Source: Amphiura filiformis
Taxonomy: Eukaryota > Echinodermata > Ophiuroidea > Amphilepidida > Amphiuridae
DNA: 64,000 bases
Reading direction: 5' to 3'
NCBI RefSeq assembly: GCF_039555335.1
Contig: NC_092636.1
Span: 2,413,464 to 2,477,463 of the forward strand
Shown piece after piece: positions 1 through 64,000 of the stretch. The translations under genes were made by a program, and so were the position numbers. Under the pieces are notes generated by a model. The model was not told the origin of the DNA. It worked only from the letters and a program-made list of their open reading frames with translations, and searched no databases. Each line of letters opens with the position of its first letter. Position 1 is the stretch's first letter.

Positions 1-520
1 GGAGTTACAAAGATATCCACAGATAGTGTGTTTACTTTTTGTAAATTTTCGACACCCCCCCCCCCTTCCGAAGAGAATGCCAGCCCCCTAAGGGCAAAAG
101 AGGCAAGACTATTTTGGCAGGTCGAAAGGGGCATACAAGCGGATTTTGGCAAACGTTTACGGGACACCCTGCTCGCTACACTAGGCTTGCATAAAATTAG
201 CATGTGCAAAGCAAAGGGGAGTGGGTAAAGATTTTTTGGTAAGCCAAGAGGGGGAAGCAATTTTTGGCAGGTCAAGGTGGGGCGAAAGTGGACTTGGATG
301 GGGGGGGGGTTGATTGACTTTTACCCTTTTTCGGGTTCATCTGGAACATTTTCACCATCCAATCCGTGTGAATATTTCTCTCAAAAATGTGCACATGCAT
401 ATTTTAGGACCTTCGGTGGATTTGGAATCCCCATAGAGTTGTATATAGAAATCTTTGGTGGATTTGGCGAGGGAGGGGGGTATTCCCCATAGAGCTGTTT
501 TATATGAGCTATATGGGCAT
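1..520. repeat. Left arm of a 520-bp inverted repeat
   Basis: This stretch is a nearly exact reverse complement of 2771-3290, differing by a few substitutions and by homopolymer lengths. The match stops abruptly at 520/2771. The outer end is cut by the window edge, so the arm may be longer. It carries long G and C runs and no credible coding frame. A diverged third copy lies at about 11508-12030, in the orientation of the right arm. Confidence 0.9.
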
Positions 521-1046
521 ATGCGAAAAAAAAAATCATTAAATTTAAGCCCAGATCGACAGCCGATACGTTCAAATCGGTTACAATTTTTTTATAAATA
601 TTTTAGAATCTTCTGACTTTTAATGCTGTTAATATTTTGTAATGCCCCAATCTTGCCCCCTCCTCCATTAAAATAACAAATCTGTAAAAAAATCCACTTT
701 GTTGGCCAAAATGCCAAATTTCAAGCACATTTTCGGGTGACTTTGCTGTCTGGCGGGTAAGTAACCGCCCGCCTTGAGGGTAAGAAATTGAGGAGTATTT
801 AAACTGGTAATATCGCAATGGCTGGCAACATTTTTGTCGGGCTGGTAACTTTTATGAGTTATCTACCCGACTGGCTAGTGGCCAAAGAAGTTAGAGTATA
901 GCCCTGAATTTACATATATAATGAGTTCCAGAATATAAACATTAATATTTTGGGTAAATTTGTATACACCAACTTAAAAATGTGTCGTTTCCCCACTGGA
1001 GTCAATTTTAGGAGAAGTCACCACTACTAATGATTTACCTACGCTC
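521..1046. other. Non-coding spacer between inverted-repeat arms
   Basis: AT-rich sequence with short G/C runs. No open frame, splice pattern or RNA gene was recognised. It is part of the interior bracketed by the 520-bp arms. Confidence 0.5.
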
Positions 1047-1510
1047 CCGGCCCCCCAAATCAACACAAAATTTGGCAACCATGAGAGTTACCAAATCTTT
1101 TAAAGAACCCCTTTGCAATGATTTTTAATCAAACTTTTCATGCAAAATCAAGGACAAAATTTGGCCAAAAACAACCCCTTTTTTTGTGGTTTTCAATGAC
1201 TAGAATTTCCAACACCCCTTTTCAATGACTAGAATTTCAAACACCCCTTTGCTCTTCAGTGACACTAAATATTGACATAAAATTACTGGATTTTCCCAAG
1301 TACCCCTTCTATCCAAATTTCGCGGACAGTGCAAATTAAATACACCCTATTTTGCTGATTTCACGGTCAAATTTCGCGGACTATCCAAATTAAATACACC
1401 TTTTGTCCCAATTTCGCGGTCCTCGCTACTGGTAAAGAAATTACCCCTTTTCCGTGCCATTTGGTAACTCTCATGGTTGTCAATTTTTGTGTTGAGTTGG
1501 GGGGCTGGGG
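1047..1510. mobile_element. TIR element (MITE-like), about 460 bp
   Basis: The ends are inverted repeats of about 50 bp. The left end reads CCCCAAATCAACACAAAATT and the right end is its near complement, both containing a block ending in GAGAGTTACCAAAT. The interior repeats CAATTTCGCGG-type modules and has no transposase. Related copies lie at 14577-14932, as a left end at about 11367-11435 and as a right end at 15001-15052. It is a non-autonomous DNA transposon by structure; the superfamily is not identified. Confidence 0.7.
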
Positions 1511-1559
1511 ATAGACCTAGGGGCACCAATTTTGTTTCTTGCCCTGGGCGCTACCAACC

Positions 1560-2469
1560 CTACACTCATAGAAATGACTTGTTCGCCTTGTTGGCGCAAT
1601 TCAAAAGGAGTAAGTTTGGACAACTCCAAAATAGTGTAAAAGTTGCCAAAACAAAATTCATTTTAGTTATCCGAACTTAAAAATGCTGAAAAAGCTCAAA
1701 AGTTCCGTCAACTAATCAACTTTGTTGGCATTACTTACAAAGTTGATGTAAGTCGTTGCGTCAACTTTTTAAGTAATGCCAACTTCTGAATTCAAGTTCA
1801 GGGAACTTAGAAAAATAAACAAGGTTCAAAGAACCAATTAGTTCAGTTATTGTAACTCAACGTGTAAGTTGATGTAACTCGTTCATATAGAGGTTATCCG
1901 TGTTCTATAAGCTGCATATCCTATCAACGACTGCTATACCTTGTTTAGGACTTTCAAAAGAAGTACCTGCATGTGCAACCATGACTTTTTCAAAAAAGCC
2001 CGCCAAGAGTCATGCAGGTAACTCCGAGGTCATGCATTGAATTGTTTTGAATAAGGAATACTACGGGAATCAGCGCCTTTTGTTAGAAGTCACACATGAG
2101 TGAAGTGGATAACCTCTATTAAGTTACTGGTACTTATTGTTTTGAGTTATTCCAATTTGGTACTTTGTTACTTAATTCACGTAATTTGATCATTTGCTGC
2201 ACAATTAGCAGTATTCAAATATTTATTTTTGTAATCAGTGCAAAATGTTGTATACTATTATAGCACACCTCTAGAAAATTATGCTAACCTAGTTTCATTT
2301 TCTGAGTTGTAACAACTCAATAAAGTAAGTGCAAATGAGTGCGACCAACATAATGATATCGAGTCAGCGTTACTCAAAATTAGTACGCGTTGGCATTACT
2401 CGGAAAGTTGACGCAACGACTTACATCAACTTACTGAGTAATGCCAACGAACAATTTCTATGAGTGTAG
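1560..2469. mobile_element. TIR element with CTACACTCATAGAAAT ends
   Basis: CTACACTCATAGAAAT begins at about 1559 and its complement ATTTCTATGAGTGTAG ends at about 2469. An inner palindromic module built on GTTGGCATTACT and GTTGATGTAAGTCG occurs in both halves. There is no coding capacity. A 204-bp internal piece (1654-1857) is copied at 3471-3675. Confidence 0.65.
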
Positions 2470-2770
2470 TTATGCCACTGGTCAGTAGTCCTCAGTGGCA
2501 GCGCCACAGGGAGGGTATGAGGGCACCCTGGGCTCCCCACAGCACCAAACAAACAATCAATAAAAATGTAATTATTTAGAGCAAACATTGTCAATTTTTG
2601 AACTTTTTACACAATGCAATTTTGTAACCAATCAAAATATGAACATACTGGTATTTATTCATCTATGATGAGTTGAATCAAAATTCCAATAACATTTGCT
2701 GACAAGACTTTTGAAGTTTTACTGACAAGTGATAAAATGTCAGTTGCATAGCTAGCTTCCCTGTGGAGGG
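2470..2770. other. Non-coding stretch before right inverted arm
   Basis: AT-rich sequence without genes. From about 2716 it matches the start of the tandemly duplicated block seen again from 11453. Confidence 0.5.
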
Positions 2771-3290
2771 ATGCCCATATAGCTCATATAAAACAGCTCT
2801 ATGGGGAATACCCCCCTCCCTCGCCAAATCCACCAAAGATTTCTATATACAACTCTATGGGGATTCCAAATCCACCGAAGGTCCTAAAATATGCATGTGC
2901 ACATTTTTGAGAGAAATATTCACACGGATTGGATGGTGAAAATGTTCCAGATGAACCCGAAAAAGGGTAAAAGTCAATCAACCCCCCCCATCCATGTCCA
3001 CTTTCGCCCCACCTTGACCTGCCAAAAATTGCTTCCCCCTCTTGGCTTACCAAAAAATCTTTACCCACTCCCCCTTTGCTTTGCGCATGCTAATTTTATG
3101 CAAGCCTAGTGTAGCGAGCAGGGTGTCCGTAAACGTTTGCCAAAATCCGCTTGTATGCCCCTTTCGACCTGCCAAAATAGTCTTGCCTCTTTTGCCCTTA
3201 GGGGGCTGGCATTCTCTTCGGAAGGGGGGGGGGGGGTGTCGCAAATTTACAAAAAGTAAACACACTATCTGTGGATATCTTTGTAACTCC
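2771..3290. repeat. Right arm of the 520-bp inverted repeat
   Basis: Reverse complement of 1-520 with very few mismatches. It is also related in direct orientation to about 11508-12030, with clearly more differences. The high identity of the 1-520 and 2771-3290 pair suggests recent inverted duplication or gene conversion. Confidence 0.9.
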
Positions 3291-3470
3291 CTACATTTTG
3301 GTCATTAAAATTTGATATGACCCCCCCCCATTTTTCTTTCCAAAAATTATGACCCTCCTGGGACCCACCTGACCCCTTCCGAAGAAAATGCCAGCCTTTT
3401 AAACCCCTTTATTAGAAAGAAGACAGTAGGAGGAGAAACAATGTATTAATTGATTCGGTTTTTTTACTTA

Positions 3471-3675
3471 AAATTCATTTTAGTTATCCGAACTTAAAAA
3501 ATGCGGAAAAAGCTCAAAAAGTTCCGTCAACTAATCAACTTTGTTGGCATTACTTACAAAGTTGATGTAAGTCGTTGCGTCAACTTTTTAAGTAATGCCA
3601 ACTTCTGAATTCAAGTTCAGGGAACTTAGAAAATAAACAAGGTTCAAAGAACCAATTAGTTCAGTTATTGTAACT
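3471..3675 (+). repeat. Displaced fragment of the 1560-2469 element
   Basis: Direct near-identical copy of 1654-1857, beginning with AAATTCATTTTAGTTATCCG. It interrupts the block: sequence before it matches the copy-2 block up to the TTTTTTACTTA stretch, and the block restarts after it. Confidence 0.85.
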
Positions 3676-3890
3676 TGCCTCTTTTGTCCTTAGGGGGCTG
3701 GCATTCTCTTCGGAAGGGGGGGGGGGGGTGTCGCAAATTTACAAAAAGTAAACACACTATCTGTGGATATCTTTGTAACTCCCTACATTTTGGTCATTAA
3801 AATTTGATATGACCCCCCCATTTTTCTTTCCAAAAAGAAGACAGTAGGAGGAGAAACAATGTATTAATTGATTCGTTTTTCTTACTTAAG
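3676..3890 (+). repeat. Local re-duplication of 3183-3470
   Basis: 3676-3835 repeats 3183-3345, and 3836-3890 repeats 3419-3470, with a stretch of about 75 bp omitted between them. With the fragment at 3471-3675 this looks like a template-switching or serial-duplication scar. Copy 2 lacks it. Confidence 0.8.
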
Positions 3891-3984
3891 CCTGATGTTG
3901 AGTGAACAGAATTTTTGTTTTACCAGAGAGAAGAAGATGAGAAGAATTTATTTTACTCCACTGATTTTTTAGTTGTTTTCAAAT

Positions 3985-4170
3985 GACCAGATATCGTAAG
4001 TATACGTTTTCACGTATAAAATATCGTACGTAGAAGCGCTTTAACACGGGCTACTACGCTAACCACGGAAATCGGTACCATCTTGTCAGTGGTACGAAGA
4101 CACGGCATCGTATACGTTTTTGACGTATAAAATGTCGTACGTGGAAGCGATTTAACACGGGCGAGTACCT
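3985..4170 (+). repeat. Two imperfect direct repeats with TACGT palindromes
   Basis: Two modules of about 60 bp lie about 113 bp apart (about 3996 and about 4109). Each contains TATACGTTTT, ACGTATAAAAT, TCGTACGT and TTTAACACGGGC. The same pair recurs at about 13050 and 13162. No ORF or function is recognised. Confidence 0.7.
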
Positions 4171-4282
4171 AACCCCCAAAATCAGGACCATTTGAACAAT
4201 TTTTACACTTTTGACATTCTAACCGACGACGTTGAGGGCACTATTAGGACTTGTTTTCTTCTTGAATAAAATACGGTAGATG

Positions 4283-4455
4283 TGATTTGCTTCTTCTTTC
4301 TTTCTTCTCTTGCTTTCTTTCTTTCAAATTTTTTTCCCTGCTAGGCTAAGTTTCTTTCTTCCTTGATGTTTCTTTCCTGCTTGCTTGTTTTCTTTCTTTC
4401 TCTCTTTCCTGCTTGCTTGCTTTTCTATCTTTCTTTCGCAGCTTCCTTTCTTTCT
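4283..4455 (+). repeat. CTTT-rich pyrimidine microsatellite
   Basis: Degenerate CTTTCTTTCTTC and CTTGCTTG tract leading directly into the minisatellite. A nearly identical tract lies at 13343-13504. Confidence 0.9.
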
Positions 4456-4459
4456 TACT

Positions 4460-5370
4460 ACTTCATCAATGCCACTGAATATCAGCAGTAGGCCTAGATA
4501 ACTTAGCTACTTCATCAATGCTAATATCAGAAGTAGATAACTTAGCTTCGTCAATACAAATATCAGCAGTAGATAGCTACTTCATCAATATCAGCAGTAG
4601 ATGGCTACTTCATCAATGCCACTGAATATCAGCAGTAGGCTTAGATAACTTAGCTACTTCATCAATGCCAATATCAGAAGTAGATAACTTAGCTTCGTCA
4701 ATACAAATATCAGCAGTAGATAGCTACTTCATCAATATCAGCAGTAGATGGCTACTTCATCAATGCCAATATCAGCAGCAGATAACTTAGCTTCATCAAT
4801 TCCAATATCAGCAGTAGATAGCTACTACTTCATGAATACCAATATCAGCAGTAGATAACTTAGCTTCATCAATACCAATATCAGCAATAGATAGCTGCTT
4901 CATCAATACTAATATCAGCGGTAGATAGCTACTTCATCAATGCCACTGAATATCAGCAGTAGGCTTAGATAACTTAGCTACTTCATCAATGCCAATATCA
5001 GAAGTAGATAACTTAGCTTCGTCAATACAAATATCAGCAGTAGATAGCTACTTCATCAATATCAGCAGTAGATGGCTACTTCATCAATGCCAATATCAGC
5101 AGCAGATAACTTAGCTTCATCAATTCCAATATCAGCAGTAGATAGCTACTACTTCATGAATACCAATATCAGCAGTAGATAACTTAGCTTCATCAATACC
5201 AATATCAGCAATAGATAGCTGCTTCATCAATACTAATATCAGCGGTAGATAGCTACTTCATCAATGCCACTGAATATCAGCAGTAGGCTTAGATAACTTA
5301 GCTACTTCATCAATGCCAATATCAGCAGTAGATAACTTAGCTTCATCAATACAAATACCAGCAGTAGATA
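4460..5370 (+). repeat. 34-bp minisatellite, array A1, with 324-bp higher-order unit
   Basis: Tandem units of about 34 bp have the core AATATCAGCAGTAGATAGC followed by TACTTCATCAATACC. The marker ACTGAATATC starts at 4621, 4945 and 5269, exactly 324 bp apart, so monomer variants are organised into a higher-order repeat. There is no long open frame and no spacer-repeat architecture. Confidence 0.95.
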
Positions 5371-6207
5371 GTAGACTATGCGCCATAGTCGATTTTTGAT
5401 AAATAAAAGCAAGCTATTAATCATGATGAAAGCATTCAGTTGAACTCGAAATTATACTGATATTTATTACATCAAAATACTAGTATAAATTGTTATGAAA
5501 AAGTTTATATAATTATATTAGTGACAGTAAAAGTAAAGTGTACGTAGGCTTATATTATTGAATGCAACATATCATAATGTCATAATTATATTGGCACTTT
5601 AATACTGAACAATTCTGATTTTAGAATCTACCAGTATTAATCGCGAAAGTCCCGAGTTAACAATCGACTATGTACTTTCACTTTTAAGCAGAACTTTACC
5701 CCGGGACTTCGTTCTCTAAAACACACTGTCAATCATACTTGTTTATCATCAAATCTAACCACAAGACTAAGCATGGTGGTACAATACGCGCTAGATGCGT
5801 ACGTTCATCCACCAACTTTCGCGCCAGCACAAAAGCGCCGCATTTCATAGATAGTTGTGTACCATGTATAGTTAATGGTACCAGTACGTGTCGGGAGGAT
5901 TTAAACAATAACGAGATATGGGCGACCAATCACAAGCCAGATTCATTTGAAGATGCATTACATCATGACCAATTTTAGTTAGGCCAGAAATTGGTCTAAC
6001 TCTCCATAAAGTCCCGTGTTAAAATGCTAACCGCAATCCAAAGTCAGTAGTCCACTTGGGAAGCTAACAAACAGAGGGAGTACGGTGACTGAAAAGATCA
6101 GTTGTGAAAATCTATCAATTGTGCACACATTAATTAAATCAGAGTTTTAAGCTTAAATACAATATCCAGAGTATGCACAATGGGCAAGTGGACTACAGAG
6201 TAGTCTA
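5371..6207. mobile_element. Probable insertion inside the minisatellite, about 840 bp
   Basis: The minisatellite stops at about 5370 and resumes at about 6208. The junctions carry weakly inverted ends (TAGACTATG on the left, AGTAGTCTA on the right). The interior contains repeated GTCCCG(A/T)GTTAA motifs. Short opposing ORFs at 5729-5978 resemble no protein I recognise. Copy 2 lacks this segment, so an insertion here, or a deletion there, is likely. Confidence 0.5.
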
Positions 6208-6660
6208 CAGTAGATAGCTACTTCATCAATATCAGCAGTAGATGGCTACTTCATCAATGCCAATATCAGCAGCAGATAACTTAGCTTCATCAATTCCAAT
6301 ATCAGCAGTAGATAGCTACTACTTCATCAATACCAATATCAGCAGTAGATAACATAGCTTTATCAATAACAATATCAGCAGTAGATAGCTACTTCATCAA
6401 TGCCAATATCAGCAGCAGATAACTTTAATAGCTTCATCAATTCCAATATCAGCAGTAGATAGCTACTACTTCATCAATACCAATATCAGCAGTAGATAAC
6501 ATAGCTTTATCAATAACAATATCAGCAGTAGATAGCCACTTCATCAATACCAATATCAGCAGTAGATAGCTACTTCATCAATACCAATATCCGTGACCAA
6601 TATCAGCATTAGATAGCTACTTCATGCCAGTATCAGCAGTAGACAGTTACTTCATCAATA
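6208..6660 (+). repeat. 34-bp minisatellite, array A2
   Basis: Continuation of the AATATCAGCAGTAGATAGC-type units, with more diverged monomers and one unit disrupted near 6590. Confidence 0.9.
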
Positions 6661-6731
6661 CCATTATTATGTTTTCAGGGTTATTAGGAGTTAAGAAAAC
6701 CTAATAATGATAATATTGATGAGCTTATTTC

Positions 6732-6832
6732 GCATGATACCATAACATATCGGATTCGTCATACAAATATCGAACTCGCCGTTGGTTCGTCCGATATTTT
6801 TATGACTCATCCGATATGTTATGGTATCATGC
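6732..6832. repeat. 101-bp perfect-armed palindrome inside the minisatellite
   Basis: Arms 6732-6754 and 6810-6832 are exact reverse complements (outer GCATGATACCATAACATATC). The pairing continues imperfectly inward (ATACAAATATCG with CGATATTTTTAT). The loop is about 17 bp around CTCGCCGTTGG. It is absent from the copy-2 array and could extrude as a cruciform or be a small hairpin element. Confidence 0.9.
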
Positions 6833-6850
6833 TCAGCCATCCAATATTAT

Positions 6851-7316
6851 ATCAATATCAGCAGTAGGCAGCTACTTCATTAATACTAATATCAGCAGTA
6901 GACAGCTACTTCATCAATACCAATATCAGAAGCAGACAGCTACTTAATCAATACCAATATCAGCAGTAGACAGCTACCTCATCAATACCAATATCAGCAG
7001 TAGACAGCTACCTCATCAATACCAATATCAGCAGTAGACAGCTACCTCATCAATACCAATATCAGCAGTAGACAGCTACCTCATCAATACCAATATCAGC
7101 AGTAGACAGCTACCTCATCAATACCAATATCAGCAGTAGACAGCTACCTCATCAATACCAATATCAGCAGTAGACAGCTACCTCATCAATACCAATATCA
7201 GCAGTAGACAGCTACCTCATCAATACCAATATCAGCAGTAGACAGCTACCTCATCAATACCAATATCAGCATGCAGTAGACAGCTACCTCATCAATACAA
7301 ATATCAGCAGTAGACA
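6851..7316 (+). repeat. 34-bp minisatellite, array A3 (homogenised)
   Basis: At least nine almost identical 34-bp units use the GACAGCTACCTCATCAATAC variant. This region is far more uniform than A1 or A2, indicating recent local amplification. The last units before 7316 match the last units of the copy-2 array. Confidence 0.95.
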
Positions 7317-7799
7317 GGATTTTCCCTGCATGATGGGCAAGGGTCAGACAGTATTAAAAGGCCCGCCAGCACAATATATTTTAAAATTTTCATTATGTGC
7401 TAATCTTTACAATTTATCAACAGATCATTTTATGATTTGATATTTAAGTTTTATAATTATTTGTAAATACTATAACATGAATAAAATATATCATAAACAT
7501 CTCAAAAAAAGTAACTAACCCCCCTTAAAGGGACCATTGAAAGAAAATATGATTTGGTATCAAAATAAAGCCCATAAAATATTGAATCAATATCTAAAAC
7601 AATTGAAGAACTAACTATTTTAGAAATAAAAATACAATGAAAACAACGTACTCGATTTACCCTTCCGACGCTACATCGCGCGTCAATTATCAAAATTAGA
7701 AAATTGGGCGCTTTCTGATGACGTCATTGTGGTTACGCGTTTTGTGTTGCGTTGACATTTTTGCCGGGATAATTTGACAACAGCGATCGCGATCTAAAT

Positions 7800-9284
7800 A
7801 TCAGATGCAATAATCATGGTAATACAACCACTTATAATTATTTAAAGGTCAAGTAAAAACAAAATTCCAGTTGATTGTCCACATGTTATCAAAAGAGGAA
7901 GTGAAGGGCCTTTTTATTTATCATTTATTAGTTATTTTTTACAATGCAAATGGATCATTTAGGCCTATGTATTATTCCCGGACATTATTACTAGTTGTGT
8001 AATTTGTAGAGGAGGATGATAGGATCGAGGCTCTTGTTATTTGATGGTTCTCTGAGAAGATGATTAAAACAAAGCCTCTAAATTGAAATGCTTATTGGAC
8101 AGAAGCAAATCTAAACTATTGATAATATTATTAACTTTTGAAACATTTAAAAAAGAAGGTTTTCCTTATAATAAAGAAAATACCATTGAACATTTCAGAC
8201 TCCCTCAATTACAATGCCATGCGAAAGGAAGCGGGCGGGGACGATCAATTGTTTTTTTTAAATCATCATCAAGCATGCAGCTTCCTATTTTACTTATTCA
8301 TAAGTTCAACCCCCGGTCAACATGACCAAGATATGATTCCGATTCATGACTTTATGTAGGCCCTACATGGCATATATATAAAACCATAAAACTAATTTTG
8401 AGTATGCCTATAGGCCTATGATAAAGTGACGATGTTGAGGGAATATCGCCAAGATTTGTCGCAATACATAAATTGCCAATGATGTGCCGGCGCGAGCACC
8501 TCCCATGGGTATTATTATTATAGGCCTATGTATTTTTTTCCGTAGGACCTACCTTAAAAAATATTCACGAGATGATTATTTTTTCCAAAACCTGACAATT
8601 GGTATAAAAAAAGCTTTTTCTTCCATAAGTTAACTTTCAAAAGTGCTTATTTTCATACCCCAAACAATGCAAAGTAGGCCTAGGCCCTTTTATTTTGCAA
8701 ATTTATTCCCCTATAGGCCTATACCATGTGTTATACGGGAGACTTGCCAATATTATTTGAGCCGTTGGCACTGGGGCAGTAGCTGAACGACAGATGAAGA
8801 AGTTGGTTCAGAAGAACATGACATGCAAGCTGTTCTTAAAATAAATTACGAGGAGCGCCTACAAACATACATAGGTCTTCAAAAAGCCTATTATGCTACA
8901 AACATCAAATGGGAAATATTATAGGCCTACACTTATTTTAATCCATGGATGGTTAGGACCGGGGTAGGCCTAGGCTATGCGAAATTGATGTCAGTCATTT
9001 CTAAAAACGAAATATTCAGCCAGGCGCGCTGTATTTTACAAGATTTACCCAATCAACATAAACTATGTAACTGTAGGCCTACCTTTGATAAAACGCTCGG
9101 ACACTTTGCACTTTCAAGTATCAGTGGGAGTTGAGATTGGATTAGGCCTATAAGCATTTCCATAACGTAAACTAAAGGCTGACAGTAAATATTGTTCATA
9201 TGATTGTTTGGACTGGCCTTTATATGTTTCTCTCGTGGTTCTTTATCTTCAAATTTGTTTCTCATTTTTCATAGGCTTTTTCGG
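7800..9284. other. Non-coding interior of the 3.69-kb element, TAGGCCTA-rich
   Basis: No gene recognised. The palindrome TAGGCCTA recurs many times (near 7961, 8410, 8522, 8676, 8714, 8923, 8966, 9075 and 9145). Short ORFs here do not resemble known proteins. Confidence 0.6.
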
Positions 9285-9700
9285 CTTTTATATAATAACG
9301 CCTTTTCCCAGATCTCGGAGGGTTCAAAGCGCTGTAATTTCGCTGCCATGGTAGGCCTACAATCAGATCGCATCATCTAGGCTGGATGCTGCCGAACCTG
9401 TCGCAAATCTAGCCGCACTTCGATTGTAACATCCACCAATGATCTTTTCAGCTCCCCAAATTTCATTGGGTGAAGGAAGTTTTTGATAACCAAACAACTA
9501 ATCACCGATTTTTGAGAAGCAGGAGGAAACTGGAGATCCCGAAGAAAACCTGCGGGATCGAGATAAACCAAGTTCACATGAGTCTTTGGGCCGCGCGCCA
9601 GGGGCTTGAAGTTGAACCAGGGACCTCAGTAGTGGTGCAAGGCGAGGAAACAACCGCACCAACTCGCTCTCCAGAGCCTGACTTTTGTTTTGAACCTGGT
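9285..9700 (+). repeat. Old interspersed repeat (SINE-like or composite)
   Basis: The segment contains GGTTCAAAGCGCTGTAATTT, also present at about 28650, and further on GAGGAAACTGGAGATCCC, GAAAACCTGCGGGAT and GAACCAGGGACCTC. Such wording is familiar from dispersed repeats in many marine animal genomes, which is recollection and not a search. The long reverse ORF at 9498-9788 is interpreted as chance within this repeat. Confidence 0.45.
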
Positions 9701-10723
9701 CCCATAAGTGTGTCTCTACACGGAGCGATTTTTTTAAAATAGATTTTTCAATTATTTTAGACTTTGGAATGATTGATGAATTTTTCATACATAGGCCTAT
9801 AAATAAGTTTATTAGAGAACAAGGGCCACTTCCAAGTCTTTTTGTGGTAGGGCCTACTCTAGGGGTTTATCCTCAGAATCTCACATTTGAAAAAAAAGTG
9901 CGTCATCGTTTCCTCGAGCACTGTTGGAAAAGACCGAAACTGCAGACAATGCTGATTTTACACTGAAAAAAAAAAACACCCTCCCTCATTAATTCATGAA
10001 AATCCTCTGGACGAGAACCAAAATATTAATTTTATACGGCCTAACCTAGGCTGCACGCTCGGGAGGTAGGCTAATTAGGCCTAAAGAAATTAAGTCGCAT
10101 GTCATGGGCTAACCCGAAACATCATTGCCTTCTCTTTCCTATCCTCACCAGGTATTTCAGAGGAAATATAAGTAAAGAGTTGATATATCAGAATGTCTCA
10201 GTCAAAACAAATGATACTCTCTTGCAAACGCCGAGCAGCTAGCACTGACAGCTTTGACTTTGTCAATATGAAGGCCTAGGCCTAACTTACTTATGTTTCC
10301 CCGTTGTTGGCCAATTTTGTAGGCCTAGCTAGAATTTATATATAGGCCTATCATAGAAGTCATTGTAGCTTTGTAATTTATATTATAATATCCTTTTTAA
10401 TAAAAAATTATACTTGTTAGGCCTAAAAGGCACATAAAAGTTCATTGCTGTAAACATGTTAATGCGTTGGTTTGGACCAAGTCTGGACTATGCAGTGTTG
10501 CCATGCAGCGGAAAGGATAACCACTTTGACGTCACAGGGGTTGCCACGTGTCTCTGCACATATGAATTGGGCGGAACGAGGCGACATTGGGCGCTTTGTC
10601 TTTATTTGCTGATTTGGGGGGTAAAATAAAGGAAAATTGCGTTTATCATTTTAGAAATGGATTCTATATGTTATTAGCTTTATTTTGATGCCAAATATGT
10701 TTTTCTTTCAATGGTCCCTTTAA
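9701..10723. other. Non-coding right interior and right TIR of the 3.69-kb element
   Basis: More TAGGCCTA copies (9794, 10074, 10275, 10321, 10345 and 10420), then sequence complementary to the left terminal region. No genes are seen. Confidence 0.5.
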
Positions 10724-11145
10724 ATAATGGCCATTATTCAAAGGCGTTATTGTATTACAAATCTGTAAAATACGTTGGAAGCAGAATTTATTTCTGCGCA
10801 ATTTGACACCTCATTTGATACGATAGCCCAGAAAACAATAAAACACCGGTCAATTTAATGTAGTGAGGTCCAGATTTGACAGTTGCACTTACATACACAT
10901 TTTTACAATACAAAAACATTCATATATCATTACACAGATTTCGTTCCATTACACTGAATGCAAACTCAATAGAATTTACTGCAACTTTCAAATCTTGGGC
11001 TACATTGATTTATATGTACGCTGTGACGTCAATATTTAGTCAATTGCTACAAATGAGGTGTCAAAATGTGCAGAAATAAATTCTGCTTCCAACGCATTTT
11101 ACAGATTTGTAATACAATCACCTGTTTTTGACAAATGGTCATTAT
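10724..11145. mobile_element. 422-bp MITE with TTAA target duplication, nested in the TIR
   Basis: It begins ATAATGGCCATTATTC and ends with the near complement. TIRs are about 95 bp and share GTATTACAAATCTGTAAAAT and GTTGGAAGCAGAA. Flanks are TTAA at 10720-10723 and 11146-11149. The opposite TIR of the host element reads CCCCCCTTAAAGGG without interruption, giving the empty site. TTAA duplication is typical of piggyBac-like elements, and the assignment rests on that alone. Confidence 0.9.
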
Positions 11146-11182
11146 TTAAGGGGGGGGGGTTAGTTACTTTTTTTGAGATGTT

Positions 11183-11452
11183 TACAATAAAATGATGTCT
11201 CTGTGTTTCATATTAGTGTCAGTCAGTAGCAGTGGCATAACTAGGGGGGAAATATGCCCATGCGCTACCACTAGGGGGGTCGCCAAATCAGCCTCACTTA
11301 AAAAAATATGCCAATTTCATTCCCACACCCCCGTATCTATGATATTCTTGGGTGGGGTAGGGCCTGGCCCCCCCAACTCAACACAAAAGTTGGCAACCAT
11401 GAGAGTTACCAAATCTTTTAAAGGCCCCCTTTGCAATGATTTTTAATGTTGC
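11183..11452 (+). repeat. End of duplication copy 1 with a MITE left end
   Basis: Matches 14386-14650. It contains ATGTCTCTGTGTTTCATATT and then the left TIR of the 1047-1510 family at about 11367-11435. There is no coding evidence. Confidence 0.75.
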
Positions 11453-12201
11453 AGTTTTACTGACTATGCTGACAAGTGATAAAATGTCAGTTGCATAGCT
11501 AGCTTTCCTGTGGAGGGATGCCCATAGAGCTCATATAAAACAGCTCTATGGGGAATGCCCCCCTCCCTCGCCAAATCCACCAAAGATTTCTATATACAGC
11601 TCTATGGGGATGCCAAATCCACCAAAAGTCCTAAAATATGCATGTGCACATTTTTGAGAGAAATAGTCACACGGATTGGATGGTGAAAATGTTCTAGATG
11701 AACCCGAAAAAGGGCAAAAGTCAATCACCCCCCCAAGTCCACTTTCGCCCCACCTTGACCTGCCAAAAAATTGCTTCCCCCTCTTGGCCTACCAAAAAGT
11801 CTTTACCCCACTCCCCCTTTGCTTTGCACATGCTATTTTTATGCAAGCCTAGTGTAGGGAGCAGGGTGCCCCGTAAATGTTTGCCAAAATCCGCTTGTAT
11901 GCCCCATTCGACCTGCCAAAATAGTCTTGCCTCTTTTTGCCCTTAGGGGCTGGCATTCTCTTCGGAAGGGGGGTGTGCAAATTTACAAAAAGTAAAGACA
12001 CTATCTGTGGAGATCTTTGTAACTCACTACATTTTGGTCATCAAAATTTGATATGACCCCCCTTTTTTCTTTCCAAAAATGTATGACCCTCCAGGGACCC
12101 ACCTGACCCCTTCCGAATTTATGACCCTCCAGGGACCCACCTGACCCCCTTCCGAAGAAAATGTCAGCCTCTTAAACCCGTTTATTAGAAAGAAGACAGT
12201 A

Positions 12202-12894
12202 CCCAGCAAACACAAAACGTTTTCGACATCATTCGCAAAAGGTTATAAAAGGTTGTCAGAAAACGTTTACATGTCGGGTTATATAAAGGGTATAGTAAGA
12301 GTATAAAACGTTTTCATAACCTTAAAAAACATTTGTTGATAATCTACTGCTTAGCAAACAAAAATGTTTTACAGAAAACGTTTAAATGTCGGGTTATATA
12401 AATGGTATAAAAACGTTTTAATAACATTCCAAAAACATTCTTGAAAACTTGATACAAAACATTCTAAACAGAATGTTATTTTGGGGTTGGAAACATATTT
12501 TGCGAAAAATGTTTGCCCAAAATATTTTTAATAACCTTTTAAAAACGTTTTCATAACCTTTATATAACCCGACATTTAAATGTTATTAAAAGGTTTTGAA
12601 AAAAACATTATAAGAACATTTCTGTGTTTGCTGGATTCAAATATTTTAACATAATATTATTTAAGTATTGACACAATATTTGGCAAAAATGTTTGCAAAA
12701 ATAGTTTACAATAAAAATTTTTGAAAACATTAAAAAATGTTGTTGTAGTGTGTTTTCATACAAAACGTTTTAAAACGTTATCATGACCTTTATATAACCC
12801 GACATTTTAATGTTATTAAAACGTTTTTACCTAAACCAAAAGCCAAAATATAACTTATTTAAAACGTTTTTAAAACGTTTTTGTGTTTGCTGGG
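12202..12894. mobile_element. 693-bp TIR element with TA target duplication
   Basis: The ends are CCCAGCAAACACAAAACG on the left and its near complement, CGTTTTTGTGTTTGCTGGG, on the right. The interior is a dense field of AAAACGTTTT, ATAACCTTT and CCGACAT modules in both orientations. TA flanks each end (12200-12201, 12895-12896). The paralogous empty site GACAGTAGGAGG is intact at about 3422 and 3839. There is no ORF. This is one of the clearest insertion events in the window. Confidence 0.95.
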
Positions 12895-13342
12895 TAGGAG
12901 GAGAAACAGTGGATTAATTGATTCTTTTTTTTACTTAAGCCTGATGTTGAGTGAACACAATTTTTGTTTTAGTTTTACCAGAGAAGATGAGAAGAATTTT
13001 TTTACTCCACTGATTTTTTAGTTGTTTTCAAATGACCAGATATCGTAAGTATACGTTTTCACGTATAAAATATCGTACGTAGAAGCGCTTTAACACGGAC
13101 TACTACCCTAACCACTGAAATCGGTACCATCTTGTCAGTGGTACGAAGACACGGCATCGTATACGTTTTTGACGTATAAAATGTCGTACGTGGACGCGAT
13201 TTAACACGGGCGAGTACCTAAACCCCCAAAATCAGGACCATTTGAACAATTTTTACACTTTTGACATTCTAACCGACGACGTTGAGGGCACTATTCGGAC
13301 TTGTTTTCTTCTTGAATAAAATACGGTAGATGTGATTTGCTT

Positions 13343-13504
13343 CTTCTTTCTTTCTTCTCTTGCTTTCTTTCTTTCAATTTTTTTTTCCTGCTAGGCTAAG
13401 TTTCTTTCTTCCTTGATGTTTCTTTCCTGCTTGCTTGTTTTCTTTCTTTCTCTCTTTCCTGCTTGCTTGCTTTTCTATCTTTCTTTCGCAGCTTCCTTTC
13501 TTTC
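13343..13504 (+). repeat. CTTT-rich pyrimidine microsatellite (copy 2)
   Basis: Near-identical counterpart of 4283-4455, again directly preceding the minisatellite. Confidence 0.9.
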
Positions 13505-14212
13505 TTACTACTTCATCAATGCCACTGAATATCAGCAGTAGGCCTAGATAACTTAGCTACTTCATCAATGCTAATATCAGAAGTAGATAACTTAGCTTCG
13601 TCAATACAACTATCAGCAGTAGATAGCTACTTCATCAATATCAGCAGTAGATGGCTACTTCATCAATGCCAATATCAGCAGCAGATAACTTAGCTTCATC
13701 AATACCAATATCAGCAATAGATAGCTACTTCATCAATACTAATATCAGCGGTAGATAGCTACTTCATCAATACCAATATCAGCAGTATATAACATAGCTT
13801 TATCAATAACAATACCAGCAGTAGATAGCTACTTCATCAATACCAATATCAACAGTCGAAAGATACTTCATCAATGCCAATATCAGATAGCTACTTCATC
13901 AATACCAATATCAGCAGTAGATAGCTACTTCATCAATACCAATATCCGTGACCAATATCAGCAGTAGATAGCTACTTCATGCCAGTATCAGTAGTAGACA
14001 GCTACTTAATCAATACCAATATCAGCAGTAGACGGCTACCTCATCAACACCAATATCAGCAGTAGACAGCTACCTCATCAATACCAATATCAGCAGTAGA
14101 CAGCTACCTCATCAACACCGTGTATCAGCAGTAGACAGCTACCTCATCAATACCAATATCAGCATGCAGTAGACAGCTACCTCATCAATACAAATATCAG
14201 CAGTAGACAGGA
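13505..14212 (+). repeat. 34-bp minisatellite, copy-2 array
   Basis: Same monomer family as arrays A1-A3 but only about 700 bp. It begins with the same ACTGAATATCAGCAGTAGGC unit as A1 and ends with the same AGCATGCAGTAGACAGC unit as A3. The array has therefore expanded in copy 1 or contracted in copy 2. Confidence 0.95.
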
Positions 14213-14576
14213 TTTTCCCTGCATGATGGGCAAGGGTCAGACAGTATGAAAAGGCCCGCCAGCACAATAAATTTTTTAATTTAATTATGTGTTAATCTTT
14301 ACAATTTATCAACATGTCATTTTATGATTTGATATTTAAGTTTTATAATTATTTGTAAATACTATAACATGAATAAAATATATCATACAATAAAATAATG
14401 TCTCTGTGTTTCATATTAGTGTCAGTCATTAGCAGTGGCATAACTAGGGGGAAACCTGCCCAGGCGCTACCACTAGGGGGGTCGCCAAAGCAGCCTCACT
14501 TAAAAAAAATATGCCAATTCCATTCCCACTCCCCCGTATCTATGATATTCTTGGGTGGGTGGGGGGGGGGAGGGTC

Positions 14577-14932
14577 TGGCCCCCAACTCAACACAAAAGT
14601 TGGCAACCATGAGAGTTACCAAATCTTTTAAAGACACCCTTTGCAATGATTTTTCATGAAATCAACACCCCTTTTCAATGACTAGAATTTCAAACACCCC
14701 TTTGCTTTTCAGTGACACTAAATATTGACATAAAATTGCTGGATTTTCCCCAAGTACCCCTTTTATCCAAATTTCGCGGACAGTGCAAATTAAATACCCC
14801 CTATTTTGCTGATTTCACGGTCAAATTTCGCGGACTGTCCAAATTATATACACCTTTTTTCCCAATTTCGCTGTCCTCGCTATTTGGTAACTCTCATGGT
14901 TGTCAATTTTTGTGTTGAGTTGGGGGGCTGGG
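14577..14932. mobile_element. TIR element, same family as 1047-1510 (shorter copy)
   Basis: The left end CCCCCAACTCAACACAAAAG and its right complement enclose the CAATTTCGC/GGACTGTCC modules. It is about 100 bp shorter than the 1047-1510 copy. No ORF is credible. Confidence 0.7.
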
Positions 14933-15000
14933 GGTAGGGGCACCAATTTCCCAATTTCGCGGTCCTCGCTACTGGTAAAGAAATTGCCCCTATTCCGTGC

Positions 15001-15052
15001 TATTTGGTAACTTTCATGGGTGTCAATTTTTGTGCTGAGTGGGGGGGCTGGG
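15001..15052. repeat. Extra right end of the TIR family, next to a gene 3' end
   Basis: TTGGTAACTTTCATGGGTGT and the following segment repeat the right TIR of 14577-14932 with mismatches. It lies about 33 bp downstream of the stop codon of the minus-strand STAND gene. Confidence 0.7.
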
Positions 15053-15084
15053 CCTGCGCTGCACGGTCATAAAGCTGACATAGG

Positions 15085-15746
15085 CTATCGCCTACTCTCC
15101 TCAATTCGTATCCTTTTCAGATCATCTAGTTCTTTGACAGTTTCTTCAAGATTCTTACTATCCTTCGTCTTGCTATGACCTTCTGCCATCAGATCACTCG
15201 AAATCTGATAGCTTTCCATGAGCCTCTGATGAGCTTCATCATAGCATCCTAAATGCTTTAATACCACTCCCCACCTATGAAGCGCGTCTGTGATAGTCCG
15301 TGAGCTCACCTCTGTGACGCGATACCAATGCACTGCTTCTGAGTAACTGTTCGCAGCTTCTTGCCAACGTTCAGAATGCATCAACATGTCGCCTCTATAA
15401 TGCTCGATGACACCGGTCAAGTACTGTTTAAGTCCCAGAGCTTTCCTGATCTTGTAAGCTTCATTAAGACAGTCCAGAGATTTATCCGAATCACCTTCAA
15501 TGGTGTGGGTGAACAAGGCAACGTTTAGTAGTGAAACTAACATAATGTTGGATGGCTGTTTGACGAATATTCGCTTTGTCTCTAATCCTTTCTTGGCGTA
15601 CTCAAGAGCTTTTTCACGTTGTCCTGCTCTGTCATAGACTAAGCACAAATTGTTGTAGCCCTCTCCTATGGTAGGGTGGAGACCAAAGAGCTCTTTCCGT
15701 ACTTCCATCGCTTCCTCGTGACATTCGATAGACTTCTGGTAGTTAT
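15085..15746 (-). CDS. STAND gene exon 3: C-terminal TPRs and stop
   Basis: Preceded by acceptor CATAATTCAG. It encodes at least five TPR-like units: NYQKSIECHEEAMEVRKELF, NNLCLVYDRAGQREKALEYA, a SDKSLDCLNEAYKI unit, a ERWQEAANSYSEAVHW unit and a GCYDEAHQRLMESYQI unit. A charged tail ends EESRR and a TAG at 15085-15087. MITE-derived sequence begins about 33 bp downstream, so the 3' UTR, and perhaps the native C terminus, has been altered by insertion. Confidence 0.9.
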
Positions 15747-18700
15747 CTGAATTATGTGATTAAAACATAGAAATGAAATTATAACATGGCCGATTTAAAA
15801 TTAACTTGATCAAACAGTGACCGACTCATTCATTGTTAACTCACTGAGAAAATAACTCAATCATTCACGTGTTCGCTTGATTGATAAATTCGAATTAATT
15901 ATACACTCGCTCGCTCACCAACCCCCACACCACCCCCACTCACACACACCTATGTCCAGGCGTTCATAATTTAAAAAAAATCAAAGCTGAAACTGCTTGT
16001 ACAAAATTAATATGTCATACATGTACATCGTACCTGTTTAAAAATGACAAAAATAATACTGACAATAATTTGCCGTGACCAGGATTCGAACCTGGGTTAT
16101 TGCGGCCACAACGCAAGGTCCTAACCACTAGACTATCACAGCGCCTTAAGAATATTTGACTTCTAATCAGCTTTGTCGTGCATGTGCAAACAATTTTCAC
16201 TCACTCACTCACTCACTCACTCACTCACTCACTCACTCACTCACTCACTCACTCACTCACTCACTCACTCACTCACACCCCCACTCACTCACGCACTCAC
16301 TCACTCACTCACTCACTCACTCACTCACTCAATCAATCAATCAAACAATGAATCAATCAAACAAACAATCAATCAATATTATTTTACCTATGTGATTGTA
16401 TAGCAATCCCAATGATGACAACACAGATGATAGAGACCTATTCAGTAGAATCCTGGCCTGTCGCAATCCGATCGGTCTAGATAGCCTTGTGTATTGACTC
16501 TCCTGACGAATCAACGTCTTATCCTGACGTTGCAATATTCTTAGAGCTATGGTGAAATACCTGAAAGACAAAATCACCATGAACTCAGTTTCAGTCTATG
16601 TGCAAAATTACTCCCATCTCCCTTTGACTCGTATTCTCCATTCTTCGCAATCCTCCGGGATTCCTCCCGTCTTCTTCTCCCTTTCCATGTTCTGCATTCC
16701 ACTCTTCTGCCTTCCTCTCGTGTTCTACCTTCCTCTTCTCTTCCTTCTCCTTTCGTATCCCAATTTCCCTCCTCACTTCTACCTATACTTCCTCACACTT
16801 CTTCTCGCTTCTCCTTCCGTCTTCTCCCATCCATTCGTCCTTCCATCGTTATTTCCCTAATATTTCGCTCTTTCCCTTCTTCCTTCCTCTCTTTTTTTTT
16901 TATCCTCTTCCTTCTTCCTCACTCTCTTCTTCCCCTTCTGCTGTTCGTCTCCATTCTTCCTATCTTCGTCTTACTTTTTTCATTTCTTCATCTCTCCTGC
17001 CTTCTCCTTTCCTTTCTTCTTCTCTCTATTTCCTTCCTCTCCATCCCTTTTTCTTCTACCTCTCCCTCACCCCTCCCCTCCTCTCCTCACTGCACCTCAC
17101 ACCACCTCGTCTTCCCTCCAGCTCCTCCTGTTCAACCTCTCCTCTCTCCAGTTCTCCTCCCTTTCGAGCTCTTCTCATCTCCTTCACACTACTCCTCACT
17201 TCTTCCATCCACCTTTTCAACTTTTTATTATCTCTACTCTCCTTTCCTCTCCTCCTCGTAAATCCATCACATGAATCACCACCTACCGTTCTGCTTTCTT
17301 GAACTTCCCCGACTCATGCCATACCAATCCAATATGACTGTACAACCATGCCAGATCTATGCTTTCTCCAAAAGGCCTCAAAAAATCCAACGCCTTCATG
17401 TACTGCTGATACGCCTCAGCCATGCGATTCTGCGCCAAAAATAACACTTGTCCAAATGATGATAGCATAATACCGTAATGACGCTTAGAGCGTCTCCGAG
17501 CTGCGTTGCACATCGACTCATAAAATCAACCGATTCTTTCTTCGGAAGAAGAGTCGTGATATAGTACTCAGCGTTGTAAGCAACATCAAAGAAAAGATCA
17601 TAGTTCTCGTCAAGACAATGGACAGCTTCCGAAAGAAGCTTCTGAACGTTGTCTATTTCCATTGTGAACAATGAAAATCGTTCACCGTGGCGCTCATGGA
17701 CTTCCATATGACTCATCTGTTTCAGTAGATGCGCAAAGAAGACACAGAAGCGATTTCGGACTTTCACGTCGGAATTCCGATATAACAGATATAGATCTTC
17801 AAGAAAATGGCGAAGGAATGGCTGGATAGCAAATCGATGCATCGGGGTGTCCACTGTTGAGATGAGACAGTGAGAATGAAGAGGCGACAAGACGTCATGT
17901 TTGGCAAAACTTGCTTTTTGAGAACCCAAGATTGCCGTTGCTGCCTCGGCGCTAAAGGAACCTGGAAAGTACGACAATGTCAGCAAGTCATTTCGGAGGT
18001 GCTTGCCAATGTCGTTCAAAATCATTATCTCTGCTGTCAATGGGCTTACATTCAAGTGAGAATGTGGATCTTGTGGAGATCTTGGAAGGTCTGTCATTTG
18101 TTTTAGCTTCCAACCGACCTCTTTAAGCTTGAGAGGAAGTCCTCCTGTGTGTTTGAAGATCTCCATATAGCAAGTATCTGACAGACAGGTGTCTTTCCCT
18201 GCCACAATGTTCACCAGTTCGATAGATTCCTCGAACGATAAGGGTGGTATATTCCTTCTTTCGATCATTGACAGATTCCGAACGAAATCTATTCTTACTT
18301 GGGTTGTTAAAATCACAAATACATTGTTCGATTTTATTGTAGACAGCTCGGTACACATATCTAAAAACAAATCCAATTGATCATGCGACGATGCGAATGT
18401 CTCTATATTTTCAAATATGAACAGATATTTCTGTTTGGTGCAATATTGTTGCATGTATCGGCAAAAGGTGCCAACTTTTCCGTCTGGTAGGTCTAATTGT
18501 AGTAAATTAGAGAGTTGCTGTACTAATTCTGTAACCGATAAATAAACACGTAGTTGTACTGGGTGTGCAACAATTTTACTATGTGTACGGTCAAAATCCC
18601 CGTGCACAAGTTGGTTTGCAATCTTCGCAGCAATGTATGACTTTCCGCTACCCGCCGGCCCCGAAAGCTCGACAATGCGAATATTGGCCCCATTAAAGTT

Positions 18701-18787
18701 CTCAACAACATCAGCAATGACGGTAGATTGTCCACGCGAAGGGTGGAAACATTCTTCTGATGATGGAGATGTTTTGATAGAAGCCAT
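15085..18787 (-). CDS. STAND (NB-ARC-like) NTPase with TPR repeats, three exons, one frameshift
   Basis: Three exons join with consistent GT-AG sites: 18787-17287, 16560-16388 and 15746-15085. The start ATG has a strong context (A at -3, G at +4). Residues 43-50 are a perfect Walker A, GPAGSGKS. A degenerate Walker B, YLFIFENIE, starts at 121, a sensor-like VFVILTT at 156 and a GGLPL motif at 215. The second half gives about seven TPR-like helical pairs (for example SHIGLVWHESGKFKKAERYF and YNNLCLVYDRAGQREKALEY). If the frameshift near 17490 is ignored, the protein would be 778 residues. Such NTPases oligomerise and are known as intracellular sensors. No N-terminal effector domain is visible, so the role is unassigned. 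Either an NLR-like receptor or a regulatory STAND protein is possible. Confidence 0.85.
16071..16142 (-). tRNA. tRNA-His (anticodon GTG)
   Basis: The minus strand folds as a complete 72-nt cloverleaf. The 5' arm GCTGTGA pairs with TCACGGC with one G-T pair. The anticodon stem TTGCG/CGCAA encloses loop TTGTGGC with anticodon GTG, and the T arm is CCAGG TTCGAAT CCTGG. Box A (TAGTCTAGTGG) and box B (GGTTCGAATCC) are present. It is intronless, lacks an encoded CCA, and lies in intron 2 of the STAND gene on the same strand. It looks functional rather than SINE-derived. Confidence 0.95.
16197..16376 (+). repeat. (TCAC)n microsatellite passing into (TCAA)n
   Basis: About 130 bp of TCAC units with two small interruptions, then TCAA/ACAA units. 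It lies between the tRNA-His gene and exon 2 of the STAND gene. The SLTHSLTH-type ORFs across it are artefacts. Confidence 0.97.
16388..16560 (-). CDS. STAND gene exon 2: TPR exon (173 bp)
   Basis: Preceded by acceptor TTTGTCTTTCAG and followed by donor GTAAAA. Its first base completes the split Arg codon from exon 1 and its last base starts an Asp codon completed by exon 3. It encodes YFTIALRILQRQ and ends with VLSSLGLLYNHI, the helix-A signature of a TPR. Phase matches on both sides and TPR continuity make the call firm. Confidence 0.88.
16611..17270 (+). repeat. Polypyrimidine tract, about 660 bp, filling intron 1 of the STAND gene
   Basis: Continuous CCTTCT/CTCC-rich sequence on the plus strand, so the pre-mRNA intron is almost purely purine. 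It begins about 50 bp beyond the exon 2 acceptor and ends about 15 bp before the exon 1 donor. The ORFs at 16549-16860 and 16591-16776 are composition artefacts. Confidence 0.92.
17287..18787 (-). CDS. STAND gene exon 1: NTPase domain and first TPRs (frameshifted)
   Basis: Encodes the NTPase core, winged-helix-like segment and first TPRs. The frame from the ATG stays open to 17396 but becomes non-TPR-like after residues LGDAL. The frame that gives GIMLSSFGQVLFLAQNRMAE and ends in GKFKKAER opens at about 17527. A one-base loss in the genome relative to an intact gene, between about 17527 and 17396 and most likely near 17490, would explain this. The exon ends at a GTAGGT donor. No slippery heptamer is evident at the switch. 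Confidence 0.85.
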
Positions 18788-20030
18788 GTTGGTTTCATGT
18801 ATCGTATGGTAAATGCTCGGGGATAAATGCGGAAGTGAAACCGTTAAAACCGAGAACGTTTGCTAATGATGGAAAAGGGAAGTGTAATGTACTAAAAACT
18901 CAATGTCAATTAACTTAAAGGGGAATAAAAGGTATATAATTACTTATAATTACTTTCACCTGAAGATCGCCATTGCATGAAACACTGTGTAGTAAAATGT
19001 AATGAAATATGTGTTTATAATTATTATAACTATATTCGTGGTTCTCCGTTTGCGCAGTTTTCAATACTGCTATGAATATTTTGGCAGCTCGTCCTAAAAT
19101 GGCATCACATATTTTGTTCTTGTAAAAATGAAATCGGAGATTGCTCCTTTCAGAAGCTTTCTTTCTCTCTTTTTTTTTCTTTTATTCTGCCTACGTACCT
19201 GTCTGTTGGTTTGCTTTTCATTTTGTTGTTGTTTCTTTATCTTTCTAGTTTTTCATTCTTTTTTCCTTTCTTTCAGTTGTTTTCTCTCTTTCTTTCTTTT
19301 TTCTAGATCTTTCTTTCTCGCTAGTTTTTCTTTCTTTGTTGCCTTCTGTCTTTCCTCTTGATGTGTTGTTTGTTTCTATTAATTTCCTTCTTCCTTTCAT
19401 TTCTTTTCATGTCTCATTGATTTTCTTTTCTTTTTTTTGTTTTTCTTTCTAGCTTTCTTCGTCGTTAGTTTTTCTATTTTTTTTCTTTCGTTCTGTTTGT
19501 TTTCTTTCCCTCTTTCTTTTTTTCTTTTTGTTATTTCTCTTTCTTCTTTCATTCTTTGTTGTTGGTTTTCTTTCTTCTTGTTTCACTTCTTTGTTCGAGA
19601 AACTACGGTTGCAATATATAATAGGCATATGTCTATTATGAAGATTTTGACCTTTTGTATTGAAGATATAGACTTTTTCCCCTTAAACACAAAAACAATG
19701 TAGGTCTTTTGGGTATAAAATGTATAATATCTTCAATATGAAATGTCAAAATTTTCATTGATGCTTAATTGGTTTGTCATCCCAGCTACACAAACACTTT
19801 AAGTACATATCATTAGATTTATAAAGTTTACTTTGAGGACTATCGAAAATATAAAAAATATCAAATTTTAATAATTTGCCATACAATTTGAATATCGCAA
19901 ATTTATTTAAAAATTTAAAAATCGAAATTATTTGATATTATCAGGACATTCCTCGTGTTCAGAATGCAATTCAATATATCTGATGTGCTCTCAGATCCCA
20001 CAAAATACTGCACAAACGTTGCTATCCAAT
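18788..20030. other. 5' flank of the STAND gene, with a CTTT-rich tract
   Basis: No further exon was recognised upstream of the STAND start. 19145-19595 is a roughly 450-bp T/C-rich (TTTCTTTC) tract that would lie about 360-800 bp upstream of the ATG. Its translated ORFs are low-complexity F/S/L strings. 19600-20030 is AT-rich without genes. No promoter element is assignable. Confidence 0.6.
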
Positions 20031-20037
20031 TCTTTAA

Positions 20038-20386
20038 GTACTACACCCCTTGATAAATTTGTGACTATTTTTGCATTTTTCTCAAAAATAATAACACACT
20101 GGTAACAAAAAGTTACTAGGGCAAGGAATCCAATTACTACAATGGAATTTCAGTGACTCAAAACAAGCGGTACGTTATTTATGATAAGAAAAGAGGTACT
20201 GCTAGAATGTACCTCATTTCTTAACATACATAATGAACCACTTGTCTTGATTCACTGAAATTTGTGTGAAGTAATTGGATTCCTTGCCCCTATAATATAC
20301 ATAACTTTTGTTACCAGAGTAGTTATTTTTTGAGAAAAATGCAAAATTAGTCACCAAATTTATCAGGGGGTGCGTGTAGTACCACC
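20038..20386. mobile_element. 349-bp near-complete hairpin MITE with TTAA target duplication
   Basis: TTAA at 20034-20037 and 20387-20390 brackets inverted ends (GTACTACACCCCTTGATAAA on the left, GGTGGTACTACACG on the right strand). Pairing continues almost to the centre near 20205, through GCAAGGAATCCAATTACT and TTTCAGTGA. Essentially the whole element folds back on itself. TTAA suggests piggyBac-type mobilisation (inference). No ORF. Confidence 0.85.
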
Positions 20387-20427
20387 TTAATGACACCAAA
20401 ATCGTTTCGCTACCATTTTTTTCCGAT

Positions 20428-20580
20428 CAGAGTAACATTACATATCGAGTGGTCAGTGCAAGAAGGCCCAAACTGCAATAGCTGCCAGGTGTCAGATTTG
20501 TATGTGTACAAAACAGAATGCAAAATAGGGCAGCTATTGCATATCAGGCTCTCTTGTACTGATCCCTCTGTATTACATAG
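20428..20580. repeat. Small repeat with AATAGCTGCC/GGGCAGCTATT inverted motif
   Basis: GTGCAAGAAGGCCC, then GCAATAGCTGCC, then GGGCAGCTATTGCAT. A related copy lies at about 25405-25560. Copy structure and inner inversion suggest a small MITE. Confidence 0.6.
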
Positions 20581-20611
20581 GTCAAGTTAAAGCAGTCAAG
20601 TTGAGAGCAGT

Positions 20612-20682
20612 CAAGTTAGTGCAATGATAAGGCGTTCGACTATGGTGGGAGAGGTTGAGGGTTTGAACCCTGGTGGTGGTTA
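20612..20682 (+). repeat. tRNA-like sequence, probable SINE head
   Basis: TAGTGCAATGATAAGG resembles an A-box region and GGGTTTGAACCCTGG a B box at tRNA-like spacing. A full cloverleaf with a clean acceptor stem is not seen, so it is called tRNA-derived rather than a tRNA gene. It directly precedes the LINE fragment. Confidence 0.5.
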
Positions 20683-21185
20683 CCATGATTAATAAGGCTA
20701 ATTTTAACACATTAATTGTAGATAGTCTAAAAACTGTTTATAATAATTCATGGTTAAATGTTGTAAAAAACCATCAGACTAAACTTCGAACTTATTGTCA
20801 ATTCAAACATTCATTTTCATTAGAAAATTATGTTACATTATTAAAACGTAGGCATAGATCTACTTTTTGTAAACTTAGGATTAGTTGTCATAAATTAAGG
20901 ATTGAAATGGATAGATATGTTTCACCTAAATTGCCTCCAGAACGGAGAATTTGTAAATATTGTAATCTCAATGAAATTGAGGACGAATTTCATTTCATTA
21001 TGAAATGTTCCTTATATAACGATATCCGTAATAGATTTATGACGTTAATAGATGATATTTTTGTTACAAACAATTCAACTGAAAATGATAAGTTTCTTCT
21101 TATCATGGGTGCCAATGATTTTGACACCACCCATGCAGTTGCCAATTTCATTTATACTGCATTTAAAAAAACGGGATTTAAATAA
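20673..21185 (+). pseudogene. C-terminal fragment of a LINE ORF2 protein
   Basis: 170 codons, most of them element-derived. The region resembles the conserved tail of LINE reverse-transcriptase proteins: FCKLRISCHKLRIEMDRY, then a zinc-knuckle-like CKYCNLNEIEDEFHFIMKC (C-x2-C-x10-H-x3-C), then YNDIRNRF. Catalytic reverse-transcriptase motifs are absent, lost by 5' truncation. The frame is undamaged, suggesting a fairly young insertion. The first few codons come from flanking tRNA-like sequence. It cannot encode a working enzyme. Confidence 0.8.
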
Positions 21186-21345
21186 TAGGCCTATGCCAAG
21201 CTAATTTATATTAGATTCTTTATAGTTGTAAACCATATTGTTCTTGTACTTTTTTGGTATTATATATATCGTATTATTATATATGTTTTGACCATATCTT
21301 GTTGTAAGATGAATGTCAATAAAATCTGATTCTGATTCTGAGTAT
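20683..21345 (+). mobile_element. 5'-truncated non-LTR retrotransposon (LINE) 3' end
   Basis: The ORF tail at 20673-21185 is followed by a roughly 150-bp AT-rich 3' UTR ending in AATAAAATCTGATTCTGATT. The short TCTGAT repeat at the end is typical of tail repeats of CR1/L2-like LINEs. No 5' UTR, endonuclease or catalytic reverse transcriptase is present, so the copy is truncated. Confidence 0.8.
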
Positions 21346-21354
21346 GCTCTCGTG

Positions 21355-21655
21355 TAAAAATTGAGCTGGTTTGAAATTCCCCTGGACAAGGAACTTACTG
21401 CTAATTGTCTTGTTGTAACCCGTACAAAACTCGGGCAGCTGATCCTGGTTGAGATGGTCAATTTGTGGAGTGTCTAGGGTGTGCGCTCTTGAAGCTGCAA
21501 AGTCCCTGTGTTGTTGTTAAATGGTTTATGGAATAATGCGAGGCCGTAGTGGTCAGCGACAACCTGTAAAGTATGCCGAGGCTTGTGGATCAACGTCTAG
21601 ATGTTATGCCTCTGCGTAGTGCACTATAAATCACTGCGCTTTTTTTTATTATTAC
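21355..21655 (+). repeat. Probable SINE-like dispersed repeat
   Basis: GAGGCCGTAGTGGTCAGCGA, GAGGCTTGTGGATCAACG and a terminal CACTGCGCTTTTTTTT run. The T-run end and composition, unlike the AT-rich surroundings, suggest a retroposed repeat. The family is not named and the assignment is from impression only. Confidence 0.4.
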
Positions 21656-23280
21656 GGTTCTCTTGATAAGGTCTGAATTTGTGAATAGCGACCAATTTTA
21701 CAGAATTAAGTGAACACCGTGTGGAAGTCATAGACAACTTTTGATAATTTTGTCAATATAGGTAACATTTTAATGGATATTTTAAACAGACATGGGTAAA
21801 ATTCTCAGATCAGTATGGTGTATATAAATACTTTTTCATGACACATTCAAGCAAATCACAACATTACATCATAATTTCTGTGTTGCACATAATATTTTTT
21901 ATTTTGTTCAGTTATAGTCAATATCATCTCTTACACAAGATATAATGGGACACATGAGAATATTGCAAAGGAATGAATGCAAACATCATACATTTATGTA
22001 CAGAGATTGAAATTACAATAGTACAGAGTATGTGTGTCTATTACATGGACACAGTCACATAACAGCTGAAGGGGAAAAACATTACAAAACCATACATACA
22101 ATATTATCATACATACATATATAGACCCAAATACAATCAAAAGCCTATTACTTCTTACTTTCACTCAAAGAGAAAAATCAGACTAAAGAAAAGATTATTG
22201 GCAGTGGCAGCGTGGGGGGATTTGGTGATCAGAAAATGTGTCAACAAAATAGTGACATTTCACATTTTCTGTGATTTTGTATACTGCGGGGGGGGGCAAT
22301 CACGGAGCCCAATTATGGGGGAATTTCCAACCCCTGTGGTGCCACCACTCATGCTTGAATGAAACTTTCTGATTATCAAACCACCTTTCTCATCACAACA
22401 TTTGAATTTGACTTGTACTTGTAAGCTGTAGGAACCATTAAACTGACTTGGTCCCTGTGTTGATGAGAGCAAATAAAGCTCTATAAAAATTAAATTAAAT
22501 TTATGTTTTTAGGTGTTAACTGGGTAAAACTATACTGTCACTTTAGGGTTTGGTAAAATAGCGGCTCTTTTTATCTTTTTTAATAACTTTGTTTGAATTG
22601 AACATTCCTGAATCACACCATACACACAAGACATGACATTCAAAATGACTCAATTAGGTATAAACAGTCCACTTGAATATCCTTAAACTTTTTTCCTTCT
22701 TATATTCGACATACAAGTACAGGGAGGGGAGTAATTAATAACAAAGATTTGGACTTTTCCACAACTAGTCTTAACCATAATATTAACACTAAGGCAATAG
22801 AGCCTCGTTAGCTTGTCTTTTCAATGGACCATCAATGCTTAGTGGATCCTTATTATTTATGATCAAAAACATTAGATCTTTGCATGCAATGTATTGACCA
22901 ATACAGATATTAGTTGATAGTTCATTAATAACAAGCATCAAAGCAATGAAAGATCAAAAAATTAAACAAATTGGGCTGCTGTGCCCAAGGTGCTCAGTTT
23001 CATAAAACTGTTTTTAATTAATGATTTTTTTGTCAGAAAGACAAAAAAATAGAAAGACAGATTGATATTTTTTTGAAAGACTAGAAAATTGTTTAGGTTT
23101 GAGATAGCAGATAGAGGAGAAATTCTAGCAAGATTTGCTTACTAATAATTTGTAAATTATAAACTCATTTAAAACTCACTAAAATTGTTGTCTTACTATA
23201 CTTTAACAACTTCTATCTGTAATTCAATTGAGAATTATATATATAATTATATTTAAAAACCAATTTTAAGGTGAGCCTAA
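21656..23280. other. Intergenic AT-rich sequence
   Basis: No gene, RNA or strong repeat recognised. Short ORFs lack protein-like composition. Confidence 0.5.
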
Positions 23281-23403
23281 GTTTTGTCCCATGGCTCACT
23301 TCAGGGGTGTAATTTACAGCTACAATCATGGAAAAAATCATGGCACACTTTGGCTGTGTTTTGGAGAATCTCTGTCCCTGTTCCCCAAATTCAATGCTGT
23401 TGC

Positions 23404-23620
23404 ACTAGGACCCACAACATGCTCATCTATCAGAGCGCAGTTCTATAACCCCAATACATTTGTACATTCATTGAATGACCTTTGAAAATTTGGGTACAAA
23501 ACTCATACTCTGAAACTTGAGGTCAAATTTGCACTATTGTTTAATTGAGGTTATTGAACTATGCTATTGGGATGAGGCCATTGTGGTCCTTAGTGTTGGA
23601 TACAGTGTGATTCTTTCCCC
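23404..23620 (+). repeat. Dispersed repeat, copy 1 of 2
   Basis: Shares CATTCATTGAATGACCTTTG and GGGATGAGGCCATTGTGG with 50705-50930, in the same order and orientation. Confidence 0.85.
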
Positions 23621-25400
23621 CTGGATTGTAAACATTGTTCTGCTATTATGAGGCAATATCATATCACCTCCTAGGTAAGCCATTGAACAATGGCTTACTT
23701 ATTTATTCCCAAACAAATCTCAATTCCTAGCTAAGATACTAAGCATCTTTGAAGTGAGACATGAAGCTCAAATGAATACTTAAGTGGAAGAAGGGGTCAA
23801 CTCCACCATTTTACACAACTGAGTTTTATTGTATTAAAACCTATACCAGTGCCATTGAAACATATTATTTCACATGTATGTTCATGTACCGGTACTAAGT
23901 AAAAGGTCCCCTGAAGATGAAAACAGTCAGTCTCTGAAACTTTTTCAAATATTAAGTTTTTTGTTAATATCTCAAAAAAAGTGTTGATGGAGTTGGGCCC
24001 TTCTTCCACTTACGTATTCAATTAGTTTTGAAAAGAAAATCCCTGGATATACTCCTTCCCTGGCTCAAAATATACCCTGCTATGAGCTGAAATTATACAC
24101 AAGTTGCTAACGACATGTGACTAATTTGAACCAATCAAATGGATTCTTCTTTCCAAAATGACAAGAAACAAACCGCCTGATTGGTTAAATCCAAAGGCTG
24201 CAAGTTAACACCGGGCTGTGACAGTAATTCTTTTAGTCAGACCGGAACCTTTTTGACCCAATCAAGAAGAGGAGTTAAAGTACAGCTATTGACTAATCAT
24301 GATCAATTATCTTTATAGCAACTAGGGCATAACCTCACCTGTAATACTGTATGTAGTGAAAACATGCATATAATTTGACTAAATTTAAAACAACTAATCA
24401 ATACATGAGTAATAAGAAATTACTTTTTGGTCAAGTATCTTTATAATTCATTCAGAAACTAACACCCAATAATCTATTTACCTATAGCCTAAAGAATATG
24501 ATCCAGTGCTGTTCAATATATCCTACAACACTGAAATGCTCCATGACCAAATGTCTCTGATCACACCTCTACCATTCTGTTGAGTTACTCAAATCATTCC
24601 TATGATACTAACTTCTTGTCAAAATTTCTGGAAATAAGAGATTGAACAGCAGGTCTACAACCCTGCTTATAGAACCTATATGGAGACAGAGTTGAATTCA
24701 TTCTTAATACCAATATATAGGCACTTAAAAACGTAAAGAGAACAAGCAAAGCTTTAAAAACCATTGGCCACAATTAATAAACTTCTTGGTCAATTATCAA
24801 TTCATACACATCCTATCTATGCCACTAATTACCATGTAGACTCTTTTAATTACACTGTGTAAGATCTACATGCTAGTCAAAACCTTGTAAATCTAAATTC
24901 AATATTTTTCTCCATGTTGTCTTTTTTGACAATATTCAAAACTGTATAATTTATGCGAGATATTTAACTAGAACTAAATGCCACATCAATGCTTTGTCAA
25001 GTATTCCATCTTCTCAGCCACAATTCAATCTCACAAGGTACTTAATATATGATATTGAACTGTGCCTGGAGTATTGAAGTGTGTAGATTACAGAAAATAT
25101 ACTTGGATCAGTACAGCGGTTCAGGTTCATTTCTGCTATGAATGTAAAAAATCCTTTAATCCTATGGGCCAGACCAACCCAGATTTTGCATTTTTGGCAT
25201 TTGTTTTTCACCTGTAAGCAATAATTAAAAACAGCTTTTATTGACCAAAATGATTATGACTGAAAGTTTTCGAAAAAATTCAAAACCTTTTCATAATGTT
25301 TGCAAAAAACATGGATTTTAACGCTTTTGGTGATTTTTAAGGTTCACTTAGCCTCCTCTTTCAGAAGAAAATCTTGACCAACCGACCCTACTTGGAAATG
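23621..25400. other. Intergenic AT-rich sequence, with an old MITE relic
   Basis: No genes recognised. 25160-25395 has weak similarity to the TIR element at 31620-31884 (GGGCCAGACCAACCC at one end, ACCAACCGACCCTACTTGG at the other). Confidence 0.45.
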
Positions 25401-25404
25401 TACA

Positions 25405-25560
25405 ACTATACTGATCAAAGTATATATTGAGCGCAAGAAGGCCCTATTTGTAATAGCTGCCATTTGCAATATAGTTAGATATGTGTACTATGTAGAATGC
25501 AAAAATTGTCATATGCCTACAGGGCAGCTATTACATATATGACTTTCTAATCCCTTCATA
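25405..25560. repeat. Second copy of the AATAGCTGCC repeat
   Basis: GCGCAAGAAGGCCC, TAATAGCTGCC and GGGCAGCTATTACAT parallel 20428-20580. Confidence 0.6.
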
Positions 25561-26340
25561 ATTTTCAGGACAGGACACTATGAGCAAAGATGAACTTGTA
25601 ACTATGCTTGAAAGTGTTTCTAGACTATGCTTGAAAGTGTTTCTAGAATACAATATTCTAATTAAAGCATTTATGAATAAAAGTATACTTTTAAATTGTC
25701 ACAAACATTGAAAGCGTTCATTTTCATTCATTAATAAGACAATGAACGTCATCATCATGAGGTACACTACATTTTAGCACACTTAATAAGTGTTCACAAA
25801 TAATACAATTGAATAAATTATGATAATTTACTGTCTGCATACATAACTTGCTACTCATGGTCAAAACCAGTATTGGATATACATTATCAACATATTTTTC
25901 AACACAGCAAACATTTAAGTTTTTCTCCCAAATTGATTATAGCAGTAACTAAAATAATAGTTCCATTTTATATGTGTGTAATAATTTGTCAATTTGAAAT
26001 GCTTGGTTTTGATTTTATAAATATTGTTACAAAATCATCACCAATCGTATAAGTCATTCCAAATCAGTAACTGATATTAAAGGCATATTACAAAAAATAG
26101 CACTTTGAAATAATATAAATACGAGTATAATATCCCATATCGCTATTAAGAAAACAAAACAATAATACAAAAACATCATCTGTGTACGCTGTGTTAAAAT
26201 CGCACAAAATTTTTGTCTGTTGCAACAAAGTGTTTTTGAGTTGAGTTGACTCAGGTTACATAAAATTACATAATAAACAGTCATGTCGTAACGAGTTGGA
26301 CAAATAATGCTTGAAGTTAATGCTGTAGAACAATTTAGCT
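25561..26340. other. Intergenic AT-rich sequence
   Basis: A short direct duplication of CTATGCTTGAAAGTGTTTCT lies near 25600-25645. Nothing else is recognised. Confidence 0.5.
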
Positions 26341-26346
26341 ACACAT

Positions 26347-26530
26347 TAGGTTATGCCAGTAGAAATCCATATACCCCCTATGTAAGACATAATCTCAATC
26401 TCCCACACAGGGGGTATAGATTTCGAATGTAGTCACCCATTCAGGTAACCCCATTTGAAATGCATACTCCCTGTGTAGCAGATCAAAGATATGTCTTCCA
26501 CCGGGGTTGTATGGAATGCAACTGGAATAG
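26347..26530. repeat. Dispersed repeat or possible MITE
   Basis: ATACCCCCTATGTAAGACAT faces a roughly inverted ATGTCTTCCACCGGGGTTGT. CCCACACAGGGGGTATAG lies between. Weak evidence for a non-autonomous element. Confidence 0.4.
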
Positions 26531-26935
26531 ACCTTTTGCCTCTGTCAAATCTATATATTCTCGCATCCAACTCAAAACCTCACTGACGACCTTCACCATA
26601 TTGAAGTAGTCTCCTTTACATACATAATTCTTCCTTTACATACATCCAGATTCACTGAGTCTCGCATAAGAAACGTAGTTGAAAAACCAATACCATATGA
26701 TTATTAATATTATGTGATAATAATAATAACAATAATAATAATATATATGAACATATCTTTGAAATATATATTTATATACTATATATACTATATACACTAT
26801 CTTACATACATGTATATAAATAGTGCAGATATCTTTTGTACAATACCCATGCACACAAGAAAACAAATATACATTTATACATAAAAAATACAATATAAAC
26901 AACAGCTCTTTTGATTGAACATATCACACAGAACA

Positions 26936-27160
26936 GTTCTGAAGAGCACAACATAAAAAAGTTTTCAATTAAATCGTCAGTGTCAGCTAGTCGGAAACAG
27001 TTGATGGCACTTTTCATCACTGTGATAGGAGTTGGTGTACTATAACAGAAAAGTTCTGAAGATCACAACATAAAAAGTTTTGAATTGAGTCGTTGATGTC
27101 AGCTAGTCGGACACAGTTGATGGCACTTTTCATCACTGTGATAGGAGTTGGTGTAGTAAA
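26936..27160 (+). repeat. Two-copy tandem repeat, period 117 bp
   Basis: GTTCTGAAGA(G/T)CACAACA starts at 26936 and 27053, and TGATAGGAGTTGGTGTA closes both copies. The copies differ at about ten positions. Confidence 0.9.
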
Positions 27161-27665
27161 TTGGTCCCTGAAAACAGCTGGAGTCTCGGTGTGGCTTTAT
27201 GATATTGTCAAAAGTATACGACCATTTAAGGATCTTCATTTCAATATCTGATCTGTTTTATATTTTTCTAAATAAAATTTTATTTCCAGAATGAAATAAT
27301 AAATCATTTTTTTCTGGTATTTTAAAATGTGTAAGAATGAAATTAAGAGCTCATAAAGAGCCAATGAAAATAAAATAATAATTTTTGAAATATAAAAAAA
27401 TAAATGCATTTCTCAAGATAAATTGTCACAATCAGATATTGTAATAAATGATGACAGCGGATGAGTTTCTGACTTTGAACAGACTGTAATAGCTCCTGAG
27501 ATGATCTGCCTCAAGGTGAGGCATGTTTGTACTTGAATCTACACTTTGTTCACTACATGTTGGAAACGGTTGACCATACTTCCACACATTAGATATATGA
27601 ATCTGTATGCCTGCCTATTCAGTAGTGAACAAAGTGTACCATAGTTGACGTAGAGCTTCAAAAGA
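27161..27665 (-). other. Probable 3' UTR or downstream flank of the RhoGAP-START gene
   Basis: Lies just 3' of the conserved end of the START coding frame. It is AT-rich and has several possible minus-strand AATAAA signals, including one near 27289-27294. The poly(A) site cannot be fixed from sequence alone. Confidence 0.4.
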
Positions 27666-27779
27666 CTACACTTTTGTTTCTGGTCCTTCTGCCTCCTGTT
27701 TGTACATATCTCTTATCTTTCCTACAATTACGGCCATCATATGTCCGTATGCCTTGTTATACCACTCGGGCATACGCCC
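27666..27779 (-). pseudogene. DLC1: In-frame continuation of START after the early stop
   Basis: 37 further sense codons in the same frame encode RMPEWYNKAYGHMM, AVIVGKIRDMYKQE and a short acidic tail to TAG. Sequence and spacing match the C-terminal START helix of this family, so this was coding recently. Possible explanations are an assembly error, a polymorphic nonsense or frameshift allele, or true loss. A small offset around the stop would give a VDTKG-like reading like the family's VDLRG; that is inference. Confidence 0.75.
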
Positions 27780-27957
27780 TTAGTGTCTATCACGTGAGAT
27801 GTGGGTTAGCCGTGATCTTCCGGAGCCAGCTGGTTCAATGAGAAAACGAGATGCAAGGATAGTACCTCGGATGCCACCAATGGGAGAGCCTTCAGGATGC
27901 TCTATGGATGTGGATACAAGAACGCAGGTTCCTTTTGGAAGATCTGTTCTCCATGAC
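27780..27957 (-). CDS. DLC1: RhoGAP-START exon k: end of START, with early stop
   Basis: Acceptor TTTTGTTTCATCTCAG. It encodes SWRTDLPKGTCVLVSTSIEH, then ASRFLIEPAGSGRSRLTHIS and RDRH, then TAA at 27780-27782. The frame continues unbroken beyond the stop with RMPEWYNKAYGHMM and VGKIRDMY, the family's C-terminal helix, to a TAG at 27666-27668. The four residues before the stop are where the match to the family fails. Confidence 0.9.
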
Positions 27958-30900
27958 CTGAGATGAAACAAAAAAAAGGAGGAAAAATAATTTTAAAAAT
28001 CCATACTTTCAATTTACAAAGTTTATTACTACATGTATGGTTGTTCCAAAAAGTCATTCTTATTTCTTAAATAATTTGTGCAATTATTAACTTCACATAA
28101 CTTTCTAATGTACATGTATGAAACACGATCAAAGGGAATGAGTCACATGACGGCAATTTTCAATTAGTAGAAGTTTTTTACATCATTTTCTGGCAGTTTA
28201 CAAATGCTACATTTTGATGCAGACCCCATCAAAATTGGACATCTGGTTATGGCTGAAAACAATATAAAACAAAAGAATTTGAACATTGTTTTTGCCAATA
28301 TCTCAAAAATAATATTAGGGACATGCGACTCATTCCCCTTAATCATGTCACATATGATGTTGTCCAAAGCACAGTACCCTTATGGACCTACAATATCCAT
28401 TGAAACCTACCTGAGCACACAGTATTCCCTGTTGGGATGAGGCGCCATGGTATTGAACACATAATGCATCACATCACACTGATTACCCAGTTTCTCTACT
28501 ACTCGCCATTTCAATAGGTCTTCATCCCATAAATGCCTGTAATGGGAAAAAAACGGGAGGAATAACTTGTTAATATATACGATCATGTAACATAAATAAA
28601 ATAATAATAAATAAATTTCGGAATTTATATAGCGCTTTTTCCAGAGGATTCAAAGCGCTGTAATTTCGCTGCGTTGAACACAAATTTCTATGTTGAAACT
28701 TTAAGTTTTCTGGGTTTTTTTTTGGGGGGGGGGCAGGGGGGTTTAACAGTCTTTAAGATTAAACAACGTAGTTGTGACTTTGGTGAATACTTTGTAGTCT
28801 ACAACATTGAAGTGAGTTTCCTGAGACTTACTCTTAAAAACATCATTTAAAGCCTTATTTAAGAGAAGCCTGGTTACTTGGAAAACCAGCCATTATTTTG
28901 TCACTGCTGGCTTTGATGGCTCATACTCCAAGCCCTAAATCCAATAAAGTTTTAGGGCAAGAAAAAAAGGGCTATCTTCAAGTCTGTAATTAGCACTACT
29001 TTCGGGCTCTGTTGCTATTAGTTAGTATACTATCCAGAGAGGTTGCGTCAGCGCTCAGAGAGGTTGCGTCAGAGAGGTTGGGTCAGAGGTTGCTACTCGC
29101 TCAAAGGCTCGCGCTCACTAAGTCCTTGGGGGCCATAAACTGTGGCTAGTCTGTAATGTGATAGATAATCATTAAACCTAAGGTATACTAAATCCAGTAT
29201 CTGTTACCTTTCTTTGAGTACTCTGTGTAGTATATCAGCTGGTGGTGCATCCATCTCAACGCTACATTTCCATAACCTAAGCGGATGACCATCTCCAACT
29301 TTCTTGTAGGCTACTTCTACTTGGTCAATGTTTGGACATGCCACCCAACCTTTGAACCTTTCTCTTGATTCCTGTGGGAAACAAAGTATGAACAAAATGA
29401 AAAGTTAAGGCATCAATATTTATCTGCATAATATTAAGATAATCTTACGCTGGCATTCAATTTTAGAAAGTATTATGTTAGAGCAAGGAGTGAAAATAAA
29501 ATGACAATTGAAAGTTTGAGGGATACCAAATTTTCTGTATGTAGCACTCAGCACAGCATATTACTTGCAACACTAAATTTGGTTTGCTGGGCATACGGCA
29601 GATGTAACCCTTTCCCCCCTCACTGTTTTTTTCCCTCCTACTACAACATGCAAACAAAGCATGGTTCCCCTTTTTATGTTTCTTTCCATGGGCTGAACAG
29701 AGTATAAAGCACAGACAGTGATTAAGTAGGCCTGAAGAAAATACCCTGAAATCTGGTAAAAGTGCATGAATTTGGGCTAAAAATACATCCCTGCACAGAG
29801 TATAGCAATGTAATAAAACTTGTTCTTACCTTTAGCACACCCTGTATACAGCTTTCCATATATTTCCTGTAATCACCGCCCTCAGTATCAGGCTTCTGAC
29901 CAAGTTCCTCTAACGTGACTGGCTCACCAAGATCCATATACGAGAAATGACATTTGGACATCAGCTCTTCTGGCACCTAGAAAACACACAATAAACAGGT
30001 AGAAAACATTAAATATTATTTTTGTTTGTCTCAATCTTCCTAACATCTATTTATCATTTCCCAACAATTATCAAGTTCATGAGTGTTTATATAATAGGAA
30101 GGATGCATTCAGTTACTGCAGCTGGACTGCCCAGATAATATCTTGAAATTGGGAGTCATATTTATGTACTCCATTGTAATCCGGTCATTCTAGTAAATCC
30201 CTCTTTGCTCTGCAACACCTGTCAGTTATAATTTTGTTGACATTTCAAAAAATTTACTCAAAACTTCAAGTATCATAAACATTTCTATTTTTGTTAATCT
30301 AATTAATATTTAGGCATTCTGCATTATCAAAGATTAAATTAACAAATTTGCTTAAATTCTGTCAGCTGCCAAAGTTGACTACTTCACAAAAGGGTTCTGC
30401 TCGTGAAATTATATTGCCAGGGAAATATGTTGTTAAATGAATTTGGTTCTATTAACTTTCACAAAAAATTACTTCCTGACACCAAACATTGAGCTTTTGT
30501 GAAAAATGAACAGCTGCAAAAAAGCAACTTCTTTAACCCTCTCCGCGCGGGTGTCGAGTGCGGACGACATGTCAAAAATTTTTAACTTTTTCAAAAATTG
30601 TCAAAATTCAATTTTTCATTACCATATTTGGATTCAGCATGAAAATTGCATTCTAATGAGTACAAACAAGCCAAGTATTGGTTCAGCAGTCCTTGAGATG
30701 GCCTATGTGATATTTGAAAATTTCGTCAGTTTGTCAACATTTAGCGTGTAAAGCATTAAAGCATGTAACTTTGAAATGAAAGTGACACACTTTTGGCTCA
30801 TGGATTACAAGTACTTCCAGCGTTCCACCCAACTTTAATCCTCACTTACCATGAACAACTTCTTGACCTCCTTAATCATAAGTGCTAATGCTTCATTGGC

Positions 30901-33900
30901 TGCTACATTCTCAATCAGTTCTTTCTGATCGGGCTTTCCAATCTGCATCTTGCGTTGTCGCCGAGGGCTCCCTATTCCATGAATTCCAGTTTTGATAGGC
31001 GCAGAGTTGGCGCCGAGTTGGAACAAAGATGGTGCAAAGCACACGGCCAGATTGTAGGCAGTCATCTGTAATGAAAGTTCAATAATTCTAAATTTTAATT
31101 TAAACTCAAAATTTAATTTCCAGACTAGCACAAAATTATACTTAAAATTATATCCAAGCTTTGCTTATGAAAATATGCATGGCAGAAAGAGAGTGTGTAT
31201 TTTGAAGGAATTATCAATTACACATTAGAAACAAAATAATTTAATTTTGCTAACTCAATAAAAAGCTGTTAAGGACAAGCAAGTCATCTTTCATATTTGT
31301 TTGTCTTTTTTTGCCACAAATTATCCATCCCAAGTCCTTGAAACAGAATAATCCAATTTTGTTGCCAAGTTTTCAAAACATAATAGTTCCCAAGCCAGGA
31401 TGAAAATAAAGTTCTAAATTGAATAATTATTGTTTAGCTTCATGCCAAAACATCTGCAATTGTCCCATGCAGACAGATGCATCGCTATAATTATCACTTC
31501 CCAATTAAGACAATGTGATCATAGAAACAAAATGATGATGACTAACCATGGCTAATTGCTTTGATAGACTTTAATTCTTTGTTTATGGATACTAACTATT
31601 AACATAATTCATTCAGTTTGGCAACGAAAAAAGAAATCCCTGTTCTACGGGCCCGACCGACCCAAATTTTGAACAAATTGAGGAAAAAATTTCCTGTACA
31701 AATGAATGCTGATCCAAATTTCGATAAGTTCAGGAATTAATTTTTTTTTGTATTTTCTCAAATTACAAATTTGCAAAATTTGGTGATTTTTGGGTCATTT
31801 CAAAACAAAAAAAAAAGCCGACCGACCGACCCTACTTGAAAGGTCCGTCCGCCCGTAGAACAGGGTTTCTTTTTTTCGTCGCCTTATGGATAGGAACTAT
31901 TAATATCTTCATTTGAATGATATAGGCCCCTATTATTAAACTGGCTCAGTACAAAATTCTTCATCATTATTGATGAGTATACTACCAGATTCCTATTGCA
32001 GAATTAGAGATACTTTGAGGCTACTCTTGAGTACAAGTACATCACCAGTGTTTGTATTGAATGCATGATTCCGATGTGTGTACTCTAATGTGTGTACTCT
32101 AGAGTACCCACACTTCTAAGTACTCAAAAGTATCAATGAAATAGCTGATCCACTGGTGGCAACAATAATATTTTTGTAGTGTATGAAAATTGTTAAGCAT
32201 TTTTTTCAACACACTAGCCATAGCCTGAATTGATGAAAACAAGAAACTCTGAAGTTTGCAAATTATGAACAAATTAAAGCATTCACTTTGTTAACCCCAT
32301 GAGAACTGCCCACGGATTGGCCAAAATGAATAATGTGTCCAATTTTGAACCAATCAAGGAGGGTATTAATAAGATCATCTGCAAATGCAAGTTTGATCAT
32401 AAATAGTTGTAATTGGCAATTGAAGTAAGCATTTCAAGTTCTCAACCAATCAGAAATCCTGTTAGATGACCAGTAGGTTTGAGAATACTGACCTGGTTTT
32501 CATCTGAGTGACTAGCAATGTCACTGAGGAAGAGCAGTAAGGATTGCAGCACCTCCCTGTTTTCATCTGGTAGGAGCATGATGGCAGCTTGAACTGCTGG
32601 CAGTTTCATATCTTTAGGTAGAGCTACGGAGAAAAAGAAGAGGTGTTTTGATTCATTAGGAAAGATGCTGTTCAATTAAGGTTAAATAACAATTAGAGGA
32701 ATTCTGTTTAAAGTGTGTTTGTCGTTAGGTAGAATTATAGAGATATAGAAAATGAAGTGGCTTGATTCATGGCAAATATTTTTCAAAAATTATTTGTATC
32801 ATAAATTCTTGGGGACATAATCTTTATGTACAAATTTGACAATATGTTACAGTTTGGTACATAACTGTGTTTATTGAGCTACATATTCAAACTCTTTTCT
32901 TGAAATTAGTGAAGAACACATGCTTGCATGCACTGGCTGAATATGGGATTCCATAAAAGCAGTTACTATATACTAGAGAAACATGTCTAAATAGCAGATA
33001 AATAAAATATTTATTGGAATCTGCAATTAATCATCCAAACAATTCTCACTGCACTCCTCTGGAGCCCAAATTACACATTGAGGAGAGTGACATATGGAAT
33101 AAAAATATGGGACAAGGTCTGACTTTTAATTAGACACTTAACTGGAAATAAAACTATCAGGGGTTTTTAACATCAGCCAAATTCGACATTGGCTTTTTCA
33201 CGTAGCAACAGGCCAACAGACTTTGCAGACAAATTTGGCCAGCTTTACTTTGACATCCAAAATCTGACATGGATTATTACACAGCCCTTAGTTTTGAGTC
33301 GCCAGAAATTCCATATCAGAACTGATTTCCTGGTCAGTAACTTGTGGATCCACGTAAAGACTTGATTCCACTGGTTGTGTTTGGTACAACTTTGATGGAA
33401 ATAAACTTTTTAATGGAAGTAGATGACATATACTGTTATTGGCCAAGTTAAGTTTTTGGCAACAATACAAGTATAAAGGTACTGATCAACTTGAGTTATT
33501 ATTTTGTAGAAACAATTTTGGAAAATAGCCCAAAAATGCTAAAGAGTTCAGCATATCTTTGATTGCCTCAGGCTCAGCTTATGTGCCACAAAAATCATTT
33601 AGAATTTCACATACTAAAAAAAACCCAAATACTACATAATTTGGTACCCGATCATGAACAAATACTTCCTAATTTAAAATGTCACAGTTCCCTATTGGGC
33701 CTACTGTTGGTGAATGACAGGCTTTTGATAAGGATGATGTTAGGGATTAACAAACTTTCATGGAATGTCCATAGCAACCTGACAAAGATAGGGATCCAGG
33801 AAACAGCCTAGGCTTTGATTAGAGTGAGGCCATCTTGGGAGGCTAGGCAAATTATAAATATACATGTATATATATATTCATTTTTATTACTTTATATTCA

Positions 33901-36900
33901 TTTTTATTACTTTGTAACTTTTCTCCTTCTGAGAGAAGATTTTGACACAAATTTGAAATATGTGGAAAACTGATCACCTACAGAACAGATATTAAATGAT
34001 GAATCCTTTTAACACATGCATTAACCTAATAGTTGAAGTAAATAGGTTAATTCCAGATCACCTTGGCCAAATTCTTAGACATTAGAACCAGGGTTGCTAT
34101 CTCTATTCTGACAAGGCAAAATCCTGATAAATGATATCTCTCTTAATCGTCTTTGCTTTGTGTGGCCATTTTATCATGATTTGTGAAGCATTAGAACAGA
34201 TTAGTTTTCAACTATATAGACATCACAATACATGTCAAGTTTCTGGAACCTTGATTTTCAAGTATTACTAATAATGACAAGCATTTAAATTGGAATCTAA
34301 ACATAAAAAAGCCAACAAAAAGCATATCAATTAGCTGTCCTCCTGTAACTATTCAAGGATTCCTAATAGTCCCGAGTATAAATTATGAGTATTTGCACTT
34401 GAATCTAACTAAAACTAAAACTAAAACAAGAAAGCATAACTATTAGCTGTCCTTCTGTAACTATAATCCCACGGAATTAATTTGAAAACAGAAGTCATAA
34501 TTAAGTACACACAACTGTCTTTTCTGTTTGTTTTACAATTGCAAATCGTACTTATTTATCATCAAATGTTGCGAAATAAGCAAAAACATGTTGTTATCAG
34601 TTTGGCGATACCCGTAATATGATAGTATAAGTTTCATAAATCAATAGGCCAGGATTAGTTGTCACAAATAAGGAAGGAGATCCATGATAATGGTATCTAT
34701 TTGTTTATTCTTCTTATTTAATGGATAAGCAAATTAATTAACTAGGTAAAAGGTATCGGAGACAAAAAATAAGCGTTATTGCCACATGGTTGCAATTTAA
34801 TGTCCAAACTTAATAATTGAATGTATTTTAGTGAGCCTCAAATAAACTCCCACATTTTGATTACATCCTCCCACAATTTTTTCCCACATGCTCAGCAAAC
34901 TGCTTGTTGTCATTGTGGGTTTAATGCAATTTTGCTGATGCAAATGAAGTGATATAGGCCTATACATTCAAACCTTTGTTACCCCAAGCTTTCTATAGTC
35001 TGTCCACATAGAAGTACAAAGTACATAGACCTCGGAAACTGGAGGTATGAGAATAATTATTTCAGTGCAATGCTTCTTTGGTGCGTGCATCAACTGCTGC
35101 GCAATTTGTGCGCCACACTCTTTACGCGTTGTGTCACACTCGAGTGTGACGCAAAGCATCGACCCCCGATTTGGTGTGGACAGACTGTAAGGCACCATAT
35201 TCAGTTCGGTCCTATCCTGCTATCGGTGCCCCAATAGGATCCAATGGCTCTTTCTGTCATACCCTATGTAAATGTTCATTATTGTGCTCAATACAATTTA
35301 TTACATTTCCAAGGTACGATAAAAGGAGCCATTGATAAGGTATCCAGGCACTGATAAAGCTATAGGACCAATCTAAACATGGTGTCTTAAGGTACCAGTT
35401 GGGGTTATTCCATTCTGGAGCTGTATGTACTCCATTCTGGTCCTCATGTGTGACAATTCAATATGGTAGTTTACACATAGGGCTATGGAGAGTCAACATG
35501 CTCCTTTTTATTATTCTATGATGCAAACTTACTTGTGAAGATGGTGATGAAGGTTTCTGACATCTTGGTTGTCAGCAGCGGCTCAGGTAGTTCTCTGAAA
35601 TACTGTTTGAGCATATCAGCGACATCGTAAGCCATCATGCCTTCATAGCTGATGTTATCTAAAAAAGAAAACACAGAAATAAGACTGATTGCTGCGAGAG
35701 TGTTATGACAGTGATCATGTTTCGTCATTGCCAAAAGAAAAATGTAGGAGCAGTAAGTACAGGCTAAGGAAGCATTGTTAACCAGTGATGATAAATTGTT
35801 CAGTTGAATGATGAAGCATAGACACATATGCAATTGTTGATATTTAAAACCTGATAACTGCGCAATGATAAAACAGAAAATGTATGGAGGGATAAATTGT
35901 TATGCAAGACCTGCTGTTCTTGAAATGAAATACAATGAAGATTTGTGGGTAAAAAAATTATGCAGATAAGTAGGCCTCTTGTGCATGTTGACTTTGAAAT
36001 AAGCAAAGCTTCAGTAAATAAATCAGCATTACAAAAGATATTATTTTACATGAGCATGAGACAAAACTCAATTTGTTACTTTTGTATAATGTTGCCAAAA
36101 TTTATAGGCCGTTTCAGAAATCAAAAAACAAACCCATAATAAATAACTATAAATTCAAGAAATGAGAACCAACTGACCAATTTTACAGTAAAATTTTAAA
36201 TTTTGATTTTAAATGTCAATTTGTAAAATTTTAAGCATATTTACCTGGATTGGCCTCATTCATCTTCTTCAGCTGTTGAATTCTTGACCTCACACCTGGT
36301 TTACGGAAGATGCCCACCGCATCATGAGCCGTCCTTCGCAAGTACCTCATAGCGTACATGATGGTCTGTGGTAGAGGGTGTCCTGTTCGCTGAAGGTTCT
36401 GCAGGAGAGGAACGCCAAACACTGTGCGATCTTTGAAATCTGGCGTCTTGTTGCGCTTCATGAATCTTGGCATCATCCTGCAAATTTGTACAAATTAAAA
36501 AGATTATTTTTTTGTCTATCCTTGAAATAAATATTGATTGTAGTTGATATTCCAAACAGAATTTCATTTCAATTATTTACAGGAATATCACAACTTATTC
36601 TCCTAAATAACTGATTGTTGCATCCTGTTTTTAAGGGTGTCAAAGCTGTCCTATACCTTTTGTACAGGGAAGGAGAGGAAAACAATTCTGAAACGGGGGT
36701 GGGGGAATCCTGAAATCAGGAAGAATCCTGAGAAATCACACACTACATCCTTATGCCCTCTTTCTTTTTTAAATGGCTTAAGGTAATACACAATTTTAAA
36801 GTGTTGCGATTTGGTAGTTCACAACATCTTGCGAATGGTAATGAGCTTTGGCAAATATTGCATTGCTCATTTCCTTATGAAAGCGTGTAGAAGAATTCAA

Positions 36901-39900
36901 ATATCACAGAAATAATTTTTAGGTCCTGTGGTTCTTGAGTTATGTTGTAAAGAGGGCTGAAACAACAACACTTTTGTAAAATGTACATAACTCATTAACA
37001 ATAATAAATTAAGCAAGTTTTCAAAATATATAATTTGTAGGATGAACTTTTGCAAAACATCAAGGTGTTATTTGTCAATAATTTATTGATCTAGAGAATG
37101 AAAATCGATTTTTTTGGTTGCTTCGACCAACAACACCTCGTCTACCCTTAAATTGTTCATTCAATAGTACAATAATTCATGGATGTACTAGTCTTTATTT
37201 TAGGGACAGAAAGGGCAAAATTGACTGAAAATAGACTGATTTAGCAGATTTGTTTTTTAGGGGAGGGGGGCAAGCGCCTCCACATGCTTGCCACTGATAT
37301 CAACACCAATAAACAACAAATAAAACATTGCATACCAACTCCATCCGCTGCGATGTGATGCCGAGTGCCTCTCCATCATTGCTGTTAGTTTGAGTAGTGA
37401 AAGTTTGCGTAGTATCATCAACTGGCTAACAGATAGACTGTTGATCTGAAACGGCCTGAAATGTAAATAATTACAAGAGCAATTCATAAGCTATAGTTGT
37501 TACTACAATCTCAAACATAGCATATGTTACACAGTCGATCCCAACATACAACGATTCACTACTGGATCGGACTGTAGAAATGTGGATTATATCCTGAAAA
37601 ACAACTCTATCAGAAATACATTTGAACAGACAGTCTGTGATTATAAGTATCCCAATCTACCCAATACCCAGTTCAATAATATATACAGCTATCTGACCTC
37701 ATGGGCTATTGGGTACACTGACTCATACCTTTGTACATAGTACAATGTCTAGTATGCATGTACTTTTTAAAACTTTGCTCTTGAAGTGAGGCTAAACGTG
37801 GGTAGCCATTGAGTGGGTGGGAGACACAAGAGAGTGTGAAATCATCACAGAGCAGTATTTTCTCCTAGGTATTGCAATGTCTTTCTTCAATCACAGTAAG
37901 AAGCTGATACTCCGCCTACATTAAAGTCGCCCATTTTCTCTTGTAAGTCTCGATGTCACGATTCCCCTCGTTATTTATTCAATTGTTGCGTGGGATAATA
38001 GAAGAAGACATATAAACCTTCATTTTTTATTCACAAGGTGACTTATCCTTGTTTGAATTCATCAGAATTTTATTGTCCGAACATCTCCAGACTTGATTAA
38101 CTTAGGTGCATTAAGTTGATATATGGGTGGACAGCACATTTAAGCTTCTTTCATCTTAACTCATCCTATGAAATGAGATAGTTACAACTTGCTGTGGGAT
38201 GTTGTAAAGCATGACCAACACCTACTTAACCTCATGAGAACTACCTGCCGATTGGCCAAAAAGAAGTTTTCATTATCAATTGGCCCAATCAGCAACATTG
38301 TAGGAATAATTTCACCACTCAAAATAATTGGGATGAATTATTTGCAAAGCTCCATTCTGATTGGTGATTATTAAGTGAAGATATCATGAAATTGACCAAT
38401 CAGAGGCAATGTTAGATTGGCAGGTAGTGCTCAGGGGTTAAAGGCAGATGACATGCCCTATTTTTTCAAACTCACACCATTTCACTCTTAAATATCAAAT
38501 ACTTTTCATTTTCAGTCGATAACATTATGGTGCAAATGGTTATGTCCTGTTGAACTTTTCATTTTTAGAATAGAGCTAAATATCATTGACACATTCTGCT
38601 AAAACCAGATGGAACTGCCATAGGCACCTACGCAAAAGGGTAGGCTACCTGCTTTTAACTTATCAATTGGATAGTTATCATATATCAAAGCAGTCCTTGC
38701 AATTCAAAATTAGGTGTAATCTGAATTCCTTTTTTCTGTGCTATTATATTAGCCCGGGGTCTTTCCCTGTTTAAAGGTATACGAGGATGTGCCACGATTT
38801 TGGGGTAGGCCTACCTTTTCAACGATTTTGGTATATCGATGGGTGGGTTTTCAGTGAAGACCAATGCACCCAACTGGGACAATTTGGCAAAAGTGCCCTT
38901 AAAAGCACCCAATTAGGGCAAATTTGGGTGATTTTTCTATGTTTTTTGTTGAAAATTGGTATACAGTCTGATGGGTAGCAAAAACAGGAAAAAGTAGGTA
39001 TAGAGAAAGTCAGCATCTGAAAATCTGTGTGGCACATCCCAGTACTAATTATTTTGAAGAACCCCCCTGGCTATTAGCTGCACTTTGGTACAAACCACCT
39101 GTTTCAATCTTTGTCACAAAGCAGGTAGAATACCTGAAACCACTAGAATGTAAATAATCATCAGTCACATGAAATTTTGAAGTTTCAAACTGGGTTATCA
39201 CAGCTGCTAGACTCCCTTACTTTTTTAGGCAAAATTTCTATTTAATTCCAGAAAATGTGTCAACTAAATGATTTTTTGTACAAACAATGATCAAAAGTAT
39301 TGCACTTTTCCCATTCCCGATCATTAACCATGCACAAAATCCCATTAGCTTGTTGAATGCGTGTTTAATAGACCTGAAATCTGCACGCAATAATAATCCT
39401 TTTTGAAATCAGGTAACAGACGAATTTATCGCTGAATTCCACATCCATCATACATGATCATTGAAAATTGGTTTTACCATTTGGGAGCAGGTTTATTTAC
39501 ATGATCAATTACATTTAAAGATTCTCATAGGACTAGTACTTGCCCAAAACTGTTATTTTTGTTCTTGAGCACTAAAAAAATGACATATTAAAAAAATATT
39601 ATACAAAAATGTTAACAAAATTGAATATTTTTCATGCTGTAATTGGCTATGGCCTACTTAAACAGCAAGCTGCTGCATCTTTCTCATTTTGTTTGAATGT
39701 GAATTGGAGCAAAACCCAGAGGCGATAACTTTGTAATTACAGATATATACATAACTCTCTGTGGCAGGGGATTTATTGGCAGCAATTGCTTGTGTCGATG
39801 TGAAGATTTGACAACATGTATTCACACGCACTTGAGATTTTTAATTGACGCACTGCAATGTAACAAATTGGTTATCCAATTTGTCAACTTTCAAGAGAGA

Positions 39901-42900
39901 AGGGAGACAGACAGACAGGGGGGAGAGAGAGAAAGAGATTGAGAAAGGAACCTGCTGAGTACAAGTGCGAGAGTGTGGGGGTGTGTGTGCAAAAGACAGG
40001 GAGAGAGAGAGAATTTCAAAATGCCAAGGTAGCCATATCTAAAATATATGTTTGTAGCTAAGAGCTAACACAGTTAGATACTGATCCAGTATTATACACA
40101 TGCTGATGACTGATATGATCAGTCTAACATTGCAAAAATATTGTTCACTGCATATACTGTAGATTAGTAAATCCCCACGCTACATAATGCGGTTTTATGT
40201 TTGAAAATCAAATAGTATGCATATTCTGGGGGAGTTTCCATTTCCTATACAGTAGCCCACATGTGGGAATTTCCCTTCCCTGTAACATCCAAGATGCCGC
40301 CATGGCATGAGGATGCTATTGAATTATTGGATGAATATTAAAACTGTTTTAGAGGAATAACCAACCGAAATATTTATGAAGTAATTGCATATCTGAGCTG
40401 ACAACTTGCAATACTGGGAGTGTAATGTCACTAAACTAGCGATATTGTGAGTTGCATGTAGAATGTGTTTTACCTGAATTTTCCAACTTTTGTGATGCGA
40501 TCAAGCAAAATGAGTCGGATGTCAGGAATATTGATTTTGAGATATAGCCAATACTAGTATTCAACTACCTGTATTTTATTGTTCTGAGCAACACTAAAAT
40601 GACCATATCTCTAGAACCGTAAGTCTTTCAGTCAAATTTAGCTCGGCAAATGGCTCATGCCAAATTCTGATTTTAATCGACATCGACATTAGCTTGATTG
40701 CATCATATTTGTGAGGATGGTTTGAATAGAACTGTATGATCACACATATATGAGATGAGTAAATGTTGCTAATATTAATTTTGAGTAATTGATAAAAATA
40801 TGAGATCCATTCTTATGTTCCACATTGTTTAATCACTCATAACTTTGTAATCAAAAGTCCAATTTTAATGGGGTTTGGAGACAATAAGTATTACTTTATA
40901 TGAATGACTGAATAACGTTCAAAAATCAAAACAGTGCTAACATTAGACTCGGTCGTCATGATAGTGGCGCATATGCCAAAGTTGATATGGACATATTGGT
41001 CTGACATTAAGTGTAGCCTCGACGTATATTCCCACACGTAGTTCCAAAGAGAGTAAGAATTGGGCATCTATCTTATCCTTTCATCTCCAATCTAGGTCAC
41101 ATTGAATAACACGGCAAATCCTACGCGTTTAAAAAAAAATGATGCCACTTTCTGATGATGTATCAAAGATTGAACAAAATGTTATGCCAAATAACAGGTG
41201 CAATACACATTACAAGTAAATCTTAACCCTAGCAAGTTATGGGAAGGAAAGCCCAGATGAAATGCTTAATGCCTATTTTCCGTTAATAATCGCATGAACC
41301 ATGCTACTGAGGGATGTGATATATTTCCTTCAACAACAAAACGGGGTAAATCATTTCCAAATGGGGCGTAGTTACAGCAGGTACATGTTGATTTGGGAAA
41401 CTTTTACTTCCAAATTTGACTTAATCGACACACCTTTTCCTGTATGCACTCACACTAGATATGAAGGGAACCAGTACGCTGACGACAGACACAGGATGGT
41501 ATGGTACAGGTCATATGGCGAACAAAATGCTGATTCTACAGACAATATTACCATCCTTACCAGCCTAAAACTGAATTTATACTACATCGCTCAGCAATAG
41601 CAATTGGTTTTTTAGCCAATGAGGTAGAGCACCTTTTGTTGCGTTGGGCAAATCGTGTTAAACCAATCGTTTGTCGCTCAGCGATGGAGTATAACTTCAG
41701 CCTAACTGAGACACGGGTCTAGTCCAGGTCTTATGAAATGTTCTGATGTGAAGCTCATATTGCCTGAACGACTGTGGATCTCTTGTTGCATTTTAAATAC
41801 TCAATGAGATCAGACTGCCCCACAAGCTGCTGTATCGGCAAGTAAATGCACAAAGAAGCTGCTTTATCAGACATTTTAAAGAAAATATTAATAAAAATTC
41901 TGATTTTGTTTGTGTGTGTTTGCTTCGAAGCATTTGTAGATGTGGTACTTAAGGACTTGTGCTGCCCCAATAAATTTTGAATATTCCTCGCCAATATTTT
42001 GTTAACAATACACTTGAGACATTAACCACACTTCAAGATGTGACTTTGCTCTCTTGTCTGTAATGGTCATCAACCCTGGAGCCAATGAGGCTTATGTAAG
42101 GGAAACTGACCCATGTTTTCATTCTGATTGCAGCATTCTGATTGCACTCAGGATTACATACAGGTGCTGCAGGTGCAGTGGACAATAATGATAATTATTG
42201 TAAAATATGAGTCGATTTCACTTAAAGAGCTGTAAATCGGTGTAATTTGTGTTAGAAATGTTAGGCGCCCCTCATTTCAATGATAGTATTTTGTGGACCC
42301 AGTCAGTAAGTATAATTTTAGCGGTATATATAATCAATTGCCCTCATCAGTTGTCACCCCAGGTGTTAAATACGCCTCCGCATTCATTGCAGGTGTATCA
42401 AAGTGTTGGAGTCACTGCGTGGACCAAGCCAACAGTGTTTTCTCTGTTGTTTCGTAAGGACTAACCTTGTGTCAGGCCCTGGAAAGATTCACCAAATGAA
42501 TCACAAGGAGCATTACGAGAGATTACATATCAAATCTTCTAAATATATAGATGATAAGAATCGATGAGGGACAGTACTATAAATGATCTCTTTCTTATGA
42601 ACAGGTGTTCCATATCAAATCTTCTAAATATGTAGATGGTAAGAGTCAATGAGGGATATTGCTAATGATCTCTTTCTTAAGAACAGGTGCTGGTTCTGAG
42701 TCAGGGCATATACCATGGTCAGGATAACATGGTTAATTAATAACCTATCACTTGACTTAGGCCTAATGCCTGCACTCAACTGTTCAAATTGTCCTAATAC
42801 TGACAATTTAGTGAGTTTTCTGACTTGACTCAAAAAATTGTTAGAAATGATTTTGACTCAACTCTGCTAATCCAGAAGTAGTCCTGGTGCTCCATGATGT

Positions 42901-45900
42901 GGATCTTTTCTAGAATGAGTATGTTATAATGAAAGACAGAGATAAAAAGACTAGTTTGCATCTGAAATTCTGACAACTAGACAGAAAATACCGTACTGCG
43001 CAAGTCGGCAACCAATCACAGTGCACCTTTGCCCTGACGTCAGACGTGATTTAGTCTTTTTATCTCTGTATTTCATTATAATGCTCCTATTTGGCCACTA
43101 GATGGAAACTAAATTGGAACACAGCACATCAGGACTCATCTCCACTCCCTTGGGTAATGCTGTGTATAAATGCAACTGTGTTTATGAATAACATAAAGTG
43201 ACCCAAAAGAGATAATGGAGGTAAGTCTTTGTTGCACTGAGCCCTTGATATGTGTAACAATGTGTCACTCACTTGAAAGCATTGGCCTATACTACTTACC
43301 ATTTCCAATCCACACACTAGCCATATTTCACCCTGGCTTGGCAGTGACAATGTGACATCAGTGCGCATATCATTGGGCGCATGTTCAAATCGCAAGGTAT
43401 TGTGAATGAGGCAACTATTTGGTTTGCACATCTATGCCATATCTTTAAATGTTTGCATGTGTACCAAATAGTTGCCTCAACACCATAACGTCATTGCCAA
43501 GCCAGACTGAAGCTTGCAGGCACATAGCAAAGGGGGTGAGCAATTATTACAGGAGCACATTTTAAAAATTGTGCACCCAACCATCTTGGCTATGCACTTG
43601 CAAAAATTCAAAATCTTTGGACTTAATTAGTTTGATATCCAAAGCAATACCATGTATTTACCTTGAGTTGAGACTTGGTCTGTGTGATTTCTGGAAACTA
43701 TGCCATCGTATTCTTGGTCTCCTACCACTGTAAAGAGATACAAAAAACACAAGAAATACCTGATTAACAAGACGTTTACAATAGATTTGAACTTAGTAAT
43801 TGAACAATGGGTTTGAGCAAATCTGGGCTTGTTTTTACAAGGGCAAGTGGGAAATTTAAGAACAGGAGTTAGGAAAGACCAAATATTGGTGTTGAAATAA
43901 AAGAAAAAGATTGGTGTTGACTTGCTCTAGCCTGCTTATGTAGGCTCTTTCGCATGCTTCTTACGTAGGAGTCAACATATTATGTCAGAGTTGCATGGGG
44001 TTAAGCCTACTCAAATCCAGATTTCTAGGCCAGGTGAATTGAGGTCTTCAGAAACAACTTTGTTTTTGTGTGTTCTTACTCACAAGATGGCAATTTCAAT
44101 GTTGTTACAAAATGTGTCAATTTATTGGCCTATTTCACTAGGGCTTAGATTTGCTTGTTTGGCGCAGCCTATCTCAAATTGGATTTCATGTAATATGAGA
44201 GAATAGGTGGGATATGGGACGAAGCTGTAAACATTTGGGTGTCGAGCAGCTGGCGTTATATTATGCTGTCTGCATCGTTGCATTTGGATGATCATTGTAA
44301 ACGGAGCGCAGCAATATTCATCTAATAATAGTAGTGGAAAATGATACGACATTTGGGCAATATCTCATTTTCTTTATGACACAATTTATTATCAACAGTT
44401 TCAGATAAGTTCCAACTTATAATTTTCCTTCTTTGTTTTAATCTAGTAGTATGATTTTGAATATCATAATATTTCAGTTCATATTGCAAATTTGAGAGGG
44501 ATCTAAGCTGCAACTGTTGTATTGAAGATGGACTTTCCCCAGGTCCACAAAATGAGTCACCATACATGATATGGGGGTGGGGTACAGGTGACCGTAGCAG
44601 GTGACCCTACTATATCCATGTCTATAGTCCCTAGAAGTACTAGCAGCAAAGGTCTGTACTTTAGCTGACATTTAATTTTCAGTCTGGGTAGCTCCTGGCT
44701 GTGGCATCATATTAGTTTCATTCGCACATGTTCAAAGCTTGTTCAAATTCAGCTCGGCTTCTGAGCGGAGTTCTCAATAAAGGTGTTATCTCTTATGCAT
44801 GACCCACCCTCAACCATAGATCATAAAACAGGCCAGAGAATGGGGCATGGGGTTAATCCCCTTTGTAGGATGAAGCATCAAATCATCACAAAATGTTAGG
44901 CACCAGAAACAAATTGGTTCGATCTTTGGATCGACCGTCGATGCTGCTTACGATGCTTGTTATTAATGAACTAACCACTAATTAATCAAAATTAATGCTA
45001 AATTTATAGTGGTCAATATCAATACAGGCAAATATTCATAAGCTATAGCAATTAGCAATAGTTAATTAACTGTTGTCATAAATAAAAGGACCGAATACAT
45101 CGATGTTCGATCGCCAAGATCGAACTATTTTTATTCCAATGCCTTAATAACGACTATTCGAAGAAAATTCAATCCAAAAAGGTTGCAAGTGCTTATCATC
45201 ATGTATGCACTTACGGCCTCCTTGCATTCAACAGATGCACTGAATATTTATCATTTAATCCATGCATTCTCAGCACAATCCTTAAACCAATTCCCAGATA
45301 AACTGAACTAAATACATAATAGATCCTGACCAATTACTTTCAGGAAAAACTAGGTTGGAACCTTCACCCATGTCATAATGGTTCACTTTTAAAGTCAAAA
45401 TCTTTCTTAATTGGGTCTTTGTCCTTGTACACTGGCCTAATTTGGCCTAAAATAAAACAAATGACCGCCCATCCATTAGTCGTGTTCACATTGTCGGACG
45501 TACGCCCAGCGGAACTTGGTCGGCGCAAGTTGCTAGGAGTAGCGGTAGGTGCTGCCAGGAGTAGGTGCAGTGTGAGCGATGGTCAGCATAAGTTCGCCAG
45601 GCGACGTCCGACGATTTACCTCTGACAAAAGTCAGGAGTAGCTTAGCTGGTAACTTCCGCCAGGCGTAAAGTTGCAATGTAAATGCAGATTACGCCTGGC
45701 ATCCTGAGTAAGATTTGACCTTTTGTTGGTCGGAATTTAAGAANNNNNNNNNNNNNNNNNNNNNNNNNNNNNNNNNNNNNNNNNNNNNNNNNNNNNNNNN
45801 NNNNNNNNNNNNNNNNNNNNNNNNNNNNNNNNNNNNNNNNNNNNNNNNNNNNNNNNNNNNNNNNNNNNNNNNNNNNNNNNNNNNNNNNNNNNNNNNNNNN

Positions 45901-48900
45901 NNNNNNNNNNNNNNNNNNNNNNNNNNNNNNNNNNNNNNNNNNNAACGATGGTCAGCATAAGTTCCGCCAGGCGTACGACCGACGATTTACTCCTGACAAA
46001 AGTCAGGAGTAGCGAGCTAACTTCCGCCAGGCGTAAGTGTAAACTTCCGCCAGGCGTCGGAAGTTGCAATGTAGGCTAACGTCATGATTACGCACTGGCA
46101 TTCCATTATTTTGGACGTAAGTTTGACCACTTTTTGTTGGTCTTTTTTGAACTAAGAACCAAAATTACATATCACCATGGTTGATAAAGGTCACAGAAAA
46201 AGGCCGGAATTGTTAAATGTAGTCCACATATTTCCCAAACCAGCCCTCCTTGGGGTAACCAATTATAGTTCAAGATAACAGAATACTTGGTAGGTTGAAC
46301 ATTGGCATTTGTGCTTGTGTCCCCACTGGAAACTAAGTGTACAAAATACAAAATAATACTGTTTGGGGATTTTGGCATAGGCCAGAAAATAGGCTGGGGT
46401 GGCTAAACATAACATTGACTTTCATTAGCCTAAAGGTCACAGAAAAACCGGGAGTAGGGAAGTGAATACTTGGTGGAATTTGTGGAATTTTGATCATTGT
46501 TAGAAAATAGTTGTGGAATTTTGATCATTGCCGGGTGTAACTCAAAATGTGAACACGACTATTGTTGCTTCTAGCCAGAGCACTGACCACTTCAGAACTT
46601 GATTTCGGCCAGGGACTTTGTGAAAGTACTTTTCTGGTGAAAGCAGGCATGTTCCATAAATGCAAGGTTGTCCAGGCATATCCCTGGTCCAGGTCAGTTA
46701 CCAGTTTTCCTCATATATTTGGCCCACAAACTTTTATCTCTCAGTTGGTGTATCTGGATTTTGATATTTTGACATTTTATGTATAAAGCTTTATAAAATT
46801 GAGGAGGATGGCAAAATAAGAAAAGTGTCATCAGTCTAGACATATCCAGAATGTTGTTCAAACACATAGGGTGATTCTAGGTTGATTTGGTCATTTTGAG
46901 GTTACAAAACAACTCCCTGACCCCCTCAAAGTGTTTGTCCACCAAGCTGTAAGCTTAACCCCTACAACAGGTGTATGAAGCAGGTCAGACATGGTGATGT
47001 TGAGGATAGAGAGAGAGAAAAACACCTCCCTACCAAAGTTCACTAACCTTAACAATGAACTTTTAAAATCCACTTCGTCATTAGGACTTTGTCTCATCAA
47101 GTTAAACAAAGCTCCTGGGGTAGGGGCTTGCATTTTATGTGTTGAACTTCTCCTATTCTAGACTCAAATTGCTCAAAATCGATACAATTTTGAATTTTCG
47201 TACCGCATATTGAGACAAAATATTTGAATTGTGCATCTTGAGGGAAATGCAGCAGATAACATTGACCTTAGCAAGGGTGTGAAGTACAGATGGCTGCCCA
47301 TAGAATCCCATGGTGTGTACTCATCTGCTGTTTGCTGATGGAAAGGGGTTTAACTTTAGGGTAAGCCTATAAGCTGAATTCTTGAATTCTTTCCCAAATG
47401 TACTATCTGTCTGAGGTTGCTGGAGCATCATATAGGCCTATATGACAACCCAGAAAGGAGCCATTTTTGTGATGAAATTGAATCAAGTTATAAAATTGTA
47501 AAAAAAAAAGTGACCATGTATGCAATTTTTAACTTGGGCACAAAATGATTACTTCTAGTAGAAAGTATAACCTAACACACAGGTAAACTGTTATTTTATG
47601 CTGTAGGGCCCACATTTCACACAAACAGGTAACACCCAGTTCCCTCCTGTACCCTAATCTTGTTCCAAGATGCTGTAGACCATGCATCCTATTGTAAGCA
47701 GACATAATTTCCATGCAATTAGTTACTTCATATTGTTCCCATTTTAACAATGCACCCACAAAATCAACAGTTAAAACTAAAGCCATTATTATCATAGTCA
47801 TACTATATTTATAATCATCACGCTCAATAAACGAACATCGTACGATCATCAGGCGATTCCCATAAACCCACCCATCCTTCCACTACTCGATTTCATGCTT
47901 TGACTAAATAAAGACTCCTATCATGATTGGTTTCATGGTCAAATTCTTCCCATCTTTACCTTTGCCAAACTTTTCACCTTTTCCACAGGATCCTAAACCA
48001 TTCCCATTGAATCATCTTCCGGCTCCCTCTGGCATACCCAGTTCCGGGTCAACCGTTCTCACTCTTGTATGCACAGGTTGTTTTCCTTTGTTTCTTCACG
48101 TTTCATTTACCACAGGGAATTGCATACCCTTGTCTTCTTTTGTTTTTAGTGTGTACATGTACAGAGGAATTGATCCATATGTATGTCACCATTGCGGTCA
48201 AGTCAGCTCAGCATTGTTTCAAGCATGTCTTTGATTTGTGAGGTTGCTAATAAATCAATCTCTTTGAAGGGTTATTCTATTAATAACTTTATAAATCATA
48301 CCATCAAATCTCCTATAAAGCTTCTATTACACCAATTACAGTTTCAAGGATTAGATCATCAATTAGTACACTTTGCATAGAAACAATAGATCTATTCAAA
48401 GTATCCTGTCCAATTTATGCCTACTTCAGTCACGGGTCAGTTGCCGTATGGGCAGTCTAAGCTTGGTTGAATCATGATGACATCAACATGTTAGAACACA
48501 GATAATTCTCAAGAACACACCCATTGATTCCGATATCAACCATCATGTTCCAATTAAAAAGCAAGCTAATAACATCGCCATCTGATGCCATTTATAGAAT
48601 AACCAACAAACCAATCTGCGGAACTGCAGGTAATTTTTTTCTTCAACGGTAACTACTTCCTTCCACGATTAGGTGGTTATGATAACAGTTCCTTATTGTA
48701 TGATAGACAGACAAGCCCATGTCAGTGATCAGTCCACACACCCAGGTGATGGATAGACAGACTAGCCCATGTCAGTGATCAGTCACACACCCAGGTGATG
48801 GGTAGGGTAAACAGACGGTGCACCCCGGTAATGAAAATGAGGGAAAATGCTTCCAATTTATCTCCAGTCACAAGTGATATTTTGATTTTTTTTATGACTT

Positions 48901-51900
48901 TACTTTTATAAATACCATTAGCAAATTAGGGGGAGGGGTTGGGGTGCAGCCACACTTCCATGCAACCCCCCCCTCGAGCATACGGGCCTGGTCACAGGTA
49001 ATGTTAGAAGACATTGCATCAATTCTGGGATACTGTGACTGTAGTGATGAGGTGCACCACTATGCTAAGTTTATCCTGAGTTTATCATACAACCTTTTTT
49101 AAACAAATTTATACTCTTTTTTACTACCAAATGATATTCTCAGTGAATTGGTAAGCATCACCCTTGTCCTTTAAAACCCATCAGCCATGCAAAGTGTTTT
49201 CTGTCTTTCTTTACATCTCAATGTACTCATCTCTCACCCTAGGGAATAAACCCTTTTTTCTCTTCAGACAAGCACTATCATCTTTTTATTTTGCATCTTA
49301 ATGCATCTTCCTCCCACGATGCTGCAACTATTTCAATGCAAGCTAAGATTTAACCGATGCCGTACCAATGTACTGAGTTCGTAAGTAATAAGTAAAGTAA
49401 AATGTTTGAAGACAGACAGGCCATCGACCCAAGTTCTCTTTTAACTGTACATCCTTGTGAAGCCACTTTGTTACAATGTTATATTCAATTTCCACACAAC
49501 CACTCAATATTCAAAATATTGAATCACCCTCTCTACCCCTTTTTCTCTCCCCTCTTTTCTCATCCCTTTCTCTCTTCACAGACTTTGCAAAAAAAGAAAA
49601 GAGAGAACCTGGCAGGTAGGTCATTTGATTGTCTTTTCTCTGTGCATCATTATCAAGTATTTTAGCATCTATTACATGGGACTGGTAACACTAGACTATC
49701 TCTAATGGATTGATTGATGACTCTCTCTATTCCACAGGATGCTTTCATACAATCCCATGATGCAATGTGATTTCCACCTTAAATTCTGCTATTTGCAAAC
49801 ACCATACTGAAGTTTGTAAAAAATATGAATCTTCTCAATCAAGAAATGCAATTGGACTACCAGGTAGCAATTTTTGTATCTTAATTATCCAATTATAGCA
49901 GAACATAGCCTTTGCCAATATTATTTCAGCCCAATTTCCTACTACATTATGGGATATGTCAATTCACCCTATACCTTTCATCCATCTCCCTGGATGGGTT
50001 CATCTCCCTAACGAAATGATGACAACAGGAATCATTTTCATGGATTCATCCCAAGTCTTGCTGTTCTATTTTAAACTTGTTTAAATATCTCTGGGAATAT
50101 AGACAATACTTGCAACTACAAACGAATACCAAAATGTTTTTACGTGATGCGTGTATAAAAGGATAGTTTACTGCAGGCCTTGCCATGCTTTATACAGAAC
50201 CGAAAAGTATCAAGAGTTCAAGTTTAAGATGCATACAATAACTTCCCATCAGTTTTAGCAATATTAATTTTTGTTTTCAAACAATTATAAGAATACATGG
50301 GTTAAATCACAAAGACAGACTTGGACTAAGTCTAGTGTCATTTCATTAATGGATTTTTAATTTGCAAAATAACAAGTTTCGAGGAGTTATTTAAGAAAAA
50401 GAAGTCCTTAAACTCATCCAAAAGCTGTTTTTATGATTTGAAATAATCTCTGAAATTGTTGTAAATATAATGTTATGGAAATTTTGAAGTGACAAGATGC
50501 TTGGGAATCATTTTATTGAAAACAAATCTGATTAGAAGCATAAGTTGATGCCAAAATTGCAACAAAAAAATAAAACCTTTTATTTCATGGTTTGTTTTTC
50601 AAAATCTTACGACTATTTTTGTCAAATGTCAACGACACATGAAAGAGTGGAAGGTTAAATTGAATGGATTATGGCTTGGAATGAGAAAGTAATTTGATTT
50701 CTTCACTAGGATCCACAACCACACAACATGCTCATTTATCAGGGCACATTTCTTTAACTCCAATACAGTTGCACATTCATTGAATGACCTTTGAAAATGT
50801 GGGTACGCAAACTCATAATCCACGCAACTTGAGGTCAAATTTTGCTCTTTGATTGTTTAATTGAGTTTATTGAACTATGGCATTGGGATGAGGCCATTGT
50901 GGTCCATAGTGCTTCGTGTAAAGCCGGGATTGCTAATATTAGAACCGCTGTGTTTACAAGTGATTTCATGCAATTTCAACTGAAATATGAAAGTTACTGA
51001 ATTCAAGTAAATTACTTATGGCTAACAATTTTGAAGCACAGATAATGTTTGGTGTATGTTTGGTGTACTAAATTAGCTACCCAGGTACAATTTTTCTTCC
51101 AGTAAGTTAGCTACATAAATATTGTAATGAGTGTAATCTACATTACAGAAACAATACAAAATGCATGCATAAAACAAAAAGCCTCTTTTACATTACATTT
51201 ACCACGCCTTGCCAATCACATTGAAGGCGATTTCACAGTTGGATAACGACGATTAATTGTGAGACAGTGAAACGGAGAGAAACCCATTAAGACAACATGT
51301 GGTTTAACACATGTTAGGCACCAGGCCCTCAATCCCCACAAAATCTCTATGATCCAAAACATCAACAAACATGGCCTATGTGAAAAATGTGTTTATAAAA
51401 TTCCATACATGATTCATCTCAAAATAATACACAGATCTAGGCCGAGTTCAGATGGCTCAAAACAAGTATGAAGTGAGAAGAAGAGTTTGGACCTGGCTAT
51501 TTACCAGGGACAGTATGACCATCTATCAAAAATTGTTTACATGTCTGATATTGACCATAAACATAGCACCTGGTCAGTTTTTGTGAACAACAAAATATGC
51601 AATAAATCAATCACTATTTTGAAGTTTGTTGAAAAGAAAATATTATTGGATGGAACTGAAATGAAACAAAGAGAAACTGGGCAGGGCTAGCACTGGCTTC
51701 TGTGCTGTACTCTGATACCTGTATGATGATTTTCCAACTGTAGGATAGTAGCTGATAGTTCCTCGCACGCCGGTGCTCCCTTCGGTTACCAAGAGGCGTC
51801 GCGGTTTGTGGAACGGGGCTAGTTCTAGGCAGGGCTTAAAGGACAGATTTCACAAGATCTGTCAATAATGAATTCTATGGACATGAAATAAAAAAAGTCA

Positions 51901-54900
51901 AAAAAATTTTAACTGTGGAATTTTCTGACAAAGAGTTATAGAGGTTTCTGCATTTATCAAGTACTGTCTAGCAAGAAAAGCCAACGCATGACAGAACATT
52001 GTGTTAGAAGAAGACCATGAAACATGCAGTTTTAGCACTTTGCATCTTGAACCATTCCATGCTTGAACCTACTCAATGTTCCTCATTGTAGTGAGAGCCA
52101 CGCCCACTGCCCTATCCACAACTAAAGCTGAAGCGGCCAATTCTTGAGGCAGCCAGCTGTAGAGGGGCATCATGCACCTCTCTGCTGGCATATCATTCGT
52201 TTGCTGGTATACATCATGATGTAACCATGCCAACTTGCATCAGAAGAGGTACACCCTTCAATCAGAAACCATTTTAGCTGATAAGATATCTCTAGAGAAA
52301 GGGACAGCACCTATGGGAACTCATTCAGCACTCAATTCTGTGTGTCAGTCAATGCTCGTCCTCTTTAGGGTGCCCTGTTGTGTTGTGACATTTGTGCCAT
52401 GTTTTCCTGTTATTCCTATGATGCTTATCTTAGCCAAGGTTGACATAATGTTGACTGACTGATATATATTCCTTCTAGGGGAGTAAGGAAAACTAACAAG
52501 CAAATTGGCCTTTTTAGGGAAAAATAAACAACACAAATTTTATTCTAGACTCTTACAAATATGGAACAGTACATTGGGTTCTTATATGATGAATCAAAAT
52601 ATTGAGCAGGAGACTAGGTTATTTGGCAAGTATTTGGCATTGATGAGTGTTAATGGGACGCTGTTTATATCATCAGGGTTAACCATATGGAATGGATGGG
52701 CAAAATATATGAGGTGTGGCAAAGGTCGCAAATTTTATGACAAGGTGAAGCCTCAAAAATATGTTTTTGTTCAAATATGGCAGAAATTAGGCTGGATATG
52801 TAATTTTGGTGCAAAAATGACTATCCTACATCAGAAAATAACTGCTCATGATAGATGGACATCGGTAGAAGTGATACACAAGTGTATAATAGTGTCCACA
52901 TGTACCAGTAAAAATTTAGTCTATGGCACTTAACTTTTTCTTTTAATAATTAACATTTTTGAATGCTTCAAATCATGATGAGAAAACTTTTCAGGAAAAT
53001 TGAGTATTTTAAAATTGCAGGTTATTTGCATGGTCACTGAAAACACTCCATTTCATTCTTGGTCATGCATGTAAATTTTTGGAGTCCTGCCCCCCCCCCC
53101 CAGCTGAAACCCCTTCATCACTCAGCACTCGGTGATGTCATTTTCCAATATGGAGTTTTCCCCAACCAATATGGCCGCCTACCTTGATAACCAACATGGC
53201 TACCACCCTGTGGCTGTTTTCCTTTCATTTTTCACCTAATGAGCTTCGCCAATTTTTATCACAAAAGTGATAATTGATGTGAAGTTGCCAAACATGGGTT
53301 GATGAAAGCAGACATGTTGGAGGCCCAAACCATGAAAACCAGAATCTCTGAACCATGACACAAACTTGTGCCTTGGAGGGATTCAGATGTAACCAACATA
53401 TTTTTTTATGAAATATGTGTTAACAGAGTGAGATGAACTTTTGACCAGTCATATTTGTTAATGAACTGCTGTTTTCTGATGTTGCCTGCATGACCCTCCC
53501 TCACCGTGCTTACCTCACCTAATTCATTTCATCATTGGCACGTGCATTACGAATCAAACTCACATTCACAGTTCAAAGACCCGGATACTGACCTCGTCAA
53601 GAGGATGACCCATTTTTGATGATTTAGTATCTATTGTTGTGTAAGGTAATAAAATAATAATATTCATTTTAGGTAATAAAATAATAATATTCATTTTAGG
53701 TAATAAAATAATACTATTCATTTTATTGTGAAATATCTCATTTAAGCAGCTCTGTTCTAACACACAATATTAATAATACTAGAGATAGGTCGGTCAGATC
53801 ATAGAAAAGCAACGAATGAGCGATAAAATGGTTCTTGAACACCATTTGATTTGAACAAAACAATTTTTATACCATCACTGCGTCGTCAACCATCCCTCTT
53901 CAACTGGATACTGCTTCCTCAAAGGTAAAGCTTTTATCAGAGTTTATTTTAGATTAGATTGAATTCTAAAAACTGGTTCTGTACATCACTATACTCAGCA
54001 AGGTAAAATTACTTTCACTATTAAAGCAAGCAAGATCCATTTGAATAAACATACACGTAGCACAGACAACAAAGTCACATTATTTCACTACCATGATACG
54101 ACAGGTGAATGAATTTGGATCCAATTCCAAATCAGATACTTTTGATAACTCCGGGCATAAACTATTTTAAGACCTAAAATGTATCTTCTCCTCCCTGTCC
54201 TGTGCATTACCTTTCACATGATACTGTACTACCCTGAGAACATTGTATACATCAGACGCCATCACACACACCCAGATCACCTCTCTTCTTCAACACAATA
54301 ATACCTTCACATAAGTCTTGCATATAGTATGTAATAGCCACAAGGTACCAGGTAACAAGCTATCGATGGCATCTATAAAAACAACTTTAACCTTCAGGGA
54401 TGATAAACAGGGTGGTCATCTTTAACTCATCTCTGCAAAGTTCACTTATCTCTCCAAACTGCAGTACAAATTGAACTTAACCTTCTATACAGCCAAAGAA
54501 ATTGCAATACTATTGGCACAGTCAAAGTTCCATACAGCGACTTTGGTGTAGACTTTTGACGTCTGCGGTGAAGATGCTTTTAATAGTTGAAGAAGTCTGC
54601 AGCTGACTTGAGGGTGTATGACTAGGGTGGTCGTGTGTCGTCTTTTTCACCTGCAAGGCTGCAGGATTTCTGCTGTCTACGAGCCAATAGGCAGATTTTA
54701 CAACAGTTATCAATTTCTAGATGTTAACCATTTGTGCTCAATAAACTTATATCACATACTCCCATATCAACATCGAGATATAAAAATTCAGATCTGCTCG
54801 ACCCTTATTGTAGGTTTGACATTGACAAATAAGCAAGATTTGGGGTGTAGGGATTATTATTTTTGATCATAATTGCATAAAAATTTTACAAAACGTGATC

Positions 54901-57900
54901 ACAGATTCAAAACTATTGCCCAATGTCAGTTGTTAAAATCCCAAAGTGCAAGGTCTGAGCTATTTACAAATTCCATCTTCACAGCTGATAAAAAGATGTT
55001 TCTTTATTTCAAAGATATGTTTAGATAAAAATTTTCTGCTAGAGAAATATTTTCTCACGACAATTAACACACATTTTAGTCATTAGGCTTGATACAAACA
55101 TGATAATGACTTGTAACGATTTGTGCCTCTCGATATGAAGAACGGAATGCAAACTAATAGATGATATCCAAGAATTCACAAAAACAAAATTGCACATTTA
55201 AACATTACCACTATCAGAGCCAATATTATCAAGCAGCAAAAGGTTTTCTTCAAACAGCTTTCCAGGTAAACCTGGGTGGGGTGGATCAAACGCTAAAGTG
55301 CCTTGCCAAAGGACACAACATGTTAGCCCTGATGGGGTTCGAACCCACAACCTTGTGATCATGAGCTGAACATCCTAAACGTCATGGCACCATGCTCCCA
55401 AATTAATAATTCACTAAAAATATTGCCAATTTGCCAACCAGCTCCTCTGAACACTTAATGATGCTGTAAGTGATGCAGTAGGCCTATTATTTGGATGCTG
55501 TACATGTAGCTCTGACCCAGAGGAATTCGTTCACCCAGGGGCTTGTTTAGACTATACTGGACCTGCAAATTTTACATACAAAATGGATTTCTTGGTTTAG
55601 TAGAGAGTTACATAAATTGGTGTCTGCCAGTTTACTTTGGCGTCACATTTTGGTTCATATTTCCTTCATCCTGTGTCTGTCGCTGTGAATAATGGCAAGA
55701 GCTAGGTCTGGGTGTACTTACTGATATAATGTTATGTTGGAGAAAAGCAAAGGAGAAAGGCTTCCTTCTTAAGTTAAGCCTACAAAATGGAAAATGTGTG
55801 CAGTTATATCTAAATAGGCCTTTTTCAATGCATCCTAGGCCTACTTTATAATAGGCTACAGGCATACACCTTGTACATTTTAATATTAATGTTCAATTTT
55901 TGCTGAACCATGAAATGGTATCAGCCTATAAGAGTGAATGTTACTAGCTTACTTACTAGCTTACTTACTAGCTTACTACTGACTAACCATTTGGTCTGAA
56001 ATGGACATATCTCTAAATACAAAGGTATGACCCCATGAGTGGTGTCATATGAAAGAGGAAAACATAAAGAATATAATAAAAATATTTCCAAACGTCGGAG
56101 GTCATCCAGGGGTCAAAAAAAAAAAAAAGGTCATTTTAACTGAAAATGCTCCGATTGAGCTGAAATTTAAATGCAATGATCCTTATGACATTCTAAACAT
56201 TAAAAAAATATTTTAAGATTCATTTAAGGTCATTAAGGGGTTATAAAGGGGTCTAGTTTTCCAAAATGCACCGATTGTGTTGAATTTTAAACGCAATGAT
56301 CCTTATGACATTCTAAACATGTTGAAAATATTTTAAAATTCATTTAAGGTCATTAAGGGGTCATACAGAGGTCAAAAGTCAAGTTTTCAAAATGACAGCT
56401 TCTCACGATCAAGGTATAAACGGCAATTAATGAAAAAGTCTTATTAAAATTAATACTATCCTGCACAGTATGCTTGATCAGATCGTCACAGTCATCCGCC
56501 TAACTTATGGTACCTCGTGCCCTTGCAAAGGGCACAGTTGCTCAGTTTATTTTATATTCTTTACTTTTCCTCTTTCATTAACACCACTCAGTGGTCATAC
56601 CTTCGTAACATTTCGAGAATGTCCATTACAGACTCCGGGTGACAGTGGTATAGGCCTACCACAATATACTGCCAAAGCCACATGGTTCAGCTATGGTGCG
56701 GTTATCGCTCTAGTTCAACATATTTTGCAAACTTGCTAAACACATATGCCAATTTCATGTCCAAACAGTGACAGGTGTCGCAACCCACTGAATTACCCCT
56801 ATCAGATAATAAGGCAAAAATAACTCTCTTTTCCTAAAATAAAATCAAACATTTAGTACGATGAACGAGCTCACGTGATATTTGTCAACTTGATATGGAA
56901 AAGGTACCATCTGGTAATTCACATCTGTGACATCTCTTCCACATCTGTAGCATTCTACCAGTGAAGTGTCATTACAAAGTGCTGTAGTAGAGTCTTATCA
57001 TATCTGTTACGTGTACAGTCTTATGCACAACTTATCTGTGTTTTCCTGTGTTCAGGATGTGCGCAGATGTCAGTGGATCCGTGATGTTATCGAACAAAAT
57101 GACAGTCACTTGTCCACCAAAATGAAGCCAATGTTTATTTTTAACTTGTCATCTTGCCCTAAAGAGTTACATCAAAAGTAAGACTTATCGGTACTGAGAT
57201 ACGATGACATCACATTGCAGAAAAAATACAAAAAGGTTAGGCTGTACACTTCATTTTGACAAAGTGACTCATCTAGTTTTGATCACATCAGAATATTGAA
57301 ATCTTGATGTCACATTCTTGTCAATTACCTGGGACATTCAGGTTTGTACTCGACAATGATCGCAACATATCCTACGTAGATCATAACATAATAATCTTTT
57401 GGATTGAAATAGTGCACATAATTTGGTTATATTTTGTTACTTCTCCTTCAAACTTATTAAAACTTGCCGAGAAACATTTAAAACCCCCATTTTTGTGTAT
57501 TTAATTGAAATGAATGGCAGTGTCATGACATGAGGATGTTTTCCTTCTCACAGGCCACTTAGGCAAACAGTAGTAAACAAAGGAAACAAGGAAAAACCTC
57601 CCCTGTCAACTTTCAAACTAAAAATATCTCTTAGATTGATTGATTGATTGGAATATTGTAAAACAAAATAATGGGAAGTTGACTGGGGAAGCAAAAGAAG
57701 CAACAATTAATTAATTCCGGATAAACGTCCACTGCTTTGATGCATCATCCGACTGACCCTTCGCACAAATCATCACTTTATATTACAAGATAATGCAATG
57801 TCCATGAATGCCCTGGATTCAGGTACTTCCTTCTGGCCCCGGCTTCTGGCCTTGATAGAATCTTTCAATCTCTGGAACGAAGGATAGTTACGAGAGTAAA

Positions 57901-60173
57901 TGATTGGATAACTCTTACAGAATAAAACGTGATCTTGATACAAAATCATCCAAGTGGCACAGTTCATGTCCCATTTAAAAGTGTTTATGCACTCTTGAGT
58001 GGTGTTACAATTGCAAAAGAGATAATATGGAGTCCAGTTTGTAATTGATGGAATTTAACCTACCTGTGGGTGATCTCATTTAGTGAATACCAAGGATTTT
58101 AAAAACAAGCTGATGGAAGAGTCTTGTGCACTTTTCAAAAGACAATCACAAAACTTAAGTTTCGCAACATAATGTAACATATGTAGTGACAGACCTAGAT
58201 ATTTGGCTTTCAAATTAAGGAACTATATGTAGTACACTCTCCATACACAAGCAAGAAGACAAAGTTGTATGAAAAATCAGGAGAATTTTTCATTTTCAAC
58301 CAAATTCCATCATTCCATCAAAGCAACCAAACCATCCAATTATCTCTTCTAACCTTGACTCCATGTTGGTAGATATTAAACAATTTCTGAGGTATGGAAA
58401 ATAGGCCAACCTTAATTGATGGAATTTACCAAGCGCCTTTGATAGATGATGCTACCAACTGCTACACTTGAATCCATCATAATTGAGATAAATATTTTTG
58501 TTGATTTGCTTTGATCAATCTGGCCTTTGCATATAATGAAATGAAATAGTATTAATAATAAAATTTCTGTAACTAATATGCTTGAAATATCACCTCATAT
58601 ATTAGATTTTATTGCAAATACTCTCAGCATGTTTCTCAATTGGATAGATAGTAAAATAGTAAAGCCCAGAAGTGAAACAGCACTGCGGGTGCCTGTTTTG
58701 GGCAACTTCTAGAGCAACAGGAATCGGATTAATTAAAAACTTTGTGCTGGGTTGGAGGTCAATGCAACAACCTCATACTACTACACCAAGTTCTGTTCCC
58801 ACTGCATACTGATACATAGGAGCTTAAAACTAACTTTTTGGGTATGACAATATCAAGTAGTTAAATCAATTTTATCAAAAACAATGTACTTTAAACTACT
58901 ATTGATTTCAAAATCTATTGAAAAGTTTCGCAGGGACTTTTGTAGGTTGTGTTAAAATTACAACTTTTGATCTTGACATGTTTCTGTGTTCGGATCATCA
59001 TAGAGTAACTTTTGTGCAAACTTTTTCAAAATCTCAATTCCCTCGGAAAATCCTGAAAAACCTTTGCAATTGAATCGCTGATGACGTATCACAATATTTA
59101 CTGCCTACATTGAATCTGGTCGAATTGCCCTGTAGAGATGTGCGCATCGGTGCTACGTCACCGGGGATTCAATCGCAATTTAGGCTTTCACCATAATGGT
59201 CCATTGGCGTGCTAAAACGCCCTATTCAGGAAGCTTAACAAATCCAGACAGATTAACAAAATAGGCTTAGTATGTCATAGATATTCACACTATCTGGCTC
59301 TGACAGCTTCAGCCTATATTTTATCAACTTGAAGATCTCTTCGTTTCCTGGTTTGGGGAAAGTGGCTTCCTGTGCCATCCTTGAAGACGAGACAGACAGA
59401 TAGCAAGGTCTATGTGCTGTGCACATCTTCACGGACTATTTCAACAAAAATAGGTTGCTTCTTTTGTATATGGGCATAAACTGTACGATAAATCAAAATT
59501 TGTCTCAATAATATTTTAACATATGTGCAATAATTAAAAGTGATTGATCTCAAAAATCACTTGTAGTTATTACAAAATGTAATTTCTTGTCGAGGATTTT
59601 TGCCAAAACTGCTTAACCTGAATCTGAAAAAAATATGTAAATTGGGGGGGAATATTTACGTCAAATTTTGCATAAAGATAGGAATATTTCCTATAAAATC
59701 TCTGAATGCAGAGGCAAAAATGCCAACATTTTCCCAGAATGTGCTTTCTTCTCTGCATGCAGAGGCAAAAATGCCAACATTTTCCCAGGAACAAGCTCCC
59801 TGTATTCCCCATTTTCCAGGCCTGCAGAAACATTTTGACAAAATGTTCATAGGTCTTTCCCTCAAGATTTCATTCCAGTAAGCTTACCTGTTTGGTCTTG
59901 TGAGTGAGTTGCCAACACCTGAATCCCTTCTCTCCCTCCACTGGTGCCTGTTCTGCATTGCGGGGCTGTTATCCTCATTAGATTCGGCCGTATCGTCGTG
60001 CTCACTGGTATCGTGACTCAGTACACTGATCCCGAGGTCTGTCTCACCATGCTTGCCATGGGCTAAGTTTGGAGAGGGAAGGGGCGACGGAAGTGGCGAG
60101 GGGAACGGTGATGATGTATGCGAGCAGATTGGAGACGAGACTTGTGACGATGTTGATGTTGATACACTTTCCA
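27780..60173 (-). CDS. DLC1: DLC1/STARD13/STARD8-type RhoGAP-START protein, 3' eleven exons
   Basis: Eleven exons joined by GT-AG sites with matching phases give 597 residues: a Ser/Pro-rich linker (1-95), a conserved RERRDSGVGNSLTRP segment, a basic RIRWHSFQKSHRPSLNS segment, RhoGAP (about 178-365) and START (about 400 to the end). The RhoGAP arginine finger is Arg216 in GIFRKPGVRSRI and the conserved Asn326 lies in NLAVCFAPSLF. The family accelerates GTP hydrolysis on RhoA-like GTPases at focal adhesions and the membrane; START binds lipid. The N-terminal SAM domain and focal-adhesion region are not in the window. Reading ends at a TAA (27780-27782), 37 codons before the expected end. Invertebrates generally have one gene for the three vertebrate paralogues, so the symbol is a family label. 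Confidence 0.93.
28411..28536 (-). CDS. DLC1: RhoGAP-START exon j: START core
   Basis: Acceptor TTTTCCCATTACAG, donor GTAGGT, 126 bp. It encodes HLWDEDLLKWRVVEKLGNQ, VMHYVFNTMAPHPNREYCVL. Phase matches exons i and k. Not visible as a standalone long ORF. Confidence 0.95.
28615..28676 (+). repeat. Dispersed repeat fragment in the last-but-one intron region
   Basis: TTTATATAGCGCTTTTTCC and TTCAAAGCGCTGTAATTTCG match the start of the 9285-9700 repeat. Confidence 0.65.
29035..29092 (+). repeat. Short tandem repeat AGAGAGGTTGCGTCAG
   Basis: Three imperfect copies in the intron between exons i and j. Confidence 0.75.
29208..29371 (-). CDS. DLC1: RhoGAP-START exon i: START core
   Basis: Acceptor TTTGTTTCCCACAG, donor GTAACA, 164 bp. 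It encodes ESRERFKGWVACP, VEVAYKKVGDGHPLRLWKCS and PPADILHRVLKE, the typical START strands and helix. It ends after two bases of an Arg codon. Confidence 0.96.
29830..29976 (-). CDS. DLC1: RhoGAP-START exon h: start of the START domain
   Basis: Acceptor TGTGTTTTCTAG, donor GTAAGA, 147 bp in phase 0. It encodes VPEELMSKCHFSYMDLGE, VTLEELGQKP and YRKYMESCIQGVLK, matching the family's RhoGAP-to-START transition. Confidence 0.95.
30850..31065 (-). CDS. DLC1: RhoGAP-START exon g: end of RhoGAP and linker
   Basis: Acceptor TTTCATTACAG, donor GTAAGT, 216 bp in phase 0 at both ends. It encodes MTAYNLAVCFAPSLFQLG, with the conserved RhoGAP Asn, then a linker with GKPDQKELIENVAANEALAL and MIKEVKKLFM. 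Confidence 0.96.
31620..31884. mobile_element. TIR element, about 265 bp, in the intron between exons f and g
   Basis: GGCAACGAAAAAAGAAATCC followed by CTGTTCTACGGGC on the left has a near complement at the right end. GACCGACC-type motifs lie just inside both ends. No ORF. A decayed relative lies at about 25160-25395. Confidence 0.75.
32295..32490. mobile_element. MITE related to 38230-38437, reaching the exon f donor
   Basis: TTAACCCCATGAGAACTGCC and GGATTGGCCAAAA match the left end of the 38230 element. The right end is degraded but ends close to the exon f donor at about 32492. TTAA flanks the left side. Confidence 0.45.
32493..32623 (-). CDS. DLC1: RhoGAP-START exon f: RhoGAP helices
   Basis: Acceptor TTTTTCTCCGTAG, donor GTCAGT (non-optimal). 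It encodes LPKDMKLPAVQAAIMLLPDE, then NREVLQSLLLFLSDIASHSD. The final codon is complete. The intron just 3' appears derived from a MITE whose right end abuts the donor region. Confidence 0.95.
32624..35532. other. Intron between exons e and f, no features seen
   Basis: AT-rich. A small hairpin element at 34993-35190 lies within it and is listed separately. No alternative exon was recognised. Confidence 0.55.
34993..35190. mobile_element. Small TIR element, about 200 bp
   Basis: CTATAGTCTGTCCACATAG on the left faces GGTGTGGACAGACTGTAA on the right. An inner CACACTCGAGTGTG palindrome is present. No ORF. Confidence 0.55.
35533..35658 (-). CDS. DLC1: RhoGAP-START exon e: central RhoGAP
   Basis: Acceptor TTCTTTTTTAG, donor GTAAGT, 126 bp. 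It encodes YEGMMAYDVADMLKQYFREL followed by PEPLLTTKMSETFI, the highly conserved LKxYFRxLPEPL core of RhoGAP. Confidence 0.96.
36245..36477 (-). CDS. DLC1: RhoGAP-START exon d: RhoGAP N-terminal half with arginine finger
   Basis: Acceptor AAATTTGCAG, donor GTAAAT, 233 bp. It encodes PRFMKRNKTPDFKDRTVFGV, PLPQTIMYAMRYLRR and the catalytic loop GIFRKPGVRSRI. Its Arg in FRK is the arginine finger inserted into the GTPase active site. It ends MNEANPG plus one base. Confidence 0.96.
37336..37455 (-). CDS. DLC1: RhoGAP-START exon c: helical segment before RhoGAP
   Basis: Acceptor TTACATTTCAG, donor GTATGC, 120 bp. It encodes PFQINSLSVSQLMILRKLSL, then LLKLTAMMERHS and SGWSW, in the order of the family's conserved region preceding RhoGAP. 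Same phase at both ends. Confidence 0.93.
38230..38437. mobile_element. 208-bp MITE with TTAA target duplication
   Basis: TTAA at 38226-38229 and 38438-38441. The left end CCTCATGAGAACTACCTGCC pairs with right-strand CCCCTGAGCACTACCTGCC. It lies in the intron between exons b and c. Confidence 0.8.
38784..39040. mobile_element. Possible TIR element with GGGATGTGCCAC ends
   Basis: AGGATGTGCCACGATTTT at the left faces AAAATCTGTGTGGCACATCCC at the right. The short interior has CAATT and GGGCAAATTTGG repeats. Target duplication not resolved. Confidence 0.55.
39041..41560. other. Intron sequence (exons b-c) without recognised features
   Basis: AT-rich. A short GA-rich stretch (39895-40015, GAGAGAGA and GACAGACAG) is the only simple repeat noticed. 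No exon with family similarity is seen. Confidence 0.5.
41564..41708. mobile_element. 145-bp hairpin MITE
   Basis: Left GCCTAAAACTGAATTTATAC followed by ATCGCTCAGC faces right GCTGAGCGAT-type complement ending AACTTCAGCCTAA. Inner CAATTGG and CCAATCG arms also pair. No coding content. Confidence 0.75.
42921..43084. mobile_element. 164-bp MITE with 30-bp TIRs
   Basis: TTATAATGAAAGACAGAGAT followed by AAAAAGACTA faces TAGTCTTTTTATCTCTGTAT, then TTCATTATAA, differing at one position. The interior includes CTGACGTCAGACG. It lies about 0.6 kb downstream of exon b in the transcript. Confidence 0.88.
43662..43727 (-). CDS. DLC1: RhoGAP-START exon b: 66-bp basic exon
   Basis: Acceptor CTCTTTACAG, donor GTAAAT. 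The 66 bp encode RRPRIRWHSFQKSHRPSLNS, nearly the vertebrate DLC1 segment just before the RhoGAP region. Both junctions have the same phase, so skipping would keep the frame. It lies between introns of 16.2 kb and 6.2 kb and is too short to appear as an ORF. Confidence 0.93.
44909..45133. mobile_element. 225-bp TIR element
   Basis: GGTTCGATCTTTGGATCGAC followed by CGTCGATG faces CATCGATGTTCGATCGCC and AAGATCGAAC. AT-rich interior without ORF. Confidence 0.7.
45477..46561. mobile_element. TIR element with internal repeats, spanning the assembly gap
   Basis: TAGTCGTGTTCACAT (45477-45491) and its exact complement ATGTGAACACGACTA (46547-46561) bound it. TA at the ends may be the target duplication. 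Inside, GATGGTCAGCATAAGTTC and AACTTCCGCCAGGCGTAA recur on both sides of the gap, so the gap probably falls in a tandem or collapsed segment. Confidence 0.75.
45744..45943. other. Assembly gap of exactly 200 N
   Basis: The round length suggests a placeholder whose true size is unknown. ORFs reported across it are meaningless. Confidence 0.99.
48702..48810 (+). repeat. 50-bp tandem repeat, two copies and a partial
   Basis: GATAGACAGAC(A/T)AGCCCATG starts at 48702 and 48752. CACACACCCAGGTGATGG closes each copy. Confidence 0.9.
50705..50930 (+). repeat. Dispersed repeat, copy 2 of 2
   Basis: Direct counterpart of 23404-23620 about 27 kb away, sharing CATTCATTGAATGACCTTTG and GGGATGAGGCCATTGTGG. 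Confidence 0.85.
53645..53725 (+). repeat. 27-bp tandem repeat, three copies
   Basis: Three units of GGTAATAAAATAATAATATT followed by CATTTTA, the third with one substitution. Confidence 0.95.
55255..55400 (-). repeat. tRNA-derived SINE-like repeat
   Basis: On the minus strand, GGTTGTGGGTTCGAACCCCA is a good B box, preceded by ATGATCACAAGG and followed by TGTGTCCTTTGGCAAGG. This wording is common in invertebrate tRNA-related SINEs (recollection). No intact cloverleaf. Confidence 0.65.
55938..55978 (+). repeat. 12-bp tandem repeat ACTAGCTTACTT
   Basis: Three to four units at the boundary of AT-rich intron sequence. Confidence 0.85.
56143..56382 (+). repeat. 120-bp tandem repeat, two copies
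   Basis: AAAATGC(T/A)CCGATTG starts at 56143 and 56263. ATGATCCTTATGACATTCTA and TTTAAGGTCATTAAGGGGT occur in each copy. Confidence 0.92.
59067..59182. repeat. Imperfect inverted repeat with CAATTGAATCG arms
   Basis: TTGCAATTGAATCGCTGATG and GACGTATCAC on the left face GTGCTACGTCACC and GGGGATTCAATCGCAATT on the right. This could be a decayed MITE. Confidence 0.5.
59708..59789 (+). repeat. 51-bp tandem repeat near exon a
   Basis: GCAGAGGCAAAAATGCCAAC, then ATTTTCCCAG, at 59708 and 59759. It lies within 100-180 bp downstream of exon a in the transcript. The overlapping ORFs are artefacts. Confidence 0.9.
59888..60173 (-). CDS. DLC1: RhoGAP-START exon a: Ser/Pro linker with RDSGVG motif
   Basis: Acceptor TTTTGTCTTTTCAG, donor GTAAGC. 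It encodes a low-complexity stretch with repeated PSPLPSPLPSP, then an acidic HDTSEHDDTAESNED patch and RERRDSGVGNSLTRP, which matches the vertebrate DLC1 family in position and sequence. It starts on the second base of a codon, so coding exons must exist upstream. It ends after two bases of a Ser codon. Confidence 0.9.
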
Positions 60174-63100
60174 CTGAAAAGACAAAATAAAAAAATAATG
60201 CTTTATTGTCTTTGATTGTACACTTTTCCTTAGTAGACGGAGAAGTATCTTGAGCAGTCATGATAATTTACCAGTTAATGACTGACACATTCTATATATA
60301 TCGCAATATCGTCTTAACTCTATAGTTTGCTCTTTTTGTCATGACTTTTCATAAAACCTTGACAATTCATTTAAATTATGCATTAAAATGATTGTTGATG
60401 GCCAATAACTACATTGGGATCTATTATTTGGTCACTTTTTTTGTATTTAAAAAATATGCATATTTCTCTTAAAACAGCAATAAATGATGTTATTAGCGAT
60501 ATTTGACCTTTGCCAAGCTTTTTTTTACAAATAGTCCCCATTTTCTGGCCTAATCTTCTTAACTCATTGTGCAGGGTCAATATTTTTACAATTATCCTAT
60601 TTTTAAGCTTTTTTTTAAGCAAAAGATAATTCCACATAACAATATTAAGGGGCAGTCTCAAACTTGCTTAATATTATGGAAAACAGAGAACAACAGAATC
60701 AAGCCTGAAGTGACGATAAAGAGAAAGGGTAAAATTGGCAGAGCAGGCTGGGGTCAGTTGATGCATTCTTGTACTAATTGGAATTGGTTATAACCTCGTC
60801 ACACCACTGGGTTCATTAATGAATGAGGTGCTAGATTAAAATTGGTACAAATTTAGATCAGCACACCTACTATGAGTAATAGGACTAGCCCCTGGCATGA
60901 GGCAAAAACCAAACAGAACTGGTAACCAAGCGCAAAATTCGAGGCCATAGGTAACTTGTGACTTGCTGGGGTAATCCAAAAGTTCCTTTCTGCAATTAAT
61001 AGTGGCCTCATCCAGGATATAAGATGTGTCTTTAAAGTACAATCTGAAGAAACATTATCACCATGTTTACAACACTTAATTGTGTAAATAAATTACATTA
61101 GGAACTTGTTTAATTACCATGGCAACATGGACAGATTTTGACTGAATGAGAATGGAATTACATACTGGAAGAAAACTAAGAACTTCCTTAGTTCACAGAG
61201 TTCCTTAAAATGGCTTTATTTTAAAATCCATGTCTTGCACTTGCAGGTCAATTGTTGATAGCTTGGCCTAAATGTCTGGCTATAGTATTATACATGTATC
61301 ATGTGTAGTCAGATCTTCCAACTTAAAAGGAAGCCATTTTGGAAAGTAATTCAAAGTGAAATAATACATAACACACATAAATGCTGCAGACATAACCATT
61401 AAATGGACTAACAAAGAAGTACTTTGACCAGCAAGGTAAAGCTAAGAAAAACACAAACCAAGGAAGACCAGACATGGAAACCAAAAAGCAGAACCCAAAC
61501 TAGTCAAAGGGAGTTCATAGGTTATTTACACAAAGATTTCAATGTGAATGCATGCATTTGTAACATCAACAAATTCGCACAAACTGTTAGTTTATCTAAC
61601 CCACCGGCAAAATTCTGCCCGACCGACATACCGGCCGGCGTTTTAATCAATCGCTCAATTCAAGTCAAACATGCGCTGCTTTTCTTTTCACAAAAAAAGT
61701 AAAACATCAAAATCAGATTTGGACAAAATTGCAACTTGTATAATATTGCACAAAACTGGATCACTTCCAAGTTTTCTCTTGTAAACTAAAATTGCATTTC
61801 AGATTTGCCATATTGAAATCTCCTTTTTCAATAATCGCTTTCTAAGATTATTTACTTTCTTGCCAGAGGGGCAAACAAAAAATCTCACATCTTGGCTTAC
61901 TTTAAGAGTCAATTATGCATGGTTTGATTCCCTTTAGAGAAGTAAGAATGGTGCGCTACCTGGCACGTTCACCATGTAAATCTATTTCCAAGCCTATTTA
62001 TGCTATAGGCCAGTACCTGGTATGTCTGCAGCCTTCTACTCCCATTGTGCCCCAATGTGTTTAGCTAAGAGTTTCTTGAGTGGTCTACTGTTGCTCTTAT
62101 ATGTTGAGCGTACTTGACTAAAAAGGCCTGCCAAGCTACCTTCTAGCTATGTACAAGAGGAAAGAAAAGAGCAATTTTGAAGGGCAAATATTCTATAAGT
62201 CTAAACATTGCACCGGAAGTACCCTGGTGAAAGTTTGTGTGTGATATTTTCAAAGAAGATTACCATGTAACGTTTTCATGTAATGTGTGTACTGCATGAT
62301 TTTAAATTTACAATTTACTATGAAGACACCTTGAAATCGCCACGGCCTTCCATTTCATTCTTCAAGATACTTCAAAACATGCTACTTAATCCGCAACCTC
62401 TGATCAATTAAACCGAAGATACTATCTCCAAGTCATAATGGCTACTTTCAAATAGGCAATCCAACACCGACTGACATCAAACTTGACTTTATCTGTATAT
62501 TCAAACCATGCTTTTATAGCAATACAATTGCAATTTGTATCACGTACACATGCAATATAAGCAAACAGCCGCTGAATAACTATTTTGGAAATCAGTATAT
62601 AATTGAGAGGGCAGTGACATAACAGATTTAATTTCAAATTTTGTATACATCTAGAAGTGCTGCAATTGAATCCCACCATATCCCATTCATTTTACAACAG
62701 GCAATATGTTACTTCGCTGGTTTCCAGTTTACCACCACACCCACTATTCACTGTACTTACCAGGTATACAAAGAGCTGCAACACAACTGGAACTAACTAA
62801 GTATGGACCCCTAGGGTTACAGGTAAAGAAAGCAATCCTTGTCTCGGATACTTTCGGATAGTACGTGCCAATATTAACAATAAGTGTCAAATTTGCCTAC
62901 TGTTGCATTCTCATTTCCACTGCCAAATTGACCCAAATATAAGCAACTACATAGGGCTGTCATACTTTCGCTACCATCACAAACACTATACAGAGGGAAG
63001 GGTACTACTGCTAAAAGAATGTCAGCCTTGGGTGAAACAAGCTAGCAATTTCCTATAGGACACCAGAGGAGACTACTAATCAAGAAAACTCTGTGACAAA

Positions 63101-64000
63101 TCACACTTCTGTCAGAGCCAATGACCTCTGGGAGGATCTCCTACAAGAAGATTGCCAGATAGTAACGAGAGTGTACCGGAGTTCACGTACAGCGAGCAAA
63201 CTATTTTTAATGAGCGAAGATTCACCTATAATAATAACCAGATGTCGTTATTTTCTAGATTAGGGAAAGAGAGATGAAACCCTCAGGGGTAATTAATTCA
63301 CCCTGATCATTGCTTGTTACAATACATGGTGAAATTGCATTATGAAATGACTCAGCTAACGAGTCAGTCAGCCAAGCAGGCCAAACAGACCCTGTATTAT
63401 CAACTCAGATGGGTTCCTATAGGATGCGAGTTAATTAGTAAACATTTGTTTTGATCAAATTGCCATTTTTAGATCAGTTTCCTGAATTAATTAAAGATGG
63501 TAACAATTAACTGAACTGAATTGATACCAGGACTGCTCACATGTATGACCACACATGATAGTCCAGACACTAATTGCAATGATTGTTAAGTATTCTCATA
63601 TTAAAATAAGTAGAACAGGAATCAAGTTCTGTTCTAAGAAAGACAATTTAATGTTCTTCTTGGAAGGAACAAAGTCTGTGACATTTGATCTATTTTCTCC
63701 ATTTGCTACCAAATGTTCTAGATTAAATTGCAAATTTGATTGTCTTACATTACACAGCCATTTGTTACACAAAAAGGTACATTGTATAAAATGCAGACTA
63801 CTAAATATTCTCAAGCCTATTCCCACAATAAATTTGGCTGAATTGAATTTTGTTTAAATTGAGCGAAAAATTCCCTCATTGTATATCAATTTGATTTTTT
63901 ATTGGTTGTTTGGCAGACAATATTATTATGACCCCATTGCAGAATGTTTTGATTTGATCTGAAAACTGCAAAACATACCTCACAAATGAGACCTTGGCGA
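60174..64000. other. Upstream intron of the RhoGAP-START gene, no confident exon
   Basis: Exon a needs an upstream coding exon ending after one base of a codon. The only sequence noticed with plausible splice sites and suitable phase is a 50-nt segment at 62810-62761, which has no family similarity. The rest is AT-rich without recognised genes. The SAM-domain exons presumably lie to the right of the window. Confidence 0.5.

Follow-up and report, generated by a model that had tools for sequence, protein, structure and literature searches.

The DLC proteins, in which a RhoGAP domain is followed by a START domain, form a known tumour-suppressor family. Their invertebrate relative in Drosophila, Crossveinless-c (Cv-c), is described as a protein with SAM, RhoGAP and START domains (PMC9678365), and it is likened here to the gene under study by that description, not by sequence. 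In the experiments reported by the same source, Cv-c deprived of START does not rescue testis development in flies. The C-terminal helix of START domains is described as lining the cleft that takes up the ligand, and its displacement or unfolding is proposed to accompany the loading of lipid (PMC3127847). Homology modelling of DLC1 and DLC2 places conserved residues of this helix in contact with helix 2 (PMC7662654). Another described system is that of compensating frameshift pairs, in which two short opposite offsets lie near each other and, in the set presented in PMC8935012, the frame remains open. A literature search found nothing joining DLC1, RhoGAP and sea urchin.

The window, i.e. the whole analysed stretch of 64,000 nucleotides of Amphiura filiformis DNA, contains on its minus strand an ordinary animal gene of the DLC (RhoGAP-START) family. 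The ten exons modelled for it, spanning 60173 to 27666, were joined in frame, giving 1841 nt (Table 1). The exon borders were picked by eye at AG and GT, and all nine introns have GT/AG ends (9/9). The model begins at exon x1 and the N-terminal part of the protein lies outside it; by analogy with Cv-c, a SAM domain would be expected upstream of x1, perhaps beyond the window. The intron between x1 and x2 is 22 kb long and contains exactly 200 N (45744-45943), presumably a scaffold gap. The joined x3-x6 query matches PDB 3KUQ (3kuq_A), the RhoGAP domain of DLC1 / Rho GTPase-activating protein 7, with E 2e-68 over 165 residues and no gap; the two differ by ordinary divergence, and no break is seen in this part. 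Exon x3 alone reaches 6.6e-05 and 23.3 bits against Pfam RhoGAP, slightly below the cut-off of 24.5. START comes after RhoGAP: the product of x8-x10 up to the break matches the START domain of STARD13 / DLC2 (PDB 2PSO, chain 2pso_A) with E 1.8e-65 over 150 ungapped residues, and scores 43.7 bits with Pfam START against a cut-off of 22. As sequenced, the read frame does not extend to the last START helix, since a TAA precedes the part which encodes it. Close relatives of the gene were found neither in viral_contigs nor in genome_contigs; a match at 43% identity in a Bacteroidota MAG of genome_contigs (L001), overlapped by a 381-aa ORF in another frame, and two 16-residue matches in viral_contigs (L002, L003) were judged to be due to chance.

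Table 1. Exons of the DLC-family gene and features around the internal stop, in window coordinates
Feature	Position	Strand	Content	Basis
Exon x1	59888..60173	-	serine-rich linker, end = RRDSGVGNSLTRPNR	open frame, AG/GT borders by eye
Exon x2	37336..37455	-		AG/GT, frame kept
Exon x3	36245..36477	-	RhoGAP start	joined frame; Pfam RhoGAP; 3kuq match of joined x3-x6
Exon x4	35533..35658	-	RhoGAP	joined frame; 3kuq match
Exon x5	32493..32623	-	RhoGAP	joined frame; 3kuq match
Exon x6	30850..31065	-	RhoGAP end and linker	joined frame; 3kuq match
Exon x7	29830..29976	-	linker ahead of START	joined frame
Exon x8	29208..29371	-	START	joined frame; 2pso match of x8-x10 to break
Exon x9	28411..28536	-	START	joined frame; 2pso match
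Exon x10, last coding	27666..27957	-	START end with internal stop	2pso alignment, frame comparison
Frame-shifted segment	27776..27790	-	IDTKG in frame +1	frame comparison with 2pso_A
Internal TAA	27780..27782	-	in exon x10	
Conserved tail past stop	27666..27779	-	37 residues, 19 identical to 2PSO, then TAG	

The TAA is the single internal stop of the joined frame, and none occurs elsewhere in the ten exons. Read in frame, x10 (minus, 27957-27666) gives ...GSGRSRLTHISRDRH, TAA (27782-27780), GRMPEWYNKAYGHMMAVIVGKIRDMYKQEAEGPETKV and TAG (27668-27666); around the break, ...RSRLTHISRDRH, stop, GRMPEWYNKAYGH...EGPETKV, TAG stands at equal spacing with RLTHICRIDLKGHSPEWY of 2PSO. It had been claimed from the letters, in what is called here the sequence-only reading, that an in-frame stop cuts the START domain of a RhoGAP-START gene, that similarity is lost just ahead of this stop and that an intact conserved tail lies past it. 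All of this is borne out, as identity to 2PSO amounts to 32/54 ahead of the break, 1/5 in the break codons (RDRH-stop) and 19/37 past the stop. The tail sequence given in that reading is also present in frame, except for an extra residue, G, between the TAA and RMPEWY. The likeness to STARD13 thus consists of an ungapped match up to the break and of a tail which matches as well, and the difference is that 2PSO has R-I-D-L-K-G where the Amphiura gene has R-D-R-H-stop-G. With the five break positions entered as X, the alignment of x10 with 2pso_A has no gap at the break; its sole gap, one extra 2PSO residue, is located further along. The tail alone, as a 36-aa piece, hit 0 Pfam families, being too short for a match by itself. 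Its intactness argues against an old pseudogene.

The adjoining frame was said to read VIDTKG, and it does so in frame +1 at 27793-27776. In the comparison of x10 with 2pso_A a shifted frame outscored the read frame in 6 of 92 five-residue windows, which start at 27797-27782 and favour frame +1 in five cases and +2 in one. At the centre of the break IDTKG of frame +1 scores 20 against IDLKG of 2PSO, and the read frame scores -6. Outside codons 50-64 the top score in frame +1 or -1 was 4 (154 scores, from 77 five-residue windows in two frames each), and a score of 20 in either of these frames was obtained in 3 of 200,000 trials with seven random codons drawn from the gene's own usage. The motif D-x-K-G occurs also in STARD10, which together with 2PSO makes up the PDB relatives found, and thus in 2/2 of them. 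Judged by its letters against 2PSO, the frame pattern of x10 is 0, then +1 for approximately five codons, then 0 again. Two putative one-base offsets of opposite sign, about 12-26 nt apart, account for the internal TAA; from our reading of the frame comparison they would lie at about 27797-27791 and 27779-27771. Because I-D-x-K-G is one base out of frame, two opposite offsets and not a simple nonsense change are indicated, so that of the two causes which the sequence-only reading had offered for the stop the compensating one-base changes are supported and the nonsense change is not. The pattern is that expected of two nearby, mutually cancelling indels of a length not divisible by three, as in the pairs of PMC8935012, with the difference that here a stop stands between the offsets.

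From the stop, the frame pattern and a gene otherwise intact within the window, all of which are observed, we infer a technical cause of the two offsets: the TAA arises most likely (with a probability of roughly 0.7) from one local consensus or assembly error that would have produced both of them, and the real gene reads through. The error may have come from noisy long reads or from two alleles collapsed into a single sequence, and the animal's own DLC gene would then be read normally, without the stop. An assembly error, which the sequence-only reading had set against its own proposal, appears as the likeliest explanation of these letters, and as biology the truncation is probably not a real feature. 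In support, the rest of the DLC gene in the window is clean, the tail is without decay, the window holds the 200-N gap, and an apparent one-base frame break is found also in a second gene. Moreover, a second offset would not be expected under selection, because the stop sits between the offsets.

This second gene, of NB-ARC/TPR type, is encoded on the minus strand at 18862-15088; ORF A carries the NB-ARC domain (2.6e-08) and ORF C the TPR repeats (8e-21). ORF A, of 488 aa, passes into ORF B in another frame, with an apparent switch between 17528 and about 17468. ORF B gave only weak matches in PDB (best E 0.18), and against Pfam TPR all its matches were below the cut-offs, the best being 1.7e-05 with 25.3 bits vs 30.1. 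By codon usage, the frame of ORF A was top in 10/10 windows down to 17493; below this point the frame of ORF B was top in 8/11 and the third frame in 3/11. The training codons included those of ORF C, of the DLC exons in the given frame and of ORF A as far as 17600; with ORF A among them, the upper windows partly score themselves. Codon usage gives weak backing to a frame break there. The break between ORF A and ORF B may reflect a second sequence error, a genuine pseudogene or an intron whose donor lies upstream within ORF A. When three breaks were placed at random over 4090 nt (the 1841 nt of DLC exons together with ORFs A, B and C, with ORF A taken from its upstream stop), 3.0% of trials put two of them no more than 20 nt apart; if there are indeed three breaks, the DLC pair thus probably has one local cause.

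Such a single cause would also fit one complex mutation, which counts against the reading of the TAA as an error. So does the fact that homopolymers in either offset bracket do not exceed three bases (the longest is three G), long homopolymers being the commonest site of errors of this kind. In long-read bacterial assemblies the leftover errors are reported as mostly of homopolymer length (PMC8812927). As a precedent for an error, in a trypanosome long-read errors are described as chiefly indels which truncate ORFs; in a collapsed assembly of it, allelic variants close to each other caused reads to be misaligned and erroneous indels to arise (PMC8445201).

The main rival is that the letters, which are present in the sequence as given, represent a genuine recent allele, in which two linked one-base changes, perhaps one complex mutation, place a stop before the last START helix. 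It is considered unlikely. The intact tail fits a young allele, and real compensating frameshift pairs were described in 624 candidate genes of vertebrates and insects, reduced to six after stringent filtering, i.e. they are rare (PMC8935012). However, the work described there retained only sequences without in-frame stops, and here the stop persists; the second change rescues nothing, therefore chance or a single event would be needed. In addition, as START is required in Drosophila Cv-c according to PMC9678365, a fixed loss of it would be costly.

Counted from the alignments, the stop corresponds to residue 199 of the 237 in the 2PSO chain, so if it is real the C-terminal START helix would be lost. 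Nonsense-mediated decay is expected to spare a transcript whose stop lies in the last exon. Slightly less probable still than a young allele in general is the reading in which the letters are true and this animal or lineage carries one complex mutation with about five codons shifted and a stop, the START helix lost, the RhoGAP intact and the GAP uncoupled from the lipid-binding domain. Due to the roles ascribed to the helix (PMC3127847, PMC7662654) and the findings described for Cv-c in flies (PMC9678365), a real allele would by analogy be expected to lose START function, with an intact RhoGAP, in line with the damage predicted in the sequence-only reading. It would be a natural case of a DLC protein in which the GAP function is separated from that of START, and this separation, as these sources describe, has already been studied in flies (PMC9678365) and in cancer (PMC7662654). 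With the TAA taken as a sequence error, the locus serves mainly as a warning: when a conserved motif persists in a frame shifted by one base and the tail is intact, this points to a frame error and not to an evolved truncation, and no reads are required to recognise such an error.

The simplest change of DNA would be a plain nonsense substitution in a frame that is otherwise correct, with one codon altered and the family's own spacing kept on both sides. Such a substitution is very improbable, as the in-frame D-R-H is unmatched in 2PSO (1/5 identical over RDRH-stop) and I, D, K and G are all matched in frame +1, at the score of 20 vs -6 which random codons attained so rarely. Still less credit is given to a functional stop with ribosomal readthrough, by which short and long START forms would be made; readthrough is reported from metazoans and the tail is conserved, but the lost I-D-x-K motif would stay lost, and the 100 nt past the TAA have no unusually stable fold (z -1.29, with 23/200 shuffles as good). 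An alternative last exon or an unusual splice which skips the segment is equally far-fetched, because x10 keeps the family spacing on both sides and leaves no room for an intron at the break, and tblastn of both x10 halves against the window returned only x10 itself and three weak matches (E 0.13-0.31), with no second copy of x10 found there.

Several other features of the window can be mentioned. Positions 1-14949 are dense in direct and inverted repeats, with some pairs more than 98% identical. By BLAST, the three listed pairs above 98% identity differ, over 895 columns, by 5 mismatches and 8 gap openings; by MAFFT, the same three have 13 mismatches and 7 gap events, with one pair misaligned. 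MAFFT was applied to seven repeat pairs, the other listed rows coming mostly from the tandem arrays. Five of the seven gap events fall within runs of C or G, where natural variation occurs as well, and little weight is given to the indels of repeat pairs as a gauge of sequence error. Directly past the TAG of the DLC gene, in the presumed 3' UTR, there is a hairpin on the minus strand (27540-27638) with perfect 17-nt arms (27540-27556 and 27622-27638); the folding of 27525-27660 beats 200/200 shuffles (z -3.54). Downstream of the gene, 26928-27158 consists of a tandem duplication (period 116-117 nt, 89-91% identity). Finally, a tRNA-His (gtg), recognised also by Rfam with 63.8 bits, is located on the minus strand at 16071-16142.
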